DNA from: Diphasiastrum complanatum
Lineage: Eukaryota; Streptophyta; Lycopodiopsida; Lycopodiales; Lycopodiaceae
DNA: 64,000 nt
Direction: 5' to 3'
Assembly: GCA_029204225.1 (NCBI GenBank)
Contig: CM055095.1
Location: forward strand, 72,948,753 to 73,012,752
Shown: positions 1 through 64,000 of the stretch, piece by piece
Layout of the letters: every line of letters begins with the position of its first letter
Numbering within the stretch: position 1 is the first letter of the stretch
Position numbers and translations under genes: made by a program
Notes under the pieces: model-generated
Seen by the model: only the letters and a program-made list of their open reading frames with translations
Told to the model about the DNA's origin: nothing
The model's database searches: none

Positions 1-558
1 TGTTATATACCTTAATGGCAATTGAGATTTTCAAAAAGAAATGCATCCAAGATTCAAAGCTCTCTTCATCACAAGAATTAATCAATATACTTCAAATTCC
101 TTGAAGAAAGTCTCAAAAGATGTGCTATAATAACTGCTGAAAAGTCAAAGACCTTAAACTCTTCGAATGCCCAAACAAGGTCAATGCATAAGATATTGCA
201 CTTGCATAAATTTAAACAAATTGCCAAACTAGAAATCCAACAATGAGCTTATTGGCAAGAGCTCTTGATTTTCCATTTAGATCTCAATAAAATTTAGTTA
301 CACTCCACTTTGAACCCATATCAAAGCTAAAATTACACAAAAAAATATGAAAAATCGAATCAAATGATGATCCTAAAATTAGATCTAGGCCAAGATTGAT
401 AGCACCTAGTCATTCACTTGCTTGCTAGATTGATCACCTACCAATTGGAAATAGAACCAAAAGATATAAAAACCATGCTTAGATCTAAAATTGATAATAC
501 ATGACAAATGAAAATGGGACAATGGTTCTATGTTCTCCACACCTTTCAACCTATTTAC

Positions 559-560
<2 letters not shown>
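1..560. other. Non-coding AT-rich DNA, possible LTR remnant
   Basis: No credible reading frame is visible. The general layout, ending in a CT-rich stretch followed by a short unique tail, is reminiscent of the CT-rich part of the copia LTRs near 29.0 and 33.95 kb read on the same strand, but I cannot align it convincingly. This is inference only. Confidence 0.3.

Positions 561-646
<86 letters not shown>
561..646. repeat. (CT)n microsatellite
   Basis: An uninterrupted run of about 43 CT dinucleotides. On the minus strand it is (GA)n, the motif bound by GAGA-type BPC proteins in plants. No gene start is visible next to it, so a regulatory role is not supported. Confidence 0.97.
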
Positions 647-647
<1 letters not shown>

Positions 648-2400
648 GAGTCGTATAGCCCTAGAATAGAAATATAAATCCTAACCTACCAATTTTAGTC
701 TATATGGCCAAATTTCATCAAGTAAAGACCATTTTGTGAGGACTTAAGGTCCATGACTCCTAAGAACTATCTAAAGATAGTGAATAATACTATCTTAATA
801 ACCTACCCATGTGTGAGAAGTCTTATGTACAACATTTACAAGTTTGGCTTCTAAAATGTCCAAAAAGGCCAAAACATAATGACCAAAAAAAAAAGAAATG
901 ACATGAAGACTCATTTTTTTAAAAAATTTAATTTTTTTCAAAAAAAAGGCCAATATTCAAAATGCTTTACAAAAATATATTGTTATACGAAAAAAATATC
1001 TAATTTTGACGAAAATTATAATTAGGCTAAAAGATTTAAAAGATGGATAATTATTAAAATTTTCAAGTAAGCACTTATTTAAAATAAATCGATTTAAAAA
1101 AATCATTAATTATACAACCACTAAAATAATAAAATTTTTAGTTTTACTTGTTTAGAATATTATTTTAAAAAAAATGTTGATCAAAATTGATGTTTTTAAT
1201 ATAAAATACTTTTATTAAAAAAAGTTTTAAAATCGTCAAATATTTTTTTTTAAAGTAACAAATCACAAAAATTTAAAGACTCAATACTTTTAATCTAAAC
1301 AAACATCCAAATATTAAACCTAGTACAGATAACGATTGCAAAATAAATTGCTTTCAAGTAGTCAAATTATATGATTTACAAAAAATCTTTAAAAAAATTT
1401 AAAAGACTTAGATGCGTTTATTTTCAAAGAAAATAATTGTTTTGTTTTCATGTTTCAAAAAATTGAAATCTTTATAATGTAATCGATTTTGATAGTATTC
1501 ATCATTTTTTTAAAGAAATTGAATTGAAATATTTATAATGCACACTATCTAAATTAATTTTAGACTTTTTCAAAGTCCATTTTCAGAAATGGACTCGAGA
1601 CTTTACAACACACCGAATTAAACATATTTTTGATATAATTGATACTTTGATTCATCTATATAAATTGGTATCATCTAATGATAAAAATATCATTTATATT
1701 AACAAATATATTCAAACATCTTATGCGATCCAACAAACATCCATCACAACTGATTTTCAATCTCACATTCAAATGAAAATGTTCAAACATCTTATGAGAC
1801 ATTCAACAAAAATCCAAAATAACTGATTTTGAAAATGAATTTGTCTATTATATTTTGGAAAATGACAATAATAATCCCTACCGCTTGGGGCAAAATATAT
1901 GCATCTATGCATTGCCCTAAGTATTATCTAAACCTGAATCTAAATCTACATCGTGAGAACCCACATACTTCGACTACGGTTCTCCGAAAGACTGGCTTTC
2001 AGAACACGACTGCAAAGATCTTACAACATCGAGATAAGACTTAGTCTACCCGATATTTTTCAGAGTGTTGACACATGTAAGTTTGCGACCCATGACATTT
2101 AATAACGACACCACACAATAAGACACCACATAGTAAGATAACCTGAACAAGCAGACCAACCATTGAGGAGCAGAGAAAGACTAAACAATGGAGTTGATGC
2201 CTTCCCAATGTTTTGCTCTATTTTTAACTGTTGGACTACAGGTCACAAATTTTTAGACACCTTCCCTTTATCGCCAAAACACAAATTCAAAAATTTGAGT
2301 TTACTATGCACACATGCATTCAAATCACTTGGTGCATCTGCATTGTATAGGACATATAGAACAGATTGCAAATTTTGCATTTGCTCTCCGCCTTGTTTTA
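647..2400. other. AT-rich intergenic DNA
   Basis: Very AT-rich DNA with many A and T runs, especially between 880 and 1570. Small open frames near 1829-2044 and 2163-2420 have no recognisable similarity and no splice or codon evidence, so I do not call genes. The last few hundred bases may be decayed sequence downstream of the minus-strand copia RT. Confidence 0.6.
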
Positions 2401-2401
2401 A

Positions 2402-2493
2402 AGGGGTAGCAAGCTCGTAATAACCCTCGAAGATCGAGAGTTTTATGAGGGGTAGCAAGCTCGTAATAACCCTCGAAGATCGAGAGTTTTATG
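2402..2493. repeat. Perfect 46-bp tandem duplication
   Basis: Two identical 46-bp units, 2402-2447 and 2448-2493, lie head to tail at the downstream end of the decayed copia RT. The perfect identity points to a recent slippage or unequal exchange event. Confidence 0.95.
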
Positions 2494-3170
2494 TCATGTA
2501 TTGATTTTAAGATTTCGAGACAATAGTGAACTAGACCCATATCAATCATTTTGTACTCCTTGGCCAGCATGCATTTGGTGTTTGTCATCAGATTCAGATC
2601 GTTACTGAATAATAGAGTATCATCAACATAAAGAGTGATGATGATGAAGAAATGTGATACAGATTTGAAGTAGACATTCAAGTCTGTTGAGCTTGGGATA
2701 AAACCATTTTCAATAAGAAATACATTTATTTTTTGGAACCAAACTCTGGGTGACTGTTTTATCCCATAGAGTGCCTTGTGAATTCTGCATACAAGGTGTT
2801 GCCTACCCCTCAGTTTGTATGCTTTTGGCTGTGACATAAATTTCTTCTTCAATGGTCCCGTTGAGGAAAGCAATCTGGACATCCATTTGATGGACTTCAA
2901 GATCTAATGTAGTTGCAAAGGAGAATAATAGATGGATTGAAGCATGCTTGACAACTAGGCTGAAGGTCTTAGAATAGTCCAGATCTGAAATTTGAGAATA
3001 GCCTTTGACAACCATCATGGCTTTGTATCGATTTAGCCTACCTTCAGCATCATGCTTCGCCTTGAATATCCATTTGCATGGAATCGGATTAACTCTATCT
3101 TTTGTTAGCTTAGTGACCGTCCACGTTTGATTCTCCATCAAAGAATCGAATTCTGTGTCCATTGTTGCTT
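2494..3170 (-). pseudogene. pol: Ty1/copia reverse transcriptase fragment
   Basis: This is copia-type reverse transcriptase, which copies element RNA into DNA. Two overlapping frames joined by a frameshift near 2.85 kb cover the N-terminal part (a degraded form of the copia WKWVFK...VAKGYSQ region, here CKWIFKAKHD and VVKGYSQ) and the middle part. The middle includes ALYGIKQSPRVWF and the catalytic YVDD at 2619-2630. The frame degrades after HYCLEI, where the 46-bp tandem repeat begins. RNase H and the 3' LTR are missing, so this is a truncated dead copy. It is continuous with the integrase fragment upstream on the same strand. Confidence 0.9.
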
Positions 3171-4390
3171 TTCAATGTTTAGCATTAGGTGTAGACATTG
3201 CCTCTAAAACTATGTTTGGTTCCTGCACGAAGTAGCAAGCTGCATCATCCATAAATCTAGATGGAGGCTGTCTGGGTCGATTCGACCTTCTTGGCTGAAT
3301 TTCGACCCTCTACTGTTCATCTTCATTTTCTAAGCTAGTATTGATTTCCTGATTTTCGACCCAAGATCAAAATTTGGTTGTTTGACTCTTGGTTCGAATC
3401 TCTGTTGTTCGACCCTAGGGTTAGAAATTTTTGCAGGCTTTCCCTTGGGGTCGAAAAATTTGTCCTCCAGAAAAATGACATCTCTACTCGTGAAGGCTTT
3501 TTCTATGTTCAGTTTGTAGAGCTTATATGCCTTCTGATTTGGAGAGTAGTCAATGAGAATTGATTTTTTGCTTGTATTGTCCACTTCTTCTTGAGATCTT
3601 CAGGGATCTAAGCATAAGCAATGCAACCAAACACTCTAATGTTTTTGAGTGATGGTTTCGATTCTGTCTAGTCTTGCCATTCAGGACTTTGGTGATGGAT
3701 CGATTTTGTAGGTAGGCGGCTATGGTAACAGCTTCTGCCCAAAATTTCTTTGGAAGAGAGGCATGGGCCAACATGCTCTTAGCACTTTTGATGAGTGTCC
3801 GATTCTTCCTTTCTGCTACACCATTGGACTGAGGTGAGTAGCTCGTTGTGAATTGTTGATATATTCTGTTGGCCTTGTAGAATTCTTTAAACTCTATGGA
3901 GATAAATTCTCCCCTCCATCTGTGCGTAGTGCTATGATCTTCCTCTGGGTTTGATTTTCAGTAGAAGTCTTGAACTGCTTGAAGAACTTGAATGCCTTTG
4001 ATTTGTTCTTCAGAAAATAGGTTGCAGTATTTTGAGAGAAGTCATCGATGAAGGTTAGGAAGTAGTGCTCCCCCTACGGAAGTAGTCTGCATCAGGCCAC
4101 AGATGGCGCTATGTACAAGATCTAGCAAGCCTTTGGAAGTATGAACTGAGTTAGATTTGAAAGGACTTCTAGCATGTTTGCTGATAATACAGCTTTCACA
4201 TGGAGAAGTTGGCTTGCTGATAGAAGACAGATCTTATATTAGTCTTTGAATTGACATTTGTTGAATACTATTGAAATTCAAATGGCCTATTCTGAAATGC
4301 CAAAGCATATCATTTGATTCAGAAGTAGAAGTGTGAAGAGCTTGACTGTTGGAAGAATAACAGTGGCTGAGCTTGTAAAGATTGTCACTT
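3171..4390 (-). pseudogene. pol: Ty1/copia integrase fragment
   Basis: Reading leftward, the sequence shows a GAG-pre-integrase segment (WHFRIGHLN, then a CxxC pair near 4.2 kb), the integrase core and the copia signature GVAERKNRT near 3.8 kb, followed by FWAEAV and the IN-RT spacer. The spacer contains several repeats of a bulky motif based on FDP and RVEQ. Several stops and shifts (for example around 3.6 and 3.9-4.1 kb) break the frame. Protease and gag are not present upstream. Integrase would insert the element's cDNA into the genome; this copy cannot do so. Confidence 0.88.
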
Positions 4391-4640
4391 CTTCTCCCGA
4401 AAGCTAATGATTCGACATCCTACTTTTTTCTTTTTATTGTATTCGCCACCATCTTTTCGAGTCAGTTTGTTTTTCTTCAAGTTTCACAATTTTTCAAGCC
4501 TGCTTGTTTATCCAAGTCTGCTTGCTTTTTCGAGTTTATGTATTTTTCAAGTTTGAACACTTTTCAATACCCTGCATTTTTTCGAGTTTTTTTCAACTTT
4601 TTCAATACACTTCCTTTTTCAAGTCTCCTCACCACTACCG
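4391..4640 (+). repeat. T/C-rich degenerate short repeat
   Basis: About 250 bp of T/C-rich DNA with a loosely repeated TTTTTCAAGTTT or TTTTTCGAGTTT block at roughly 15-35 bp spacing. Open frames here are composition artefacts (Phe/Ser-rich). Confidence 0.6.
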
Positions 4641-4642
4641 AT

Positions 4643-4720
4643 TGAACACTTCCAATTATGCTATTTGGAAGGTGAGGACGGAGTCCATTTTGGTACTCAC
4701 AAAGTAGAAATGGTAAAATC
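4643..4720 (+). pseudogene. Scrap of a copia gag start
   Basis: A short stretch reads as LNTSNYAIWKVRTESIL, the characteristic opening of copia gag proteins of the type seen intact at 24.3 kb and 32.4 kb (SSNYSTWKVRMESLL). It stops after about 25 codons. This is a fragment of a different element from the minus-strand pol to its left. Confidence 0.6.
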
Positions 4721-4750
4721 CGATTCTGATCATAGTGCTGAAGTACCAGT

Positions 4751-6324
4751 ATGCCTACGCAATTGAAATTGGTTCCATGTGAACATAGCGCCATGCTCCA
4801 GTGGCACACACAAGCAGAGACGCTCTTCCAAATGCTTGATCTCAAAACTCCTAAGTGGAAGGGACATCAGAACCTCTATCTGATGTACCAGGCTTATGAA
4901 AATTTTTCAGCCAAAGAGATGATGTTCCACACTGATATTTCCAATCTTCAGCTCTATGTCTACTTGGCTGTTAGCAGTCTTACTACCTTCAGCTTCCCAA
5001 GTGGTCATAAAGAAAAACCGGTGAAGCTGACCAACGTGATGCAACAATCCTATGCCAAGCTCCTTGACACCTCAGTCGACAAGTGGAAGAACAAGGATGG
5101 CATCCTGCTCGAAGCCATCAAATCCAAGGAATTAGGATCTGCTTGTGCCTACCTCACCAGGTACACATTTACATGCAAGGCACATCTGTTGCGGATTCAC
5201 TCTAGATTTTTTCTATGCTTAGAGAATTCTATGACGCCCACCACAACCTGTATAATTGGGTAGGATTTATCTCCAGACAATTGATCCATACATTACGAAA
5301 GAGGGCCCCAGTAACATTATTGCGCTACATCTTTTTCAATCTTGCTCGAAGTCAATCCTCTATCAACTTGAGGCTTGCATTGCTTCCATGAGATGTTGCT
5401 GCTAGCAGAGGATATACACCATCCATAGCTTCAACTACATCTTCTCCACAAGCTGCTGCAGCTCATGAATGTCGCATCAAGAAGAGACACGACCGATCAT
5501 CACCACCACCCTCTCAACTTGCTGATACTACACCACCACCGAAGAAGCAGAGGATGAAAATGACCGCCAGCAAACCGGCTCCTGAATTCGAGACGGACTA
5601 AGATAACCCATCGTCATCTACGACCAAGCAGCTAACTCCAAGGAAACAGAAGAAGAAGATGGTTGGGTACGAAGATGTTCCATCTAGCAGTGAAGACAAT
5701 GAAGATGAAGAAGAAGGTATCCTCCAACCAAGATGCACCAGACAACGACGAATCTCACCTCAGCTCTAAATCATGGACACCCAACAGCTACCAATACAAT
5801 CACCTGTTCGACGCTCCAGATCTCAGTCCCCATCGGAACCACCTCAAGCTATTACATCACTCTCTTGTGTCCAGTCGACTATAGCTTCTGTGGTGGCCAT
5901 CCACCCATAGGCAACAGTTTTCGGAGAGAGAGAAAGGAAGTTGCATGCAGCTACACGAGCAAAAGACACAATTGCAGCTGATTCCATTCACGAAGACACA
6001 ATAGAAGAGATAAGAGAAACTAAACCTGATCAAGAAACAAAGGTAGAAGACCAAGATCAAGCAACTCAAATAATAGTGGAAGTCCAAAAAAGCCCAATGG
6101 CCGAAGAGAAAGTTGAAGACCCCTCTACTCTAAAGCAAGACAACTTCATCGATGTAGACACTCTTAAATACTTCGATGAAGACGATCTTGTAGAAGAGGA
6201 GGTGGAGACGGTTTCAGAGACAGTTGCACCAGTCACAACACTAACTTCCACCACCACTGTTGATACCACACCCGTTACCATCTCTCCTACCCCTATTGTC
6301 ATGCCCATGACTGGTCTCAGGTAG
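4751..6324 (+). pseudogene. Unrecognised broken gene, 5' part
   Basis: I do not recognise this gene. An open stretch of 170 codons (4751-5263) is followed by frameshifted pieces and a second open stretch (5941-6324) that is strongly acidic and Thr/Ser/Pro-rich. Between them lies a His/Pro/basic-rich section near 5.4-5.65 kb. A coiled-coil segment in the same orientation resumes at 11.23 kb, on the far side of an inserted gypsy element. The parts together would make a protein with an N-terminal globular region, a low-complexity acidic middle and a C-terminal coiled coil. This layout recalls the C-terminal ORFs attached to some plant transposon proteins, but no domain is assignable. Several stops make it a pseudogene. 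Confidence 0.4.
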
Positions 6325-6336
6325 CGTGTCCACGCT
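6316..6336. repeat. Short perfect inverted repeat
   Basis: TAGCGTG and CACGCTA face each other across two bases (about 6323-6338), just upstream of the gypsy LTR. It could form a small hairpin. Function is unknown. Confidence 0.5.
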
Positions 6337-6420
6337 AGGGACCGGTAGACCAACAACCCGTAAGTTAATTATGACTATAAGGGAATTGGGGCTCTTATGT
6401 GTACATGGTCATAATTAATG

Positions 6421-6794
6421 GTTGTAGGCCTAATACACGTGATGGTGGATTTGTATGGGTCTATCAGTGAGGCATTGGAAAACTGGATGACGTGGCCCAG
6501 ATAGGCTGCAGAGGTGTCCAGTGAGGTGTCACAATGCACTACTAGTGGTGCATGGGCCTTGGAGGATATAAGTATACCTATTGGGCTCTCACTAGTGTAT
6601 GCTATGATAGCATGACCGGTGGCAGGATGCTGCTGGCATGATGCCTCATTCCTCTTTGAGCGATTTATCCATAGCTTGGGAGCTAGATCCGTTTGATCTA
6701 GGTTTGGTTGGGTTGGTTTGTCCACCATCACGTTATCTTGTGTTGCTTGTGATTGGCATGCTTAGAATAGGATCCTTGGATTGAGGACTTTATA
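6421..6794 (+). repeat. 5' LTR of the gypsy element
   Basis: It matches 10851-11223 over its length with scattered substitutions and small indels. It ends GGACTTTATA, one base before the primer binding site. The 5' boundary is approximate: the most likely TG start is at 6423. Confidence 0.75.
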
Positions 6795-6795
6795 T

Positions 6796-6808
6796 TGGTA
6801 TCAGAGCC
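6796..6808 (+). promoter_or_regulatory. Primer binding site (tRNA-iMet type)
   Basis: TGGTATCAGAGCC follows the 5' LTR by one base. It is complementary to the 3' end of plant initiator-Met tRNA and would prime minus-strand cDNA synthesis. Confidence 0.85.
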
Positions 6809-7519
6809 AATTCTGAGCACGTTTTTGCCATTGATTTGTGTTCAAGAGAAATCTCGAATTGTGGGGATTTTTTCGTTGTGTGATATGGAATCTTGACACT
6901 TTTTCGAGAATTCAGTGGACTAAGCAATGATGTGCTGAAAGTGCGGATTATGATTCTTGTTGATTTTCTTGTGTGATCGATTGTGTGGTAAGTGCATACC
7001 AGGTATACAATCGGTTTGATTTTTAGATACTTTACATTGGTTAATGGAACTGTTTTCTAAAAATTCTTTTCCTTGTTTAAATCTTTAAAAAATCTTTTTT
7101 TGATTTATGGGTCAATTTTCAAGTTGGTAACGAAGAAGATCTTTGGTTAAGTCATCATGTTGAGACATTATCTGTATTAGATGCAATACTTCTTTGACTT
7201 TCTCGATTTTCTTGGATCTTTTCTTTGAAAGTTCTCCTGGGAAAATCTCGAAGGATATGCGCCCCTTGGAAACTCGTGTTGTTTCCTCTTAAAAAGAGAG
7301 AGAAGTAAGAAGAACAGAAAATTATCAAGGAGGAACATCAGTCAATGATTCCAAGAGGAATTTGTTATATTGATGATGAACCTGTTTTTATAATCGAAAA
7401 TGATAGGATATTTAGATATTACAGAAATCCTTTATGGATTATAGTAGATATCTAGTTTGAAGATTTAAAGGGGGGAAATTTAGAAAGTACTCTCACGGTA
7501 GAAAGTGGCTGATAACAGA
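6809..7519 (+). other. Gypsy leader, non-coding
   Basis: Sequence downstream of the primer site with no open gag frame. The junction with the inserted copia DNA lies somewhere between about 7440 and 7520. Confidence 0.5.
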
Positions 7520-7554
7520 TGTGTTTTGCTTGTTGGCAAACTTTCATGCACAGC
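7520..7554 (-). repeat. Inverted 35-bp scrap of the copia-A LTR
   Basis: This 35-bp stretch is the reverse complement of part of the LTR at about 9320-9354, with one mismatch by eye. It abuts the truncated RT frame. It marks a rearranged 5' end of this copia copy rather than a normal LTR. Confidence 0.75.
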
Positions 7555-7556
7555 CC

Positions 7557-8802
7557 AGATGACAAGCATAAGGCTACTCCTTGCATACGCCACACAGTAC
7601 AATCTGAAAATTCACCAGATTGATGTGAAAGCAACCTTTCTTCATGGAGATCTAGAGGAGGAAATCTTCATGAAGCAACCTGAAGGCTATGAAGACCCCG
7701 ACAACAGACAATATGTCTGTCAATTGCGGAGATGCATCTACGGTCTAAAACAGGCATCACAAGCCTGGTATAAAAAGCTTGATGGTCTTAATACTGACCA
7801 TTTTCGTGGATGATTCGCTGATGATAGAAAACTCCTTGATGCTGATCAAAGACACGAAAAGTCAGATTTATGAAAGCTAGGAAATCACAGATCTAGGAGA
7901 AGCAACAAAATGCCTAGGGCTGGAGATCAGAAGAGATTGAACAAAGGGTGAAATGCACTTGAGTCAGTCAGAATATGTCAGAAAGGTACTAAAGTAGTAC
8001 CACATGATGGACTGCAAAGAAAATGCCACACCAATGATAGCTGGAGCCAAGCTCACGAAGCAAGATTTTCCAAAAATGGAAGAAGAAGAACAGAGGATGA
8101 CAGGTATACCCTACCAGAACTTAATTGGTAGTCTGATGTACCTGACAATTTGTACTAGACCCGATCTGGCTTTCTCTATTTATGCCTTGAGCCAATTCTC
8201 TTCCAATCCTGGCATGGCACATTGGCAAATGGCAAAACAAATCCTACAGTATCTGCAGGGTACCCAGAATACTAGATTAACCTACATAGCTGAGAACGAA
8301 GAAAAAGGATTCGAGCTGCATCACTACAGTGATGCAAGTTGGGCAAGCTGCAAAGATGACAACAAGTCCATTACTGGAGGATGTACAATAGCATGCGGAG
8401 CTGCAATCAGTTGGATATGCAAAAAACAAACCTTGGTGGCTCAATCATCTTGCGAAGCTGAATATGTCGCAGCTTCAAAGGTCACGAATGAGGTAGTGTG
8501 GCTACAGGTGATGCTGGAGGCAATCGGGATACCACAAGAGGGGCCAAGCACGATGATGATGGACTCTCAAAGTGCCATCTATCTGTCCCAAGATCCTATC
8601 TTCCATTCAAAGACAAAGCACATACCTCTGAAGTACCATCACATTCGAGATTTGATCTCGAAAGGAGAGCTCCAAGTCCAGTATATAAAATCAGAAAATA
8701 TGATTGCAGATCTACTCATGAAACCGCTCGACAAGCCACTCTTTGCCAAGCAAAGAAAGACAATTGGATTAAACGTACAAAGCTGCAAGGTTCAAGAGGG
8801 AG
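7557..8802 (+). pseudogene. pol: Ty1/copia-A RT (partial) and RNase H
   Basis: The frame enters in the middle of RT (IHQIDVKATFLHGDLEEEIF, then CIYGLKQASQAWYKKLD). It then loses the segment between the YKKLD region and the catalytic box, resuming at FVDD (7803-7814). From 8004 to 8800 it is open through the C-terminal RT (GSLMYLTICTRPDL), RNase H (HYSDASWASCKDD, SSCEAEYVAASK) and the terminal HIRDLIS...IADLLMKPLDK block. Stops occur at about 7812, 7870 and 7995. It lies inside the gypsy element, and its 3' LTR follows directly. Its missing 5' half has a family relative on the minus strand at 18.5-20.9 kb. Confidence 0.92.
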
Positions 8803-9665
8803 TGTTAGAAATGGTGAACTCCTGCAACTTTGTCGCAGCACGAACAAGAAACGAAGGTCGAATGAGAACAATTCGCGACAGTCAACATGCCTTTGACTCG
8901 AAGCACGAACGATTTGCGAATCATTCGTGAATTGTAAACACACCTCTAGGACCACAAACCGCAAAGGGGCGCAAAACGAAAAACTATGAAAGAGACAAAC
9001 AAAACGAAAGCAAATGGGAGATTATGAAACAAACAAAGAGAAATCTTTCACGCTGCCAGTTGGTAGCTCAACGGCCTTGGAGTCTAGACTTCACGTCCAG
9101 ATGAAACGAATGGCAACGACGGAGACTAACTAACTAGTTGATTGGCGTTAACTAGTCTTGTGATTCTACGTTTAGCCATCTTGAAAACTCCACATTGTGG
9201 AGGTATAAATGATCCTCTCTGGATCATAAAAAATAATGAAAAAAGATAATCTGAATAGAGAGATCTGTAAGAGACAGAGAGAGAGCGAGTAGAGCAGAAA
9301 GAAAAATACTAGAAACTATAGCTGTGCATGAAAGTCTGCCAACAAGCAAAACACAGTGAAAGAGCAGAATGTCATTCTGCCAACGAGTGATACATTGACG
9401 ATCTCGCTCTAAAAACTAAATTGATAATACAGTCGCTCTATTTTTGTGCATCTCCTTGTCTTGTATTGTCATTTTGTCTTGATTGCTGGAATAGAATGTG
9501 TTCTGTAATGTGTAGTCGCGTGTCTGGGATCCTGTATACAACTTTCGCGCAAAAAGAAAATTCAAAGACACAAAATTGTTCACGAATAAGAAGACGAAGA
9601 CAAAAAAGAAACAGTCTCGCTTCCATGACTAGCGCTACTTCTGAGTTAGTTGTTGTTAATCAACA
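8803..9665 (+). repeat. 3' LTR of copia A
   Basis: A purine-rich tract (TTCAAGAGGGAG) immediately precedes TGTTAG at 8803. The sequence matches the reverse complement of the LTR at 20426-20941 in several blocks: the TTCGCGAA-type palindrome near 8904-8929, the CCACATTGTGGAGGTATAAA promoter-like region and the 3' GAATAAGAAGACGAAGA region. The end is approximate, probably the CAACA at 9665. Confidence 0.7.
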
Positions 9666-10330
9666 ATAGAAATCTTACTTAGGGATATTATTGGTGAAAT
9701 GTATTACTTATAAGTCACAATGTCCATGAGTCATTTTGGATTCATTTATTGATGAGTGTGCGTAAAATACACGAGAACTTTTGATGGAATGCTATCTCGG
9801 AAGACTCAAGAGAGTTGGATAGTTGTAGTCTGCCAAAAGTTAGAACTTCACATAATGAGGTTTCGGTAAATCTTAAGTTATTCTAGATTAGAACTTAAGA
9901 GGAAAATCTACACGTATTCTAGATTATGACCCTAACTTTGGAATGAGAATTTGGGCCATGTCTAAAGTGAGTGTACTCTTGTGATTACAATCCTTTTACT
10001 GACATCGTGTGTGAGTTGGAAAAGTCTGAAACTTTTCAAATGGAAAGGACTTTTTGGAGCAACTCATGTGTCATTTTAAGAATTGTAATACACTCTTATG
10101 ATATGGTATGGTCTCGGGAATTTGGAGAGTTGGGATTGGTGAATCATAATTCAGATTCTAGGGAATAACTAATTCATAGGAGAGGATTGTGCTCATGATA
10201 CATTACGCTTTTATTGAGTATAGAACAAGAATCCGATGAATTATGATTGACGAATCATAGTTCAGATTCTAGTTATACTTGATTGCTTAAAGAAAGGATT
10301 AACTATATGACCAAAAGATTAGTTAAGATA
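9666..10330 (+). other. Gypsy internal DNA, no recognisable frame
   Basis: Decayed sequence continuing the gypsy element. A phrase close to GAATCATAATTCAGATTCTAG occurs twice (near 10.14 and 10.25 kb). No reading frame here supports a gene. Confidence 0.4.
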
Positions 10331-10850
10331 TGTATTCAAATTTTTTGCAATCTCTTCAGAGAGGATGTTATCCTTGATGAAGATTGAGTTATAGTAAACA
10401 TTCGACTACCGGTTATAGCCCGTTTATGCTTATGTACGGATTTAAGCCTAGGTCACCCATTGCGGTAGAGACTCAATCGATTAAGTTTCAGAGACTAGTG
10501 AATTTTTTATATGATATGCAAGAAATGCTACGAATTGCATGTGAGAATGTCCAGAGTGCCCAGGATAGGGACTGACGTTATGCAAATATGAAAAGATCAC
10601 CGAGAGACTTCCAAGTGGGGGATTGGGTATTTTTGAGAATTCCGAAGGATTCAAGTGTAATGCGTACCGGCAAGCATTATTAATTGTCCCCTAAAAATTA
10701 GAAGACTGTATAAGATCTTGAAAAAGATCGATTCCTTAGTTTACCAGTTGGAACTCCCGGAAGGATCTTAAGTGTATCCGTATTTTATGTTAGCCGTCTC
10801 AAGAAGAGTCTACGTGAAGGAGAGCATGTTGGATTTGGAGATCAATTGGG
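10331..10850 (+). pseudogene. pol: Ty3/gypsy integrase C-terminus
   Basis: The frame reads STTGYSPFMLMYGFKPRSPI, the classic end of the gypsy integrase core. It continues through a stop at 10573 into FQVGDWVFLRIPKDS (the GPY/F module) and VFYVSRLKKSLREGE. The order and wording match Ty3/gypsy integrase just upstream of the 3' LTR. No chromodomain is obvious. Frameshifts and stops make it non-functional. Confidence 0.85.
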
Positions 10851-11223
10851 GTTGTAGGCCTAAAATACTTGATGGTGGATTTGTATGGGTCTATCAGTGA
10901 GTCATTGAGAAACTAGATGATGTGGCCCAGATAGGCTGCAGAGGTGTCCGGTGAGGTGTCACAGTGCACTACTAGTGGTGCATGGGCCTTGGAAGGTATA
11001 AGTATACCTATTGGGCTCTCACTAGTGTATGCTTGATAGCATGACCGGTGGTAGGATGCTGCTGGCGTAATGCCTCATTCCTCTTTGAGCGATTGATCCA
11101 TATCTTGGGGGCTAGATCCGTTCGATCTAGGTTTGGTTGGGTTGGTTTGTCCACCATCAGGTTCTCTTGTGTTGCTTGTGATTGGCATGCTTAGAATAAG
11201 ATCCTTGGATTGAGGGCTTTATA
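10851..11223 (+). repeat. 3' LTR of the gypsy element
   Basis: Direct repeat of 6421-6794 with scattered differences, ending GGGCTTTATA. The interrupted host frame resumes directly after it. Confidence 0.75.
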
Positions 11224-11919
11224 CCTATTGCTACCATTCTTACCACCTCCATTGATACTGTTGTAAATACTCAACTAATCGTTCCATTACTATCTCATTC
11301 CACAGTCTCTCAATTTTCCTTTCCTACTTATCATCGTTTTCCTACTGAGTTTCCCATCCTTCCAACCTATGACAGTCGGCCCGAAAGAGCCAAAGAATCC
11401 TTGAAGTGGCATGCTGAGACCTCATACCAGCTTCATTGGATAGTAGACCAACTAGCACAACAGAAAAATGAGCTCAGAACGGCAAAGCAGGACCTGCAGT
11501 TAAAAGACACAAAATTGTTGACAATTATGGAAAAGTTGCAAAGTGAAAGGACCGAGAGGTTGGAAGAGTAGAACCAGTTTTCAAATCAACTCCAGTCTCT
11601 CCAAGAGGTGCAAAACTAGTTCAAGCATCGGTTAGATCTCATGACTCAAGATAATAAGAGACTAACTGACATGATGGCAACAGTCAAGCAACCAATCAGG
11701 CCAAAAGATATAAAAGTTCCAGTTCTGTCTTCAGGAGCAGCAATAAAAATGGAAAAGTATATATCTTTAATCCAGAAATATGAAGCCCTGAAGAGGAACC
11801 ATCAAATTTTAGAAGACAACAACAACAAGAAAGTGTCAGCACTCAAAGAAAGCGTTGACAAGATCCAAGAGGAACTACAGCTCGTGGGTATAGATAGGAG
11901 CCTCCTCCATGAGTTCTAG
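11224..11919 (+). pseudogene. Unrecognised broken gene, coiled-coil 3' part
   Basis: Open in one frame except for TAG codons at about 11568 and 11617 and some shifts. After a Thr/Ser-rich lead-in, the residues form a long charged heptad region (for example QKNELRTAKQDLQLKDTKLL, later LIQKYEALKRNHQILEDNNN) typical of an extended coiled coil, ending HEF-stop at 11919. It is the probable C-terminus of the gene at 4751-6324, separated from it by the gypsy insertion. The Thr-rich motif before and after the insertion (TPVTISPTPIV, then PIATILTTSIDTVVN) supports one original frame. Confidence 0.45.
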
Positions 11920-12968
11920 GGCATGTGTTTGTACTGAAATGATGTTGCTTTCTTAATTGAAAATCATTCAACTTCCATTTCCTTCCATGCTCCATCTTCA
12001 TGCATTTTGTTTGGGTACTGATGTATGAATGTGCTTGTTGATGGTTTTTTCTCTTAAGGATTGGTTTGGGATTAGCATAAGGTAGATGTGCAGGACTTGG
12101 ATATTGATCTACCATTCCACTGAGTTATGATATTTCCTAGTTTCGGCTCCCTGAGGAGTTTTTGTTACAAATGTTGAGTGACAATTGTAGCAAGCACACT
12201 CTGTAGGATTCCCAATTGTTTAGTTAAAATTTGTGTTGATGTTTCTATAATTTCAGTAGGAGTAGAATCAGATTAATGTCCTATTTTTTGAGTAGAATAG
12301 ATTAGTAATAAATCTGAAGACTGTAAACAATAAAGCAAGAACTAAAACAAAACTATAGAAAGTGGAAAATCGAGTTCCTGATAGGCCCGAAATTCAAGTT
12401 GAGCATTCATTGTCAAATAAGGATCTAATTCAGGTCGTAGTTGTGCCTTTGATAGGTGGGTACAACATCACTAACACAATACCATTATACTGTAGACAAA
12501 TCGGATAAGAAGTCATGTATGGCTGAGCCCATTGTAAATCTGATTCTGTATTAGTTGCTGCTTGAACACCCATAGAATATCCGAGTCTTAGCTAACTGTC
12601 TCAACTATCCAAGTCTCATAGTAGAATCGATACACATAATCTATAGCAGACAGAATTGCTGCTATTTGAGTAGTAGAATCGATGCAAGCAGAGAGAAGAA
12701 GCCCTAACAGTGAAGGAAGACTCTAGCGCTAATAGCGGATATGTTTTCGACATCTTCTACACCACTCACATAATATGAATTATATACTGATTTTGTTGAC
12801 GTTTTTTGGATGCTACCCCTTTTTGAACCACAAGACTTGCCCAAATTTTTTTGATGTTGCTCTTATTTGAACCATTAAAATAATATGTAAAGCACTTAGT
12901 TAATGGTTCAGTAAATGATACATGTTTTCTCTTTTTAGAGTGCAAAGACAGTTTTGACAAACACCAAA
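11920..12968. other. Intergenic DNA, nothing recognised
   Basis: Moderately AT-rich sequence. Short frames exist but no domain, splice pair or repeat structure supports a gene. Confidence 0.5.
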
Positions 12969-13421
12969 TCATTGTTTGGTTCTGTTGTAATTGAAGTCAA
13001 CTTCACAATAACAAGCAAGTTTTTTTTCACTAGTATAGTAGCCTTTGAATTTAGCAATGCAAACTACTACCCCTTGAAAATCCATACAATCAACAACGTC
13101 ATCAATGTTGTATATTGGACAGTTCGCAAGAACAAGTTCATTCATGTCAACAATATCTGCATTATCCCACAAGATCTTTTTCGCAATGAGATTGATGGAA
13201 ATATAGTTGTAAACATCTCCTAGGCGATTAAAATCACCATGAGGGTATGGCAAGGGACAATCCATTTGAAATACCTTTGAAATTAGGATCACACTTTTAT
13301 CCGTACCAACTTCTCTGAAAAAACATGTTCCATTTGATTCAGCAGTTAAGACATTTCCAAATGCAATCGTCTCTCTCCAAAAAAAGAAAACAAATGAAAC
13401 ATCTTCTCTTAAGCAATCCAT
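12969..13421 (-). CDS. Orphan hypothetical protein, 150 codons
   Basis: I do not recognise this protein. It is open for 150 codons, and its composition is ordinary (no low complexity), with a cysteine-containing stretch DVVDCMDFQGVVVCIAKF near the C-terminus. That phrase weakly recalls the OB-fold strands of RPA-type single-strand DNA-binding proteins (xVDVIGVVxxV), which also occur in plant Helitrons. A Helitron helicase scrap lies 9 kb away, but the link is speculative. The frame stops at an internal TAG-type codon and seems to continue a few residues beyond, so this may be one exon of a decayed gene. Confidence 0.35.
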   Translation of the reverse strand: MDCLREDVSFVFFFWRETIAFGNVLTAESNGTCFFREVGTDKSVILISKVFQMDCPLPYPHGDFNRLGDVYNYISINLIAKKILWDNADIVDMNELVLANCPIYNIDDVVDCMDFQGVVVCIAKFKGYYTSEKKLACYCEVDFNYNRTKQ

Positions 13422-13552
13422 GTAGTGACCTTGAAAAAAATTATAAATACACTTTATGTAATGCTATTGAAAGTATAATTAACAAAATTATGAAACTGTA
13501 ATAAAAGTATAATTAACAAAATTATAAAACTGTAACAAAATTATAAAACACT

Positions 13553-14240
13553 AGCCCTTAGATCTTGGCCTTTAGCTGGTGGCCCTTAGCCCATAGCCCT
13601 TAGCCTTAGTACTTCACCCTTAATCCTTAGCCTTTGGCCCTTATCCCTAGGCCCTTAGCCCTTGGCTAGCACTTGGCCCTTAACCGTTAGCCCTTACTCC
13701 TCAGCCGTTAGCATTAGCACTTGGCCCTTAACCCTTAGCCCTTAGCCCTCGGCCCTTGCCCCTATGCCCTTAGCACTTGGCCCTTAACCTTTAGCTTTTA
13801 GCCCTTGGACGTTAGCCTTAGCACTTGGCCCTTAACCCTTAGCTCTTAGCCCTTAGCCCTTAGCCCTTAGCCCTTTAGCACTTGGCTCTAGGCGCTTATC
13901 CCTTCATCCGTAGCCCTTAGCTAGCCCTTGGCCCTTAGCCTTAGCCCTCGACCCTTGGCCCTTAACCTTAGCTCTTGGCCCTTAAATTTTGCCCTTAGCC
14001 TTAGTCGTTAGTCCTTAGCCATTAGTTGTTAGTCCTTGGCCGTAAGCACTTGGGCCTTAGTCGTTAGCCCTTGGTCCTTTACCCATAGCCCTTGGCCTTT
14101 CAGTCTTAGTCCTAGGACGCTTATCCTTAGTCCTTTAAAGCCCTTAGACCCTAGCATATGTCCCTTGGTCCTAGGTCCTTAGTCCTTAGCTCTTAGCTAG
14201 TGTCCCTTGGCCATTGATCCTTAGTCATTAGTCTTTTATC
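13553..14240. repeat. Degenerate 7-bp satellite (CCCTTAG)n
   Basis: About 690 bp built from variants of CCCTTAG (CCCTTGG, CCCTTAA, CACTTGG, TCCTTAG and others). Local higher-order phrases such as TTAGCACTTGGCCCTTAAC recur. The period is the same length as the plant telomere unit (CCCTAAA on this strand), but the sequence differs, so this is a telomere-like minisatellite rather than a telomere. There are no long frames. Confidence 0.95.
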
Positions 14241-14847
14241 TTTTTATTTATTTTATTAACTATCTGTTGATTTTAAGATTTATATTTTAACTTATATATA
14301 TATATATATAACTTAGTTTTTTTGACCTTTTATTATTCATTTTTTTAATTATTGGATTTAGTTTTTAATTTATATATATATATTTAAAAAAACGAATGGG
14401 AGGCAATGACGTGCATACAGACGCGCACGTCCGCGCCCGAATGAGTCCGGGGGTGGATGCGTTCGGGGTGGACACACATTTTAAAAAAAAAAAATTTAGA
14501 GTATTTTTTTTTTTTTAAAAAATGGACTCGCCGACCCCACATTCGAGGGTTGGACGCGGATGCGGGCGCAAAAAATGCCCAAAACTCCTCGGACGCGCAT
14601 CACTGTTTTATATATGTACATAGATTTTTTTTATATTTTTTTGACTTTTTATTATTCGTTGTTTAATTTTTAGATTCATTTTATAGTTTTTTGATTTTTT
14701 ATTATTCATTTTTTAGTTTTTATTTTTCATTTTCTAGTTTTGATATATTTAAAAAAAAATTTATTATGTTTTGTTTTTTTTTTTTAATTTTTAATCTGCT
14801 TTTAGTTTTTTTGATTTTTACTATTCATTTTTTAATTTTTAGATTTA
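14241..14847. other. T-rich low-complexity DNA with a GC-rich island
   Basis: T-rich DNA built from loose TTTTTATTATTCATTTTTTAA-like phrases plus a short (TA)n near 14296-14310. From about 14396 to 14607 it carries a GC- and CpG-rich island (phrases such as GACGCGCACGTCCGCGCCC and GGACGCGGATGCGGGCGC). The island edges show weak inverted similarity (ACAGACGCGCACGTCC against GGACGCGCATCACTGTT), so a small non-autonomous DNA transposon is possible but unproven. Confidence 0.5.
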
Positions 14848-15659
14848 TGTTAGCAACTGTGCTAATACAGAGAAAATAAAAAAGAAAGAAATAAAACTCT
14901 GTGGCATGTGTTTTGTAAGACCACATATGAGTATCTGTCAATAAACTTCAACCATGGCATGTGTTTTGTAAGTCCATGAGTAGAAGCTTAAATAATAATA
15001 AAATAGCTTAAACTTAGATTTAGAATTTAGACTTAGGAAACTTAAGTAAAATGAGAAATATTTTATCTTAAGTTTTCCTAAGTTAAGAACTTTAAAGTTC
15101 TAAATCCTAAGTTAGAAGTTCTAGAAAGGCTAGAAACAGATTAGTCCCATAAGTTAGTAGACACTTATGGAAGACCCTCCTTGCCATAAAAGGAGAGGTG
15201 TTTGCATTGTAAACAACACTTTGTGATTAAGGCAAAATTACTATTGTGATTATCTTGCATTTCATTGTGTTCCCGTTGGAAGGTGCATAGCTTGAGGGAA
15301 GGTGCTCGGGCCTCCCCTTGCCTCCTTTCATTGGCCTTTAATTGTGGCATGGTTTTAAGTGTTTATTGCTTAGTTTAGCCACAATTCTTATTATCTCCCT
15401 TTGGATGTTACATAAGATTTAGTAGTCTTGCTAGTTGGGTTTGCCTTAGCAAGGAATTTTATTGTTGTCATTAATTAGCTTATTTTTGTTACGGGCACTA
15501 GTTGGGAAAGCCTTAGTGTTCTCATTCATGTTGATTCTTTCCGTATTCTGTTAAAGCTTGTTGTAGAAACTTAAAAAGTGGATGAATCTCTACATCTTTA
15601 TACTACACCCGTAAGTAGATCTAGCCATCGCGTAAACTAGAAATACTTCCAACAATTTA
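14843..15659 (+). mobile_element. Solo LTR with 5-bp target duplication
   Basis: A unit from 14848 (TGTTAGCAAC) to 15654 (ACTTCCAACA), 807 bp, is flanked on both sides by ATTTA (14843-14847 and 15655-15659). The outer T-rich DNA is the same type on both sides. The TGTTAG...CCAACA ends plus exact 5-bp duplication are the signature of a solo LTR left after recombination between the LTRs of a full element. The orientation is a guess. No protein frame is expected or seen. Confidence 0.88.
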
Positions 15660-16410
15660 TTTCATAGTTCTTTTACTTATTGTTATTCATTTTTTAATTT
15701 TATTATTTATTTTTTCAATTTGACATTTTTAAAATTTCCTTTTTCTTATGTTTTATTTTTTAAATTTTTGGTTTGTTTTTAGTTTTTTTGATTTTTTATT
15801 ATTCATGTTTTAATTTTTAGATTTATTTTTTAATTTTTAGATTTCTTATTTAACTTATATATATATATATATATTCATAGTTTTTTTACTTTTTGTTATT
15901 CATTTTTTTAATTTTTAGATTTCTTTTATAATTTTTTGACTTTTTGTTGACTATTTTTTTAATTTTAACTATTTATCTTTTTATTATGTTAGTTTTTAGT
16001 TTTTTTGTATTTCTCAAGATTTTGACATTATATTTATGCTTTTAACCTTTATTTCTATTTTAAACAATGTAGAAAGATGGAGGTATGAGGAGAAACTATT
16101 GGGTTCCATATTTAGTTAAACAATTTGGGACCCATTTCAATAAAAACCTTGCCCACAATTTTTGAAAAAAAGACTAATTTAAGGTTCTATATATAGCTTA
16201 GAAAAATGTCTTATTGAAAAGGGCAACTTGATTTAGCTTAAAGTAAAAAATGGACACAGTGCTGACACGTGACATACTAATTATCATAACCAATCTTAGA
16301 AAGTGACTCAAGGGAACATAAATAGGGTGTCTAAAATTTAAATTTCAAATAGTTTTAGGATTGTATGTGTTACATTCTTTCAAAATGTGTGGGTGTCATT
16401 TTATTTCAAA

Positions 16411-16411
<1 letters not shown>
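15660..16411. other. T-rich low-complexity DNA and unique spacer
   Basis: 15660-16050 continues the T-rich phrase repeat interrupted by the solo LTR, with a (TA)n near 15860-15873. 16060-16411 is unique AT-rich DNA with no frame. Confidence 0.6.

Positions 16412-16449
<38 letters not shown>
16412..16449. repeat. (TG)n microsatellite
   Basis: About 18 TG dinucleotides, immediately before the palindrome-bearing minisatellite. Confidence 0.95.
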
Positions 16450-17055
16450 GAGGGGTGCTTGGAAACCATCTGCCACGCGGCGCATGGATCCAAGATTATT
16501 TTTTTCAAAAAAAACTATATTTTAATACAAAAAAGTTAAAAAAAATAAAATAGAAAAAAAAACACTATGATTGGGGCATGGTCCCTTCCATCCGCCGCGG
16601 CGAATGGACCCCAAATTTTAATTTTTTTTTCAGTAAAATAAATTTCAGTTTTCTTATAAAAAAGTTGAGAAAAACAAATTTGAAAAAAACAACACTTTGA
16701 TTGGGACTTGACCACTTCTATCTGCCGTGGCGGATGGATCCAGATTTTTTTTTTAATTATAATTTTTTTTTAAAAAGTTGAGCAAAATAAAAAAAATTAT
16801 AAAAATTTGATTGGGACATGGTCCCTTTCATCGACCGCGGCGGATGGACCCTAGATATTTTTTTTCAAAAAAATAAATTGTAATTTTTTTAGAAAAAATT
16901 AAGAAAAACAAATTAAAAAAAAAAACTTTGATTGTGAGGCATGGCCCCTTCCATCCGCCGTGGCGGATAGACCCAAGATTTATTTTTTACAAAAAAACAA
17001 ATTTTAATTTTTTTTAGAAAAAAAAAGTTGAAAAACAAATTAATTTTTTTTTATC
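16450..17055. repeat. ~120-bp minisatellite with a GC palindrome in each unit
   Basis: Five diverged units of roughly 110-130 bp. Each holds a GATTGGGGCATGGTCCCTTC-like lead, then a palindrome related to CCATCCGCCGCGGCGGATGG (at 16466, 16588, 16718, 16828 and 16951), then ACCCAAGATTT and a long A/T-rich tail. Each palindrome differs at one to a few positions, mostly C-T or G-A changes at CpG. Confidence 0.9.
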
Positions 17056-17108
17056 TAGCTGCTTCTCCTTTTTTTTTTTTTTTGCTTCCGTGTTGTATGT
17101 TTGCTTGA

Positions 17109-17345
17109 TTGCTTGTCTTTATCTACCAACAAACAACACGCGTCATGTCTCCAGGTCCTACACGAGCTGCGGAACAACTTCTCAAACCGAGGGGAAGCAA
17201 CAAAAGAGTTAACTTGGGCAGTTTCTTTAAAAGAACTGATCCAAGTGACCTTTTTCAAAACCAAAAAGGTATATCAGAATTCGCTAGCCTGTCTGCAGCC
17301 CTAACAGACCCTGATCTTTCATTTTATCACCTCCACGAATTCTGA
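17109..17345 (+). pseudogene. Small unrecognised ORF
   Basis: I do not recognise this. The frame from the ATG at 17145 reads MSPGPTRAAEQLLKPRG and runs 66 codons to a stop at 17345. It sits at the edge of the minisatellite, upstream of a gypsy gag, in a stretch that repeats the motif GAATTC followed by G. It may be part of the gypsy leader. Confidence 0.25.
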
Positions 17346-17868
17346 CCACGGTCAGATTTTGAGAAAACAGCCTGATATACTGTCAAAATCTCTTATTTCT
17401 CACCCAAATCTTTGTCCAAAAATTTGCCGGCTTCACTGAGACTAGATCTCATCAAGATCAGTCCTCCAGTAGCCCCACGAATTCTATCTTAGAGATTTTA
17501 CCCGTTTATTGTCAAAAAATCACATTTTTTCCATATTCCCTTTCTGCCAGTCAAAACTCTCTATTAGAATTCGCCATCAAGCCTCATAATTCATTCTCAA
17601 AGAGTACGATTTCCCTGTCCTACTCGCGAATTCTGAAACTACATTTTTCTCAAAAAATCTAAAAGAATCACTATTCTGACATTCAAAACTCTCTGTTAGA
17701 ATTCGTGAGTATTATAGTTAGATTTATCTGTCTCTCCACGATTTCTCAACCTGTCCGCAGATTCTATCACGACCAGAAAGACCAGTTTTTATTCTACACT
17801 ATCCATTCTGCAAGCAAACTACCCTTTTGCCAAGTACAGTACTGATCTACTCATCTGTATTCTGCATC
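17346..17868 (+). other. Leader upstream of gypsy gag
   Basis: Non-coding stretch with recurring AGAATTCG and ACTCTCTRTTAGAATTCG-like phrases. It is probably the 5' leader of the gypsy element whose gag begins at 17869. No LTR or primer site was found. Confidence 0.4.
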
Positions 17869-18528
17869 ATGTCTCGTGACTGTGCCGAATCTTCTAATCC
17901 AACTCCTCCACAACTAGAACGAAGAATTCCATGTATCGGTGCACCAAAGTACGATGGCGAATCTGACCCAGTCCAATTTCTCCAAGACTTTGATAATGCA
18001 TGTCGGTTTTATGGAGATACCTCTGAAACTGAAAAGCTTCATCTTTTTTTCCATGGTACTCTATGGCACCGCCAAGGAGTGGTACTTGAATCTCGAAACT
18101 CCTGATCTTGCTTCTTGGACCACCCTCAAGGACGCTCTCATCAAGCGTTTCAAACCATCCAAACTGACTCAGAGCCCGTTCATTAAAATTACTCATATCA
18201 AGATGCGTCGTGAAGAGTCTGTCCGAAACTAAATTGAGCATTTTAAACGTCTCAAAGTAGAATGTGTTGATGAAAATATCACCGAACAAATGGCCATAAA
18301 ACTATTCTTAGTTGGATTGCCTAAAAATATCCGCCGTGAACTCAAACCAGTTGACCTTTATGATCAACTTAAAGATGTGATGACTGATGCTATCCGTGAA
18401 GAAGACGAAGGTTCTGAAGATGACATTGACCATCGTGAAAAGAAATCTAAGAATACGGACCGTCCTAATCACCCGAAGTTTGATAATATTGCTCAGTCTT
18501 CTGAACTTCTACATCAAATGAAAATCTG
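17869..18528 (+). pseudogene. gag: Ty3/gypsy gag (retrotransposon gag domain)
   Basis: Start ATG 17869 (MSRDCAESSNPTPPQ). The conserved gag sequence follows: PKYDGESDPVQFLQDFDNAC, then after a +1 shift near 18.05 kb the signature LYGTAKEWYLNLETPDLASW, then FIKITHIKMRREESV, a stop at 18231, and LKVECVDENITEQMAIKLF. It continues to a charged tail (DIDHREKKSKNTDRPNHP). The gag coat would package element RNA. It ends where the minus-strand copia fragment begins at about 18540, and no gypsy pol follows in this window. Confidence 0.88.
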
Positions 18529-18539
18529 ACAAAAAGCTC

Positions 18540-19445
18540 AAATGGATTTTCTTTCTGCCACACCATTGTATTCTGGTGTGTATGTAGGAGTGAACTGGTG
18601 TTCAATCCCCTGTTCTTCACAGAATCTTGAGAATTCTGTGCTTTTGTATTCACCTCCATTGTCAGATCTAAGGATCTGTATCCTTTTTGAGGAGTGTCGC
18701 TCTACGAATGCCACGAACTTCTTGAAAGAATCAAATACTTCGGATTTATTCTTCAAGTAGTAGATCGTGGTCATTTGGCTGTAATCATCTATGAATGCTA
18801 GAAAATATCTTGAACCTAAGAGCAAATCTGTTTTCATCGGTCCACACACATCAGAGTGGACAAGCTCAAGAATTCTCTTGGATCTTCTTCCTTCGTGTGT
18901 GAATGGATTCCGATGTTGCTTGCCTTTTTGACAAGCTTCACAGAACTCAGCCTTGGGCCTTGATATTTTGAGACCTGTAACAATATCCTTTGTGCTTGGT
19001 ACAAGCTCTGCATGTTCAGATGATATATTCTCCTATGCCAGAGCCGATCTTCGTTTTCTGAAGCATTTAATATGCTATCAAAGTTGCTGATTATTTTGGC
19101 CTGGTAGAGGTTTTCTTCTCTGCATCCGACCGTCAACAACTCGTTTGTCGTCTTCTCAATCATACGACAAGTGTTGCCATCGAACAAAACTCGAATGCCT
19201 AGATCTGCCATCTTGGAGATAGATAGCAAATATTTTTTGAGTGAGGACACATAGAGTGCTCCTGGCAGCTCTGCTTGGCCTGACAGTGTTCGTAGCTGTA
19301 GAGAGCCGATGCCCTTGACATCGTGTCTGCTTCCATCGCCTATAATCATCGCTCTGTCATTTTCGAGTTCAGGAAAGTTGATCAAGATCTTCTTTTTGTA
19401 GGTTATGTGAGATGTTGCTCCTGAATCGATGACCACATTGTAGTC
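18540..19445 (-). pseudogene. pol: Ty1/copia-A protease and integrase (partial)
   Basis: Reading leftward: the aspartic protease box (VIDSGATSHI), YVSSLKKYLLSISKMADL, the GAG-pre-integrase segment (LWHRRIYHLNMQSL), then the integrase core with LMCVDR/MCGPMKTDLL, FIDDYSQMTTIYYLKNK and RSDNGGEYKS. It ends at GVAERKS, where the element is cut at 18540. A frameshift near 18.84 kb separates the two frames, and the usual zinc-binding HxxH-CxxC is degraded. The remainder of pol, RNase H and the 3' LTR are absent. Confidence 0.92.
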
Positions 19446-20412
19446 ATGTTCGGAGTAGCTTGTCGAAGCTTCGTCAAGTATCGTGAAAGCTTCGTCACCT
19501 CTTTCTGCATCTTTAGATGATTATGCAACGTTTGTCTTTTCAGCTTTGTTTTTCTTTTTCGAGTTGAATTTGCAGTCATATGCAGAATGCCCTTTCTTCT
19601 TGCAATGCATGCAAGGTATTGCTGAATTGAACCGACATTTGTTGGCCATATGGCCTGGTTTGTGACAGTGATCGCAAGAAGAAGATTGTTGATTTGAGGA
19701 CTCCGTCTTCTCGAATCTTGGCTTGTTTTTGTTCTTCTTCTTTCCTTTCATAAAGAGAGCCTTCTCTTGATCACTACTTCCCTCTCCTTCATCTCTCATT
19801 AGTCTCTCATCAGCGACAAGACTGACTGCTTTGTCGAATGTCATATCTGGTAGACTCAGTATGAGCATTCCCAGCGGTTGATAGGACGTCAGTAGAGATT
19901 TCATGAAGTACATCAGTTGCTGTGGTGCTGGGACCTGGTGCTCTTGTCATGATGCAGCGAGTTGAGCGAAGATCGTTCTGATCTTCTCAACGTACTGATC
20001 CAACTGCTTTCCGTCCCACCATATTGATTGCAGTTGATTGTGAAGGTGCATGAATGAAGCTGCAGTCCTCACTTTATACTTCTGCTTTAATCTTTCCCAT
20101 GCTACATGGCTGCTTTCGCAGTCTTCAATCTGCATGAGTAGATCTTCATTTATGGACGAAACAATGATCGTTATTGCACGTTCATCCTTTCTGATCTATT
20201 CAGCTCTCCTCGGGTCTCTCTCTGGAGGCTGCACCTCTGAGAGCTCGGTCACCGACCAGATGCCTTCGCCCTTCAAGAGTGTTTTGATTTTGAATTTTTT
20301 GATTCTGTAATTTGCGCCATCAAGACTGATTGCTACTCTGGTCTAGATTGTCGTAGCCATATTATGTTGTCTAGAAGAATCACTGCTGGGATATCAGTAG
20401 TGACAACTTATT
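19446..20412 (-). pseudogene. gag: Ty1/copia-A gag with two zinc knuckles
   Basis: The gag frame is split in three. The N-terminal section lies near 20.2-20.34 kb. The middle (19947-20135) reads CESSHVAWERLKQKYKVRTA, typical of the UBN2/gag domain. The C-terminal section (19521-19913) has two CCHC knuckles in tandem, CDHCHKPGHMANKC and CMHCKKKGHSAYDC, in a basic, Lys-rich context. Two knuckles are unusual for copia, which mostly has one. A stop near 19946 and a frameshift break the frame. It lies between the 5' LTR/primer site and the protease, as expected. Confidence 0.88.
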
Positions 20413-20425
20413 GGCTCTGATACCA
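20413..20425 (-). promoter_or_regulatory. Primer binding site (tRNA-iMet type)
   Basis: On the minus strand TGGTATCAGAGCC lies directly against the LTR end at 20426, giving the orientation of this copia. Confidence 0.9.
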
Positions 20426-20941
20426 TGTCGCAAAAGCGCGTGTGTAGGACTGATTGATATTCGTCCTCTTCGTCTTCTTTATTACGAACAATTTTCTGTC
20501 TTCAAATTTTCTTTTGTGCGAAGTTGTTACGAGATCCCAGACACTCGACTACACATCACAGAATACATTCTATTCTAGCAATCATGATACACAACACAAG
20601 ACGAGATGTACGAAGATAGAGTGACTTTATTATCAGTGTCTCGCTCGTTGGCGGAATGACATTCTACTCTTTCACTGTGTTCTGTTCGTTGGTAGACTTT
20701 CATGCACAACTATGGTATCTTTACTTTCTTACTCTATTCGCTACGTCTCTCTCTGTCTCTTACAGATCTATGTATTCACGTCCTATTGTTATGATCCAGA
20801 GAGGACCGTTTATACCTCCAGTATGTTGTGGTCCTGGAGGTGTGTTTGCGATTCACGAATGATTCGCGAATCATTCGTGCTTCGAGTCAAAGACACGTTG
20901 ACCAACATCAACTATTTTCTCAACTCCTCTATCCTTCAACA
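20426..20941 (-). repeat. 5' LTR of copia A (minus strand)
   Basis: 516 bp, bounded by TGTCGCAAAAG on the primer-site side and by TTCAACA on the other, so on its own strand it starts TGTTGAAGG and ends TTTTGCGACA. It contains a perfect 26-bp palindrome centred on TTCGCGAA at 20854-20879, near the U3 start, and a promoter-like region with a TATA-type motif near 20.81 kb. It matches the LTR at 8803-9665. Confidence 0.85.
20854..20879. promoter_or_regulatory. 26-bp perfect palindrome in the copia-A U3
   Basis: The sequence is its own reverse complement over 26 bp, with core GATTCGCGAATC. A two-mismatch copy sits at the same place in the other copia-A LTR (8904-8929). The CGCG core is compatible with plant CGCG-box or E2F-like sites, which is inference. 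Confidence 0.75.
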
Positions 20942-22129
20942 TTTTTCATTTTCTCTCTGGACCCCAACCTCAAGAAGACCACTCCTTTTTATAGAGGTCA
21001 TTCAAAGCTTCCCCTTCATAATGCCATACTTTCTTTCTTCAAGCCTTTCATGAAAAGTGTCCTGCTTTGTAGATGGCTCTTAGTTGTGATTGGACTTGAA
21101 GTGGTACCCCCTTTTGTTTTGAAAAGATGTTTTGGGTCACTGGTACTGGGGTACCACTTGTGTGAGCCACTTTTCTCTTTTGCATTTGTTGGCGGTGTAA
21201 ATGGCAAGTACGTGTAGGATGATGTGGCAAACTTGATAGATCTTATCCAAAGTGGATATGGATAAGTACAATGAGCTGTCCTACATGTGCTGGATGCAGC
21301 TTAGAGAGAGATTATGGTGAATTTGTACTTGATCCATGATGGATCTATTATTGAGCATTATGATGAAAAATCTTGGTTTGTGAAGCTATCATTGTGTTTT
21401 GACTCTCTTAAGCACTTTCTTTGTGGATGAATGCTTTGTAAATGATAAGTAAACTATTTCTCTGTTATCAGGCCATACAGTAGCTGTACTTCACACGTGT
21501 GAAGTCGTGGATCATCTTTTTTTATTGTTCTTGCTTGGAAACACAAAGATTGTCAAGTAGAAGCTAGATTTGGAAGCTAGTCTTGATATAGATCAAGATC
21601 CCAAGCTACCAATCACTCTTTGTGATCATTTGTAGATCAATTTTAGTCCATAAACTCTGAAATTTGATGTGTTGTTACTGGCGAGTACTCATGACTCGGG
21701 GTTTTTTTAAGACAACCGGTTCCCTGAAAAACACAGTAGGCAATTTTTCCATTAATAAAAGTAACAGAGTACATTGAAAATTTGCTCGGCCTTGACGATC
21801 AGTATAATCGGGCCAATTCTAAGGCCGTAACCTAGTCTATGGGCCATTTTTAAGGCCTCAAAATTTGCTCTAGCCACATTTTGGGCGGGCTGGGACCCAT
21901 TCCTATGTGGACCGGTACTCTGTACAAAAATTGTCTATGAAAGATTTTTGACGGTTTTTTCGAAGGTCACTTTCTAAACTGGGTCTAGCCACTTAGGGGT
22001 GGGCTGGGACCCATTCTACGGGCAACTGTGTGCTGATTTTACCATAATAGTCGGATTCTACATGCCGATTTTTATACAAAACTATGAAATTGCTCTAAAA
22101 ACAGGCCAATTTTTTGTGCAAAAATATCG
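20942..22129. other. Decayed repeat DNA, probable LTR remnants
   Basis: No supported gene. A perfect 14-bp palindrome TTCACACGTGTGAA at 21490-21503 and the phrase CAGTAGCTGTACTTCACACG resemble the LTRs of the gag-only and copia-E elements, so 21.2-21.67 kb is probably an LTR remnant. From 21.67 to 22.05 kb the phrase GGGCTGGGACCCATTCT occurs twice (about 21887 and 21996), which may be edges of an unknown repeat. Confidence 0.4.
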
Positions 22130-22702
22130 GCTAACACAACTCAATTGCCAGCTTTCATTACACTATCGATTCCATTGCAATACCTCTTTAGAAAAGTTTT
22201 ATTTATTAATACATGCATAGAAGATAATCGCACATTTGTTTTGAAACCAAAACATGTTTTACAAAACATGGATCATGAATCTACAGAAGTACAAAGTGCA
22301 TCTATCATAGACAAATACAATAGAACACCAACAAATTTAGAAGATTTATATTTAGCTAATATCGCATGAAAGTACAAGATAATGAATAGTAAATTCACGC
22401 ATACATAAAAAGATTTCATCACACGCCATGTGAAGCTCAACAAACATAGAGACTTTGATAACTACCATAGAGAACAAATAATGTTATATGTACCATTCCA
22501 AACATTTGAAACAACCATCCAACTGGAAAAAGAAACTTGGCAACAAACTTACATCAGACTCCAAAAGAAAATTCAAAAAAATTGTAAAAACTATAACCAC
22601 CTATTTGAAAACTCAACTGCAAATGAAGGTGTTTGGGATCAAATAGAATTAATTACTATACCCAATAAAGATACAACCCAATACAACTTCAACACTATAT
22701 AA
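22130..22702 (+). pseudogene. Helitron-type helicase fragment
   Basis: The frames read IIDKYNRTPTNLEDLYLANIA and, after stops and a shift, VKLNKHRDFDNYHREQIMLY followed by VPFQTFETTIQL. This matches the segment of Helitron Rep/helicase proteins between the helicase core and its C-terminus (the consensus is of the form YxxRPxxLExxxLAEFA...RxxxxNxxxDPExYYREQLMLFxPWR). Helitron helicase unwinds DNA during rolling-circle transposition. Stops at 22368 and 22407 and the absence of Rep and ATPase motifs make this a scrap. No Helitron terminus was identified. Confidence 0.6.
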
Positions 22703-22754
22703 AGAACTGAGATATCAATCGAAAAATATGATCTGCAAAAAGATATGTATCTAC

Positions 22755-23563
22755 TATGAAAAATTGTCAAAAATCTATCTTGGCTATTTTATGATTTTAT
22801 GTTTGTGAGTACATTTCACATGTGTGGAGAATGTTCCCACATGTGTAAAATAGTTAGAAATAGTTTATAATTTTGACTTTAGGGGTATCATAAGGATCGC
22901 TAGTCAAGCATCTTGGTGTCACTAGTTGATAGGGCCAATTTTGGCTTTAGAGGTCAAATGGTCAAGTACACATGTTTTGTCATGATTAGGCCAAAATTCA
23001 ATTGTGATGTAACTTGAGATAGTTAGGTTTCTTACACATGTCAAGCTTAGGTTTGATGAGTGATCAAGTCATAGTGTTGGCTTTGGTCAAGGAGTCCAAT
23101 AGAAATTGAGAAATCTTCATGAAGGGTCCAATAGAATTGCAAGATAGATGCATCACTCATCCAATAGCATTAGAGAGGCTAGGATTAGGGGTCCAATAGG
23201 ATGCATGGAAGGATCTCCATAAGTTTTATATGTACTCCAATCATAATGTATGAGAGATCTATAAGTTTTTTGAGTCAATTTGGAGATTTGCCAATTTTGC
23301 TTGTATTGTCTTTGCCCAAAAGTGGTATTTTCTCTCTCTCTACCCGAGGAGAGGAGCTTGTTGGGACTTAGTTTATTTCATGAAGTCTTCCACACTTGTG
23401 AAACACCTTTTTGTAATGAATGAATGCAAGTAGAATGGTCTTTTTGCCTTAGATCTTGTCATTGATCTTGGATTTCAATCAATAGGTGATCTACAGTGCA
23501 TGAGCCAAGCTTAGGAGATCAATTTCACACATTAGGGCATTCCCACATGTGTGAATGTTCACA
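22755..23563 (+). repeat. 5' LTR of the gag-only element
   Basis: About 809 bp, ending GAATGTTCACA directly before the primer site. It begins TATGAAAAATTGTC where the 3' LTR has TGTGAAAAATTGTC, so the first TG has probably mutated. It matches 26045-26764 closely. Confidence 0.85.
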
Positions 23564-23575
23564 TGGTATCAGAGC
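23564..23575 (+). promoter_or_regulatory. Primer binding site (tRNA-iMet type)
   Basis: TGGTATCAGAGC abuts the 5' LTR. Confidence 0.92.
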
Positions 23576-24319
23576 CTACCTAAGTATTTGATGCATGTTT
23601 AATCCGAAGTTTCAAAAATTTCATGAAAATCAAGATCTAGAGAGTGTTGATTGCATCTCCCATGCTATCTCAAGGAAATTTTGATCAAGAGGGTTCATTA
23701 TCATAATTATTGAATAATTTCAGGTACTGTATGAAATTCAGTGCTCAGGCACATGTGAAGTACAGCCAAATTCATTTGAAAAGTTCTCTTCCAAGTTAGA
23801 TCCAAATTTGGTGCTAGATAGCTTGTTTGAAAGCTAGTTTTGTCTAGTTTTTGTAGCAATTTGTTTCAATCCATTTGGTGAGCCAGTCAAAAGTTATAAG
23901 CTTTTGAAGAGGGTTAGGTAGGGCACCTAGAACTGTGTGGACACATTTAGTTTGATCATATCTTGCTATGTTGACCTAAAAATTCAAGAAGAGGCTTGCC
24001 AATGTCATCTATTTGAGATCTAGTCATCATTTTGAGGTCATAGCCATTTTCTATCATACAATTGGCTTGTATTTGAGTGATTTTTGGATTCTTGGAGTAT
24101 TTCACATGTGCCAAAGATAGTTTGGCCCAAAATTTGCCTATACTTCATCAATTGATGAGAGGTTGATCTAGTTTGAGAGCGATTGTAGAGTTAGTGAGAT
24201 CCACCTCACATTTTGTTGCAAGATCTTGCATAGGAGTTGGTAGTACACCTTTCAAGGATCCTATAGTGAGAGAGAAGCAAAATTTATTGTCTCATTACAA
24301 GGTGTCTTCACTACTTTTG

Positions 24320-25297
24320 ATGGCATCCATGGGCTCCTACCTATTGGAATCTAGTGAAAGACTATCTACCTCCAACAACTCTATTTGGAAGGTTAGAATG
24401 AAGTCAAATTTGATACTCCAAGATGTGATGGACATTGTACTTGGGATTGAGGAGGAGCCTCAAGTCCTTCAAGAAGTACAAAAGTATAAGAAGAGAGCTA
24501 GGATGGCTCTCCATTATATCAAGATGAATGTCTCTAATGAGATTTTGAGAGAGATTGGTGCTTGTACTTTGGCCAAGGATCTCAAAGCAATCTATGAGGC
24601 CAAAAATACCTCTAGGCTCCTCACTCTTAGAAATAAAATCTTCCAAAGTTGTCAAAAGAGTGATGAGAGTGCCAGTAATTATGTTTTGAGAATGAAAGAC
24701 ATTCATAGGGAGCTTGCTTGTATTGGATATTCCATCAAACATAGTGAGCTAGTCCAAGTCATACTCAATGGCTTGAAGGATGAATATGAGAATCTTGTCC
24801 AATCCTATGCTATCAAGGAGGAGCTACCAACATTGGAGGCTTTGAAAGGAGTGCTAATAGCTAAAGAATCAAGGCATGAGAACAATCTATTAAGAATGGA
24901 CAAATTGTCACTCAATCATAATGGTGATGATAAAGTTTTATTTGCCAAGCACAAAGGGAGGAGCAAAAAGCAACACCAACACTTCTCTAAGGACAAAGCA
25001 AAAGATCGAGATGAAGAGGAGGAGGATTCCTCTCAAGATACTACTTCAAAGAAGAAGAAAACAGATGTTAAGTGCTTCTTTTGTGGCAAGAAAGGCCACT
25101 ATGCTACCAATTGCTTCAAGAAGAAGAATCAATTCAAGCAAGCCAACATCTCTCATGAGAAAGAAGACTTTATTGCAAGTGATGGAGAATGCTCACTTAT
25201 GACATCAAAATTCTCCTCTTCCACCTTCAAGATGGATGACTCTTGGTATATTGATAGTGGAGCATCTTCACATATGTGTAGCTCCAAGGTTTCCTAA
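24320..25297 (+). CDS. gag: Copia gag fused to the start of protease
   Basis: I chose the ATG at 24320 because the protein then begins MASMGSYLLESSERLSTSNN, the same start as the gag of the minus-strand element at 32.4 kb. The frame is open for 325 codons. It has the UBN2/gag domain (WKVRMKSNLILQDVMD, MNVSNEILREIG, VQVILNGLKDEYENL), a Lys/Glu-rich linker, one CCHC zinc knuckle CFFCGKKGHYATNC near residue 250, and the protease active-site box WYIDSGASSHM near the end. It stops seven codons later. Gag forms the virus-like particle, and protease would need the rest of its fold, which continues out of frame for about 100 bp (VGTIPLKLV, KNLLSVGQLRNGG). Confidence 0.9.
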   Translation: MASMGSYLLESSERLSTSNNSIWKVRMKSNLILQDVMDIVLGIEEEPQVLQEVQKYKKRARMALHYIKMNVSNEILREIGACTLAKDLKAIYEAKNTSRLLTLRNKIFQSCQKSDESASNYVLRMKDIHRELACIGYSIKHSELVQVILNGLKDEYENLVQSYAIKEELPTLEALKGVLIAKESRHENNLLRMDKLSLNHNGDDKVLFAKHKGRSKKQHQHFSKDKAKDRDEEEEDSSQDTTSKKKKTDVKCFFCGKKGHYATNCFKKKNQFKQANISHEKEDFIASDGECSLMTSKFSSSTFKMDDSWYIDSGASSHMCSSKVS

Positions 25298-26044
25298 TCT
25301 ATTATGCCTTATGAAGGAATCAAGAAGTCCATATATATTGCAAGTGATCAGGAGTGCAACATTGAAGGAGTAGGGACTATTCCCTTGAAGCTTGTATAAT
25401 CAAAAGTTCTATCTCTTCACAAGGTTCTTTTTGTTTCCAAGCTTACAAAGAATCTCTTAAGTGTTGGCCAATTACGTAATGGTGGTCTTGATGTCAATTT
25501 CCATATTGACAATTGAGTTTGATACTCATAGTTTGAAAAATCATGTTTTTACATGGTTTGAGGCATTTTGTAAATTTCTCTCCAAAGAGGACACTTACAT
25601 CCTTGAGAAAGTATTTAGCCTCAAAAAATCAAGATTCTATCTGATTTCAAGATTAGATCCATCATGGATAGTCAAGCTAGAATGCTTAATCTTGATAATC
25701 AACACTTTTGTTCATCTTATGATCTTGATCTCTGTGATCTTTATGAGGCATGAAAGCCTCTGATTTTCATCATGGTGCGGCCATCTTCATGCAAATGGTA
25801 CTTTTAAATCAAAGATCATCATCAACAAGCATGGAGGAAGCACATGGATATAGTGGCAAATTGGTGGAATGCTCTTCAAAGGTGTTAGCAAATGATTTTT
25901 ACCAAAGAAATCTTATCATGGATATGGTGAGGGTGCTGCTATGATGGATCCTTTTTCTGGTTTCTTACTTCATATGCATACCAAAGGATCCACTCAAAAA
26001 GGTTTCACAAACTCTTTGATCTTACCAAGCTGGTTTTTGAGGAG
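25298..26044 (+). other. Protease tail remnant and unassigned 3' region
   Basis: 25298-25500 still reads as the end of copia protease in shifted frames (IEGVGTIPLKLV, LFVSKLTKNLLSVGQLRNG). The rest has short frames without domains and ends in TTTTTGAGGAG, a weak polypurine tract, directly before the 3' LTR. No integrase or RT motif is seen. Confidence 0.55.
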
Positions 26045-26764
26045 TGTGAAAAATTGTCAAAAATCTATCTTGGTTATTTTATGATTTTATGTTTGTGAGT
26101 ACATTTCACATGTGTGGAGCATGTTCCCACATGTGTAAAATAGTTAGAAATAGCTTGTAATTCTGATTTTAGGGGTATCATAAAGATTGCTAATCAAGCA
26201 TCTTGGTGTCACTAGGTGATAGGGCCAATTTTGGCTTTAGAGGTCAAATGGTCAAGTACACATGTTTTGTCATGATTAGGCCAAAATTTGACTATGATGT
26301 AACTTGAGATAGTTAGGTTTCTTACACATGTCAACTTTAGGTTTGATGAGTGATCAAGTCATAGTGTTGGCTTTGGTCAAGGGGTCCAATAGAAATCGAT
26401 AAATCTTCATGAAGGGTCCAATAGAATTGCAAGATGGATGCATCACTCATCCAATAGCATTAGAGAGGCTAGGATTAGGGGTCCAATAGGATGAAAGGAA
26501 GGATCTCCACGAGTTTTATATGTACTCCTCTTTCCAATCATAATGTATGAGAGATCTATGAGTTTTTTGAGTCAATTTGGAGATTTGCCAATTTTGCTTG
26601 TATTGCCTTCTCTCTCTAGATGAGCCCAAAAGTGGTATTTTTTCTCTCTACCCAAGGAGAGGAGCTTGTTGGGACTTAGTTTATTTCATAAAGTCTTCCA
26701 CACTTGTGAAACTCGTTTTGGTAATGAATGAATGCATGAAGAATGGTCTTTTTGCCTTAGATCT
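26045..26764 (+). repeat. 3' LTR of the gag-only element, truncated
   Basis: Starts TGTGAAAAATTGTC and follows the 5' LTR up to TTTTTGCCTTAGATCT. There another LTR starts (TGAAGAAAC). The last ~107 bp of the LTR are missing here and I do not find them elsewhere in the window. Confidence 0.85.
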
Positions 26765-27625
26765 TGAAGAAACAAAAGGTTTCAATTGCCAAAGCTTTGC
26801 TAGCTTTCAACCCATGAAGAGAAAATGTTCGCGAACATTTCGCGACACATGACGGAAAATCATTCACGACAAAAAAACATTTGTGCTCCACAAAGGACCA
26901 ACAAGATCAGCCAAGTACCATGAAGTACAAACATTTGATCTAATATTGTGACATCAGCAGAAGTGCTTTAGGACGTGGCTAATCCGTCACTCTTATAATT
27001 CATGATTAATGATAGATGTTTAATCTGTCTAATTAGAAAAGTTATTCGACGTGACACGAAAAAGTTCGTGAACTATATACATTTTGCTTGATGCATAAAA
27101 TAGAAAGACAAAAATATATAGATTATATGTCCGCCTGTGAGCGAGACAATTTTGCAAGAGGATCAACAGATCCAAGAAGTCCGCTAGTAAGCAAGACGTT
27201 ATTCGTGGGAAAATTGTATTTCTCTCACACCAGTGCACTATGTGAATCTGTCACATAGTGCTTGAAAAACAAGAGGATCAATAGATAATATTGTAGCTGT
27301 TATGCACATATTAATCTTATTGTTGTATGATCTCGAATAAATTTTTTTCTGCTATTGTTCATGTATCTTGTGCACTTGTTTATTCAACTTCACACACTGG
27401 TTCAATCTTGTTGAATGTTGAATTAATCTATAATGTAGATCAACAGTGTCTGTCTACATTCTGGAGGATTGTAGGAATGATATAGCCAGTAGTGACCAAA
27501 AATCATATCTGAATTCCACACGAACTGATTTTCTTCGCGAATGTTTTTCACTTCGTGTTTCACTTCACTTCACTTTGTTTCGTTTTGTTTCTCGTTGTGC
27601 TACACAACGGATCTTTGTGTAATTA
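26765..27625 (+). repeat. LTR of copia C (left copy)
   Basis: Starts TGAAGAAACAAAAG and matches 40393-40906 (right copy) from its first base. It is inserted in the 3' LTR of the gag-only element. Its 3' end is not certain: two degenerate initiator-Met primer sites of the form AATATCAGAG occur, at about 27628-27637 and 27704-27714 (the latter followed by CACG). It contains a perfect 18-bp palindrome AAATGTTCGCGAACATTT (26823-26840) near its U3 start. Confidence 0.7.
26823..26840. promoter_or_regulatory. 18-bp palindrome in the copia-C U3
   Basis: AAATGTTCGCGAACATTT is self-complementary with a TTCGCGAA core, 58 bp from the LTR start. Copia A has a different but same-core palindrome about 60 bp from its U3 start. 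The right copy (about 40451-40468) has decayed to GTTCGTGAAC. Confidence 0.7.
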
Positions 27626-27780
27626 ATATCAGAGTTTGTTTCAATTCACTTCATTTCGTTTCATTACAGAGCCTGATTAATCTTTGCAGAGAAAAAGAAA
27701 ATCAATATCAGAGCACGTTCAAGTTTCGCGAATTCTTCTCAAACATAAATTATTCTAGAACAGAATAGTTTCGCGAACGA
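27626..27780 (+). other. Copia-C primer-site region and leader
   Basis: Holds both degenerate primer-site candidates and TTCGCGAA-type phrases at 27724 and 27768. The copia gag expected next is absent. Sequence of a different character (a spliced gene) begins within about 50 bp. Confidence 0.4.
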
Positions 27781-27789
27781 TGGGGCCCT

Positions 27790-28130
27790 CTGGACGCGGA
27801 GACGAATCAGCAAGAAGTGGAGATATCCATACATTTGTCCCATGATGAAATACGAGAAATTCATATAAATAAGGAGTGCAGCCTAGAAGATCTTCAGCAT
27901 ATGCTTGGATTGACTTTTGTTGATGTGCCAATAGATTTTGTCTTCACTCGTAATGGACAAAATGTGAGTCTCTAATTTCCATCAGATTCCTGAATTTTAA
28001 ATAGTAATGTTGAATAAATATAGGATTATTAATTCTGTGTCTGGTTTTGCAGATACGGAGACGAGCCGAAAAAGATCAGAAATGTGTTTCATTTTTACAA
28101 ACAGGGACATTAGGAGTCCAATGGGAATAA
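27790..28130 (+). CDS. Small two-exon gene of unknown function (3' part)
   Basis: I do not recognise this protein. An open frame (EVEISIHLSHDEIREIHINK and onward) runs to 27963 and meets a consensus donor GTGAGT. An 89-bp intron ends in TTTTGCAG at 28052, and exon 2 (28053-28130) continues in phase (IRRRAEKDQKCVSF, ending GVQWE-stop). The splice signals and phase are the main support. The start is uncertain and may lie in an upstream exon. It is the first of a group that includes the H3-like gene 450 bp downstream on the same strand and two minus-strand genes further right. A role in the same mobile or chromatin-linked unit is inference. Confidence 0.5.
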
Positions 28131-28579
28131 AGGATTTAATCTAATGAAAAATAGAAAACACAATTAGTTGGTTGTGTTTTGACCCTATTCTATTATATTC
28201 GGTTATGTTTTAACTTTACTTTTGCGTTGTCACATTTTATATGCCTATTACTACATTTCTAGATGTCCAAGGTTGAAACTTACTACGGTTTAAATCATTT
28301 AGTGATATGCATTTTAATACTATTACTGGTTTTCTTCGAAGGTTTCCACTAACCGGCAATTAGGATTTTTACTCATGAGCCTAGACAAGAACATACTATA
28401 TTTGGAAGAGAGGCCAAAATTGTTATAGGAGCACTTACTAAAAATAGAACCCTTCACTACATAAGGGTGCTTGGGTCCTCATTTCTCCACTTCATCCCTT
28501 GAGTGTCAGAGTGTTAGTTTTTTTAGATTCTCTGTTTTTCATCTCTCGTGTTCTCTGATACGTTTTCAAAGGCTAACCA
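28131..28579 (+). other. Spacer upstream of the H3-like gene
   Basis: 449 bp without a frame, plausibly holding the 3' end of the preceding gene and the promoter of the H3-like gene. No clear TATA box or histone-type octamer is evident. Confidence 0.4.
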
Positions 28580-28654
28580 ATGTCGGAGGAAATGGCAGGG
28601 ACAAAACAAACGGCTAGAGATCCCAGAGTGACTGCATTGCTCCATAGGGATGCA

Positions 28655-29302
28655 TGTGAAAAAATACAGATCCTAAGTGGATCTAAACTCCAAGATCATT
28701 GGCTTGAATGCTTGCACTCCAAACTACATAAGCTAGGAATTGGCAACACATTCTATGCTACCTAGAATGCAAAGAACTTGATCAAAAAGCATTTATCACA
28801 AATGGAAACTTCCATAAACATCAAGTGCGGCCCAAAATAGCATTATACAGTCCATAATACATCAGCCTATCACTTTTGGAAAGCACCTAAGATCATACAC
28901 ACAAAGCTTGAACTCAATCACTACACAATGCCAACAATGGAAGGAGAACCCAATAGAAAAATCTCTCATTAAGCAAATGAATACAATGGATCTGCTCCAA
29001 CCTGTTTCTCCACGGCCTACCTGCTATATATAGCTGAGAGAGATGACTCTCTCTCCTCTCTCTAGACCCTCCTTACCTAAAATATGCCCTATATAGGTAA
29101 AATTGGCATATATGTCCAAAATACATGAAAATGGACTCATTTCGAAGGTCTTGAAGTTTGACACTTCTTCATACTGAAAAAATACACTTACTAAAAATAT
29201 CTAGACCTGTTTCACACGTGTGAAAAGTCAGATCCTAAACTATGTGCCATTTTTAGCAATTTTGGCCTAAAACTAGACAAGGAAATGTTGACAATTTTCA
29301 CA
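28655..29302 (-). repeat. 3' LTR of the TR-GAG element
   Basis: 648 bp, TGTGAAAAAATACAG to AATTTTCACA on the plus strand. It carries a TATATATA box (29025-29032) and the 14-bp palindrome TTCACACGTGTGAA (29211-29224). Confidence 0.95.
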
Positions 29303-29315
29303 CTCCCTCTTCAAC
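29303..29315 (-). promoter_or_regulatory. Polypurine tract
   Basis: On the minus strand GTTGAAGAGGGAG lies directly before the 3' LTR. It would prime plus-strand synthesis. The identical GTTGAAGAGGGAG precedes the copia-E LTR at 59032. Confidence 0.9.
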
Positions 29316-30053
29316 TTAACTTGCTAGTTTTACAACACTACTTTGTTCCAACTTAAGAATGATCTCCATCATCAGAATAGATCTCTTCTCAAGGATCCTA
29401 ATATGTACAAAATAGGACACAACATAATTGATATAGATAATAGTGTCCATATAGGATGCTTCACTATTTCTTACATCAATTTTACATAGAATCATAAAAA
29501 TGGTACATGTAAAAGAACATAGAATCTCAATTAATGAATTCCTCCATGTATCCATCTCTGGTTTCTCTGTAAAATAGCAGCAAACAAGTTGTAAATGAAA
29601 GTGATCAACAAGTGTTTGCATGCCTCCTCCACATTTCACTATACATATAGTGAATGCAACATGTATCTCCATGAATGAACTTCCATCACCACCTTGCCTT
29701 TGTAGATCTTCAATCCATGAAAGCCTTTGAGTGAATGAATGCCAAAAAGATGTGTTCCCTACTCCATTTGAATGACCAAAACCTGAACTTGAAATACTTG
29801 AAGTACCTCCACAAGATTTGCACACAACGCTTGATCCTACAATGTCAACAAGTTGCCAATTTGCCAACACTAGAATACTAGATCTTGAACTTTGTTCAAA
29901 AGAAAACATATTGACCACTTCAATACCTTTCAAGATCTGAATGAATTCATGTACTTGATCATACAAACCAGCAATGATAACTATTCCATCTCCAAGATCC
30001 AAAGGATGCAAAACTATGGAACTAGTTTTATTGAAATTTGACAATTTCAACAC
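29316..30053 (-). CDS. Accessory ORF 2 (module X, second half)
   Basis: 245 codons opening from a GTG overlapping the end of ORF 1 by 7 bp in another frame. I do not recognise a domain. The residues are Ser/Cys/Ile-rich. A block from SFMEIHVAF through LCKIDVRNSEASYMDTIIYI to EKRSILMMEIILKLEQSS is clearly homologous to the plus-strand frame at 57824-58477 inside copia E (CKIDVRNSEAYQVDTILYIN, ERRSIL, MDQSS). In copia E the sequence matching the ORF1/ORF2 boundary is in one frame, so the overlap here is probably a one-base frameshift in what was a single long protein. Function is unknown. Confidence 0.6.
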   Translation of the reverse strand: MLKLSNFNKTSSIVLHPLDLGDGIVIIAGLYDQVHEFIQILKGIEVVNMFSFEQSSRSSILVLANWQLVDIVGSSVVCKSCGGTSSISSSGFGHSNGVGNTSFWHSFTQRLSWIEDLQRQGGDGSSFMEIHVAFTICIVKCGGGMQTLVDHFHLQLVCCYFTEKPEMDTWRNSLIEILCSFTCTIFMILCKIDVRNSEASYMDTIIYINYVVSYFVHIRILEKRSILMMEIILKLEQSSVVKLAS

Positions 30054-32407
30054 ATTGACATAAAATGTTCATACATGAGATTAGGCAAGTGAGGTAGAGT
30101 AAGAAGACACTTCCTTGCAGCTCCAAAGACCTTACTTGAACCTTCAAGAACCTGTAAAAACAGATCCAAAATGCCTTGACCATTTGTCTCTTCTTTGATG
30201 CTTTTCACTAGCTTCGAATTGCCACTTGTCTCTTGGTGTTGATGAAGCAATCCAAGATCAACCTCTTGATCTTCCAATAAGACATCAAAGATCTTGCATA
30301 TGTGAACATCTTCAGATCTGAAACTCTGAAGATACTCCCTCTCAAACACATGATTAAGATCCCACAAGATCTCATCAATGCTCAAATTTGACCCTTCACT
30401 ATAGTTAGTGAAAACAATGCCACCATCATAAACCAAAAGATAGATTCCAACATTTCCATTTAACATGAAGTAGAGTAGGTGAAGATGAGTATCAAACCTA
30501 ATCAAAACAGCCCTCTTGAGTTCATAACAAACCTCAATAAGCTCACCAATGATATCTCCCTTGCCTTGAAGAAGTTGCCACTTGAGTTGCTCCATGTAGT
30601 CTTCTTCAACCAACCTTTTGCCATCTTGACCATGAATGAACAATCCACCACAATCATAGAATGCTTTGAGTTGATGAAGAGATGTTAGATCCATGCTTTG
30701 GATCTTCCCAAGAACCACTCTTCCATTGCCCTTTCCTTCACAAGACTCCCTCTTAATGCTAGCACCACAAAAGTTAGAAACCTCCCTCTTGATAGTTGCA
30801 CCATAAGAAGTAGAAGACTCTTGAATATTAGAAGCCAAGAAAAGAATCCTTAGTACCTTCAACATAAGAGTGATTGAAGTACTCTCTCTTTTCAAACATG
30901 AACTTCTACTCAATGATTTAGGTAATGAGTCATATGATAATGATTCTTCCTCACTATCGTTCATAAAAACATCATTCAAAGTACATCCTACTTTGAACAC
31001 TTCACATACTTCTCTTCCTTTTGACTTGTGATCTCCCTCACCAAGTCTCATGATAGAAACCTTTGATCTACTCTTTTTATGAAGAAATGTGACACCACTT
31101 GTTGCACAAATGACTTTATCACAAAAAGATGTAAAAGAACCATTTCCTTCAAGCATGCTCAAAGCACCATCATCTTTTCCCACATGATTACATACATCAA
31201 TATGAAAAGAATTAGAAGAACAACCATCTTCTTGCAAAGAATGACACTTAGCATCTCCATCTTTTTCCATATGAACAAACAAGTCATTAGCAACAATCAC
31301 TTCCAAAGAAGAATCTTCATCAACTCCATTGATGAAGTTAGCTCCTTCCTTACCTTTTCCATTTTTGCACTTGCCATCTAGCACCATTGAAGAACCAACA
31401 AGCCTTGGAAGTCCATGAGTAGAAGAGTACAAACATGATGCTAATTTAGCTCCACATGACTCCATATGACTAGTAGGTAACACTAGTGCATCTTCAAGAT
31501 CCAATGGATCCAAAAAATTGACCATAGATTCACCAAAGCTTGCCAAGTTAGCACAACAATTATCATCTCCAAGAAGTACATTAGATCTCAACCTAGATCT
31601 AGCATTTTGTTTCTTATGGCATTCATTTGCAAAATGTCCTTTTATCCCACAATAAAAGCACTTGAACTTTGACTTATTGTTCTTAGTAGAAGAGGAAGAG
31701 GAAGAGTGATCATCATGATCAAAGTTACCACCTTTGGACCATTTCCCTTTGCCTTTACCTTTGCCCTTGAATTTGCCTTTTGTGAAGAAAGCCTCTTCAC
31801 CTCCACCTTGCAAGGATGCACCATCAAGCTTTGATTGCAACCTATGTTCTTCAGCCAATAAGATTTCTTGCAAGTCAACCACACTTGGCAAGACTCTTTG
31901 AATGGCAAAACTTTGCACAAGGTTAGCATGTTCATTTAGCAAACCATTCAACATAACTTGGACTATTTCACCATCTTTTATGTTCTCATCAATGCATGCT
32001 AAATCATCACTTAGGGACTTAACTCTCAAGATAAATGCATGAGCACTTTCACCCTCTCTTTGCCTACTAGAAAATATTTGTCTCCTTAGGGTCAATACCC
32101 TAGATGTGGACTTTGATTCAAAGAGCTTCTTTAAGGCATTCCATGCCTCACTTGCACTTTGACACTTTCCAACTTCCTTGAGAAGTTCATTTGTAACATT
32201 CATTTTAATGATATGAAGAGCCCTTTTGGCCTTCTTATCAAACCTTTGTTGCTCTTGAAGTGTGAGAGGTCTCTCTTCAATTTCTGCAACTATGTCCATG
32301 AGTTCATTCAACTCAAGTAAGGACTCCATCCTCACTTTCCAAGTAGAGTAGTTTGATGAACTCAACCTTTCACTAGACTCTAGCATGATCCCACCATTGG
32401 AAGCCAT
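30047..32407 (-). CDS. gag: Gag with long accessory extension (module X, first half)
   Basis: 786 codons from the ATG at 32407 (MASNGGIMLESSERLSSSNY). Residues 1 to about 215 are copia gag (WKVRMESLLELNELMDIV, MNVTNELLKEVG, VQVMLNGLLNEHANLVQSFA). A Gly/Lys-rich stretch (KGKGKGKGKW) and one CCHC knuckle, CFYCGIKGHFANEC, near residue 255 follow. The remaining 500 residues have no known domain and contain no DSG protease box, integrase or RT motif. They contain DLEDALVLPTSHMESCGAKL, matched in copia E by DLEDGLVQTTWFMESCGAGF, and LVKSIKEETNGQGILDLFLQ, matched there by LVKSIKGEVIGKSVMDLFLQ. A typical copia gag ends soon after the knuckle, so the extension is exceptional. Confidence 0.88.
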   Translation of the reverse strand: MASNGGIMLESSERLSSSNYSTWKVRMESLLELNELMDIVAEIEERPLTLQEQQRFDKKAKRALHIIKMNVTNELLKEVGKCQSASEAWNALKKLFESKSTSRVLTLRRQIFSSRQREGESAHAFILRVKSLSDDLACIDENIKDGEIVQVMLNGLLNEHANLVQSFAIQRVLPSVVDLQEILLAEEHRLQSKLDGASLQGGGEEAFFTKGKFKGKGKGKGKWSKGGNFDHDDHSSSSSSTKNNKSKFKCFYCGIKGHFANECHKKQNARSRLRSNVLLGDDNCCANLASFGESMVNFLDPLDLEDALVLPTSHMESCGAKLASCLYSSTHGLPRLVGSSMVLDGKCKNGKGKEGANFINGVDEDSSLEVIVANDLFVHMEKDGDAKCHSLQEDGCSSNSFHIDVCNHVGKDDGALSMLEGNGSFTSFCDKVICATSGVTFLHKKSRSKVSIMRLGEGDHKSKGREVCEVFKVGCTLNDVFMNDSEEESLSYDSLPKSLSRSSCLKRESTSITLMLKVLRILFLASNIQESSTSYGATIKREVSNFCGASIKRESCEGKGNGRVVLGKIQSMDLTSLHQLKAFYDCGGLFIHGQDGKRLVEEDYMEQLKWQLLQGKGDIIGELIEVCYELKRAVLIRFDTHLHLLYFMLNGNVGIYLLVYDGGIVFTNYSEGSNLSIDEILWDLNHVFEREYLQSFRSEDVHICKIFDVLLEDQEVDLGLLHQHQETSGNSKLVKSIKEETNGQGILDLFLQVLEGSSKVFGAARKCLLTLPHLPNLMYEHFMSMC

Positions 32408-33567
32408 GATTCTAATGTTTCTTCAACTTTTAGGTTCTGTCCTAAAGCACTTAGCACTCACTTTTCTCTCAACAAATGATAGATAAAGAGATCTATGAAG
32501 ATTTAGGACCCTAAAACACTTCTATCTTGAACCTAGATGGTTTCCAAGCATAGAAAGGAAGATTGAAACACATGCAACACTTTGCACACACTAAGAATGG
32601 ATTACAAAATCAAACCAACCTGAACACACTCTTGCTTAAGCTCTCAAACTTTCCAGCAAGTGACCAAATCAAGTTATGGTGTGAAGAGTTACTTGCATTC
32701 TTAGAAAATACCCAAAACTAGGATGCCAAGATTACCTAGTAATGAACAAACTTGATCAACATATGATCAACACACTAAGATATTGATTCAACCTATAAAA
32801 CCACATGTAAACCACACTTCTAAAAGTTTATAAACTCCAGCAAGTGATAAATACAAGATTTAGAGGTGAATGAATGAGCACACTTAGTGAATCACAAGAC
32901 TAGCTTCACTATCTTGTCAAATCTTGGTGTTTAGATGTAGATCTAAGATCACTTCACATGAGAATGTTCCTCAACCTGTTAAGAACCTGAAAACACACTT
33001 GCATAATGGTTAACACCTTCCAGCAAATGCTCCAATCAAATTACATAAGGAGAGTTACTTACATGCTCAACAAAGTACACCAAAATTTATGCCAAAATTG
33101 ATGACAATCTTTACAATATGCTCTTCACAATGGAGCTTACAATATGTTCACCCAAAAAAGGGGATCTTTCATCCAAATGGGAGCTTTGCTCAGCCTTTAG
33201 GAGAATTACAACTCACTCAAAAGAGCATTTGTCATCCACTTAAGGAGAAGTTTCATCCACTTAAGGAGAGTGTTCATCCAAGAATGGAGATTGTCAACAA
33301 TAGGATTGAAAAGAACATTGTTAGTATTGAATATGCACAAGCCTCACAATCACAAATGATTAGGTGTTATGATCTGATCCAAAATAGTTTCTTTTCAGCC
33401 TCTGATCTTCAATAGACCTGAAATATGCTTTTGATCCACAAGTTCAACTCACAAAACAAAGGTTAGTAAGATTTGATCAACAAAGCAATGCAAAATCATG
33501 CTAGAACTTGATCAAACATCCAAATATCACCAAAAATGGAATACTTACTGTAAATAGAAGCCAACCA
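32408..33567 (-). other. Leader of the TR-GAG element
   Basis: Long untranslated leader between primer site and gag with no minus-strand frame. Around 33.15-33.29 kb there is a short run of related CATCCACTTAAGGAGAAGTT-like phrases. It probably holds packaging and dimerisation signals (inference). Confidence 0.6.
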
Positions 33568-33579
33568 GCTCTGATACCA
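33568..33579 (-). promoter_or_regulatory. Primer binding site (tRNA-iMet type)
   Basis: TGGTATCAGAGC on the minus strand, directly adjoining the 5' LTR. Confidence 0.95.
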
Positions 33580-34227
33580 TGTGAAAAATTACAGATCCTA
33601 AGTGGATCTAAACTCCAAGATCATTGGCTTGAATGCTTGCACTCCAAACTACATAAGCTAGGAATTGGCAACACATTCTATGCTACCTAGAATGCAAAGA
33701 ACTTGATCAAAAAGCATTTATCACAAATGGAAACTTCCATAAACATCAAGTGCGGCCCAAAATAGCATTATACAGTCCATAATACATCAGCCTATCACTT
33801 TTGGAAAGCACCTAAGATCATACACACAAAGCTTGAACTCAATCACTACACAATGCCAACAATGGAAGGAGAACCCAATAGAAAAATCTCTCATTAAGCA
33901 AATGAATACAATGGATCTGCTCCAACCTGTTTCTCCACGGCCTACCTGCTATATATAGCTGAGAGAGATGACTCTCTCTCCTCTCTCTAGACCCTCCTTA
34001 CCTAAAATATGCCCTATATAGGTAAAATTGGCATATATGTCCAAAATACATGAAAATGGACTCATTTCGAAGGTCTTGAAGTTTGACACTTCTTCATACT
34101 GAAAAAATACACTTACTAAAAATATCTAGACCTGTTTCACACGTGTGAAAAGTCAGATCCTAAACTATGTGCCATTTTTAGCAATTTTGGCCTAAAACTA
34201 GACAAGGAAATGTTGACAATTTTCACA
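33580..34227 (-). repeat. 5' LTR of the TR-GAG element
   Basis: 648 bp, differing from 28655-29302 at one position by eye (the tenth base from the left edge). TATATATA box at 33950-33957 and TTCACACGTGTGAA at 34136-34149. Confidence 0.95.
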
Positions 34228-35102
34228 ATGCACTAGCCATCCTCGATGAGAGAGAGAGATGGGAGAGTAGAAGCAAGAGTAGGAGTCGCAGCCCAATAGC
34301 ATCTCAGGAATATCCGGCCACTCAGCGTGAAGCTGAAGAGGACATGGCCCATACAGCAGCTGCACAGGAGGACCAGACTGAGTAGTAGCAGCAAGAAGAC
34401 CAGCAGCAGCAGGAGGACCAGCAGCAGCAGCAGCCACCACGACAAAAAAGCCCTTTCCCGATGGCAACTGAGTGGGAGGAAACAATGAAGTTCCTAAATG
34501 AGGAGCTTGTGGCATCGGGTGAGTTGTCGGTTCTGAATGATTCTTTCTTTGATCCATTTCCACCATCAATGGGCATGGACATAGCAAATTTAGGCAAATC
34601 GGGGGACACCACACCCACCGTGTCACCTCCAAGTCACGGCTTGGTGATGGGTCCGATGATGTCGTTGCTGGTGGGTGGTTCTGATGAGGGCACCCCGATG
34701 TCGCACACAACAAGTATGAAGCAGAAGGCGACCCATAGATGGTCAGAGAGAGGAGCACACGAGCGAAAGAGAAAGAATCCTCGCAAGGCAGGCTCTACAT
34801 CAAAGCGATGGAACCCTGCAGCTCAGCAGCCATCACCACTGCCCACACCGCCAACATCGCCTCCACCGCCTCCACCGCCTCCACCTCCACCTCGACCACC
34901 TCCACTACCACCACCTCCACCACCACCTCCACCACCACCACTTCCACCACCTCCAAGTTCTGCAGCAGCTGGCCCAAGTAGGACCGTAGAGCGTGGTAGG
35001 GGTAGGTCGGCCCCTCGTGCAGCACCATGGGCTGGAAAGGAGCTCCGCAAGATGTAGCCACCACCTCCTTGACCTCGTAGGAAGTGCATGATCGCAAAGT
35101 AG

Positions 35103-35366
35103 CTCCAGGATATACGGAGCTATCAGAAGTCCGTAGAATTTCTTATCCCTAGGGTCCCTTTTGTGAGGCTTGTAAAAAAAATAGTCGATGAATTTTTCTT
35201 GGGGAACAGAGTTACGGCAGATGCTGTGTCCGCAATACAAGAGTCTGTGGAAATGTACCTAACGCAGCTTTTTGAGGACTCATTTTTGTGTGCAGTGCAC
35301 GGGAAGAGAGTCACAATATTCCCAAAGAATCTCCACCTAGCTAGAAGGCTAAGGAGAGAGCGCAAT
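35103..35366 (+). other. Histone-fold core of H3 type
   Basis: Eighty-eight codons align without gaps to H3 from the alpha-N helix to the end. Landmarks are IRSYQKSVEFLI for IRRYQKSTELLI, PFVRLV for PFQRLV, AIQESVEMYL for ALQEASEAYL, LFEDSFLCAVHGKRVTIFPK for [20 protein letters not shown], and LARRLRRER for LARRIRGER. About half the residues are identical by eye. Loop 1 is not lengthened, which argues against a centromeric CENH3. The segment itself has no stop, unlike the linker before it. Confidence 0.85.
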
Positions 35367-35468
35367 TTAAAATATCATGTACATGATTTTATTTATAATA
35401 TACTGAAGATTTGGTGTCAAGTATCTTGCAGAAATTCAGGTTATGTGAATGCAAATTGTTGTGATTGA

Positions 35469-35619
35469 GTTTAATATCTGATTTTAGTACTGTTTATGTG
35501 AATGTAGTCATTTGAAAATTTTAGTACCATCTATGTGAATGCAGTGATTTAAAATATTTAGTACTATGAGAATGGTAGTTTCTTTAACCATGTTGTAGCT
35601 AAGATAGGTTTCCATGCCA
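35469..35619. other. 3' region of the H3-like gene
   Basis: AT-rich, with a repeated TTTAGTACTRTNTATGTGAATG phrase (about 35.48 and 35.52 kb). No frame. Confidence 0.4.
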
Positions 35620-35778
35620 TGGCATGAAAATCATGCCAGGGCGCAACCAGGGGCCATTTGACCAGGTCAAAAGTCCCCTGGTCGCACCTTGGCATGATCT
35701 TCATGCCAGGGTGTGACCAGGGCCCGTTTGACTAGGTCAAACGGCCCCTGGTCGCGCCCTGACTTGATTTTCATGCCA
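35620..35778. repeat. Nested GC-rich inverted repeats between convergent genes
   Basis: The outer arms of about 43 bp (35626-35668 and 35734-35776) are near-perfect reverse complements. The central part (about 35666-35734) is itself an imperfect palindrome. All arms share CATGCCAGGG...GACCAGG...TTTGACC blocks. The whole 155-bp unit could fold into a cruciform or double hairpin. It separates the plus-strand H3-like gene from a convergent minus-strand gene. Confidence 0.85.
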
Positions 35779-35908
35779 CAGAAAAAAGAAAAGAAATCTT
35801 TATCAGAGAAAAAAAAAATTTAAATTCTAAATTCAATGAATAAGCACATCATATAATTACAATAGAAAATTAGGAGAGTCCTCAAGAAAAAAACGACAAA
35901 ATTTTTAT

Positions 35909-37370
35909 TCACATTTGATCCATTTTTTTCATAGAGGACTTCAGCTTCTCTGATGACAGTACTGGTTTTAACATTTCTAATGTTAATTTAGAAGCATCAC
36001 TCTCATCCTCATAAGGGCCAATTAAACTCGAGAGAATGAGCCGGGTCTTGAATCCAAGGCAAAAATCATTCAAAACGGCTTTTCAGAGGACACAATAAGC
36101 CTTTGGCGCTGACGGTGACAACTCCACCTCACCAATGTGCTTGGAGAGTGCTTTGCATTTAAGAAGCTCCGTTGGTTTATCTGGGTTGTACTTGTTGCTG
36201 AAGCAGAAAATAAAGTTGTTGGGCAAGTTTCCAATGTAGTGGGCCATAGACCTGTCCAGAGTTCATGCTTCAACTTTCTCCCGAGTGCCACCCATTCGCA
36301 TTGCAAATGCATCAAGCTCCACTGCATCCTGCATTTGGTTCAAATTATTGCAAAATGAGTATAACAAAGACAAACAAACATAAAAAAAAAATACACAAGT
36401 TGAATTGTTGGGTCAGACTTGTCTCGGTCCCTTCATCAATGTCTTCGGTTTGCGCAAGGTCAATTCCTTTGCCTTTGTACTTCACGTCAGCAGTTTTTCC
36501 TTCGAGTACTTCAAATGGCCTCATTTGAACTGGTGGTGTTTGAAGCATTTTCAATTGGCAAAGCACTCTTGCCAGTGCTTGCTTGGTGGTGTCCGTGTCA
36601 TGCCCGATCAGCTTCTCATACGTGTCGTCGGGCTGGGTGTGGTCGAAAGTGGAACTGCCATTCTGCAAATTTACCAATGCTGCCAGCATCTCATCTTCTC
36701 GCAAGCCGATAATATGTTGCAAGTCATGCATGAACACATACTTCTGTCCGTCAATGATGATTGGAGCAAGGCCACGGATTCGAAGCACGACATCATCAGA
36801 CTCATCTATATCTTCTAGCTCCGTTGATGTGGATGCACCTGTTGCCTCTTGCGCAGTCAAGACTGCTTTGTGCTCCGCAAATAAATCTTCCTCTTCACCC
36901 GGGTCGTGCATCTCGTTCACCTGCTCACTAGGATTGTGTTTGTTGTTGGCCACAGTCGCTAGAAACTCATTAAGCGAAAAAATAACAGTAATCTCACCGG
37001 AAAGAAACTTTTTTCCTACACTTTCAAGATCAAAAGTTTTCAGCTGATCCTTGGTCAGCTCCAAGTAATGATCGTTACCCAAGTGACTAATAAATCTGTT
37101 GAGATGAGCGATAAAGGGTCTATCTCCTTTCCATATATAACTAAGCAAGTTATATGGAATCCACATGATAGTTGAGCCAGAAATTTGTATGGCATAAGGC
37201 TTCAAAGTGTCATCTATATACTCACTCACATACGTGAATACATCCGTATTAGCTCGTAGAGTGGCAAGCGTGCCTATTCTACCAGTAAACATTAAATAAA
37301 TACGATCTAACTGATCTAAAAACTGTGTGGGGGCTAGCTGATTGGCCAACTCTATTTTAGAGGATGACAT
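35909..37370 (-). pseudogene. Unassigned two-exon gene, lightly decayed
   Basis: I do not recognise this protein. Exon 1 starts at 37370 (MSSSKIELANQLAPTQFLDQ) and is open for over 310 codons. Its first ~140 residues look globular. An acidic region (DPGEEEDLFAEHK, ELEDIDESDDVVL) and a second block (IIIDGQKYVFMHDLQHIIGL) follow. A donor near 36.41 kb and an acceptor at AAATGCAG (about 36334) join exon 2, which continues in phase (DAVELDAFAMRMGGTREKVE) to a stop at 35909. Two TGA codons in exon 2 are each one C-to-T step from CGA (Arg), the same decay type as in the H3-like gene. It converges with that gene and lies just downstream of the transposase-like gene on the same strand. Confidence 0.5.
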
Positions 37371-37639
37371 TGTTATTCAACTAAGAACACTAGTTGACCA
37401 ACAAACTAGTAGTCTAATTGAACAAGACAAGCTAAATTACGAGGAAAGAGATTTCAACAGAGCAAGAAGTGACAACAAAATGAAAACCCCCACTCTTATA
37501 TAGAGGGACGTGTTTTAAAAAATAGATATTATTATAAAACAAAATAAAACAATTTCTATTTATAGCAACAATCCAATTCGCCAGTAATATTTATCACAAA
37601 GGAATATTCGAATTACAATTCAACATAAATTGTTTCTAT
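37371..37639. other. Spacer between two minus-strand genes
   Basis: 270 bp of AT-rich DNA. It would hold the promoter of the 37370 gene and the 3' end of the transposase-like gene. Confidence 0.4.
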
Positions 37640-39190
37640 TCCATCTCATCAGTTTCCGTAGCTTCTCTAGCGCTGTTTTCCAAAACATTGGATGTTGGTG
37701 TCCTTGGCATCCATCTCTTTCCAACTCGGACTCTAGACATCCTCCATTCTTGATGCCTTGTTCTAGCATTAGAGGACTGCCATGCTGTCTTTCTGACTGA
37801 ATTTGAATTGGAGATAATTGAACTCAACTCTTCAGTTCTTGTGTTTTGAAAGTGTCCTCGACCGAAAACTCCTCTGTAAAACCATTGGAATATCTCAACC
37901 AATGCATTGCTAAGACCCTTTCCTCCGCCATGCCGTGAATTTTTGAAATATGCAGCCTTTGCCCTGTAATGACTCTTTTCCATGCCTTGCATATTCCAAA
38001 TAGCTAATGATCCGTAGGTTTTCATAAACCAAGGTCCATGAGCATAGAAGATGGGCTGTTCATAGAAAATTTGTATTAGTTTAAATCTTTACAAATACAT
38101 AAATACGAAAGTAAAAAATATGAGACACACATACCATATAGTGAGTTATGTGTGTTTCTCCCCATGCATCGATCATCAATTCAGTAAATGTTTTGACTTC
38201 TCTTGCGTATCTATCCAAATCTTCATCTCTCACAATCTTTTTGTTGATAGTTTGTGACAAGGCATCAAATGCTTGCCAAACCTTAGCACGTGTACTTGCC
38301 ATGCGAGGATCTGAGCCAATATTTGTTGTGCATTGACATATTTTCTTCCAGTGCTCCCATTCAACACTGCTTTCACGTGCAGTATGATTTGACAATAGGT
38401 GTCTCGCTTTCGCACCACCCATTGAAACTTTTGTTGGAACATCTTGCGTTTTTCCACTCATCTCAACGTCTTTGGTAAGACTCACATGGCCCCCATGCAA
38501 TCCCATATCGGATAAAATTATCTCTAGATTTCTAATGCTAACATATGCTCTTGATTTGGGCTGCATGTTCCATGCGTAACAACAATGCAAAAATAATAAT
38601 TTGTCCAATATTCGCAATTCACCATGCATTGTGCAAAAAAGGACTCTTCCAAGAGGAATGTTCAACACAGGACTCCAAGCTTTGTCTAGATTGTGCCTAT
38701 TTGGTGCAAGACGTTGGTTGCAATTCAAAATACTTTTGTTCCGCCCAGATTCAAACATACAATATATACAAAAATTCTTTGCATTTGCACCGAGACCACA
38801 ACCGTACATGCATTTCAAAGTCTTCAAATCAGTAGCTAGGTGCCATTCTACAGCAAAGCTTTCTCCTTCAACATTGAGCAATTTGCCTTCGTGAGACTCC
38901 TTAGGCCCCTTCAAATATAGCTATCCACCATATGTGATTTTTGGATTGCACGCTAAATTCTTTACAATAACTTCCGCCAAACTGTTGCAATTCACGATTC
39001 ATCAAGGTGATTATGACACGTTCAAGTTTATGCCCTTTTACGATTTCTACTTCGTCCAACTTAATAACAAATATAACTTTACCTCCGCAATTTGTAAAAC
39101 AGAAATTTCATTACGAAAACATATTAGTTGAAGAAAAGCATACAATTGAAAACCAAAATCCACAATAAATGTTCTTACCATTTGTTCTAA
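37636..39190 (-). pseudogene. Transposase-like gene with an intron
   Basis: The main exon (38135-38914, with in-phase sequence upstream to about 39.0 kb) contains ATDLKTLKCMYGCGLGANAK followed by FCIYC. It ends HITHYM at a perfect donor GTATGT; a 79-bp intron (38056-38134) ends in GAACAG; exon 2 (to 37639) continues in phase with PIFYAHGPWFMKTYGSLAIW, then NMQGMEKSHYRAK and GLSNALVEIFQWF. This order (K-L-Y/M-x-x-G, C-x-Y-C, HY-x-H, N-Q-G-x-E, then an Arg/Lys/Gly-rich stretch) resembles the C-terminal half of large RNase-H-fold transposase-like proteins known from animals and protists. Active-site acids cannot be assigned. A TAG just upstream of LYLKGPKE (probably from CAG) breaks the frame, so the copy is partial. 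Confidence 0.45.
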
Positions 39191-39251
39191 CTTTGTAATG
39201 TCGGATCATCATCGCTTGGATCTTTTCCAGATCTAAGAATATATTATTGCC

Positions 39252-40370
39252 TTGATGATAATGAAAACATGTCAGAGGTCCTTTCTTCTTATTAGTTATT
39301 GTAAAAGAATCCTCAATATGCTGAAAGCCTTGAAATCCTTAGGATTCAAGCCACTAATAGCTGATTCCAATGTTTATGTAAAAATTACAGATGGAAAGAT
39401 CATCATTGTAGCTATATATGTGGATGACACTCTGATACTCTACAAGAGTGAGGAGCTTATTGATGAGGTGAAGTATGATATCTCAAAACATTTCGAGATT
39501 GCAGACCTGGGAGAAGCTAGATGTTATCTTGGCTTACAGATTGACAGGGACTATGAGGGAGGTAAATTGTACCTTCATCAGTCCAGATATACCCATAAGA
39601 TCTTAGAAGATTTCGGGATGCTAAATTGCAAAGGAGCGAATACTCCAATGCTTGCAGGAACAGTCTTGACGAATGAAGATTGTCCAAAGACTGAAGAAGA
39701 AAGAGAATTGATGCAATAGACACCATACAGAAAGCTGATTGGATCTCTGATGTATCTTGCAGATAACACATGTCTTGGCATTGCTTATGTCGTGTTCAGG
39801 ATGAGACAATTCTGTACGACTCATTGGAAGATTGCAAAACGAATTTTGCAATATCTTCAATTAACGAAAGATTTTGGATTGTGTTATTCTCGTGCTGCAG
39901 GGTTCCAAATGCTTTCCTACAGTGATGCTAGCTGGTCATCTCTCAAGGATGACTACAAAAGTGTCTCATGAGGATGCACCATTGTGTCAAGAGCAGCAAT
40001 TCTCTTGGTCAGCAAGAAGCAGACCATTGTGGCTCAGTCATCCTACGAAGCAGATTACGTAGCAGCAGCAAAGATGGCCAGTAAAATCATTTGGCTCAAA
40101 CAGTTCCTTGATGAACTGGGCAAAACAAGAAATGAATCTCTAGTTTTGCAGATGGACAACACATCTGCAATACATCTAACAAAAGACCCTGTGTTTCACT
40201 CAAGGATGAAACACATTGCAATCAAGTACCACTTGATAAGGTATCTGATCGGGAAGAAGATGTTGCAGACTACTTTTATTGGAATAAAGGAGATGGCTGC
40301 TGACATTTTCACAAAGGTCTTAGACAAAGGTCTGTTCGAGAAATAGAGGAGCAGTCTTGGAGTCATCTAG
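39252..40370 (+). pseudogene. pol: Ty1/copia-C RT (C-terminal) and RNase H
   Basis: The frame begins inside RT shortly before the catalytic box (ALKSLGFKPLIADSNVYVKI), with YVDD at 39417-39428. It continues LGEARCYLGLQIDRDYEGGK, then a TAG at 39717 and GSLMYLADNTCLGIAYVV, RNase H (SYSDASWSSLKDDYKSVS, a TGA, then QSSYEADYVAAAKMASKI) and the terminal HLIRYLIGKK...AADIFTKVLDKGLF. The purine tract TTGAGAGAGAGC and the 3' LTR follow. It shares an orientation and LTR family with 26765, so the two may be the ends of one element whose middle is now occupied by the 27.8-39.2 kb gene group. Confidence 0.92.
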
Positions 40371-40392
40371 CTATCATGCTTTGAGAGAGAGC

Positions 40393-40906
40393 TGAAGAAA
40401 CAAAAGCTTTCAATTGCCAAAGCTTTGCTAGCTTTCAACCCACGAAGAGAAAATGTTCGTGAACATTTTGTGACACACGACACGAAATTATTCACGATAG
40501 AAAATCATTCATGCTCCACAAAGGACCAACAAGATCAACCAAGTACCATGAAGTACAAATATTTGATCTGATATTGTGACATCAGCAGAAGTGCTTTAGG
40601 ATGTGGCTAATCTGCCACTCTTGTAATCCATGATTAGTTACAGATGTTTAATCTGTCTAATTAGAAAAGTTACTCGACGCGACACGAAAAAGCTAGCAAA
40701 CTATATACATTCTGCTTGATGCATAAAACAGAAAGATGCAAATATATAGATTACATGTCCGTCTGTGAGCGAGACAATTTTGCAAGAGGATCAGTAGATC
40801 CAAGAAGTTTGCTAGTAAGCGAGACATTATTCGTGGGAGAATTGTATTTCTCTCACGCCAATGCACTGTGTGGATCTGTCACACAGTCTTGAAAAACAAG
40901 AGGATC
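40393..40906 (+). repeat. 3' LTR of copia C, truncated
   Basis: Starts TGAAGAAACAAAAGC and tracks 26765-27280 with scattered changes up to AAGAGGATCAA, where the repeat-D sequence takes over. Confidence 0.88.
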
Positions 40907-41746
40907 AAAGCATCTAGGCTAATCTAGCACCCCCTTGCTAGCCAATAACTAACCACAAGCATACCACCACACGATAGCATACTCAAGATCCAAACCCTAC
41001 TTATGTCCCATACCATAAGCAAGATTCAAACCCTAAGCATACTATACACAAGAAAACACTCTATATTCTAGTGGCCACACTAGAGCATAAGCATAGCAAA
41101 CAAGAGAGATCTCTCTCCCTGCCTATGGGTGCCCTATGGCACCCTCCAATGCACTATGGAATTCCATGCACAACCAATGGGAAAGAGAGAGGCCTAGGGG
41201 AGTTAAAGAACCTTCATAGGCTTATGGAAGGTCAAGAGACTTTTTCCATAACCTATGACTCTTTGAATGTCTTTCTTGTGGGAGTTGGGAACTCGATGGA
41301 CACCTTGGGAGGGCACCCTCCTACTAGGTCCCATTGCCCAAGTTGTGCTTGTATACTTTGGTCCAAGACTAATAAATGGATACGGTTCAAGGTTGAGGCC
41401 CAAGGTTTAGAAAAGTAGCCATTACACCCATGGTAATGATTTGCTAGCACCTCACTAGGTTCCATACCTCCGACCAAGGCATAGATACCTACCTGCCGTT
41501 AACCAAGGACACTAGTAGCTTAATCTAAAGGCACATATTCTTAATCCTAAGGGTACCTTTTATCCAAGGATAACTAGATTCCATACCTTCGACCAAGGTA
41601 TAGTCACTTGCCTGCCCTTATTCAAAGGCACCTATCCTTAATCCTAAGGGTATCCCTTATTCGAGGGTAACTTGCCATTTAGCTCCCAACACTAAATGGA
41701 CATATAGGGATCCCTGAAGTACTGCTAGTTACATAGGTATGTAACA
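40907..41746 (-). repeat. Repeat D (LTR-like), minus orientation
   Basis: On the minus strand it starts TGTTACATACCTATGTAAC at 41746 and runs about 840 bp. It aligns with the plus-oriented copy split across 42905-43019 and 48314-49030. It contains several GGATTAAGGNTA...CCTTTGNATAAGG blocks in tandem. LTR identity is inferred from the TG start and its use as the boundary of element internal sequence. No primer site was found. Confidence 0.65.
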
Positions 41747-42904
41747 AAAATACAATCCATCAACTAGATTATTACAATCCATATAGGAAAGTGATCTTGT
41801 ATTCACGTGTCCAAATCGACTATGCCACAAAATGGCATTATTGTTTACATTTTCATGAGAGATACTAGCTAATGCAACTGAGTTAGAGAGTAGATATAGA
41901 TTTCCAGCTCTAGTACATGTAGTCAGAGTAGTATCTTCATCGAAGATTGTACATTGCTTAGAAGAGAAAGTAACAGTGTAGCCCTCATCAGTTATCTTAC
42001 ATACTGATAAGAGGTTCTTTGATAGTTGAGGTACGTGGAAAACATTGGGAACACAAATAAAAAGATCATTGTTGAACATGATCTTGACTGTCTCTTTGCC
42101 TTCCACGTGTATGGTGCTTGAATCTCCGAGGTAGATGAATTGATCTCTAATGTAAGCTGCATACTCGCTAAACCATTCCTTGTGAGAGGTCATGTATTGG
42201 GTAATGCTGCTGTTCAGGTACCAACTATCGTGGTCTTTGTTGCCACTGTTGTAAGACATTAATAGGTGTGAATCTTGCTCCTTGAATTCCGTTGCATTGG
42301 ATGAATCGGATTGTTGTTGTTTTTGTTTCTTTTTCTCGTTTGAGATGCGGATTCAACATTCCTTGATGTCATGATTAGCTCTCTTGAAATATCTACAGAA
42401 GAGCTTCTTGCACGATCCATTGCTCTCACCTTGAGTATGAGGCTTCTATTGTTGCTGCACTTGATTCTTGGCCTTGGAATAGTCTTTCTTCTTGGTGTAC
42501 AGGGCCATGGACTTGTCTTTGATGGACAGGCCGCTGATCTTTCTCCGTATTTCTTCTTGAAAAAGATGACCAATCACCTTTTGAAGAGTGAGGTCATGTT
42601 GTGTGGAGATCATCACCACAAAGTGTTCATACGACTTTGAAAGAATAGAAAGCAAGGTCATAATGACATCATCATCTTGAATAGCACATTCTATAGCTGA
42701 TAGCTGATCTATTAAAGACTTAAAGTTGTTGATGTGAGAAGTGATGGCAGTAGAATTAGTCATGCTAAGTGTGAAGAACTTCCTCTCTAAGGTGTAATTT
42801 AGTGGTTACATCTTGAGTCTCGTATAGACTTGAAACAAATCCAGTGCTTTCTTAGAGGTTTTGCACGTGGTAGCATGGGATATTTGAGAGTTGACCAGAT
42901 TGAG
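41747..42904 (-). pseudogene. gag: Copia-F gag and protease fragment
   Basis: Reading leftward: gag (LNLVNSQISHATTCKTSKKA, MTNSTAITSHINNFKSLIDQ, VIMTLLSILSKSYEHFVVM), a degraded zinc-knuckle region near 42.35 kb, protease, then GAG-pre-integrase (ILWHSRFGHVNTRSL). The protease active-site triad is altered: the usual D-S-G appears as SWYLNSSITQYM. The fragment is bounded on both sides by oppositely oriented copies of repeat D, and pol beyond the pre-integrase segment is missing. Confidence 0.85.
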
Positions 42905-43019
42905 TGTTACATACCTATGTAACTAGTCGTACTTTAGATCCCTATCGGTCCATTTAGTGTTGGGGGCCAAATGTCAAGTTGTCCTTGGATAAGGATTACC
43001 CTTAGGATTAAGGGTATGT
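42905..43019 (+). repeat. Repeat D (plus orientation), left part
   Basis: Begins TGTTACATACCTATGTAAC and ends GGGTATGT, where copia G is inserted. It continues at 48314. Confidence 0.8.
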
Positions 43020-43293
43020 ACTTAGAATTTGCTTTGCACAGGAACACAGATCATGCTACACAGCAACACAGACAAAAAACACTCTCCACAGCAAGCTCAC
43101 ATAGCAACTGTATTTCTCAAAATGAAATTACACTGTACATATAGTTGTTCACTCAGGCAACCCATGCATGACCCAGGTTGCCGTTGGCGGGACGCATGTC
43201 CCGTCGACTTGCCTCGTGGCAAGGCCAACTGATCCTTATCCACTGATAGGACCCATAGTACAGTAACACAATGATTCTACTTTAATTCTAACT
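43020..43293 (-). repeat. 3' LTR of copia G
   Basis: 274 bp; differs from the 5' LTR at a modest number of positions by eye, including several G/A and C/T changes. Confidence 0.92.
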
Positions 43294-43347
43294 CTCTCTT
43301 ATAAAGTAGAGTCTACTTTTTATACAGTCATATACATAGCTTTAAAG

Positions 43348-44189
43348 TCAACAAACTTTAAGTACAGAAAGCTTTGATCTAAACTTATCAAACTTTTCTC
43401 CAATAAGTGGCTTAGTGAAAATATCAGCTAGTTGTTCTTCTGTGCTACAATGAGCAACATGAATTTCAGGACTCAATAGCCTCTCACGTATGAAGTGATA
43501 CTGAATCTCAATGTGTTTAGTTCTCGCATGGAACACTGGATTCTTTGCTAGCTGAATGCCACTCTGACTGTTGCTATGTAAAGTCATGGGATTTTTCTGC
43601 TTCATGCCAATTTCTTCCAAGATTTGTCTCAACCATATAGCCTCCTGTGCTGCACTACACATTGCCTTATACTCTGCTTTTGTGGTGGAAGAGCAATTGT
43701 ACTTTGCTTCTTACTAGACCAGGAAAAGCAACTACCACAAAATTGGAATACATACCCTGTGGTGGATCTACGATAATCATAGTCACCTCCCCAATCCACA
43801 TCCACATAGCCACACAACTTAGGTAAACCATCATGCTTCCTGTAAATCAAGCCATACTCTGAAGTGCCTTTTACATAACGCAAAATGCGTTTAGCTACCT
43901 TCCAATGCGTTTCCGTAGGTGCTGCCATAAACTGACTTACAATGCCAACAACATAGCATATACCTGGTCTAGTCATGTTAAGGTAAATCAAGCTCCCTAC
44001 TAACTGTCTATATAGCGCAACATCAAATGACTGTGACCCATCAAGCTTAGAAAATTTTTTACCTGGTTCAATAGGAGCGTTTACTGGTTTGCAATCCTGC
44101 AACCTAAACCTGTGCAGCAACTCTTTGACATACTTCACCTGTGTTAAACCCACTTCATGTCCTTTTGCCACACTTCTATTCCAAGGCAA
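43348..44189 (-). pseudogene. pol: Copia-G RT end and RNase H
   Basis: Frames 43629-44189 and 43348-43662 overlap. The first carries the RT C-terminus (YRQLVGSLIYLNMTRPGICY, WKVAKRILRYVKGTSEYGL) and RNase H (YVDVDWGGDYDYRRSTTGYV). The second carries AAQEAIWLRQILEEIGMKQK, then HIEIQYHFIRERL and LADIFTKPL. A frameshift near 43.65 kb disrupts the usual SS-x-E-A-E-Y box between them. The first Asp of the RNase H active site (normally SDADW) lies in YVDVDW, so it is retained. Confidence 0.92.
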
Positions 44190-45018
44190 TAATGCATCAG
44201 ACTGAGATCTGTCATCTCGAATTGTCCCATGAGGTCGTTTTTTATCATGTTTATCATATCTTGATAATTTCCCGTAATAATCAAGTCATCAAGATAAAGA
44301 GCAATCAAAGCAACCATACCATAAAAGCATAAGACATATAGATTTGGATCAGAATGTGTTCTCACCACCCCCTTTGAACGAAAGTAGGCATCAATCCTGC
44401 TAGACCATAAAGCGCTTTCTTCAAGCGACATACTTTATTCTCCTGTCCCTTCGCCACAAAGCCTTCAGGTTGATCCATGAACACTTCCTCTTCTAAATCA
44501 CCATTTAGAAAAGCAGATTTTACATCCATCTAATGCAAAGGCCAACCAAAATGTGAAGCTAAAGCAATAAGTAGATGTAGAGTATTCCACTTATAAACCG
44601 GCGCAAAGGTCTCCTCATAGTCGATGCCTTTATTTTGTGCGTACCCTTTGATCACTAATCTTGCCTTGTGCTTTGCTATACTTCCATCTGCATGGTACTT
44701 AGTCCTGTATACCCATTTGCAACCAATGGGTTTCTTGCCAACTGGTGGTTCTACTAAGTCCCATGTGTTATGCTTAGCAATTGACTCCATCTCCTCTCCC
44801 ATGGCCTTGACCCAAATGCCATCATCCTTCGCTTCACCATAAGTCGAAGGTTCTTTGCTTTGAATAATGCTAGATAAGAGAGCATAATTTGCTTCATACC
44901 TTTTAGGTAGTGTCTTCTCTCTTGTTGATCTTCGTAGCTCTCCTTGGCTAGATGATCCTGGAAAGTCATCTATGTCGCGGCTTTCCAACAATCTCTCAAA
45001 CCACTTGGGGAGCTTCAT
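44144..45018 (-). pseudogene. pol: Copia-G reverse transcriptase
   Basis: N-terminal RT (44530-45018) has WDLVEPPVGKKPIGCKWVYR, HKARLVIKGYAQ and YEETFAPVYKWNTLHLLIA. A TAG then precedes [21 protein letters not shown] shift at about 44.4 kb disrupts the ALYGLKQ-PRAWY region (here ALYGLAG), and the palm continues with the catalytic YLDD at 44285-44296 (instead of the more usual YVDD). Confidence 0.92.
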
Positions 45019-45027
45019 GTTAGGTGA

Positions 45028-46600
45028 TCAGCTTCCTGGTGAAAATGTATCCCACGGTACATCCTTCTCCTTGCGTTTGTCATCTGCAACTTCAATCCTT
45101 CTTACACCAAAAGGTTTGTCCCTACCTCTCCAACCTGTCTCTTGAGGTTGAGTAGTAGTATCTTGAGATGTATCCTCATGTTCATCACTCGGAAGGTCAA
45201 TGAATAGATCATCATCAGGTGGTATCCTCACCATACCATCTTGTCCACTGGATGTGTCTATCTTCTCAACATCCTCGTCTTCATACATCTTGGATTCATC
45301 AAAGATAACATCACAGCTTACATGGATTTTGTTTTCCACTGGATCAAAACATCTATAGCCCTTCACACGATCATCATATCCTAGGAATATGCACTTGATA
45401 GCTTTTACATCAAGTTTACGTCTCTCTTCCTTAGGAATGTGTACAAAGGCCTTACATCCAAAGGTTCGCAAGTGGTTCACCTTTGGCTTCTTCTTCGTGA
45501 ATGCTTCCTCAGGTGTTATCTTTGGTATGGCAATGGTAGGACTTCTATTTTGAAGATAGACTGTCATGCTACATGCTTCTGATTAAAAATCTTTTGGTAG
45601 TTTCATCTCAGCTAGCATAGATCTGGCACTTTCCACAATTGTACGATTCTTGCGCTCAGCTACACCATTGAGAGCAGGAGTATGAGCTTGCGTAAATTGT
45701 CTTTTAATCCCACATTGATTACAAAGATCATTGAAGTCATTAGACTTGTACTCACCTCCACTATCTGATCTTAGAACTTTGATCTTCCTACCTGTCTGAT
45801 TTTTTACCAATGCTTTGAAGCTCTTGAAGTTATCAAATGCATCTGATTTCTTCTTCAAGAAGTGGATCCACGTCTTACGTGACATATCATCAATAAAGGT
45901 CATGAAATAGAAGGCTTTACCTAAGGACATGGTCCTCATAGGCCCGCATAAGTCTGTGTGGATTAAATCCAAGATGTTCTTTGCTCTTGCAACACCCTCT
46001 TTATTGAACTTCTCTCGATGCTGCTTCCCATATACATAGGATTCGCACATCGATTTCAAGTGATCTTCTATGGTAGGAAATCCTGTTACCATCTCCAATT
46101 TTCTCATCAAACTGAGGCTTCCCAAGTTCAAGTGACCAAGCCTCTTATGCCACAACTCAGTTTGCGATGGAATGGACGATACAAGTCCGTGTTTCCCCTT
46201 AATTGTAGCATTCAATCTGTACAATTCTGTATTGGGCTCTCTTACTCCATCTGCAATAACTTTGAGCTTTTGGTTCACATCCTTCACAAAGCAACGATCA
46301 TGGGCGAATTCTACTTTCAACTTTCGATCAGTAATTACTCCAACAGAAAGTAGATTTTTTTTCAAACATGATATATAAAGTACCTCCCTGATCATCCTGC
46401 TTTTGCCATCAGGTAGTTGGATTGAAACGGTGCCTATCCCCTTGATCTTGCACACCTCACCATTTGCTTGTGAAACAGATGTTCCATTATCCAACACCTT
46501 CAAACTACTAAACCAATTTTTGTTACATGTCATGTGTCTTGTGGCTCCCGAGTCAATATACCATGCTTGATCATCTTGATTAGATGACAATGCAGATATA
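45028..46600 (-). pseudogene. pol: Copia-G protease, integrase and spacer
   Basis: The 335-codon frame at 45583-46590 has the protease box (AWYIDSGATRHMT, close to 46.55 kb), LYISCLKKNLLSVGVIT, GAG-pre-integrase (LWHKRLGHLNLGSLSLM), and the integrase core DLIHTDLCGPM, FIDDMSRKTWIHFLKKKSDA, RSDSGGEYKSNDF and GVAERKNRTIVESARSM. A stop at 45580 precedes the second frame (YLQNRSPTIAIPKITPEEAF, HLRTFGCKAFVHIP, KCIFLGYDDRVKGYRCFDP) and the acidic IN-RT spacer. The integrase acidic triad appears intact. Confidence 0.93.
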
Positions 46601-47169
46601 AAAATGCTAGAATCTTTAATCTCACCCTCATCGACAAGGTTACCTGCTTGTTTTGGTTTTCCCTTGTCTTGTTTCGCCAGGAATTTGCGACATTCACTCT
46701 TCTAATGGCCCTTTTTACCACAATGGAAGCACTTGTCTTTCTTCTTAGTTTTACTGGAAGATCCCTCGTCCTCCTGAGACTTGACAAATTGCTGCTTAGA
46801 CTTCTGCTTGCCCTTGCCCTTGCCTTGTTTTTGGCGTGTTGCAAGTGCCTAATCGTCAGTATTTTGACGTCTAGCCTTCACAATTTCTTGTTGTTGTTCT
46901 TCCTGCGTCAAGATTCTTGTGAGCTCGTCAAAGGTTGGCAATCTTTCTCTTGATGCTATTTTGCTCACAGACATTTGATAGGGTTCTGCAATGCCACACA
47001 ATGCATTGTGCACCAGCTCCACATCACGTATGCGCTCACCAATAGAATGCAGTTCATCTCTCATTGTCTTGATTCTGGTCATGTACGTCTGAATGTGCTG
47101 TCCTTGCTCCATGCGGACACTATTCAACTTTGACTTCAAAAATATGATTCTTGACAGATTTGACGTCAC
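46530..47169 (-). pseudogene. gag: Copia-G gag (C-terminal part)
   Basis: 47169-46849 encodes SNLSRIIFLKSKLNSVRMEQ, YMTRIKTMRDELHSIGERI and LVHNALCGIAEPYQMSVSKI, typical UBN2-type gag. A stop then precedes the Lys-rich linker (KQGKGKGKQKSKQQF). The zinc knuckle is broken by a stop: CFHCGKKGH, TAG, then KSEC. The N-terminal gag is missing or unreadable upstream. Confidence 0.88.
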
Positions 47170-48026
47170 CCCCTAGTTTTTGAACTGTTTCTTCACATTG
47201 AAGAAACTTCACTCTTCACTTGTGAAGAGACCCAACTCCAATTTCAGTATGAAAATTTTTAATGAAGTTGAAGGCTAAAATGCACTTCACTTCTTCAGGG
47301 CCCTCTTCAACAACCCTTCAGACTCCATCCAATGGTTGAATCTGTTCCAATTGTGGATATCCCTTCTGGGTAGCACAATCTGAGCCGTCGATCTTGTAGC
47401 TCCTCTATCCAACGGATCTGAACACTTCTGTGCACCAATGGAGAGTCTTGTAGACACTGTCCACTTCGAAACGCTACGCTCTCACCTTCATTCCACGCAC
47501 GAACAGCCCGCGACCTCCCTGTCTATGGCCGCGCCTCCCCACACTCAAATTTTCTTGATTTAACTCGTCTGTGGATCAATTTGAGCACTATTTGAGGCCT
47601 AGACCAAGGTCGCCCTATTGATTCCAAGTCTGTAGAGTGTTCACTCAAGAAATTCTGTGGAGAAACGGTGATTTTAGCTCAACTTGACAAAGTGGCTTTT
47701 GTCACCTTTTTACTGCAAATCTACTAGGTTAACTATCTGGAGACAAATCTCTGACATAAACCTCATAATCTCTCCATGGATGGTTGACAATGTGATTAGC
47801 TTCCTTCCTGTCCTTACGGCATCCAAAACGGTGCACAAACAGCAAAGAAATCACTAGTTATGTATAAAACCGTAACCCCAAACCCGATTTCAATTTTCAA
47901 CTGGCTTCAAAATTGTCAATTTTTCACCAAATTTGTCCATGTCTGATGCTAACCCCGAACTCTCAGAAGAGAGTTCTCCCGAAGCTCTCTTCAATGACGA
48001 TGTTGTACTGTGTACACTCCTTGTAC
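47170..48026 (-). other. Copia-G leader and missing gag N-terminus
   Basis: About 860 bp between primer site and readable gag with no long minus-strand frame. It presumably contains the leader and a scrambled gag start. Confidence 0.5.
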
Positions 48027-48039
48027 GGCTCTGGTACCA
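48027..48039 (-). promoter_or_regulatory. Primer binding site, variant
   Basis: TGGTACCAGAGCC on the minus strand, next to the 5' LTR. It differs from the usual initiator-Met site (TGGTATCAGAGCC) by one base. Confidence 0.85.
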
Positions 48040-48313
48040 ACTTAAAATTTGCTTTGCACAGGAACACAAATCATGCTACACAATAACACAGACAGAAAAC
48101 ACTCTCCACAGCAAGATCACATAGCAACTATATTTCTCAAAATGAAATTACACTGTACATATAGTTGTTCACTCAGGCAACCCATGCATGACCCAGGTTG
48201 CCGTTGGCGGGACGCGTGTCCCGTTGACTTGCCTCGTGGCACGGCCAACTGATCCTTCTCCACTGGTAGGACCCACAATACAGTAACACAATAATTCTAC
48301 TTTAATTCTAACT
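48040..48313 (-). repeat. 5' LTR of copia G
   Basis: 274 bp, same length and nearly the same sequence as 43020-43293. It contains a GC-rich block with GGCGGGACGCGTGTCCCG, a partial palindrome (about 48207-48224). Confidence 0.92.
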
Positions 48314-49030
48314 TATGTGCCTTTGGATAAGGACATGCAAGTGACTATACCTTGGTCAGAGGTATGGAGTCACGTGACTCTTGGATAAGAGATACCCTTA
48401 AGATTAAGGGTAGTTATCTTAGATTAAGGTACTAATGTCCTTGGTTAAGGACAGGTAGGTGTCTATGCCTTGGATGGAGGTATGGAACCTAGAGAGGTGT
48501 TAGAAAGTCATTCGATGACTATTTTTCTAAACCTTGGGCCTCAACCTTGAACCGTATCACTTTAATGATCTAGGACCAAAGTATACATGCACATCTTGGG
48601 CATTGGGACCTAGTAGGAGGACGCACTTCCAATGGGTCCAACGAGTTTCCAACTCCCACAAGAAAGACATTCAAAGAGTCATAGGTTATGGAAGGAGTCT
48701 CTTGACATTCCATAAGCCTATGGAGGTTCTTTAACTCCCCTAGGCTCTCTCTCTCTCATTGGATGGGCATGGAACTCCATGGAGGGGTCCATGGGCCATC
48801 TATATGAGGTAGTAGGGCGCCCATTGGAGGGAACATAGATCTCTCTTGCTTATGCTCTAGTGTTGCTAGTGTGTAGAGTACTTTCTTGTGTGTAGTATGC
48901 TTAGGATTTGGATCTTGCTTATGGTATGAGACATAAGTAGGGTTTGGATCTTGAGTATGATATAGTCTTTTGTGGTATGCTTGTGGTTTGTTTATGGTTA
49001 GCAAGGGGGTGCTAGATAGGTCTTGCTTGG
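48314..49030 (+). repeat. Repeat D (plus orientation), right part
   Basis: Continuation of 42905-43019 after copia G. It aligns to the minus copy at 40907 down to AGCAAGGGGGTGCTAGAT. The segment from 48507 onward recurs at 53284 in the direct duplication. Confidence 0.8.
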
Positions 49031-49489
49031 AGTCTGGATCTAGCTATGGTTGGGTGGTGAATATTTGAGGCCAGCTTGTTATCTATTTTTGTGTTTAAGA
49101 GTAGGGACACATGTGGAAGAGAGATCCTTGGAAGCTTGCAGATCCTTACTTGCAGGTGGAGACATCCTAGCTTGGAGTTGGGGAGCATCTTGGAGCTTGC
49201 AGGTTGCTTGGAAGACATTTGGAGGCTCTACCTTGGATTTGGCGGACTTCCTCACCTCTACTTGTAAAATTGAGTGTGATAAATGTGAAGGCTTTCTGAT
49301 CTTTAATCTTCCATGCCTTTGCTTGATCACCATCTTCTGGTTTCTGGTCAGAACCTTCTACTACATCCCAAAGATCTCTATCTATCAACATCATCTGGAG
49401 TTTTAACTTCCAGATATAGAAGCTAGAACCATTGAACTTGTCAATGATTCTAGTCTCGTTAGATAATGAACATGATGAGTTACCAATAT
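49031..49489 (+). other. Non-coding stretch between repeat D and gypsy integrase tail
   Basis: No supported frame. It contains several CTTGGAGCTTGCAGGT-like phrases. Present again at 53816-54285 with few changes. Confidence 0.5.
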
Positions 49490-49975
49490 GAGACAGGACA
49501 AGGCACTATGTTGATCTATCTCGAAAGCACAAGGTCTTCATGGTCAACGACTGGGTGTTTTTGAGAGTCCCTAGTCACTCTAGAGGCTTGAAAACTATTA
49601 AGTGTGCAAAGTTGGCATCTAGGTATTGCAGTACTTTTAAGGTTATCAAAGTGATAAACAAGATCGCATACAAATTGACCTTCCAGCAAACATTAGAATT
49701 CATCCCATTTTTCACGTTAGTAAGTTGAAACCCTCATTGGGGGTTGGGGAGACCCTGGTCTCTGTGGAAGATCTAGTGGAACTTCTTCGTGATAAGTCCG
49801 TGAGTGGGCCACCTGAACCCTAGGCGATTGTTAATAATCGGTAGAGAACTCTACGGAGTAGAGTGCTTTGAGAATTTTTAGTCAGGTGGAGGGGAAAATT
49901 AGAAGAGGAGGATACTTGGAAAAAGAAGGCTGATCTCCAAAAAACACAATGACATTTGTTTTGGGACTTTGACTT
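49490..49975 (+). pseudogene. pol: Ty3/gypsy integrase C-terminus with chromodomain trace, copy 1
   Basis: Reads HKVFMVNDWVFLRVPSHSRG, then YCSTFKVIKVINKIAYKLTF (the GPY/F module), then HVSKLKPSLG-like sequence in a shifted frame and ELLRDKSVSGPPEP. After stops it ends FLVRWRGKLEEEDTWKKKAD, which looks like the C-terminal part of a chromodomain, a histone-mark-reading module found at the end of some gypsy integrases. Gag, RT and RNase H are absent. Confidence 0.75.
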
Positions 49976-49994
49976 GAAAAAGAGTAATCTTTTT

Positions 49995-50660
49995 TGATGT
50001 AACCATCATAATTACAAATAAAATAATAATTCAAGAGAACAAATGATTTTTGAAACTCGAAATCCCATTGAAATACAAAATAATTTAAATTATATTTGTA
50101 CATTTTCTTTAAGTACATTTTCTAAGAAATTCTCACTGATGCCTCTCAATTCAGAACTTGATATATTCTTAGCACTCTTGTTTTCAGTTGATGAAGTGGA
50201 AGACCCGTCTTCTTCATCAGAGTCGACTAGCATGTCTTCCTCAGAATTCGCATCAAATGTTGACAAAAGACCTTATGAATCAGCTTTTGTCTGTTGATGA
50301 CGAGTGGAGGATGATGGTTTTTCAAGTAATTCAAGTCGTTCTTTCAATATAGATATTGTTGACTTTTGTAGATGATTGGTCATTGTTAATTCAAAATTAA
50401 ATGCCAAGACATCTACATCCTATAGATTCAGATCATCGACTCTTGGTTGATTTGTTGGCAATCTCTTTCTCTTGCCCTTTGGATCTACTTGCAACATTTT
50501 GAGTTCGTACCTTCCCAAAAAAGCATTCGTTGAAGTGGTGCGCAACCAATGGACACACAGTACTTTTGTTTTATTGTTATTTTGAATAAAACCAAGTATT
50601 GAATCAACATGAGCTGAAAGCACTATGTGCTCAAGAGACAGGCCTGTCTTTTAATTCGAA
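49995..50660 (-). pseudogene. Acidic-tailed unknown gene, copy 1 (decayed)
   Basis: Homologous to the better preserved frame at 55025-55580. Here the frame is broken: 50420-50623 is open, and the acidic C-terminus is readable near 50.15-50.25 kb in another frame. It is divergent from the methyltransferase-like gene. Function unknown. Confidence 0.55.
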
Positions 50661-52762
50661 AAATCCTACGCAGAGTCTTAAAAAATACGATAATTTTTTT
50701 CAGCTTGTTTTTTACAGTGACCAGGTAATTTGTTTTGCTATGCTTGTCATGGAATGCTCTAGCCATAATATATGTTGTAATCCTTTTAAATAGTTTTTAT
50801 TAGACTGAAATTTTGAACTCAATTTTAATATTTCCTAAGTTCCTTATCAAATAATTTTTTTTTTTATATTTCAGGTGCGGGCCCTTGTTGATAAATTTTT
50901 TGATAAATGGAAAACTTTTCAAATAAAAGACCAACCTGCTCAGGGTGTCTCAAAGTAAAAAAAAAAAAAAAAGAAGTTCTGAGCACTCAAACTCTAAAGC
51001 CAATCCTCACATAAATGGGAATATTAGAGTGGAAGAACATGCAAGAAGTTAGCTCTTCAGAACTAATAATAAGTGTTCTTTCTAGAGTTGCCGATGGTCA
51101 ACTTTCTCTGGCAGAAATGAGAAAAGAATTTCAGAGGTAATAGTCATAATCTAAATATTTATTTTCTTGTTATCTTTTGTAATAAAGTGATTTTCATAAT
51201 TTGGTTGGATTTTTAACAATTATATTTTTTAAATGCAGGCACAAATTATTTATGAAAGTTCAAGAAGCCCTTGTGACAAGGTTAATTTGTCAAGATTTCG
51301 ATGAGTGCTAGAGGTTTTATCCTTTGAGCAATCGAAATGAATCCTTGAGACCATTTCTGATTTTGTTTAGAGACATGGTATAGGTGCTTATTAATTGCTT
51401 CTTTTCTATATTCTATGTCTCCTATGCTAGGCATAGCTTTTCCTTTATTTAATTTTTTTTTTTTGATAAGTTAAGTCTCCTATTCTATTTTATATTTTTT
51501 GTCTCCCATGCTAAGCATAGCTTTTTCCTTTTCAGTCTCCTGAAGACAAAAAAAACAAAGTCCTTCTAGAGCAATTTCAAGAGATGTATTCTGAAGGCAA
51601 AAGCAGAAAAAAGAGATAGGGAGAGATTGGCACGGAGTGAGACCATTGCGGAAGAGAATCCATTAGAGGCCTACCTTTCCAAAAGTGTCGATGATCAACC
51701 ATGCTTTTACTCGGTTGAGGAGGGCGATTGTAGAGAAATTTCAAAATTTTAAAAAAAAAAAAGACCTTATAAACTCTACATCGCCTATATACCATATGGA
51801 TTTCAGATGAAGGAATCATTAAATAATGATTTTCCTTTTAAATTCACTAAAATCCATAGTTTTATGCAGGGCTTTCTTGAAGTCACAACTTCTCCAATTT
51901 GGAGAGTTGTTATTTTTCAGTTTTCTTGGCAATCAGCATTAGTACATAAAGCTCTACTAACTTTCTGTAATACGGGAATAGAGAATGATGTGAGGTAAGT
52001 TTTTAAGTTTCTGAATTATTAATTCGTATTTTAATTCATATTTTTATTTAAAATTTTTTATTTTAAAGTTAAATCTTAAAACTTATTTACTTGTAATGTT
52101 CCATGTCAGAAACAAGCCCAATGTTAGAAACTCGGAAGGAGCTCGACTTTGCATTGAAATAGAATACATAACCATAGGTTATTATTCTTTGGATGACAAA
52201 CACTCGATGCTTTATTACAACACTTCCGGACTGACAAGTTTTGGAAACTTGTTCCAGTATCCAGCCATAACAAAGAAATTAAAGAATCCAATGAAGGGTT
52301 CCGTGGCTTGTCCCTACCAAAAGTCACAACAATTAATTAATCATTTAATTGATCTTTTTTCTCACCCAGCTGATTGGATTTTAGATTTATTTAGCGATAG
52401 CGGCACTACGAGCGCATGTGCTGTTCAGAAAGGCAAACATGTTGCTGTAGTAGATTTAGATACTAATTTAGTTGATTTTGTAAAAATGAGAATGAAATCT
52501 CTTTTAGTTTTGTCACATGAACTATCTGAGGTGGGAAAGAGTTTAGACAACAAGGATAATTTCCTTGTCCAAGGAACCTCAGCCTCCTACTAGCGAAAAA
52601 TTAGAAGACACATGAGAATTTGCTGATGTTTTGGTTCAAGATTACAATGTAGTAACGGTAGTCGAGAAAATTGTAGAAGATGTGCCACTTGAAAGTACAG
52701 TGGCTACTCAAGAAAAAGCAAAAAAAAAAGATGTAAATGACCTCGATGATTTTTGGGAATAA
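50640..52762 (+). pseudogene. N6/N4 DNA-methyltransferase-like gene, copy 1 (full 3' end)
   Basis: Exons with good signals: a first exon ending YSDQ at a donor near 50721; one from about 50877 to 51136 (VRALVDKFFDKWKTFQIKD, later EMRKEFQ); 51239-51377 (HKLFMKVQEALVTRLI, YPLSNRNESLRPFLILFRDM); about 51536-51790 (frameshifted); 51870-51994 (GFLEVTTSPIWRVV); and 52110 to the end (IEYITIGYYSLDDKHSMLYY, FQYPAITKKLK, PYQKSQQLINHLIDLFSHPA, DWILDLFSDSGTT). The 51136/51239 and 51994/52110 junctions restore Arg codons in phase. The last exon matches motifs X and I of beta-class adenine-N6/cytosine-N4 methyltransferases, which bind S-adenosylmethionine. The motif I glycine is Asp (FSDSG for FxGxG, 52384-52410). 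A one-base shift near 52.58 kb hides the real C-terminus (DVNDLDDFWE, stop 52762). Confidence 0.6.
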
Positions 52763-53283
52763 AAAATTCTCTTTTGTTTTAAAAAATAATTGTGTTTATA
52801 TTTTTTGATGTATTGTGTTCTAACTTTCTCTTAATTGCTTTAATGTTCTTAAATTTGTTTTTTTAACAATTTAAAATCAAGAATTTGAAATATTTTAAAA
52901 TTTTAACATTGATAATCATTATCAAAAATTAAAATTGTAACAATTTGTCAAGTTTACAATACTTTAATTTTATATGTGTCTTTTTAATTTTTTTTGTAAA
53001 ACAAAATATTGTTAAAATTTTTAAGAAATGAAAAGATTTTTTAGATTTTTTTCAAGGTGATTTAAATATTTTCACAAATCATTTAATCTCGATTATTGTA
53101 AAGTAATTTCATTTGCGTTTATTCAATGTTCAAATATTTAATAAACTTACGTGGGTATAAATAAAGAATTTCAAAAATTTAAAATTTTAAAAAAAATATT
53201 AATTCAAATTTTTAACATAATTTAAAAAATATTTTTTTCAATACAAGAATTGTAATCTAGAAAACTTTTAAAATTCCAAAAAA
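52763..53283. other. AT-rich spacer between the duplicates
   Basis: Extremely AT-rich 520 bp without frames. It is the 3' flank of the methyltransferase-like gene and forms the junction with the second duplicate. Confidence 0.6.
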
Positions 53284-54285
53284 AAGAGTCATTGGATGAC
53301 TATTTTTCTAAACCTTGGATCTCAACCTTGAACCATATCACTTTAATGGTCTAGGACCAACATATATATGCACAACTTGGGCTTTGGGACCTAGTAGTAG
53401 GGCACACTTCCAATGGGTCCAACGAGTTTCCAACTCCCACAAGAAAGACATTCAAAGAGTCATAGGTTATGGAAGGAGTCTCTTGACTTTCCATAAGCCT
53501 ATGGAGGTTCTTTAACTCCCCTAGGCTTCCGTCTCTCTCATTGGATGGGCATGGAACTCCATGGAGGGGTCCATGGGCCATCTATATGAGGGTAGTAGGG
53601 CGCCCATTGGAGGGAGGAGAGATCTCTCTTGCTTGCTTTGCTTATGCTCTAGTATTGCTAGTGTGTAGAGTACTTTCTTGTGTGTAGTATGCTTAGGATT
53701 TGGATCTTGCTTATGGTATGGGACATAAGTAGGGTTTGGTTCTTGAGTATGCTATAGTCTGTTGTAGTATGCTTGTGATTTGTTCATGGTTAGCAAGGGG
53801 GTGCTAGATAGGTCTTGCTTGGAGCTTGGATCTAGCTATGGTTGGGTGGTGAATACTTGAGGCCAGCTTGTTATCTATCTCTGTGTTTAAGAGTAGGGAC
53901 ACATGTAGAGGAGAGATCCTTGGAGGCTTGCAGATCCTTACTTGTAGGTGGCAACATCTTAGCTTGGAGTTGGGGAGCATCTTGGAGCTTGCAGGTTATT
54001 TCGAAGACATTTGGCGGCTCTACCTTGGATTTGGAGGACTTCCTCACCTCTACTTGTAAAATTGAGTGTGATAAATGCTAAGGCTTTCTGATCTTTGATC
54101 TTCCATGCCTTTGCTTGATCACCATCTTCTGGTTTCAGGTCAGAACCTTCTACTACATCCCAAAGATCTCTATCTATCAACGTCATCTGGAGTTTTAACT
54201 TCCAGATGCAGAAGTTAGAACCATTGAACTTGTCAATGATTCTAGCCTCGTTGGATAATGAAGATGATGAGTTACCAATATGAGA
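53284..54285 (+). repeat. Repeat D (3' part) and spacer, copy 2
   Basis: Direct duplicate of about 48507-49489, starting abruptly at GTCATTGGATGACTATTTTT inside repeat D. The first half of repeat D is missing, so the left duplication breakpoint lies here. Confidence 0.85.
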
Positions 54286-54775
54286 CAGGGCAAGGCACTA
54301 TATTGATCTATCTCGAAAGCACAAGGTATTCATGGTCAACGACTGCATGTTTTTGAGAGTCCCTAGTCACTCTCGGGGCTTGAAAACTATTAAGTTGGCG
54401 TCTAGGTATTGCGGTACTTTTAAGGTTATCGAAGTGATAAACAAGGTTGCATACAAATAGACCTTCCAACTAACATTAGAATTCATCATATTTTTCATGT
54501 TAGTAAGTTGAAACCCTCGTTGGGGGTTGGGGAGATCCTTATCCCTGTGGAAGATCTAGTGGAACTTCTTCGCGATAAGTCCGTGAGTGCACCACCTGAA
54601 CCCGAGGGGATTGTTAATAATCGATAGAGGACTCTATGGAGTAGATTGCTTTGATAATTTTTAGTCAGGTGGAGAGGGAAATCAGAAGAGGAGGATACCT
54701 GAGAAAAGGAGGCTGATTTCCAGAAAACACGATGACATTTGTTTTGGGACTTTGACCTCAAAAAGAGTAATATTT
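54286..54775 (+). pseudogene. pol: Ty3/gypsy integrase C-terminus, copy 2
   Basis: Same segment as 49490-49975 with further stops (for example TAG at about 54458 where copy 1 has AAG-TTG). FLVRWREEEE-type chromodomain trace near 54.66 kb. It lies in the same position relative to the methyltransferase-like copy 2. Confidence 0.75.
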
Positions 54776-54904
54776 TTTGGTGTCTTTTTAATGGTCCTAT
54801 TTTTAGGCCAAAATCATGGATTTTTTTAATAAATCTCTAAATTTTGTTTTTGAAAAAAGCCAAAAAATACATATTCTAAATAACGAACTACAAGTTTTTT
54901 GTAG
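54776..54904. other. 129-bp segment absent from copy 1
   Basis: Between the integrase tail and the shared sequence starting ACCATCATAATTACAAATAA there are about 120 extra bases compared with copy 1. They contain TTTTTAGGCCAAAATCATGG and GAACTACAAGTTTTTTGTAG. This is an insertion in copy 2 or a deletion in copy 1. Confidence 0.7.
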
Positions 54905-55024
54905 CAAACTTTATAAAACCATCATAATTACAAATAAAATAATAATTCCAGAGAACAAATGATTTTTGAAACTCGAAATCCCATTGAAATACAAAATAAT
55001 TTAAATTATATTTACACATTTTTT

Positions 55025-55580
55025 TTAAAGTACATTTTCTAAGAAATCTTCACTGATGCCTCTCAATTCAGAACTTGATATATTCTCAACACTCTTGTTT
55101 TCAGCTGATGAAGTGGAAGACCTGTCTTCTTCATCAGAGTCGACTAACATGTCTTCCTCAGAATCCGCATCTAATGTTGACAAAAGAGCTTGTAAATCAG
55201 CCTTTCTCTGTTGATGACGAGTGGAGAATGATGGATTTTCAAGTAATCCAAGTCGTTCTTTCAATATAGATATTGTTGACTTTCGTAGATGATTGGTCAT
55301 TGTTAATTTAAAATTAAATGCCAAGACATCTACATCCTGTACATTCAAATCGTCGACTCTTGGTTGATTTTTTGACAATCTCTTTCCCTTGCCCTTTGGA
55401 TCTACTTGCAACATTTTGAGTTCGTACCTTCCTAAAAAAACATTCGTTGAAGTGGTGTGCAACCAATGGACACGTAGTACTTTTGTTTGATTGCTATTTT
55501 GAATAAAACTAAGTACTGAATCAACTTGTGCTAAAAGCACTATGTGCTCAAGAGACAGGCCTACCTTTTGATTCGAAAAA
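55025..55580 (-). CDS. Acidic-tailed unknown protein, copy 2
   Basis: Open for 171 codons from 55540, with in-phase sequence upstream (VGLSLEHIVLLAQVDSVLSF) to an AG acceptor-like site near 55563, so the true start is probably in another exon. The first ~55 residues (HIVLLAQVDS, TKVLRVHWLHTTSTNVFLGR, YELKML) look like a small beta-rich module in which a value-W-value strand pattern recalls Tudor/BAH-like reader domains. That is only a guess. A basic stretch (PKGKGKRLSKNQPR) follows, then a helical region, then a Ser/Asp/Glu tail (DADSEEDMLVDSDEED). It is divergent from the methyltransferase-like gene and conserved in both duplicates. Confidence 0.5.
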
Positions 55581-55599
55581 TCCTATGCAGAGTCTTAAA

Positions 55600-56931
55600 A
55601 AATACGATAATTTTTTTCAGCTTGCGTAGTGGCCAGATAATTTGTTTTGTTATGCTCGTCATGGAATGCTCTGGCCATAATATATGTTATAATCTTTTTC
55701 AATTATTTTTATTGGACTAAAATTTTGAACTCAATTTTAATTTTCCCTAAGTTCCTTATCAAATAAATTTTTTTTTTATTTCAGGTGTGGGCCCTTGTTG
55801 ATAAAATTTTTGAGAAATGAGAAACTTTTCAAATAAAAGGCCAACCTGCTCAAGGTGTCTCAAAGTCAAAAAAAAAATTGTGAGCACTCAAACTCTAAAG
55901 CCAATCTCCACATAAATGAGAATATCAGAGTGGAAGAACATGCAAGAAATTAGCTCTTCAGAGCTAATAATAAGTGTTCTTTCTAGAGTTGTCGATGGTC
56001 AACTTTCTCTAACAGAAATGAGAAAAGAATTTTAGAGGTAATAGTGATAATGTAAATATTTATATTTTTGTTACCTTGTGTAATGAAGTGATTTTCATAA
56101 TTTGGTTGAATTTTTAACAATTATATTTTTTAAATCCAAGCACAAATTATTTATGAAAGTTCAAGAAGCCCTTGGGATAGGGTTAATTTGTCAAGATTTC
56201 GATGAGTGCTAGAGGCTTTGTCCTTTGAACAACCGAAATGAATCTTTGAGTCCATTTCTGATTTTGTTTAGAAACATGGTATTTAGTTCACCCATGCTTA
56301 GCATAGGTGCTTATTAATTGTTTCTTTTCTATATTCTATGTCTCCTATGCTAAGCATAGCTTTTTCTTTATTTAATTTTTTTTTTGATAAGTCAAGTCTC
56401 CTATTCTATTTTATATTTTTCGTCTCCCATGCTAAGCATAGCTTTTTCCATTTCAGTCTCCGAAGACAAGAAAAACAAAGTCCTTCTAGAGCAATTCAAG
56501 AGACGTATTCTGAAGGGAAAAGCAGAAAAAAAGGACAGGGAGATATTGGCACGGAGTGAGACCATTGCGGAGGAGGATCCATTAGAGACCTACCTTCCCA
56601 AAAGTGTCGATGATCAACCATGCTTTTATTCGGTTGTGGAGGACGATTGTAGAGAAATTTCAAAATTTAAAAAAAAAAAAGATCTTATACACTCTGCATC
56701 GCCTATATACCATATGGATTTCAGATGAAATAAACGTTAAATGATAATTTTCCTTTCAAATTCACTAAAATCCATAGTTTTATGCAGGGCTTTCTTGAAG
56801 TCACAACTTCTCCAATTTGGAGAGCTGTTATTTTTCATTCTTCTTGGCAATCAGCATCAGTACAGAAAGCTCTACTAACTTTTTGTAATACGGGAATAGA
56901 GAATGTTGTGAGGTAAGTTTTTAAGTTTACT
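55600..56931 (+). pseudogene. N6/N4 DNA-methyltransferase-like gene, copy 2 (3' truncated)
   Basis: It parallels 50640-52000. The exon equivalent to 51536-51790 is intact here (56456 to about 56727: EDKKNKVLLEQFK, KAEKKDREILARSETIAEED, LIHSASPIYHMDF), whereas copy 1 has an extra base in it. SPIYH could be the remnant of catalytic motif IV ([D/N/S]PP[Y/W]) of beta-class methyltransferases, with the second Pro lost; this is tentative. Other exons have stops (for example in FEK-stop near 55.82 kb). It ends at the donor after NVVR (about 56914), and 18 bp into the intron the sequence changes to copia E, so the SAM-binding exon is missing. Confidence 0.55.
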
Positions 56932-57405
56932 CTTGATGATAAGACCAAGGAGGATCCATTTTCAAGAAGAGGTATTTTTGTTGGATATAGTGAGGTGAGT
57001 AAAGCCTACAAGGTTTACATTCCTTCTACTAACAAAGTGATTGTTGGTAGAGATGTCATTTTTTATGAGGGAAAAATTCCAAAGGTGTCTTAAAGCATGA
57101 TTGATGGTAAAGTAGATGGTTCTAACATTATTGATGTTGATGAGAAGGATCCTTCCTTGGATGGTGGTGATGATGGACCTTCATCAAGTCACAAGCCAAG
57201 GAGAACATCAAGAGAAAGACAAGTACCTTCAAGGCTCACATATGATCAAAAGGGTAAGCAAGTAGTTTCTGGAAATTATGTTGCTTTCCTAACCTCTTTG
57301 GATGAGCCTACAAGTGTAGATCAAGCAAGGAAAGAAGAGGAGTGGATCCAACCAATGGATCTTGAGTATCGATCTCTTATGAAGAATGGAACATCTTTTG
57401 GAGGA
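56932..57405 (+). pseudogene. pol: Copia-E integrase tail and RT start
   Basis: Enters as LDDKTKEDPFSRRGIFVGYS, continues EVSKAYKVYIPSTNKVIVGR and DVIFYEG, a TAA, then the acidic IN-RT spacer with RRTSRERQVPSRLTYDQKGK. The RT beginning DEPTSVDQARKEEEWIQPMD, LEYRSLMKNGT follows. The next residue would be the conserved Trp of NxTW, but here the frame passes without a break into an unrelated accessory sequence. Confidence 0.9.
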
Positions 57406-58477
57406 TCTTCTTGTGTACATGGAGCTATGCAAGTGGATGGATGTTATCTTGCTGTAAAATCAAGTAATGGATCTGGAAAAAAAAATTTGTTCAATGACTT
57501 TGATAATCAAGTTCAAGATCAAGAAATTGATCTCAAAGCACTTCAACTAGTCAAAAGGGAAGTTGGCAATTTGGAGCTAGTCAAGAGCATCAAAGGAGAG
57601 GTAATTGGAAAAAGTGTTATGGATCTGTTTTTACAACATATTGAAGACTTAAGTAAGGTCAAAGGAGCAGCAAGGAAGTGTTGTTCAAGTTTACTTTACT
57701 TGTTCTATCTCATGTTTGAGCAATTTCATGTGGATGTGTGCAAATTGTCAAGATATGGTAAAACTAGCTACATTGGTGAGCATTGTTTTGATGTTGGATT
57801 TGTACTAGCATTCTTGGCTGATTTTGCTGATGGAAATGAAGCTATTGGAGGTTCATTATGTCACTCATCCATGGCTAAGTTCTCAAGTGTTGAGCTACTT
57901 GGTGCCAATACTTGGAGATTGTCAAATTTTTGGTGAATTCATGGTCATTTTCTTGTGTCAAGTAGATCTTGAAGATGGACTAGTGCAAACTACTTGGTTT
58001 ATGGAGTCATGTGGTGCTGGATTTGCATCATCTATGTACTCACCTACTCATGGATTTCCAAGGTTTGATGGTTTCTTGTGGCAAGATGAAGATGGAGGCT
58101 CATTCATGGAGTATCATGGTGGATACAAGGCAACAAAGGACAAAGGAGGAGAGGACATGCAAGCAAAAGTTTATCACTCACATTTATTGTTTGTTTGCTG
58201 TATTTTTCCAGAGAGTTTAGAGTTGGAAGCATGGTGGAATCATTTCATTTACATTCTATTTGATTCTTCATGTTCTAGTCACATTTTTACATGTAAAATT
58301 GATGTAAGAAATAGTGAAGCATACCAAGTGGACACTATTCTCTATATCAATTATGGTTGTTTCTATTTTGAGCATTACATGATCATTGAAAGGAGATCTA
58401 TTCTTAGTAAGAAGATCATTCTTATGATGGATCAAAGTTCCATTGGCAAAAACTATGCTAGGAGCATTGGAAGCTAG
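57406..58477 (+). CDS. Accessory module X replacing RT in copia E
   Basis: I do not recognise a domain. The frame continuing from RT (57097-57936) reads SFGGSSCVHGAMQVDGCYL, then LVKSIKGEVIGKSVMDLFLQ and GAARKCCSSLLYLFYLMFEQ. An overlapping frame (57824-58477) reads DLEDGLVQTTWFMESCGAGF, SSMYSPTHGFPRF, CKIDVRNSEAYQVDTILYIN and IIERRSILSKKIILMMDQSS. All these blocks have close matches in the two minus-strand ORFs of the TR-GAG element, although two of them occur in a different order there. The module exactly occupies the place of the RT palm and ends just before KRVLRYI, the RT-RNase H connection. Function unknown; it may be a coding cargo shared among non-autonomous copia elements. Confidence 0.65.
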
Positions 58478-59031
58478 GAAAGCGAGTTTTGAGGTACATC
58501 ATTGGAACTCGAGATTTTGGCATATTGTATGAGGGATCATCACCTAATCTTTTTGGATTTTCAGATTCGGACTATGCTGGAGATATAATGGATAGGAAAT
58601 CCATTAGTTCTTAGGTGATGGAGCTATATCATGGATGTCAAAGAAACAAGCCACTATCTCATTGTCATCTAGTGAGACCGAGTACAAAGCTCCTACACAT
58701 TGCACAAAGGAGATGGTATGGATCAAAAGGATGATCAAGGATCTTCACTTGCTGGATTTTTCAGAGAGCCCAATCATCTTTTGTGACAATCAATCAGCCC
58801 AAAGAATGGCATCCAATCCTATCTTTCATGCTAGGAGCAAGCATATTGAGATACAATATCACTTTGTGAGGGAGCAAGTCATTGCAAAGGAGGTGGAGCT
58901 TCAACATGTGTCTTCAAGGGAATGTGTAGCTGATATCTTCACCAAAGGATTGGGAAAAGACTTGTTCATGAAGCATAGGACTTCACTTGGAGTATTATCA
59001 AAGTCTATGCTAAAACTAGTTGAAGAGGGAG
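58478..59031 (+). pseudogene. pol: Copia-E RNase H
   Basis: Reads GKRVLRYIIGTRDFGILYEG, GFSDSDYAGDIMDRKSISS, then a TAG and a shift, then MSKKQATISLSSSETEYKAP, the copia RNase H box. It continues FCDNQSAQRMASNPIFHARS, KHIEIQYHFVREQV and the terminal CVADIFTKGLGKDLFMKHR. A polypurine tract identical to that of the TR-GAG element precedes the 3' LTR. Confidence 0.92.
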
Positions 59032-59679
59032 TGTGAAAGATTCAACTAGTTTCATCACATTTTGCAATATTTCCATACTTGGCATATTGAGGCCAAAACT
59101 TGTTTTAGACTTAGAGGTTGACTTTTCAAAGTTTATTAGTCTAAATTTCATTTAAATAAACATTTTTTGAAAGTGTGGGGAAGAATGCGAGTTTGAGTAG
59201 ATTCAATTTGAATAAGTTGGGTACATTGAATCTAGACCCAAAATTGGTAGGGTTAGCATTTTGGTGGGAAAGCCAAGTGGCCAAATAGGGTTTGGACCTG
59301 TTATAAAAGGATGTAACTCATGGAGAGAGTCATCTTCTCTCTTCTCTATCTCATTTCATGCTTATACATGGTTCTCTTGGGTTCTACTATCCATTGGTGC
59401 ACTATCTTGGTGATTGCTTGCAATTCTATGTGTAGAATGATCTATATTTGCTATTTTTGGATCCACACGTGTGAAATACAGTAGCTTGCTGATTTTGTAC
59501 GGACAGCAACAGTACATAATCATTTCATTCAAGTTTGATCAAGTTCTATTATTGTTTGCATCTCAAATTGTGTATAGATGCTGATTTTCTTCTACATTGG
59601 TGAAATTGGTAGTGTATTTCTCATTCTAACCAAAGATCATTCAAGTAGATTGGATCTTAAGGATCTGAAATCTTTCACA
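59032..59679 (+). repeat. 3' LTR of copia E
   Basis: 648 bp from TGTGAAAGATTCAAC to CTGAAATCTTTCACA. The ends are inverted (TGTGAAAGAT/ATCTTTCACA). The length and ends resemble the TR-GAG LTR, and both carry a CACACGTGTGAA motif (here 59464-59475). It is inserted in the reading frame of the element to its right. Confidence 0.88.
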
Positions 59680-60694
59680 TGAGCCACATGGACTCAACCA
59701 TATTTCTTGAGTTTCTTTTTGGAATCACAATTTGAGAAGGTCTCTCCTCCTCAATCCTTGGCACACTTGAACCTTGAGAAGGATTCTCCCCTTCAATCCT
59801 TGGCACATTTGAACCTTGAGATGACTCCTTAAGATCCTCTTCATGGTGCTCCTTTTTTATGGAAATCCGAGACCTCCATGTCTCATAATGATCACAACAA
59901 GTATGACCATTCAATATGCACTTCCTATGATTATCAAGATTACTTATGCTAGAAACATAAGTCCAAAAATCACCACAACTTGGCATGATTTTTTCAATAT
60001 TGAAATCAAAAGGTATATCCATCTCAATAAGGCTAACTACTTGCTTATGGATATAAGTGTCCACTTTGGATGCTTCACTTATTCTCATAAGAAGTTTACA
60101 ACTTGTCTTTAAGATTGAAAACTTACAATTTTCATCTTTATGAATGAACACATCATTCATGATCTTATTGAAACCAAAAGATCCCACATTATGAAGATAT
60201 TTCCATTTCCTTGACTTCATAAATAATGTAAGCTTACAAGGAAAACATATTTTGCTATCTTTTAAGGCATCACACTCAACTAGTATTGCCTTAATCCACC
60301 TTTGAGATACAAAAATCTCTTCCAAGCAAAATGGTTCTTCGTAAGTTGACATGAGAGCATAAATGAAACTATTTTCATTTTGTGATTGCTCCTTATTATT
60401 GATTGATTTCTCTTGGATAATAACAATAAGTTTGAACTTGTCCAAAGTTCCAAGCAAAATACTTTCCAAGGACATAAAATAAATCCAAGTTACTTTCATA
60501 AAAGTGACATCTATCTTTGCATCTTGAACCAAACAATGCACTTCCAAATGAAAAATTTCAAAATATTTGACACGTGTTGTGATGGACTCTTGAAGACAAA
60601 TCTTGCAAGTCCTTGTGAGACTCCAAGCCTCATTCACCTTTCCACAAAGGAAACACCTTTCCTTGGACTTGTCCTTCTTGTATTTGCATTTCAA
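59675..60694 (-). CDS. Cys-rich accessory ORF of element H
   Basis: 339 codons of unknown function. Near the N-terminus is a cysteine cluster CFLCGKVNEAWSLTRTCKIC, possibly a zinc-binding site but not the CCHC gag knuckle. The middle has ISEASKVDTYIHKQVVSLIE, weakly like module X (NSEASYMDTIIYINYVVSYF). The C-terminus has a tandem 16-residue repeat (SQGSNVPRIEGENP, SQGSSVPRIEEERP; DNA near 59.75-59.83 kb) and then PKRNSRNMVESMWLM, resembling a copia IN-RT spacer. The frame runs into the copia-E LTR, which interrupts it. No gag, protease or integrase precedes it. Confidence 0.55.
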   Translation of the reverse strand: MKCKYKKDKSKERCFLCGKVNEAWSLTRTCKICLQESITTRVKYFEIFHLEVHCLVQDAKIDVTFMKVTWIYFMSLESILLGTLDKFKLIVIIQEKSINNKEQSQNENSFIYALMSTYEEPFCLEEIFVSQRWIKAILVECDALKDSKICFPCKLTLFMKSRKWKYLHNVGSFGFNKIMNDVFIHKDENCKFSILKTSCKLLMRISEASKVDTYIHKQVVSLIEMDIPFDFNIEKIMPSCGDFWTYVSSISNLDNHRKCILNGHTCCDHYETWRSRISIKKEHHEEDLKESSQGSNVPRIEGENPSQGSSVPRIEEERPSQIVIPKRNSRNMVESMWLM

Positions 60695-62130
60695 ACTTCA
60701 TCAAATCACAATAAAATCCAGATCTACTCTTTCTTTTGAAAATTGAAATGGATATAAAAAGATTTGACACCTAGATTTTCCTTTTCACTTGACTAGTTCT
60801 CTCAACACTTGAGATTCTTGAACAAAAGATGGGTTTTGTTTCAAACACATGAAAATCAAACTTAATCACTTCTTTTGGACTCACTCTTGACCCAAATAAT
60901 CTCACTCTTGAGATTTAGAACGAATTTAATTTGACTTGAAAACAAACTATACCACCAATTTTTTACAAAGCTTAAAAAATTAGACAACTAGAGATTCACA
61001 AAGATCTCAACCATGCATGAATACTCAAATATGGACTCCTCCTCATTTCAATGGGATCACAAATTGACCCTCACACTCTCACAAAGAAAGTTGAATAGAA
61101 CTAATTTGAGTTTCATACATACTATGTCAATTTTTGCTCAACAAATTGAATTCAATCACTCCTATTGGATTCCACCAATTACTCTACCTTTTAAGAATTG
61201 GAATGAAATTCAAAATCAAAAGTTGTGATTTTTCTCACTAAGATATTGTGCTTCAAAGAGCTAATGCCACTTAGAGAGATTTGATCACTTAGGAGAAGAC
61301 AAACTCTCCACCAATAACAACACAAAATGAGCTTCTAGATCTTGCCCACTACAAAGGAAGGAACTCTTAGAAAATTGGATCTCTCTCTACACATTTGCCA
61401 TAGACACCTTAATGACTCTTTTCAAACCTTACAATCACTCAAACAAATTGAGTAGGGTTGAACAATGTGACTTGGATCTCAATCTCTTTTCTAGAACTCT
61501 CAATTTAAGCCAATCTATGTCAAATTCTACAAAAGATTTGCATAGATGCTCTATATGCACTAGAAACTCTCAAAGGTTTCACTTGGAGGACAGATCCAAG
61601 GATGTTATCTAGCAAATTGATGCTTCTAAACTTGACTCTATCACTCTTGAACAAATCTAGAGTGATGCTACAATGGATTTCAACCTCTCACCTTGCATAT
61701 CACTCCTTAATCTATGATTTTTAGTAAAATCTCTCTCAACCTCAGCATGCACTCAAAAAATCAGAGATAATCAATTAATGCACCTAATTAAAGCTTCAAA
61801 TTTAATTTCTTGGCTGATCTAGTCCAAGAACTAATCAAGAAAAATTAGATTCTCTATAGAAAATGTCTGATTTCGCATCAAAAATCACTCAAATTGGGTA
61901 TGTGAGTCAAATTCTACAAATTTTTGAAATTTCTTAGTCAAAACTGGAGATGTATGGCCTAACACGTGTGAAAAGTGTTCCTACATCCCACAACAAGATC
62001 TGGACCAAAAATTTTGAGGATAGCTATCAAATCCAACTCGCTACACAAAATTTGACTAGTTTCCTAAAAATTGCTAATTTTGGCTTTGATTTGGATTAAC
62101 CCTATCAATTTCAACAAAACCTCTTGTACT
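60695..62130 (-). other. Long non-coding leader of element H
   Basis: About 1.4 kb between the primer site and the accessory ORF without any minus-strand frame. Gag is missing where it would be expected, so element H is a large derivative lacking gag. A CACGTGTGAAAAG motif lies near 61.96 kb. Confidence 0.5.
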
Positions 62131-62142
62131 GCTCTGATACCA
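62131..62142 (-). promoter_or_regulatory. Primer binding site (tRNA-iMet type)
   Basis: TGGTATCAGAGC on the minus strand directly adjoining the LTR of element H. Confidence 0.92.
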
Positions 62143-62976
62143 TGTGCAAAAAGTACAAAAAGGACCAAGAGTGGATCCTAATCTTATCCTCAAGAGGGAT
62201 TGGTTGTCAGATTACTTGATCTATCAATCTACTTGAGATTAAGATCAATCTAGATCAATTCTAGACACAAAATCCTAACAAGAACAATCATTAATTGAAG
62301 GTAGGTGTACTTTATGGTTTCACACGTTTGATTGAAGGTAGGAGTACGGAATCCAACCTGAAAATCAAGTACACATTGATAGAACCTCAAAACAATCAAA
62401 ACAAATGTAGACAAATGGAGAGAATCACTCAAAATTGCTTCCAAAACCAAGATTGGTGTCTCTCAATGATTATGGCCAAATGTGACTCTATATATACAAT
62501 AAGTGGGAGCTCGTGGTACTGATCATCCCTCTGATCCCACATGTGTGAAGGTGCTTTGTCATATGATGATTCATCATGCAAAATTGACACTTGGACAAAA
62601 CCTTCTATTGTGAGCACTTTTGGTCCATTTTCCTTCTATATGGAGATCTACTTGGAAATCTTCTAGAAGTCAAAATTCGCCTACTTCAGCTTATTCCACA
62701 CGTGTGAGTTGTCCTCTACACATGGGATATGACACCTAACCAAAGGATGTGGCTCATGAATCAATAGATTGATGCCATGTGTCATATGTCTAGAAAACTA
62801 GTTTTTGGCCATTTTAGCGACTAGAACTTGAATTAAATCATATGTACAACATATATGATTATGGTACATGACAAGTACACTAGTTTTACACGTGAGAACA
62901 GGCTCCACACATGTGTATTCATTTATATACAAGATTTTTGTCCTCTACCAAGCTTATTTTTGCATTTTTCACACAT
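62143..62976 (-). repeat. 5' LTR of element H
   Basis: About 834 bp from TGTGCAAAAAGTAC to GCATTTTTCACA on the plus strand. The outer boundary is inferred from the TGTG...CACA ends. It has CACACGTGTGAG at 62698-62709 and a TATATATA near 62.49 kb. The partner LTR is not in the window. Confidence 0.75.
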
Positions 62977-63595
62977 CTGTCACTCAAGCCGAGATCAAAA
63001 GGCGGCTCAACCCCACCATCATCACAACCGAGCAAGATCTCCAATGGACTCGGATACTATCCGAAATCGACTAACAACAACACATAGTGGATTAATCTAA
63101 TTTGCAATGTACAGATTACCCATTCTTTTAATTAGCTAGCCATCTATACAAATATCCATCAACTTATCAGTTGTAAGGTTACACAAGAATCGAACATTGA
63201 ACACTCAAAGGGTTGTATCAGTAATTGAACATCTAGAGCGCAATTGTTCTATCCTTTCTCTCTGCTACTACAGAGTATTGTCTTAGAAAGAACGTGACTC
63301 TATCTGCATTCAAACTGTTATCATTCATGACTAATTGATATTCGTTCCATAAATCTAAGTCGTGTATGTTCTGATTGAATGCTTATTTTATTCATGTTCA
63401 AATAGATTTATGCTTGCAGATAAATTATTCATAGATTAAACTATGCGTGTGACTGATAGCATAAGTCAAATTCATTATTATAATCAACTTTCCTAGACGC
63501 TTTTATGCTTCCTCCGAATTATAGGATGTTGTTACAGGTATAGAAGTAAAACTTGAAGACGACGACTCAAAGTGAAAATCGAAGGAAAATAAAGC
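62977..63595 (+). other. Spacer or leader before copia gag remnant
   Basis: No supported gene. The part from about 63.1 to 63.55 kb may be the LTR end or leader of the copia whose gag follows, but no primer site is evident. Confidence 0.4.
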
Positions 63596-64000
63596 CTTCG
63601 CACTTATTATCCTCAATATATCATATACACAGATTGGACACATAGCTGAAGCTAAAAGGTCAAGAGACGTTTGGGACATCTTGAACTCACTATATGACAT
63701 GAGGGACGTAACTACTAAGTTACATCTACGAGAAAATTCTTCACATTCAAGATGTCTACTAGTGATTCTCTTCAGAGTCACATTAGCCAGTTTAAGAGTC
63801 TCTTGCAATAGATGGCCACTGTCGGATCAGTCATAAACGATCAATACGCAATTATGACATTGCTTTCAAGCTTGCCCTCTACATCTGAGAACTAGGTAAT
63901 GATCATATCGAGACACTCAGATTTAACTCTTACTAGAGTTATCACTATGTTGCTGCAAGAAGACAATTGAAGAAGTCAAGACACTTCGTCTATTTCCTCC
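63596..64000 (+). pseudogene. gag: Copia gag remnant at window edge
   Basis: On the plus strand the frames read HIGHIAEAKRSRDVWDILNS, LYDMRDVTTKLHLREN, a shift, MSTSDSLQSHISQFKSLL, stop, then VINDQYAIMTLLSSLPSTSE, stop, and SDLTLTRVITMLLQEDN. This is the order of a UBN2-type copia gag. It is closest in style to copia F at 42.45-42.87 kb (SHINNFKSLIDQ, MTLLSILSKSYE). It continues beyond the window. Confidence 0.85.

Follow-up and report, generated by a model that had tools for sequence, protein, structure and literature searches.

The locus described here raises the question of what kind of gene joins a histone H3 tail start to an H3 core through a linker of about 300 residues, and to whom such a gene belongs. 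The window (the whole 64,000-nucleotide stretch from Diphasiastrum complanatum that was analysed) contains one such gene. When the empty site of an inserted element is restored, the H3 tip, the RS, Gln, basic and poly-Pro blocks and the core form a single frame. The first-pass annotation had proposed one frame from the tip to an ungapped core; the frame, the linker blocks and the core are all there, but the frame is not open, as five in-frame stops precede the core (34383, 34386, 35055, 35070 and 35100). A Pfam profile search assigned the core to Histone (PF00125, E 3e-26), and its alignment with H3 in the PDB was ungapped over 87 residues (E 3e-25). Identity to H3.1 was 48/87 for the window core and 50/87 for the majority core of the transposon family described below (family A). 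The tip reads M-A-G-T-K-Q-T-A-R-D-P (tip codons 28592-28618), with R2 lost and, as had been stated, K9 replaced, here by D. An in-frame ATG is present four codons 5' of the tip start, and we note that an upstream in-frame ATG in family A could hide the tip inside the protein. Coordinates of the features are given in the table.

Table. Features of the transposon fragment and its surroundings, in window coordinates
Feature	Coordinates	Strand	Remarks
Outer copia element, 5' repeat and leader	26765..27777	+	Flanks the transposon fragment
Family A TIR DNA transposon, internal fragment with H3-like gene and nested copia	27778..39326	.	
Transposon gene A, 3' end, two exon pieces and intron	27814..28130	+	By eye; joins up with the gene A frames of L013 and L018
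H3-like gene, 5' part, MSEE-MAGTKQTARDPRVTALLHRDA	28580..28654	+	H3-tip start 28592; frame reading across the empty site
Nested copia-type LTR element	28655..34227	-	LTRs 28655-29302 and 33580-34227
H3-like gene, linker: RS-rich, acidic/Gln, FLNEELVASGELSVLNDSFFDPF acidic-aromatic block, VMGPMMSLLVG motif, basic block, poly-Pro	34233..35102	+	
H3-like gene, H3 histone-fold core, LQDIRSYQKS...LARRLRRERN	35103..35366	+	PF00125 and PDB H3 matches
Transposon gene C	36060..37376	-	Main frame 36345-37376; smaller exon below by eye
Transposon gene D, transposase-like, 3' exons with RAG1-like HxxxxH...E stretch	37639..38920	-	
Outer copia element, pol (RT/RNase H) end and 3' repeat	39327..40908	+	Pol end by eye

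The tip lies 6.5 kb upstream of the core because a copia-type LTR element has inserted in the gene. Its 648-bp LTRs differ by one mismatch, the target site duplication ATGCA is found at 28650-28654 and 34228-34232, and a gag-like frame (30050-32422, minus strand) matched Retrotran_gag_2 (E 7e-23). The insertion that splits the gene is young. A larger copia element, whose direct repeats (26765-27281 and 40393-40908) are 90% identical, encloses the whole transposon fragment. Over its 437 codons, the H3-like frame contains six stops, the last of which is the frame end, against 23 and 27 in the other forward frames and 10, 8 and 15 in the reverse frames. Taking into account that genomic relatives are open over the same stretch, this deficit of stops indicates a real frame that has decayed. 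The window copy of the gene is dead.

Concerning the surroundings of the gene, homology to genomic copies ends at 27778 (13 loci) and 39326 (10 loci) among the matches listed, and the genomic copies run on past both positions. Both true transposon ends are therefore absent from the window copy. Complete family A elements, represented by L012 (with its duplicate L014), L013 and L018 (with its duplicate L019), measure 8.5-8.9 kb and carry terminal inverted repeats (TIRs), CATTAGGGCCCTTTTTGGACTCAAAAAGGGCC, that contain a hairpin. None of the three independent complete-copy sites showed a target site duplication, which in Transib elements measures 5 bp. Within the element, gene A and the H3-like gene occupy one strand and genes C and D the opposite strand. 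Pfam searches gave no confident match for gene A (two query pieces, best E 0.034), gene C (best E 0.21) or gene D (best E 0.12), and no hAT model was among the matches of the 842-residue gene D query up to E 5. Gene D possesses a CxxC motif followed by HxxxxH and E. When its C-terminal stretch from L013 was compared with the PDB, all 14 matches at E <= 10 were RAG1, with weak E values of 0.33-1.5, and the alignment placed GME on the GNE of RAG1. A longer query gave RAG1 in 8 of 11 matches and Ndc10 in the other three. The structure predicted for the transposase exon from a single sequence was of poor quality. We take it as a lead that gene D, which is transposase-like, is possibly related to RAG1 and Transib. 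Transposase and H3-like gene were also found together elsewhere in the genome: among the matches listed (150 places of the transposase main exon and 321 H3-like places), an H3-like place lay within 8 kb of at least 80 of the 150, with 0.44 expected by chance, and the order was convergent in 78 of these 80 pairs. The plan of a long H3-like gene stands, but the gene is cargo of a high-copy TIR DNA transposon rather than an H3 variant gene of the host, with a predicted H3-like protein owned by the transposon.

Other copies, which the first-pass annotation had thought worth seeking in the same genome, were abundant. A search of 1.745 Gb with the window core scored at least 150 places of 5442 candidates, with E <= 1.7e-50 in all matches listed. 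Apart from the window itself, the scored places were 76-92% identical; some were partial or near-duplicate, and many contained frames of 300-450 codons. Besides the window, 46 loci were read, giving an aligned set of 47 rows that includes the window and the reference copy L009. The linker is carried by homologues: in 40 of the 47 aligned copies, 87-100% of the L009 frame is covered at an identity of at least 85%, and the remaining seven are truncated or more diverged. A processed H3 pseudogene that landed in frame by chance, raised earlier as the alternative, was ruled out, as copies genome-wide have start, linker and core in common. Among the first 40 family A loci, the frame is open from the start to the usual end or further in L009, L011, L015, L016 and L017; open copies are over-represented here because the first 20 loci were picked partly for long open frames. 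The L011 frame continues beyond the usual end, and L017 is a near-duplicate of L016. The pairs L018/L019 and L031/L032 are likewise near-duplicates, and L012 and L014 have common flanks. Decay was seen in most copies read. In open relatives, 361-420 residues separate the tip from the core end, inclusive, far more than the ~135 residues of canonical H3, as had been claimed. The commonest family A tip was MARTKQTARDP (16 of the 36 gapless copies among the 47 rows), and residue 9 was D in 35 of these 36, G in one and K in none. By automatic count, the poly-Pro stretch varied from 0 to 54 residues among copies.

A genome search with canonical H3 returned 13 host H3 loci that lack introns and are 97-99% identical to H3.1 of Arabidopsis, and also more divergent H3-like places. 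Three of the latter, L058, L060 and L062, belong to a second family, B. With L058 as the query, 138 rows were obtained that merge into 121 loci; 70 of these loci were at least 61% identical, and the remaining ones were mostly family A copies (44-59% identity). The family B start is MARTKQTARRNPRET in the two best copies, and three other copies differ at 1-3 tip residues. Residue 9 was R in all five family B copies read. The same five copies have a stop in frame two codons before the start, so the H3 tip is the N-terminus in this family. One copy, L063, is open throughout (421-codon frame). Four family B genes (C1367, C13, C16 and C3917) adjoin a 76-77% identical transposase in convergent order; gene C was not matched in one 901-base piece downstream of one family B gene. 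A third form, C, is represented by L065, which is closer to A, contains two stops and was read from the acidic-aromatic block onward. The VMGPMMSLLVG motif (varied in L063), an LRRMQPP block and the core are common to A, B and C. The acidic-aromatic block is well shared between A and C and partly present in B, and the tip and RS block are common to A and B. Judged from its predicted products, the strongly diverged family B (70 loci) retains the tip-linker-core plan. When an Arabidopsis CENH3 sequence was used as a query, canonical H3 came out on top, followed by A and B places and by 83 additional H3-like places that were not in the earlier match lists; a host CENH3 gene was not identified among the matches whose sequence was read.

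The core was then compared with H3 and CENH3. The majority core, about 55% identical to H3, retains what we take to be H113, K115-R116-V117-T118, Q93-E94 and E105-D106 in H3 numbering; R63, K79 and A114 are changed. Loop 1 has the length of canonical H3 and is one or two residues shorter than in the CENH3 sequences compared, in agreement with the earlier statement that this loop is not CENH3-like. Five residues (P63, A65, T85, A86 and S107) match at least two of the three CENH3s compared, and five others (F78, V89, P121, R131 and E133) are those of H3 alone. Identities of the A and B cores were 48-50/87-88 to H3 and 41-47/88 to the CENH3s compared, and those of the C core were 46 and 36-43, respectively. 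In an H3-family tree of the kind proposed in the first-pass annotation, A, B and C clustered at 100 and stood apart from canonical H3 at 94; their order relative to CENH3 had a support of only 36, in a tree where long branches may act. A single-sequence model of the core reached a mean pLDDT of 65.7, which is poor, and a fold search with it returned no histone. We also looked for the remainder of the H3 tail beside the core. The segment from K9 to A47 was not recognisable there: in two comparisons with 5000 shuffles each, 2951 and 2034 scored equally well, and this candidate was not supported. A viral origin was set aside, one scan of viral contigs having given nine pattern matches and none confirmed.

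Whether the gene has been under selection was examined within family A and between the forms. The seven truncated or diverged rows were dropped from the 47 for a larger tree, and these plus six members of close pairs (13 rows) for a tree of 34 copies. Blocks were picked by eye before counting, and the neutral expectation was taken from the terminal branches' own spectrum. In the 34-copy tree, omega on terminal branches was 0.98 for the blocks taken together and 0.72-1.40 for single blocks; these branches look neutral, as expected of dead copies. On deep branches, omega was 0.42 for the core (13N:15S; Fisher p 0.040, uncorrected), 0.28 for the acidic-aromatic block (6N:10S; p 0.007, uncorrected) and 1.01 for the middle block (p 0.69, uncorrected), and the tip had too few changes to be weighed (3N:1S). 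Seven stop gains accompanied 56 silent changes on these deep branches (0.125, with a neutral expectation of 0.147), which indicates that some of them were already dead lineages. When every internal branch of the larger tree was counted, the signal was weaker (core 0.67, linker 0.83, tail 0.62). The between-form comparisons, each pairwise between single copies, are stronger evidence than the tree within A. Between L009 (A) and L065 (C), the core, for which a dN/dS test had been proposed, gave an omega of 0.11 at a dS of 1.18. In the linker, the same comparison gave 0.04 for the stretch GDTTPT..LLVG, 0.18 for the acidic-aromatic block, 0.14 for the basic block and 0.35 after the poly-Pro; core and linker blocks both show purifying selection here. 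Between A and B, silent sites were mostly saturated (pS 0.64-1.04), and pN was 0.15-0.21 for tip and core and 0.19-0.24 for GDTTPT..LLVG. The acidic-aromatic, Gln and basic blocks are poorly conserved between these two families, with a pN of 0.42-0.51. The linker has therefore been constrained too, unevenly, and the earlier view that constraint was limited to tip and fold does not hold. We are nearly certain that the H3-like gene is a selected gene of the transposon. The intact relatives and the diverged families that keep the plan hint that the element may make its own chromatin protein.

As to what this protein would do, we tentatively suggest, at somewhat less than even chances, a transposon-encoded chromatin factor devoid of K9 that resists silencing or steers transposition. 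The predicted histone fold would pair with H4 and enter nucleosomes at the element. The predicted tip keeps K4 and lacks K9 and a recognisable K14-K36 tail, and such nucleosomes would thus be unable to carry the K9 silencing mark. The linker, with its RS, acidic-aromatic, VMGPMMSLLVG and basic parts, might recruit activators or the transposase; combined with K9-less nucleosomes, this would give the transposon an anti-silencing or chromatin-steering factor. The retained fold and loop-2 residues and the conserved linker motifs fit such a factor. Three of the five family B copies read deviate from MARTKQTAR, which we count against the proposed role, together with the limited identity of the core to H3, its poor model and the upstream ATG of family A.

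Other explanations were considered. That the histone fold and the basic/RS linker serve as a transposition cofactor, tethering the transposase to nucleosomes or choosing insertion chromatin (K4-methyl readers or CENH3-type) with no anti-silencing role, would agree with the convergent order of transposase and H3-like gene seen in both families, A and B, with the RAG1-like stretch in gene D and with the five CENH3-like core residues. RAG2 reads H3K4me3, which also counts for this possibility. No such cofactor is named in the literature listed by the searches, which counts against it, and we regard it as somewhat unlikely. A protein that stays out of nucleosomes and acts as a decoy, its free ARTKQTAR tip drawing K4 readers, K4 writers or H3 chaperones away from H3, is a distinctly less likely explanation: the tip equals H3 A1-R8 in 16 of 36 A copies and 2 of 5 B copies read and the K9 to A47 tail is unrecognisable, but the histone fold, for which a decoy would have no need, ranks with the most conserved parts.

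That an H3 gene was captured a single time, was then copied along with the element and drifts without function seems improbable to us. Most copies read have decayed and deep branches also carry stop gains, and in fungi all H3 copies of Pseudocercospora except the original are described as inactivated in the accessible text (PMC6710886), while drift was suggested by the authors of the Pyrenophora study in the portion available (PMC3538342). On the other hand, the low A/C omega on core and linker stands against 0.98 on terminal branches, and tip and core are conserved between A and B although silent sites are saturated. That the gene is a host H3 variant merely located in repeats has H3 similarity, and nothing further, in its favour; at least 150 scored places and the separate canonical H3 genes of the host, 13 loci without introns and of 97-99% identity, argue against it, and the complete TIR-bounded elements refute it, leaving it very remote from our expectations. 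Returning to the K9-less chromatin factor, its fullest form is that a plant DNA transposon lineage, possibly with a RAG1-like transposase, would long have encoded its own K9-less H3 variant with a regulatory linker and marked its chromatin with it, the K4 tip being kept and K9 silencing being made impossible. We consider this extended reading doubtful. If the protein does enter chromatin, the parasite would supply a histone immune to K9 methylation, and this, if true, would let it escape directly from one of the main marks by which plant transposons are silenced. The gene is also a defined object in which the role of the first eight residues of H3 can be addressed apart from the rest of the tail.

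How does this gene compare with known systems? It has in common with canonical plant H3 the ARTKQTAR tip, the ungapped core and the length of loop 1, and differs in its length (361-420 residues in open copies, counted from the tip through the core) with a ~300-residue linker, in its transposon carriage, in lacking K9 and a recognisable K9-A47 tail and in a core identity of ~55%. It resembles plant CENH3 in its divergent core and in five residues common to at least two of the three CENH3s compared, and is unlike it in the shorter loop 1 and in five residues found only in H3. The first-pass annotation knew of no described plant H3 variant with this plan, and in agreement with this, no plant transposon-borne H3-like gene was among the papers listed in searches of mostly open-access literature. 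The word "histone" is absent from the main text, as available, of a 2026 review on gene capture by plant transposons (PMC13317346). In function, and by analogy alone with no homology claimed, the Arabidopsis VANDAL elements are comparable, as the available accounts describe DNA transposons with their own anti-silencing factors, the VANC proteins (PMC10398659; review PMC13317346); unlike the H3-like protein, VANC is not a histone.

The closest precedent, going by the accessible parts of the reports, is the fungal hAT transposons that encode H3-like proteins with tail insertions. A hAT transposon of Pyrenophora tritici-repentis carries an H3-like gene, H3L, between its TIRs together with a transposase and an unknown ORF (PMC3538342). 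The TIRs, the neighbouring transposase and unknown ORF, the insertions in the N-tail, the many copies and an identity as neither canonical H3 nor CENH3 are all shared with our element. H3L differs in being fungal, in its hAT transposase and in its 26 nearly identical copies, and the available text describes for it neither a ~300-residue linker nor diverged selected families (PMC3538342). Capture of H3 by hAT elements is also described from Pseudocercospora fijiensis and from another five fungal genomes; there are hundreds of transposon-borne copies, as here, but they are copies of the housekeeping H3 and, except for the original, were inactivated by RIP (PMC6710886, accessible text). These accounts, as far as available, treat fungal transposon-borne H3 genes as copies that were captured, were inactivated or drift, whereas in D. 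complanatum diverged families keep the tip, the fold and the linker motifs.

The copia-type element nested in the giant H3-like gene is young and possesses a gag-like frame of 791 residues. No pol match was found with Pfam in the two frames of the element that were scanned, and the element may therefore depend on another element for its mobility. Around the internal fragment of the DNA transposon, the leader and pol end of the outer copia are arranged as if the fragment had been captured, or as if two truncated copies had met.

Positions of the features in the window
Feature	Position	Strand
Degenerate CCCTTAGC-type short tandem repeats	13552-14236	
Outer copia, leader and pol end	26765-27777 + 39327-40908	
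Nested copia-type element	28655-34227	-
Direct duplication, copy 1	48506-52010	
Methylase piece	52015-52593	+
Direct duplication, copy 2	53287-56928	

Part of an N6/N4 DNA methylase of bacterial type, present here in a plant-like genome, lies immediately beyond copy 1 of a direct duplication. It matched PF01555 (Pfam, E 1.6e-10) and the RsrI methylase (PDB, E 5e-5).

With an Arabidopsis CENH3 sequence as the query, a further set of H3-like cores was found in the same genome, at 83 places among the matches listed (for example, C7:53718919-53719236 on contig C7). These cores display 40-56% match to the query, and their enclosing frames reach 527 codons. Of the 83, only 1 is near any of the transposase places listed. 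Two short H3-like genes, L055 and L056, start with MARTKQIARPKS and MDRKKQTRRDFF, respectively, and their cores are CENH3-like or intermediate.
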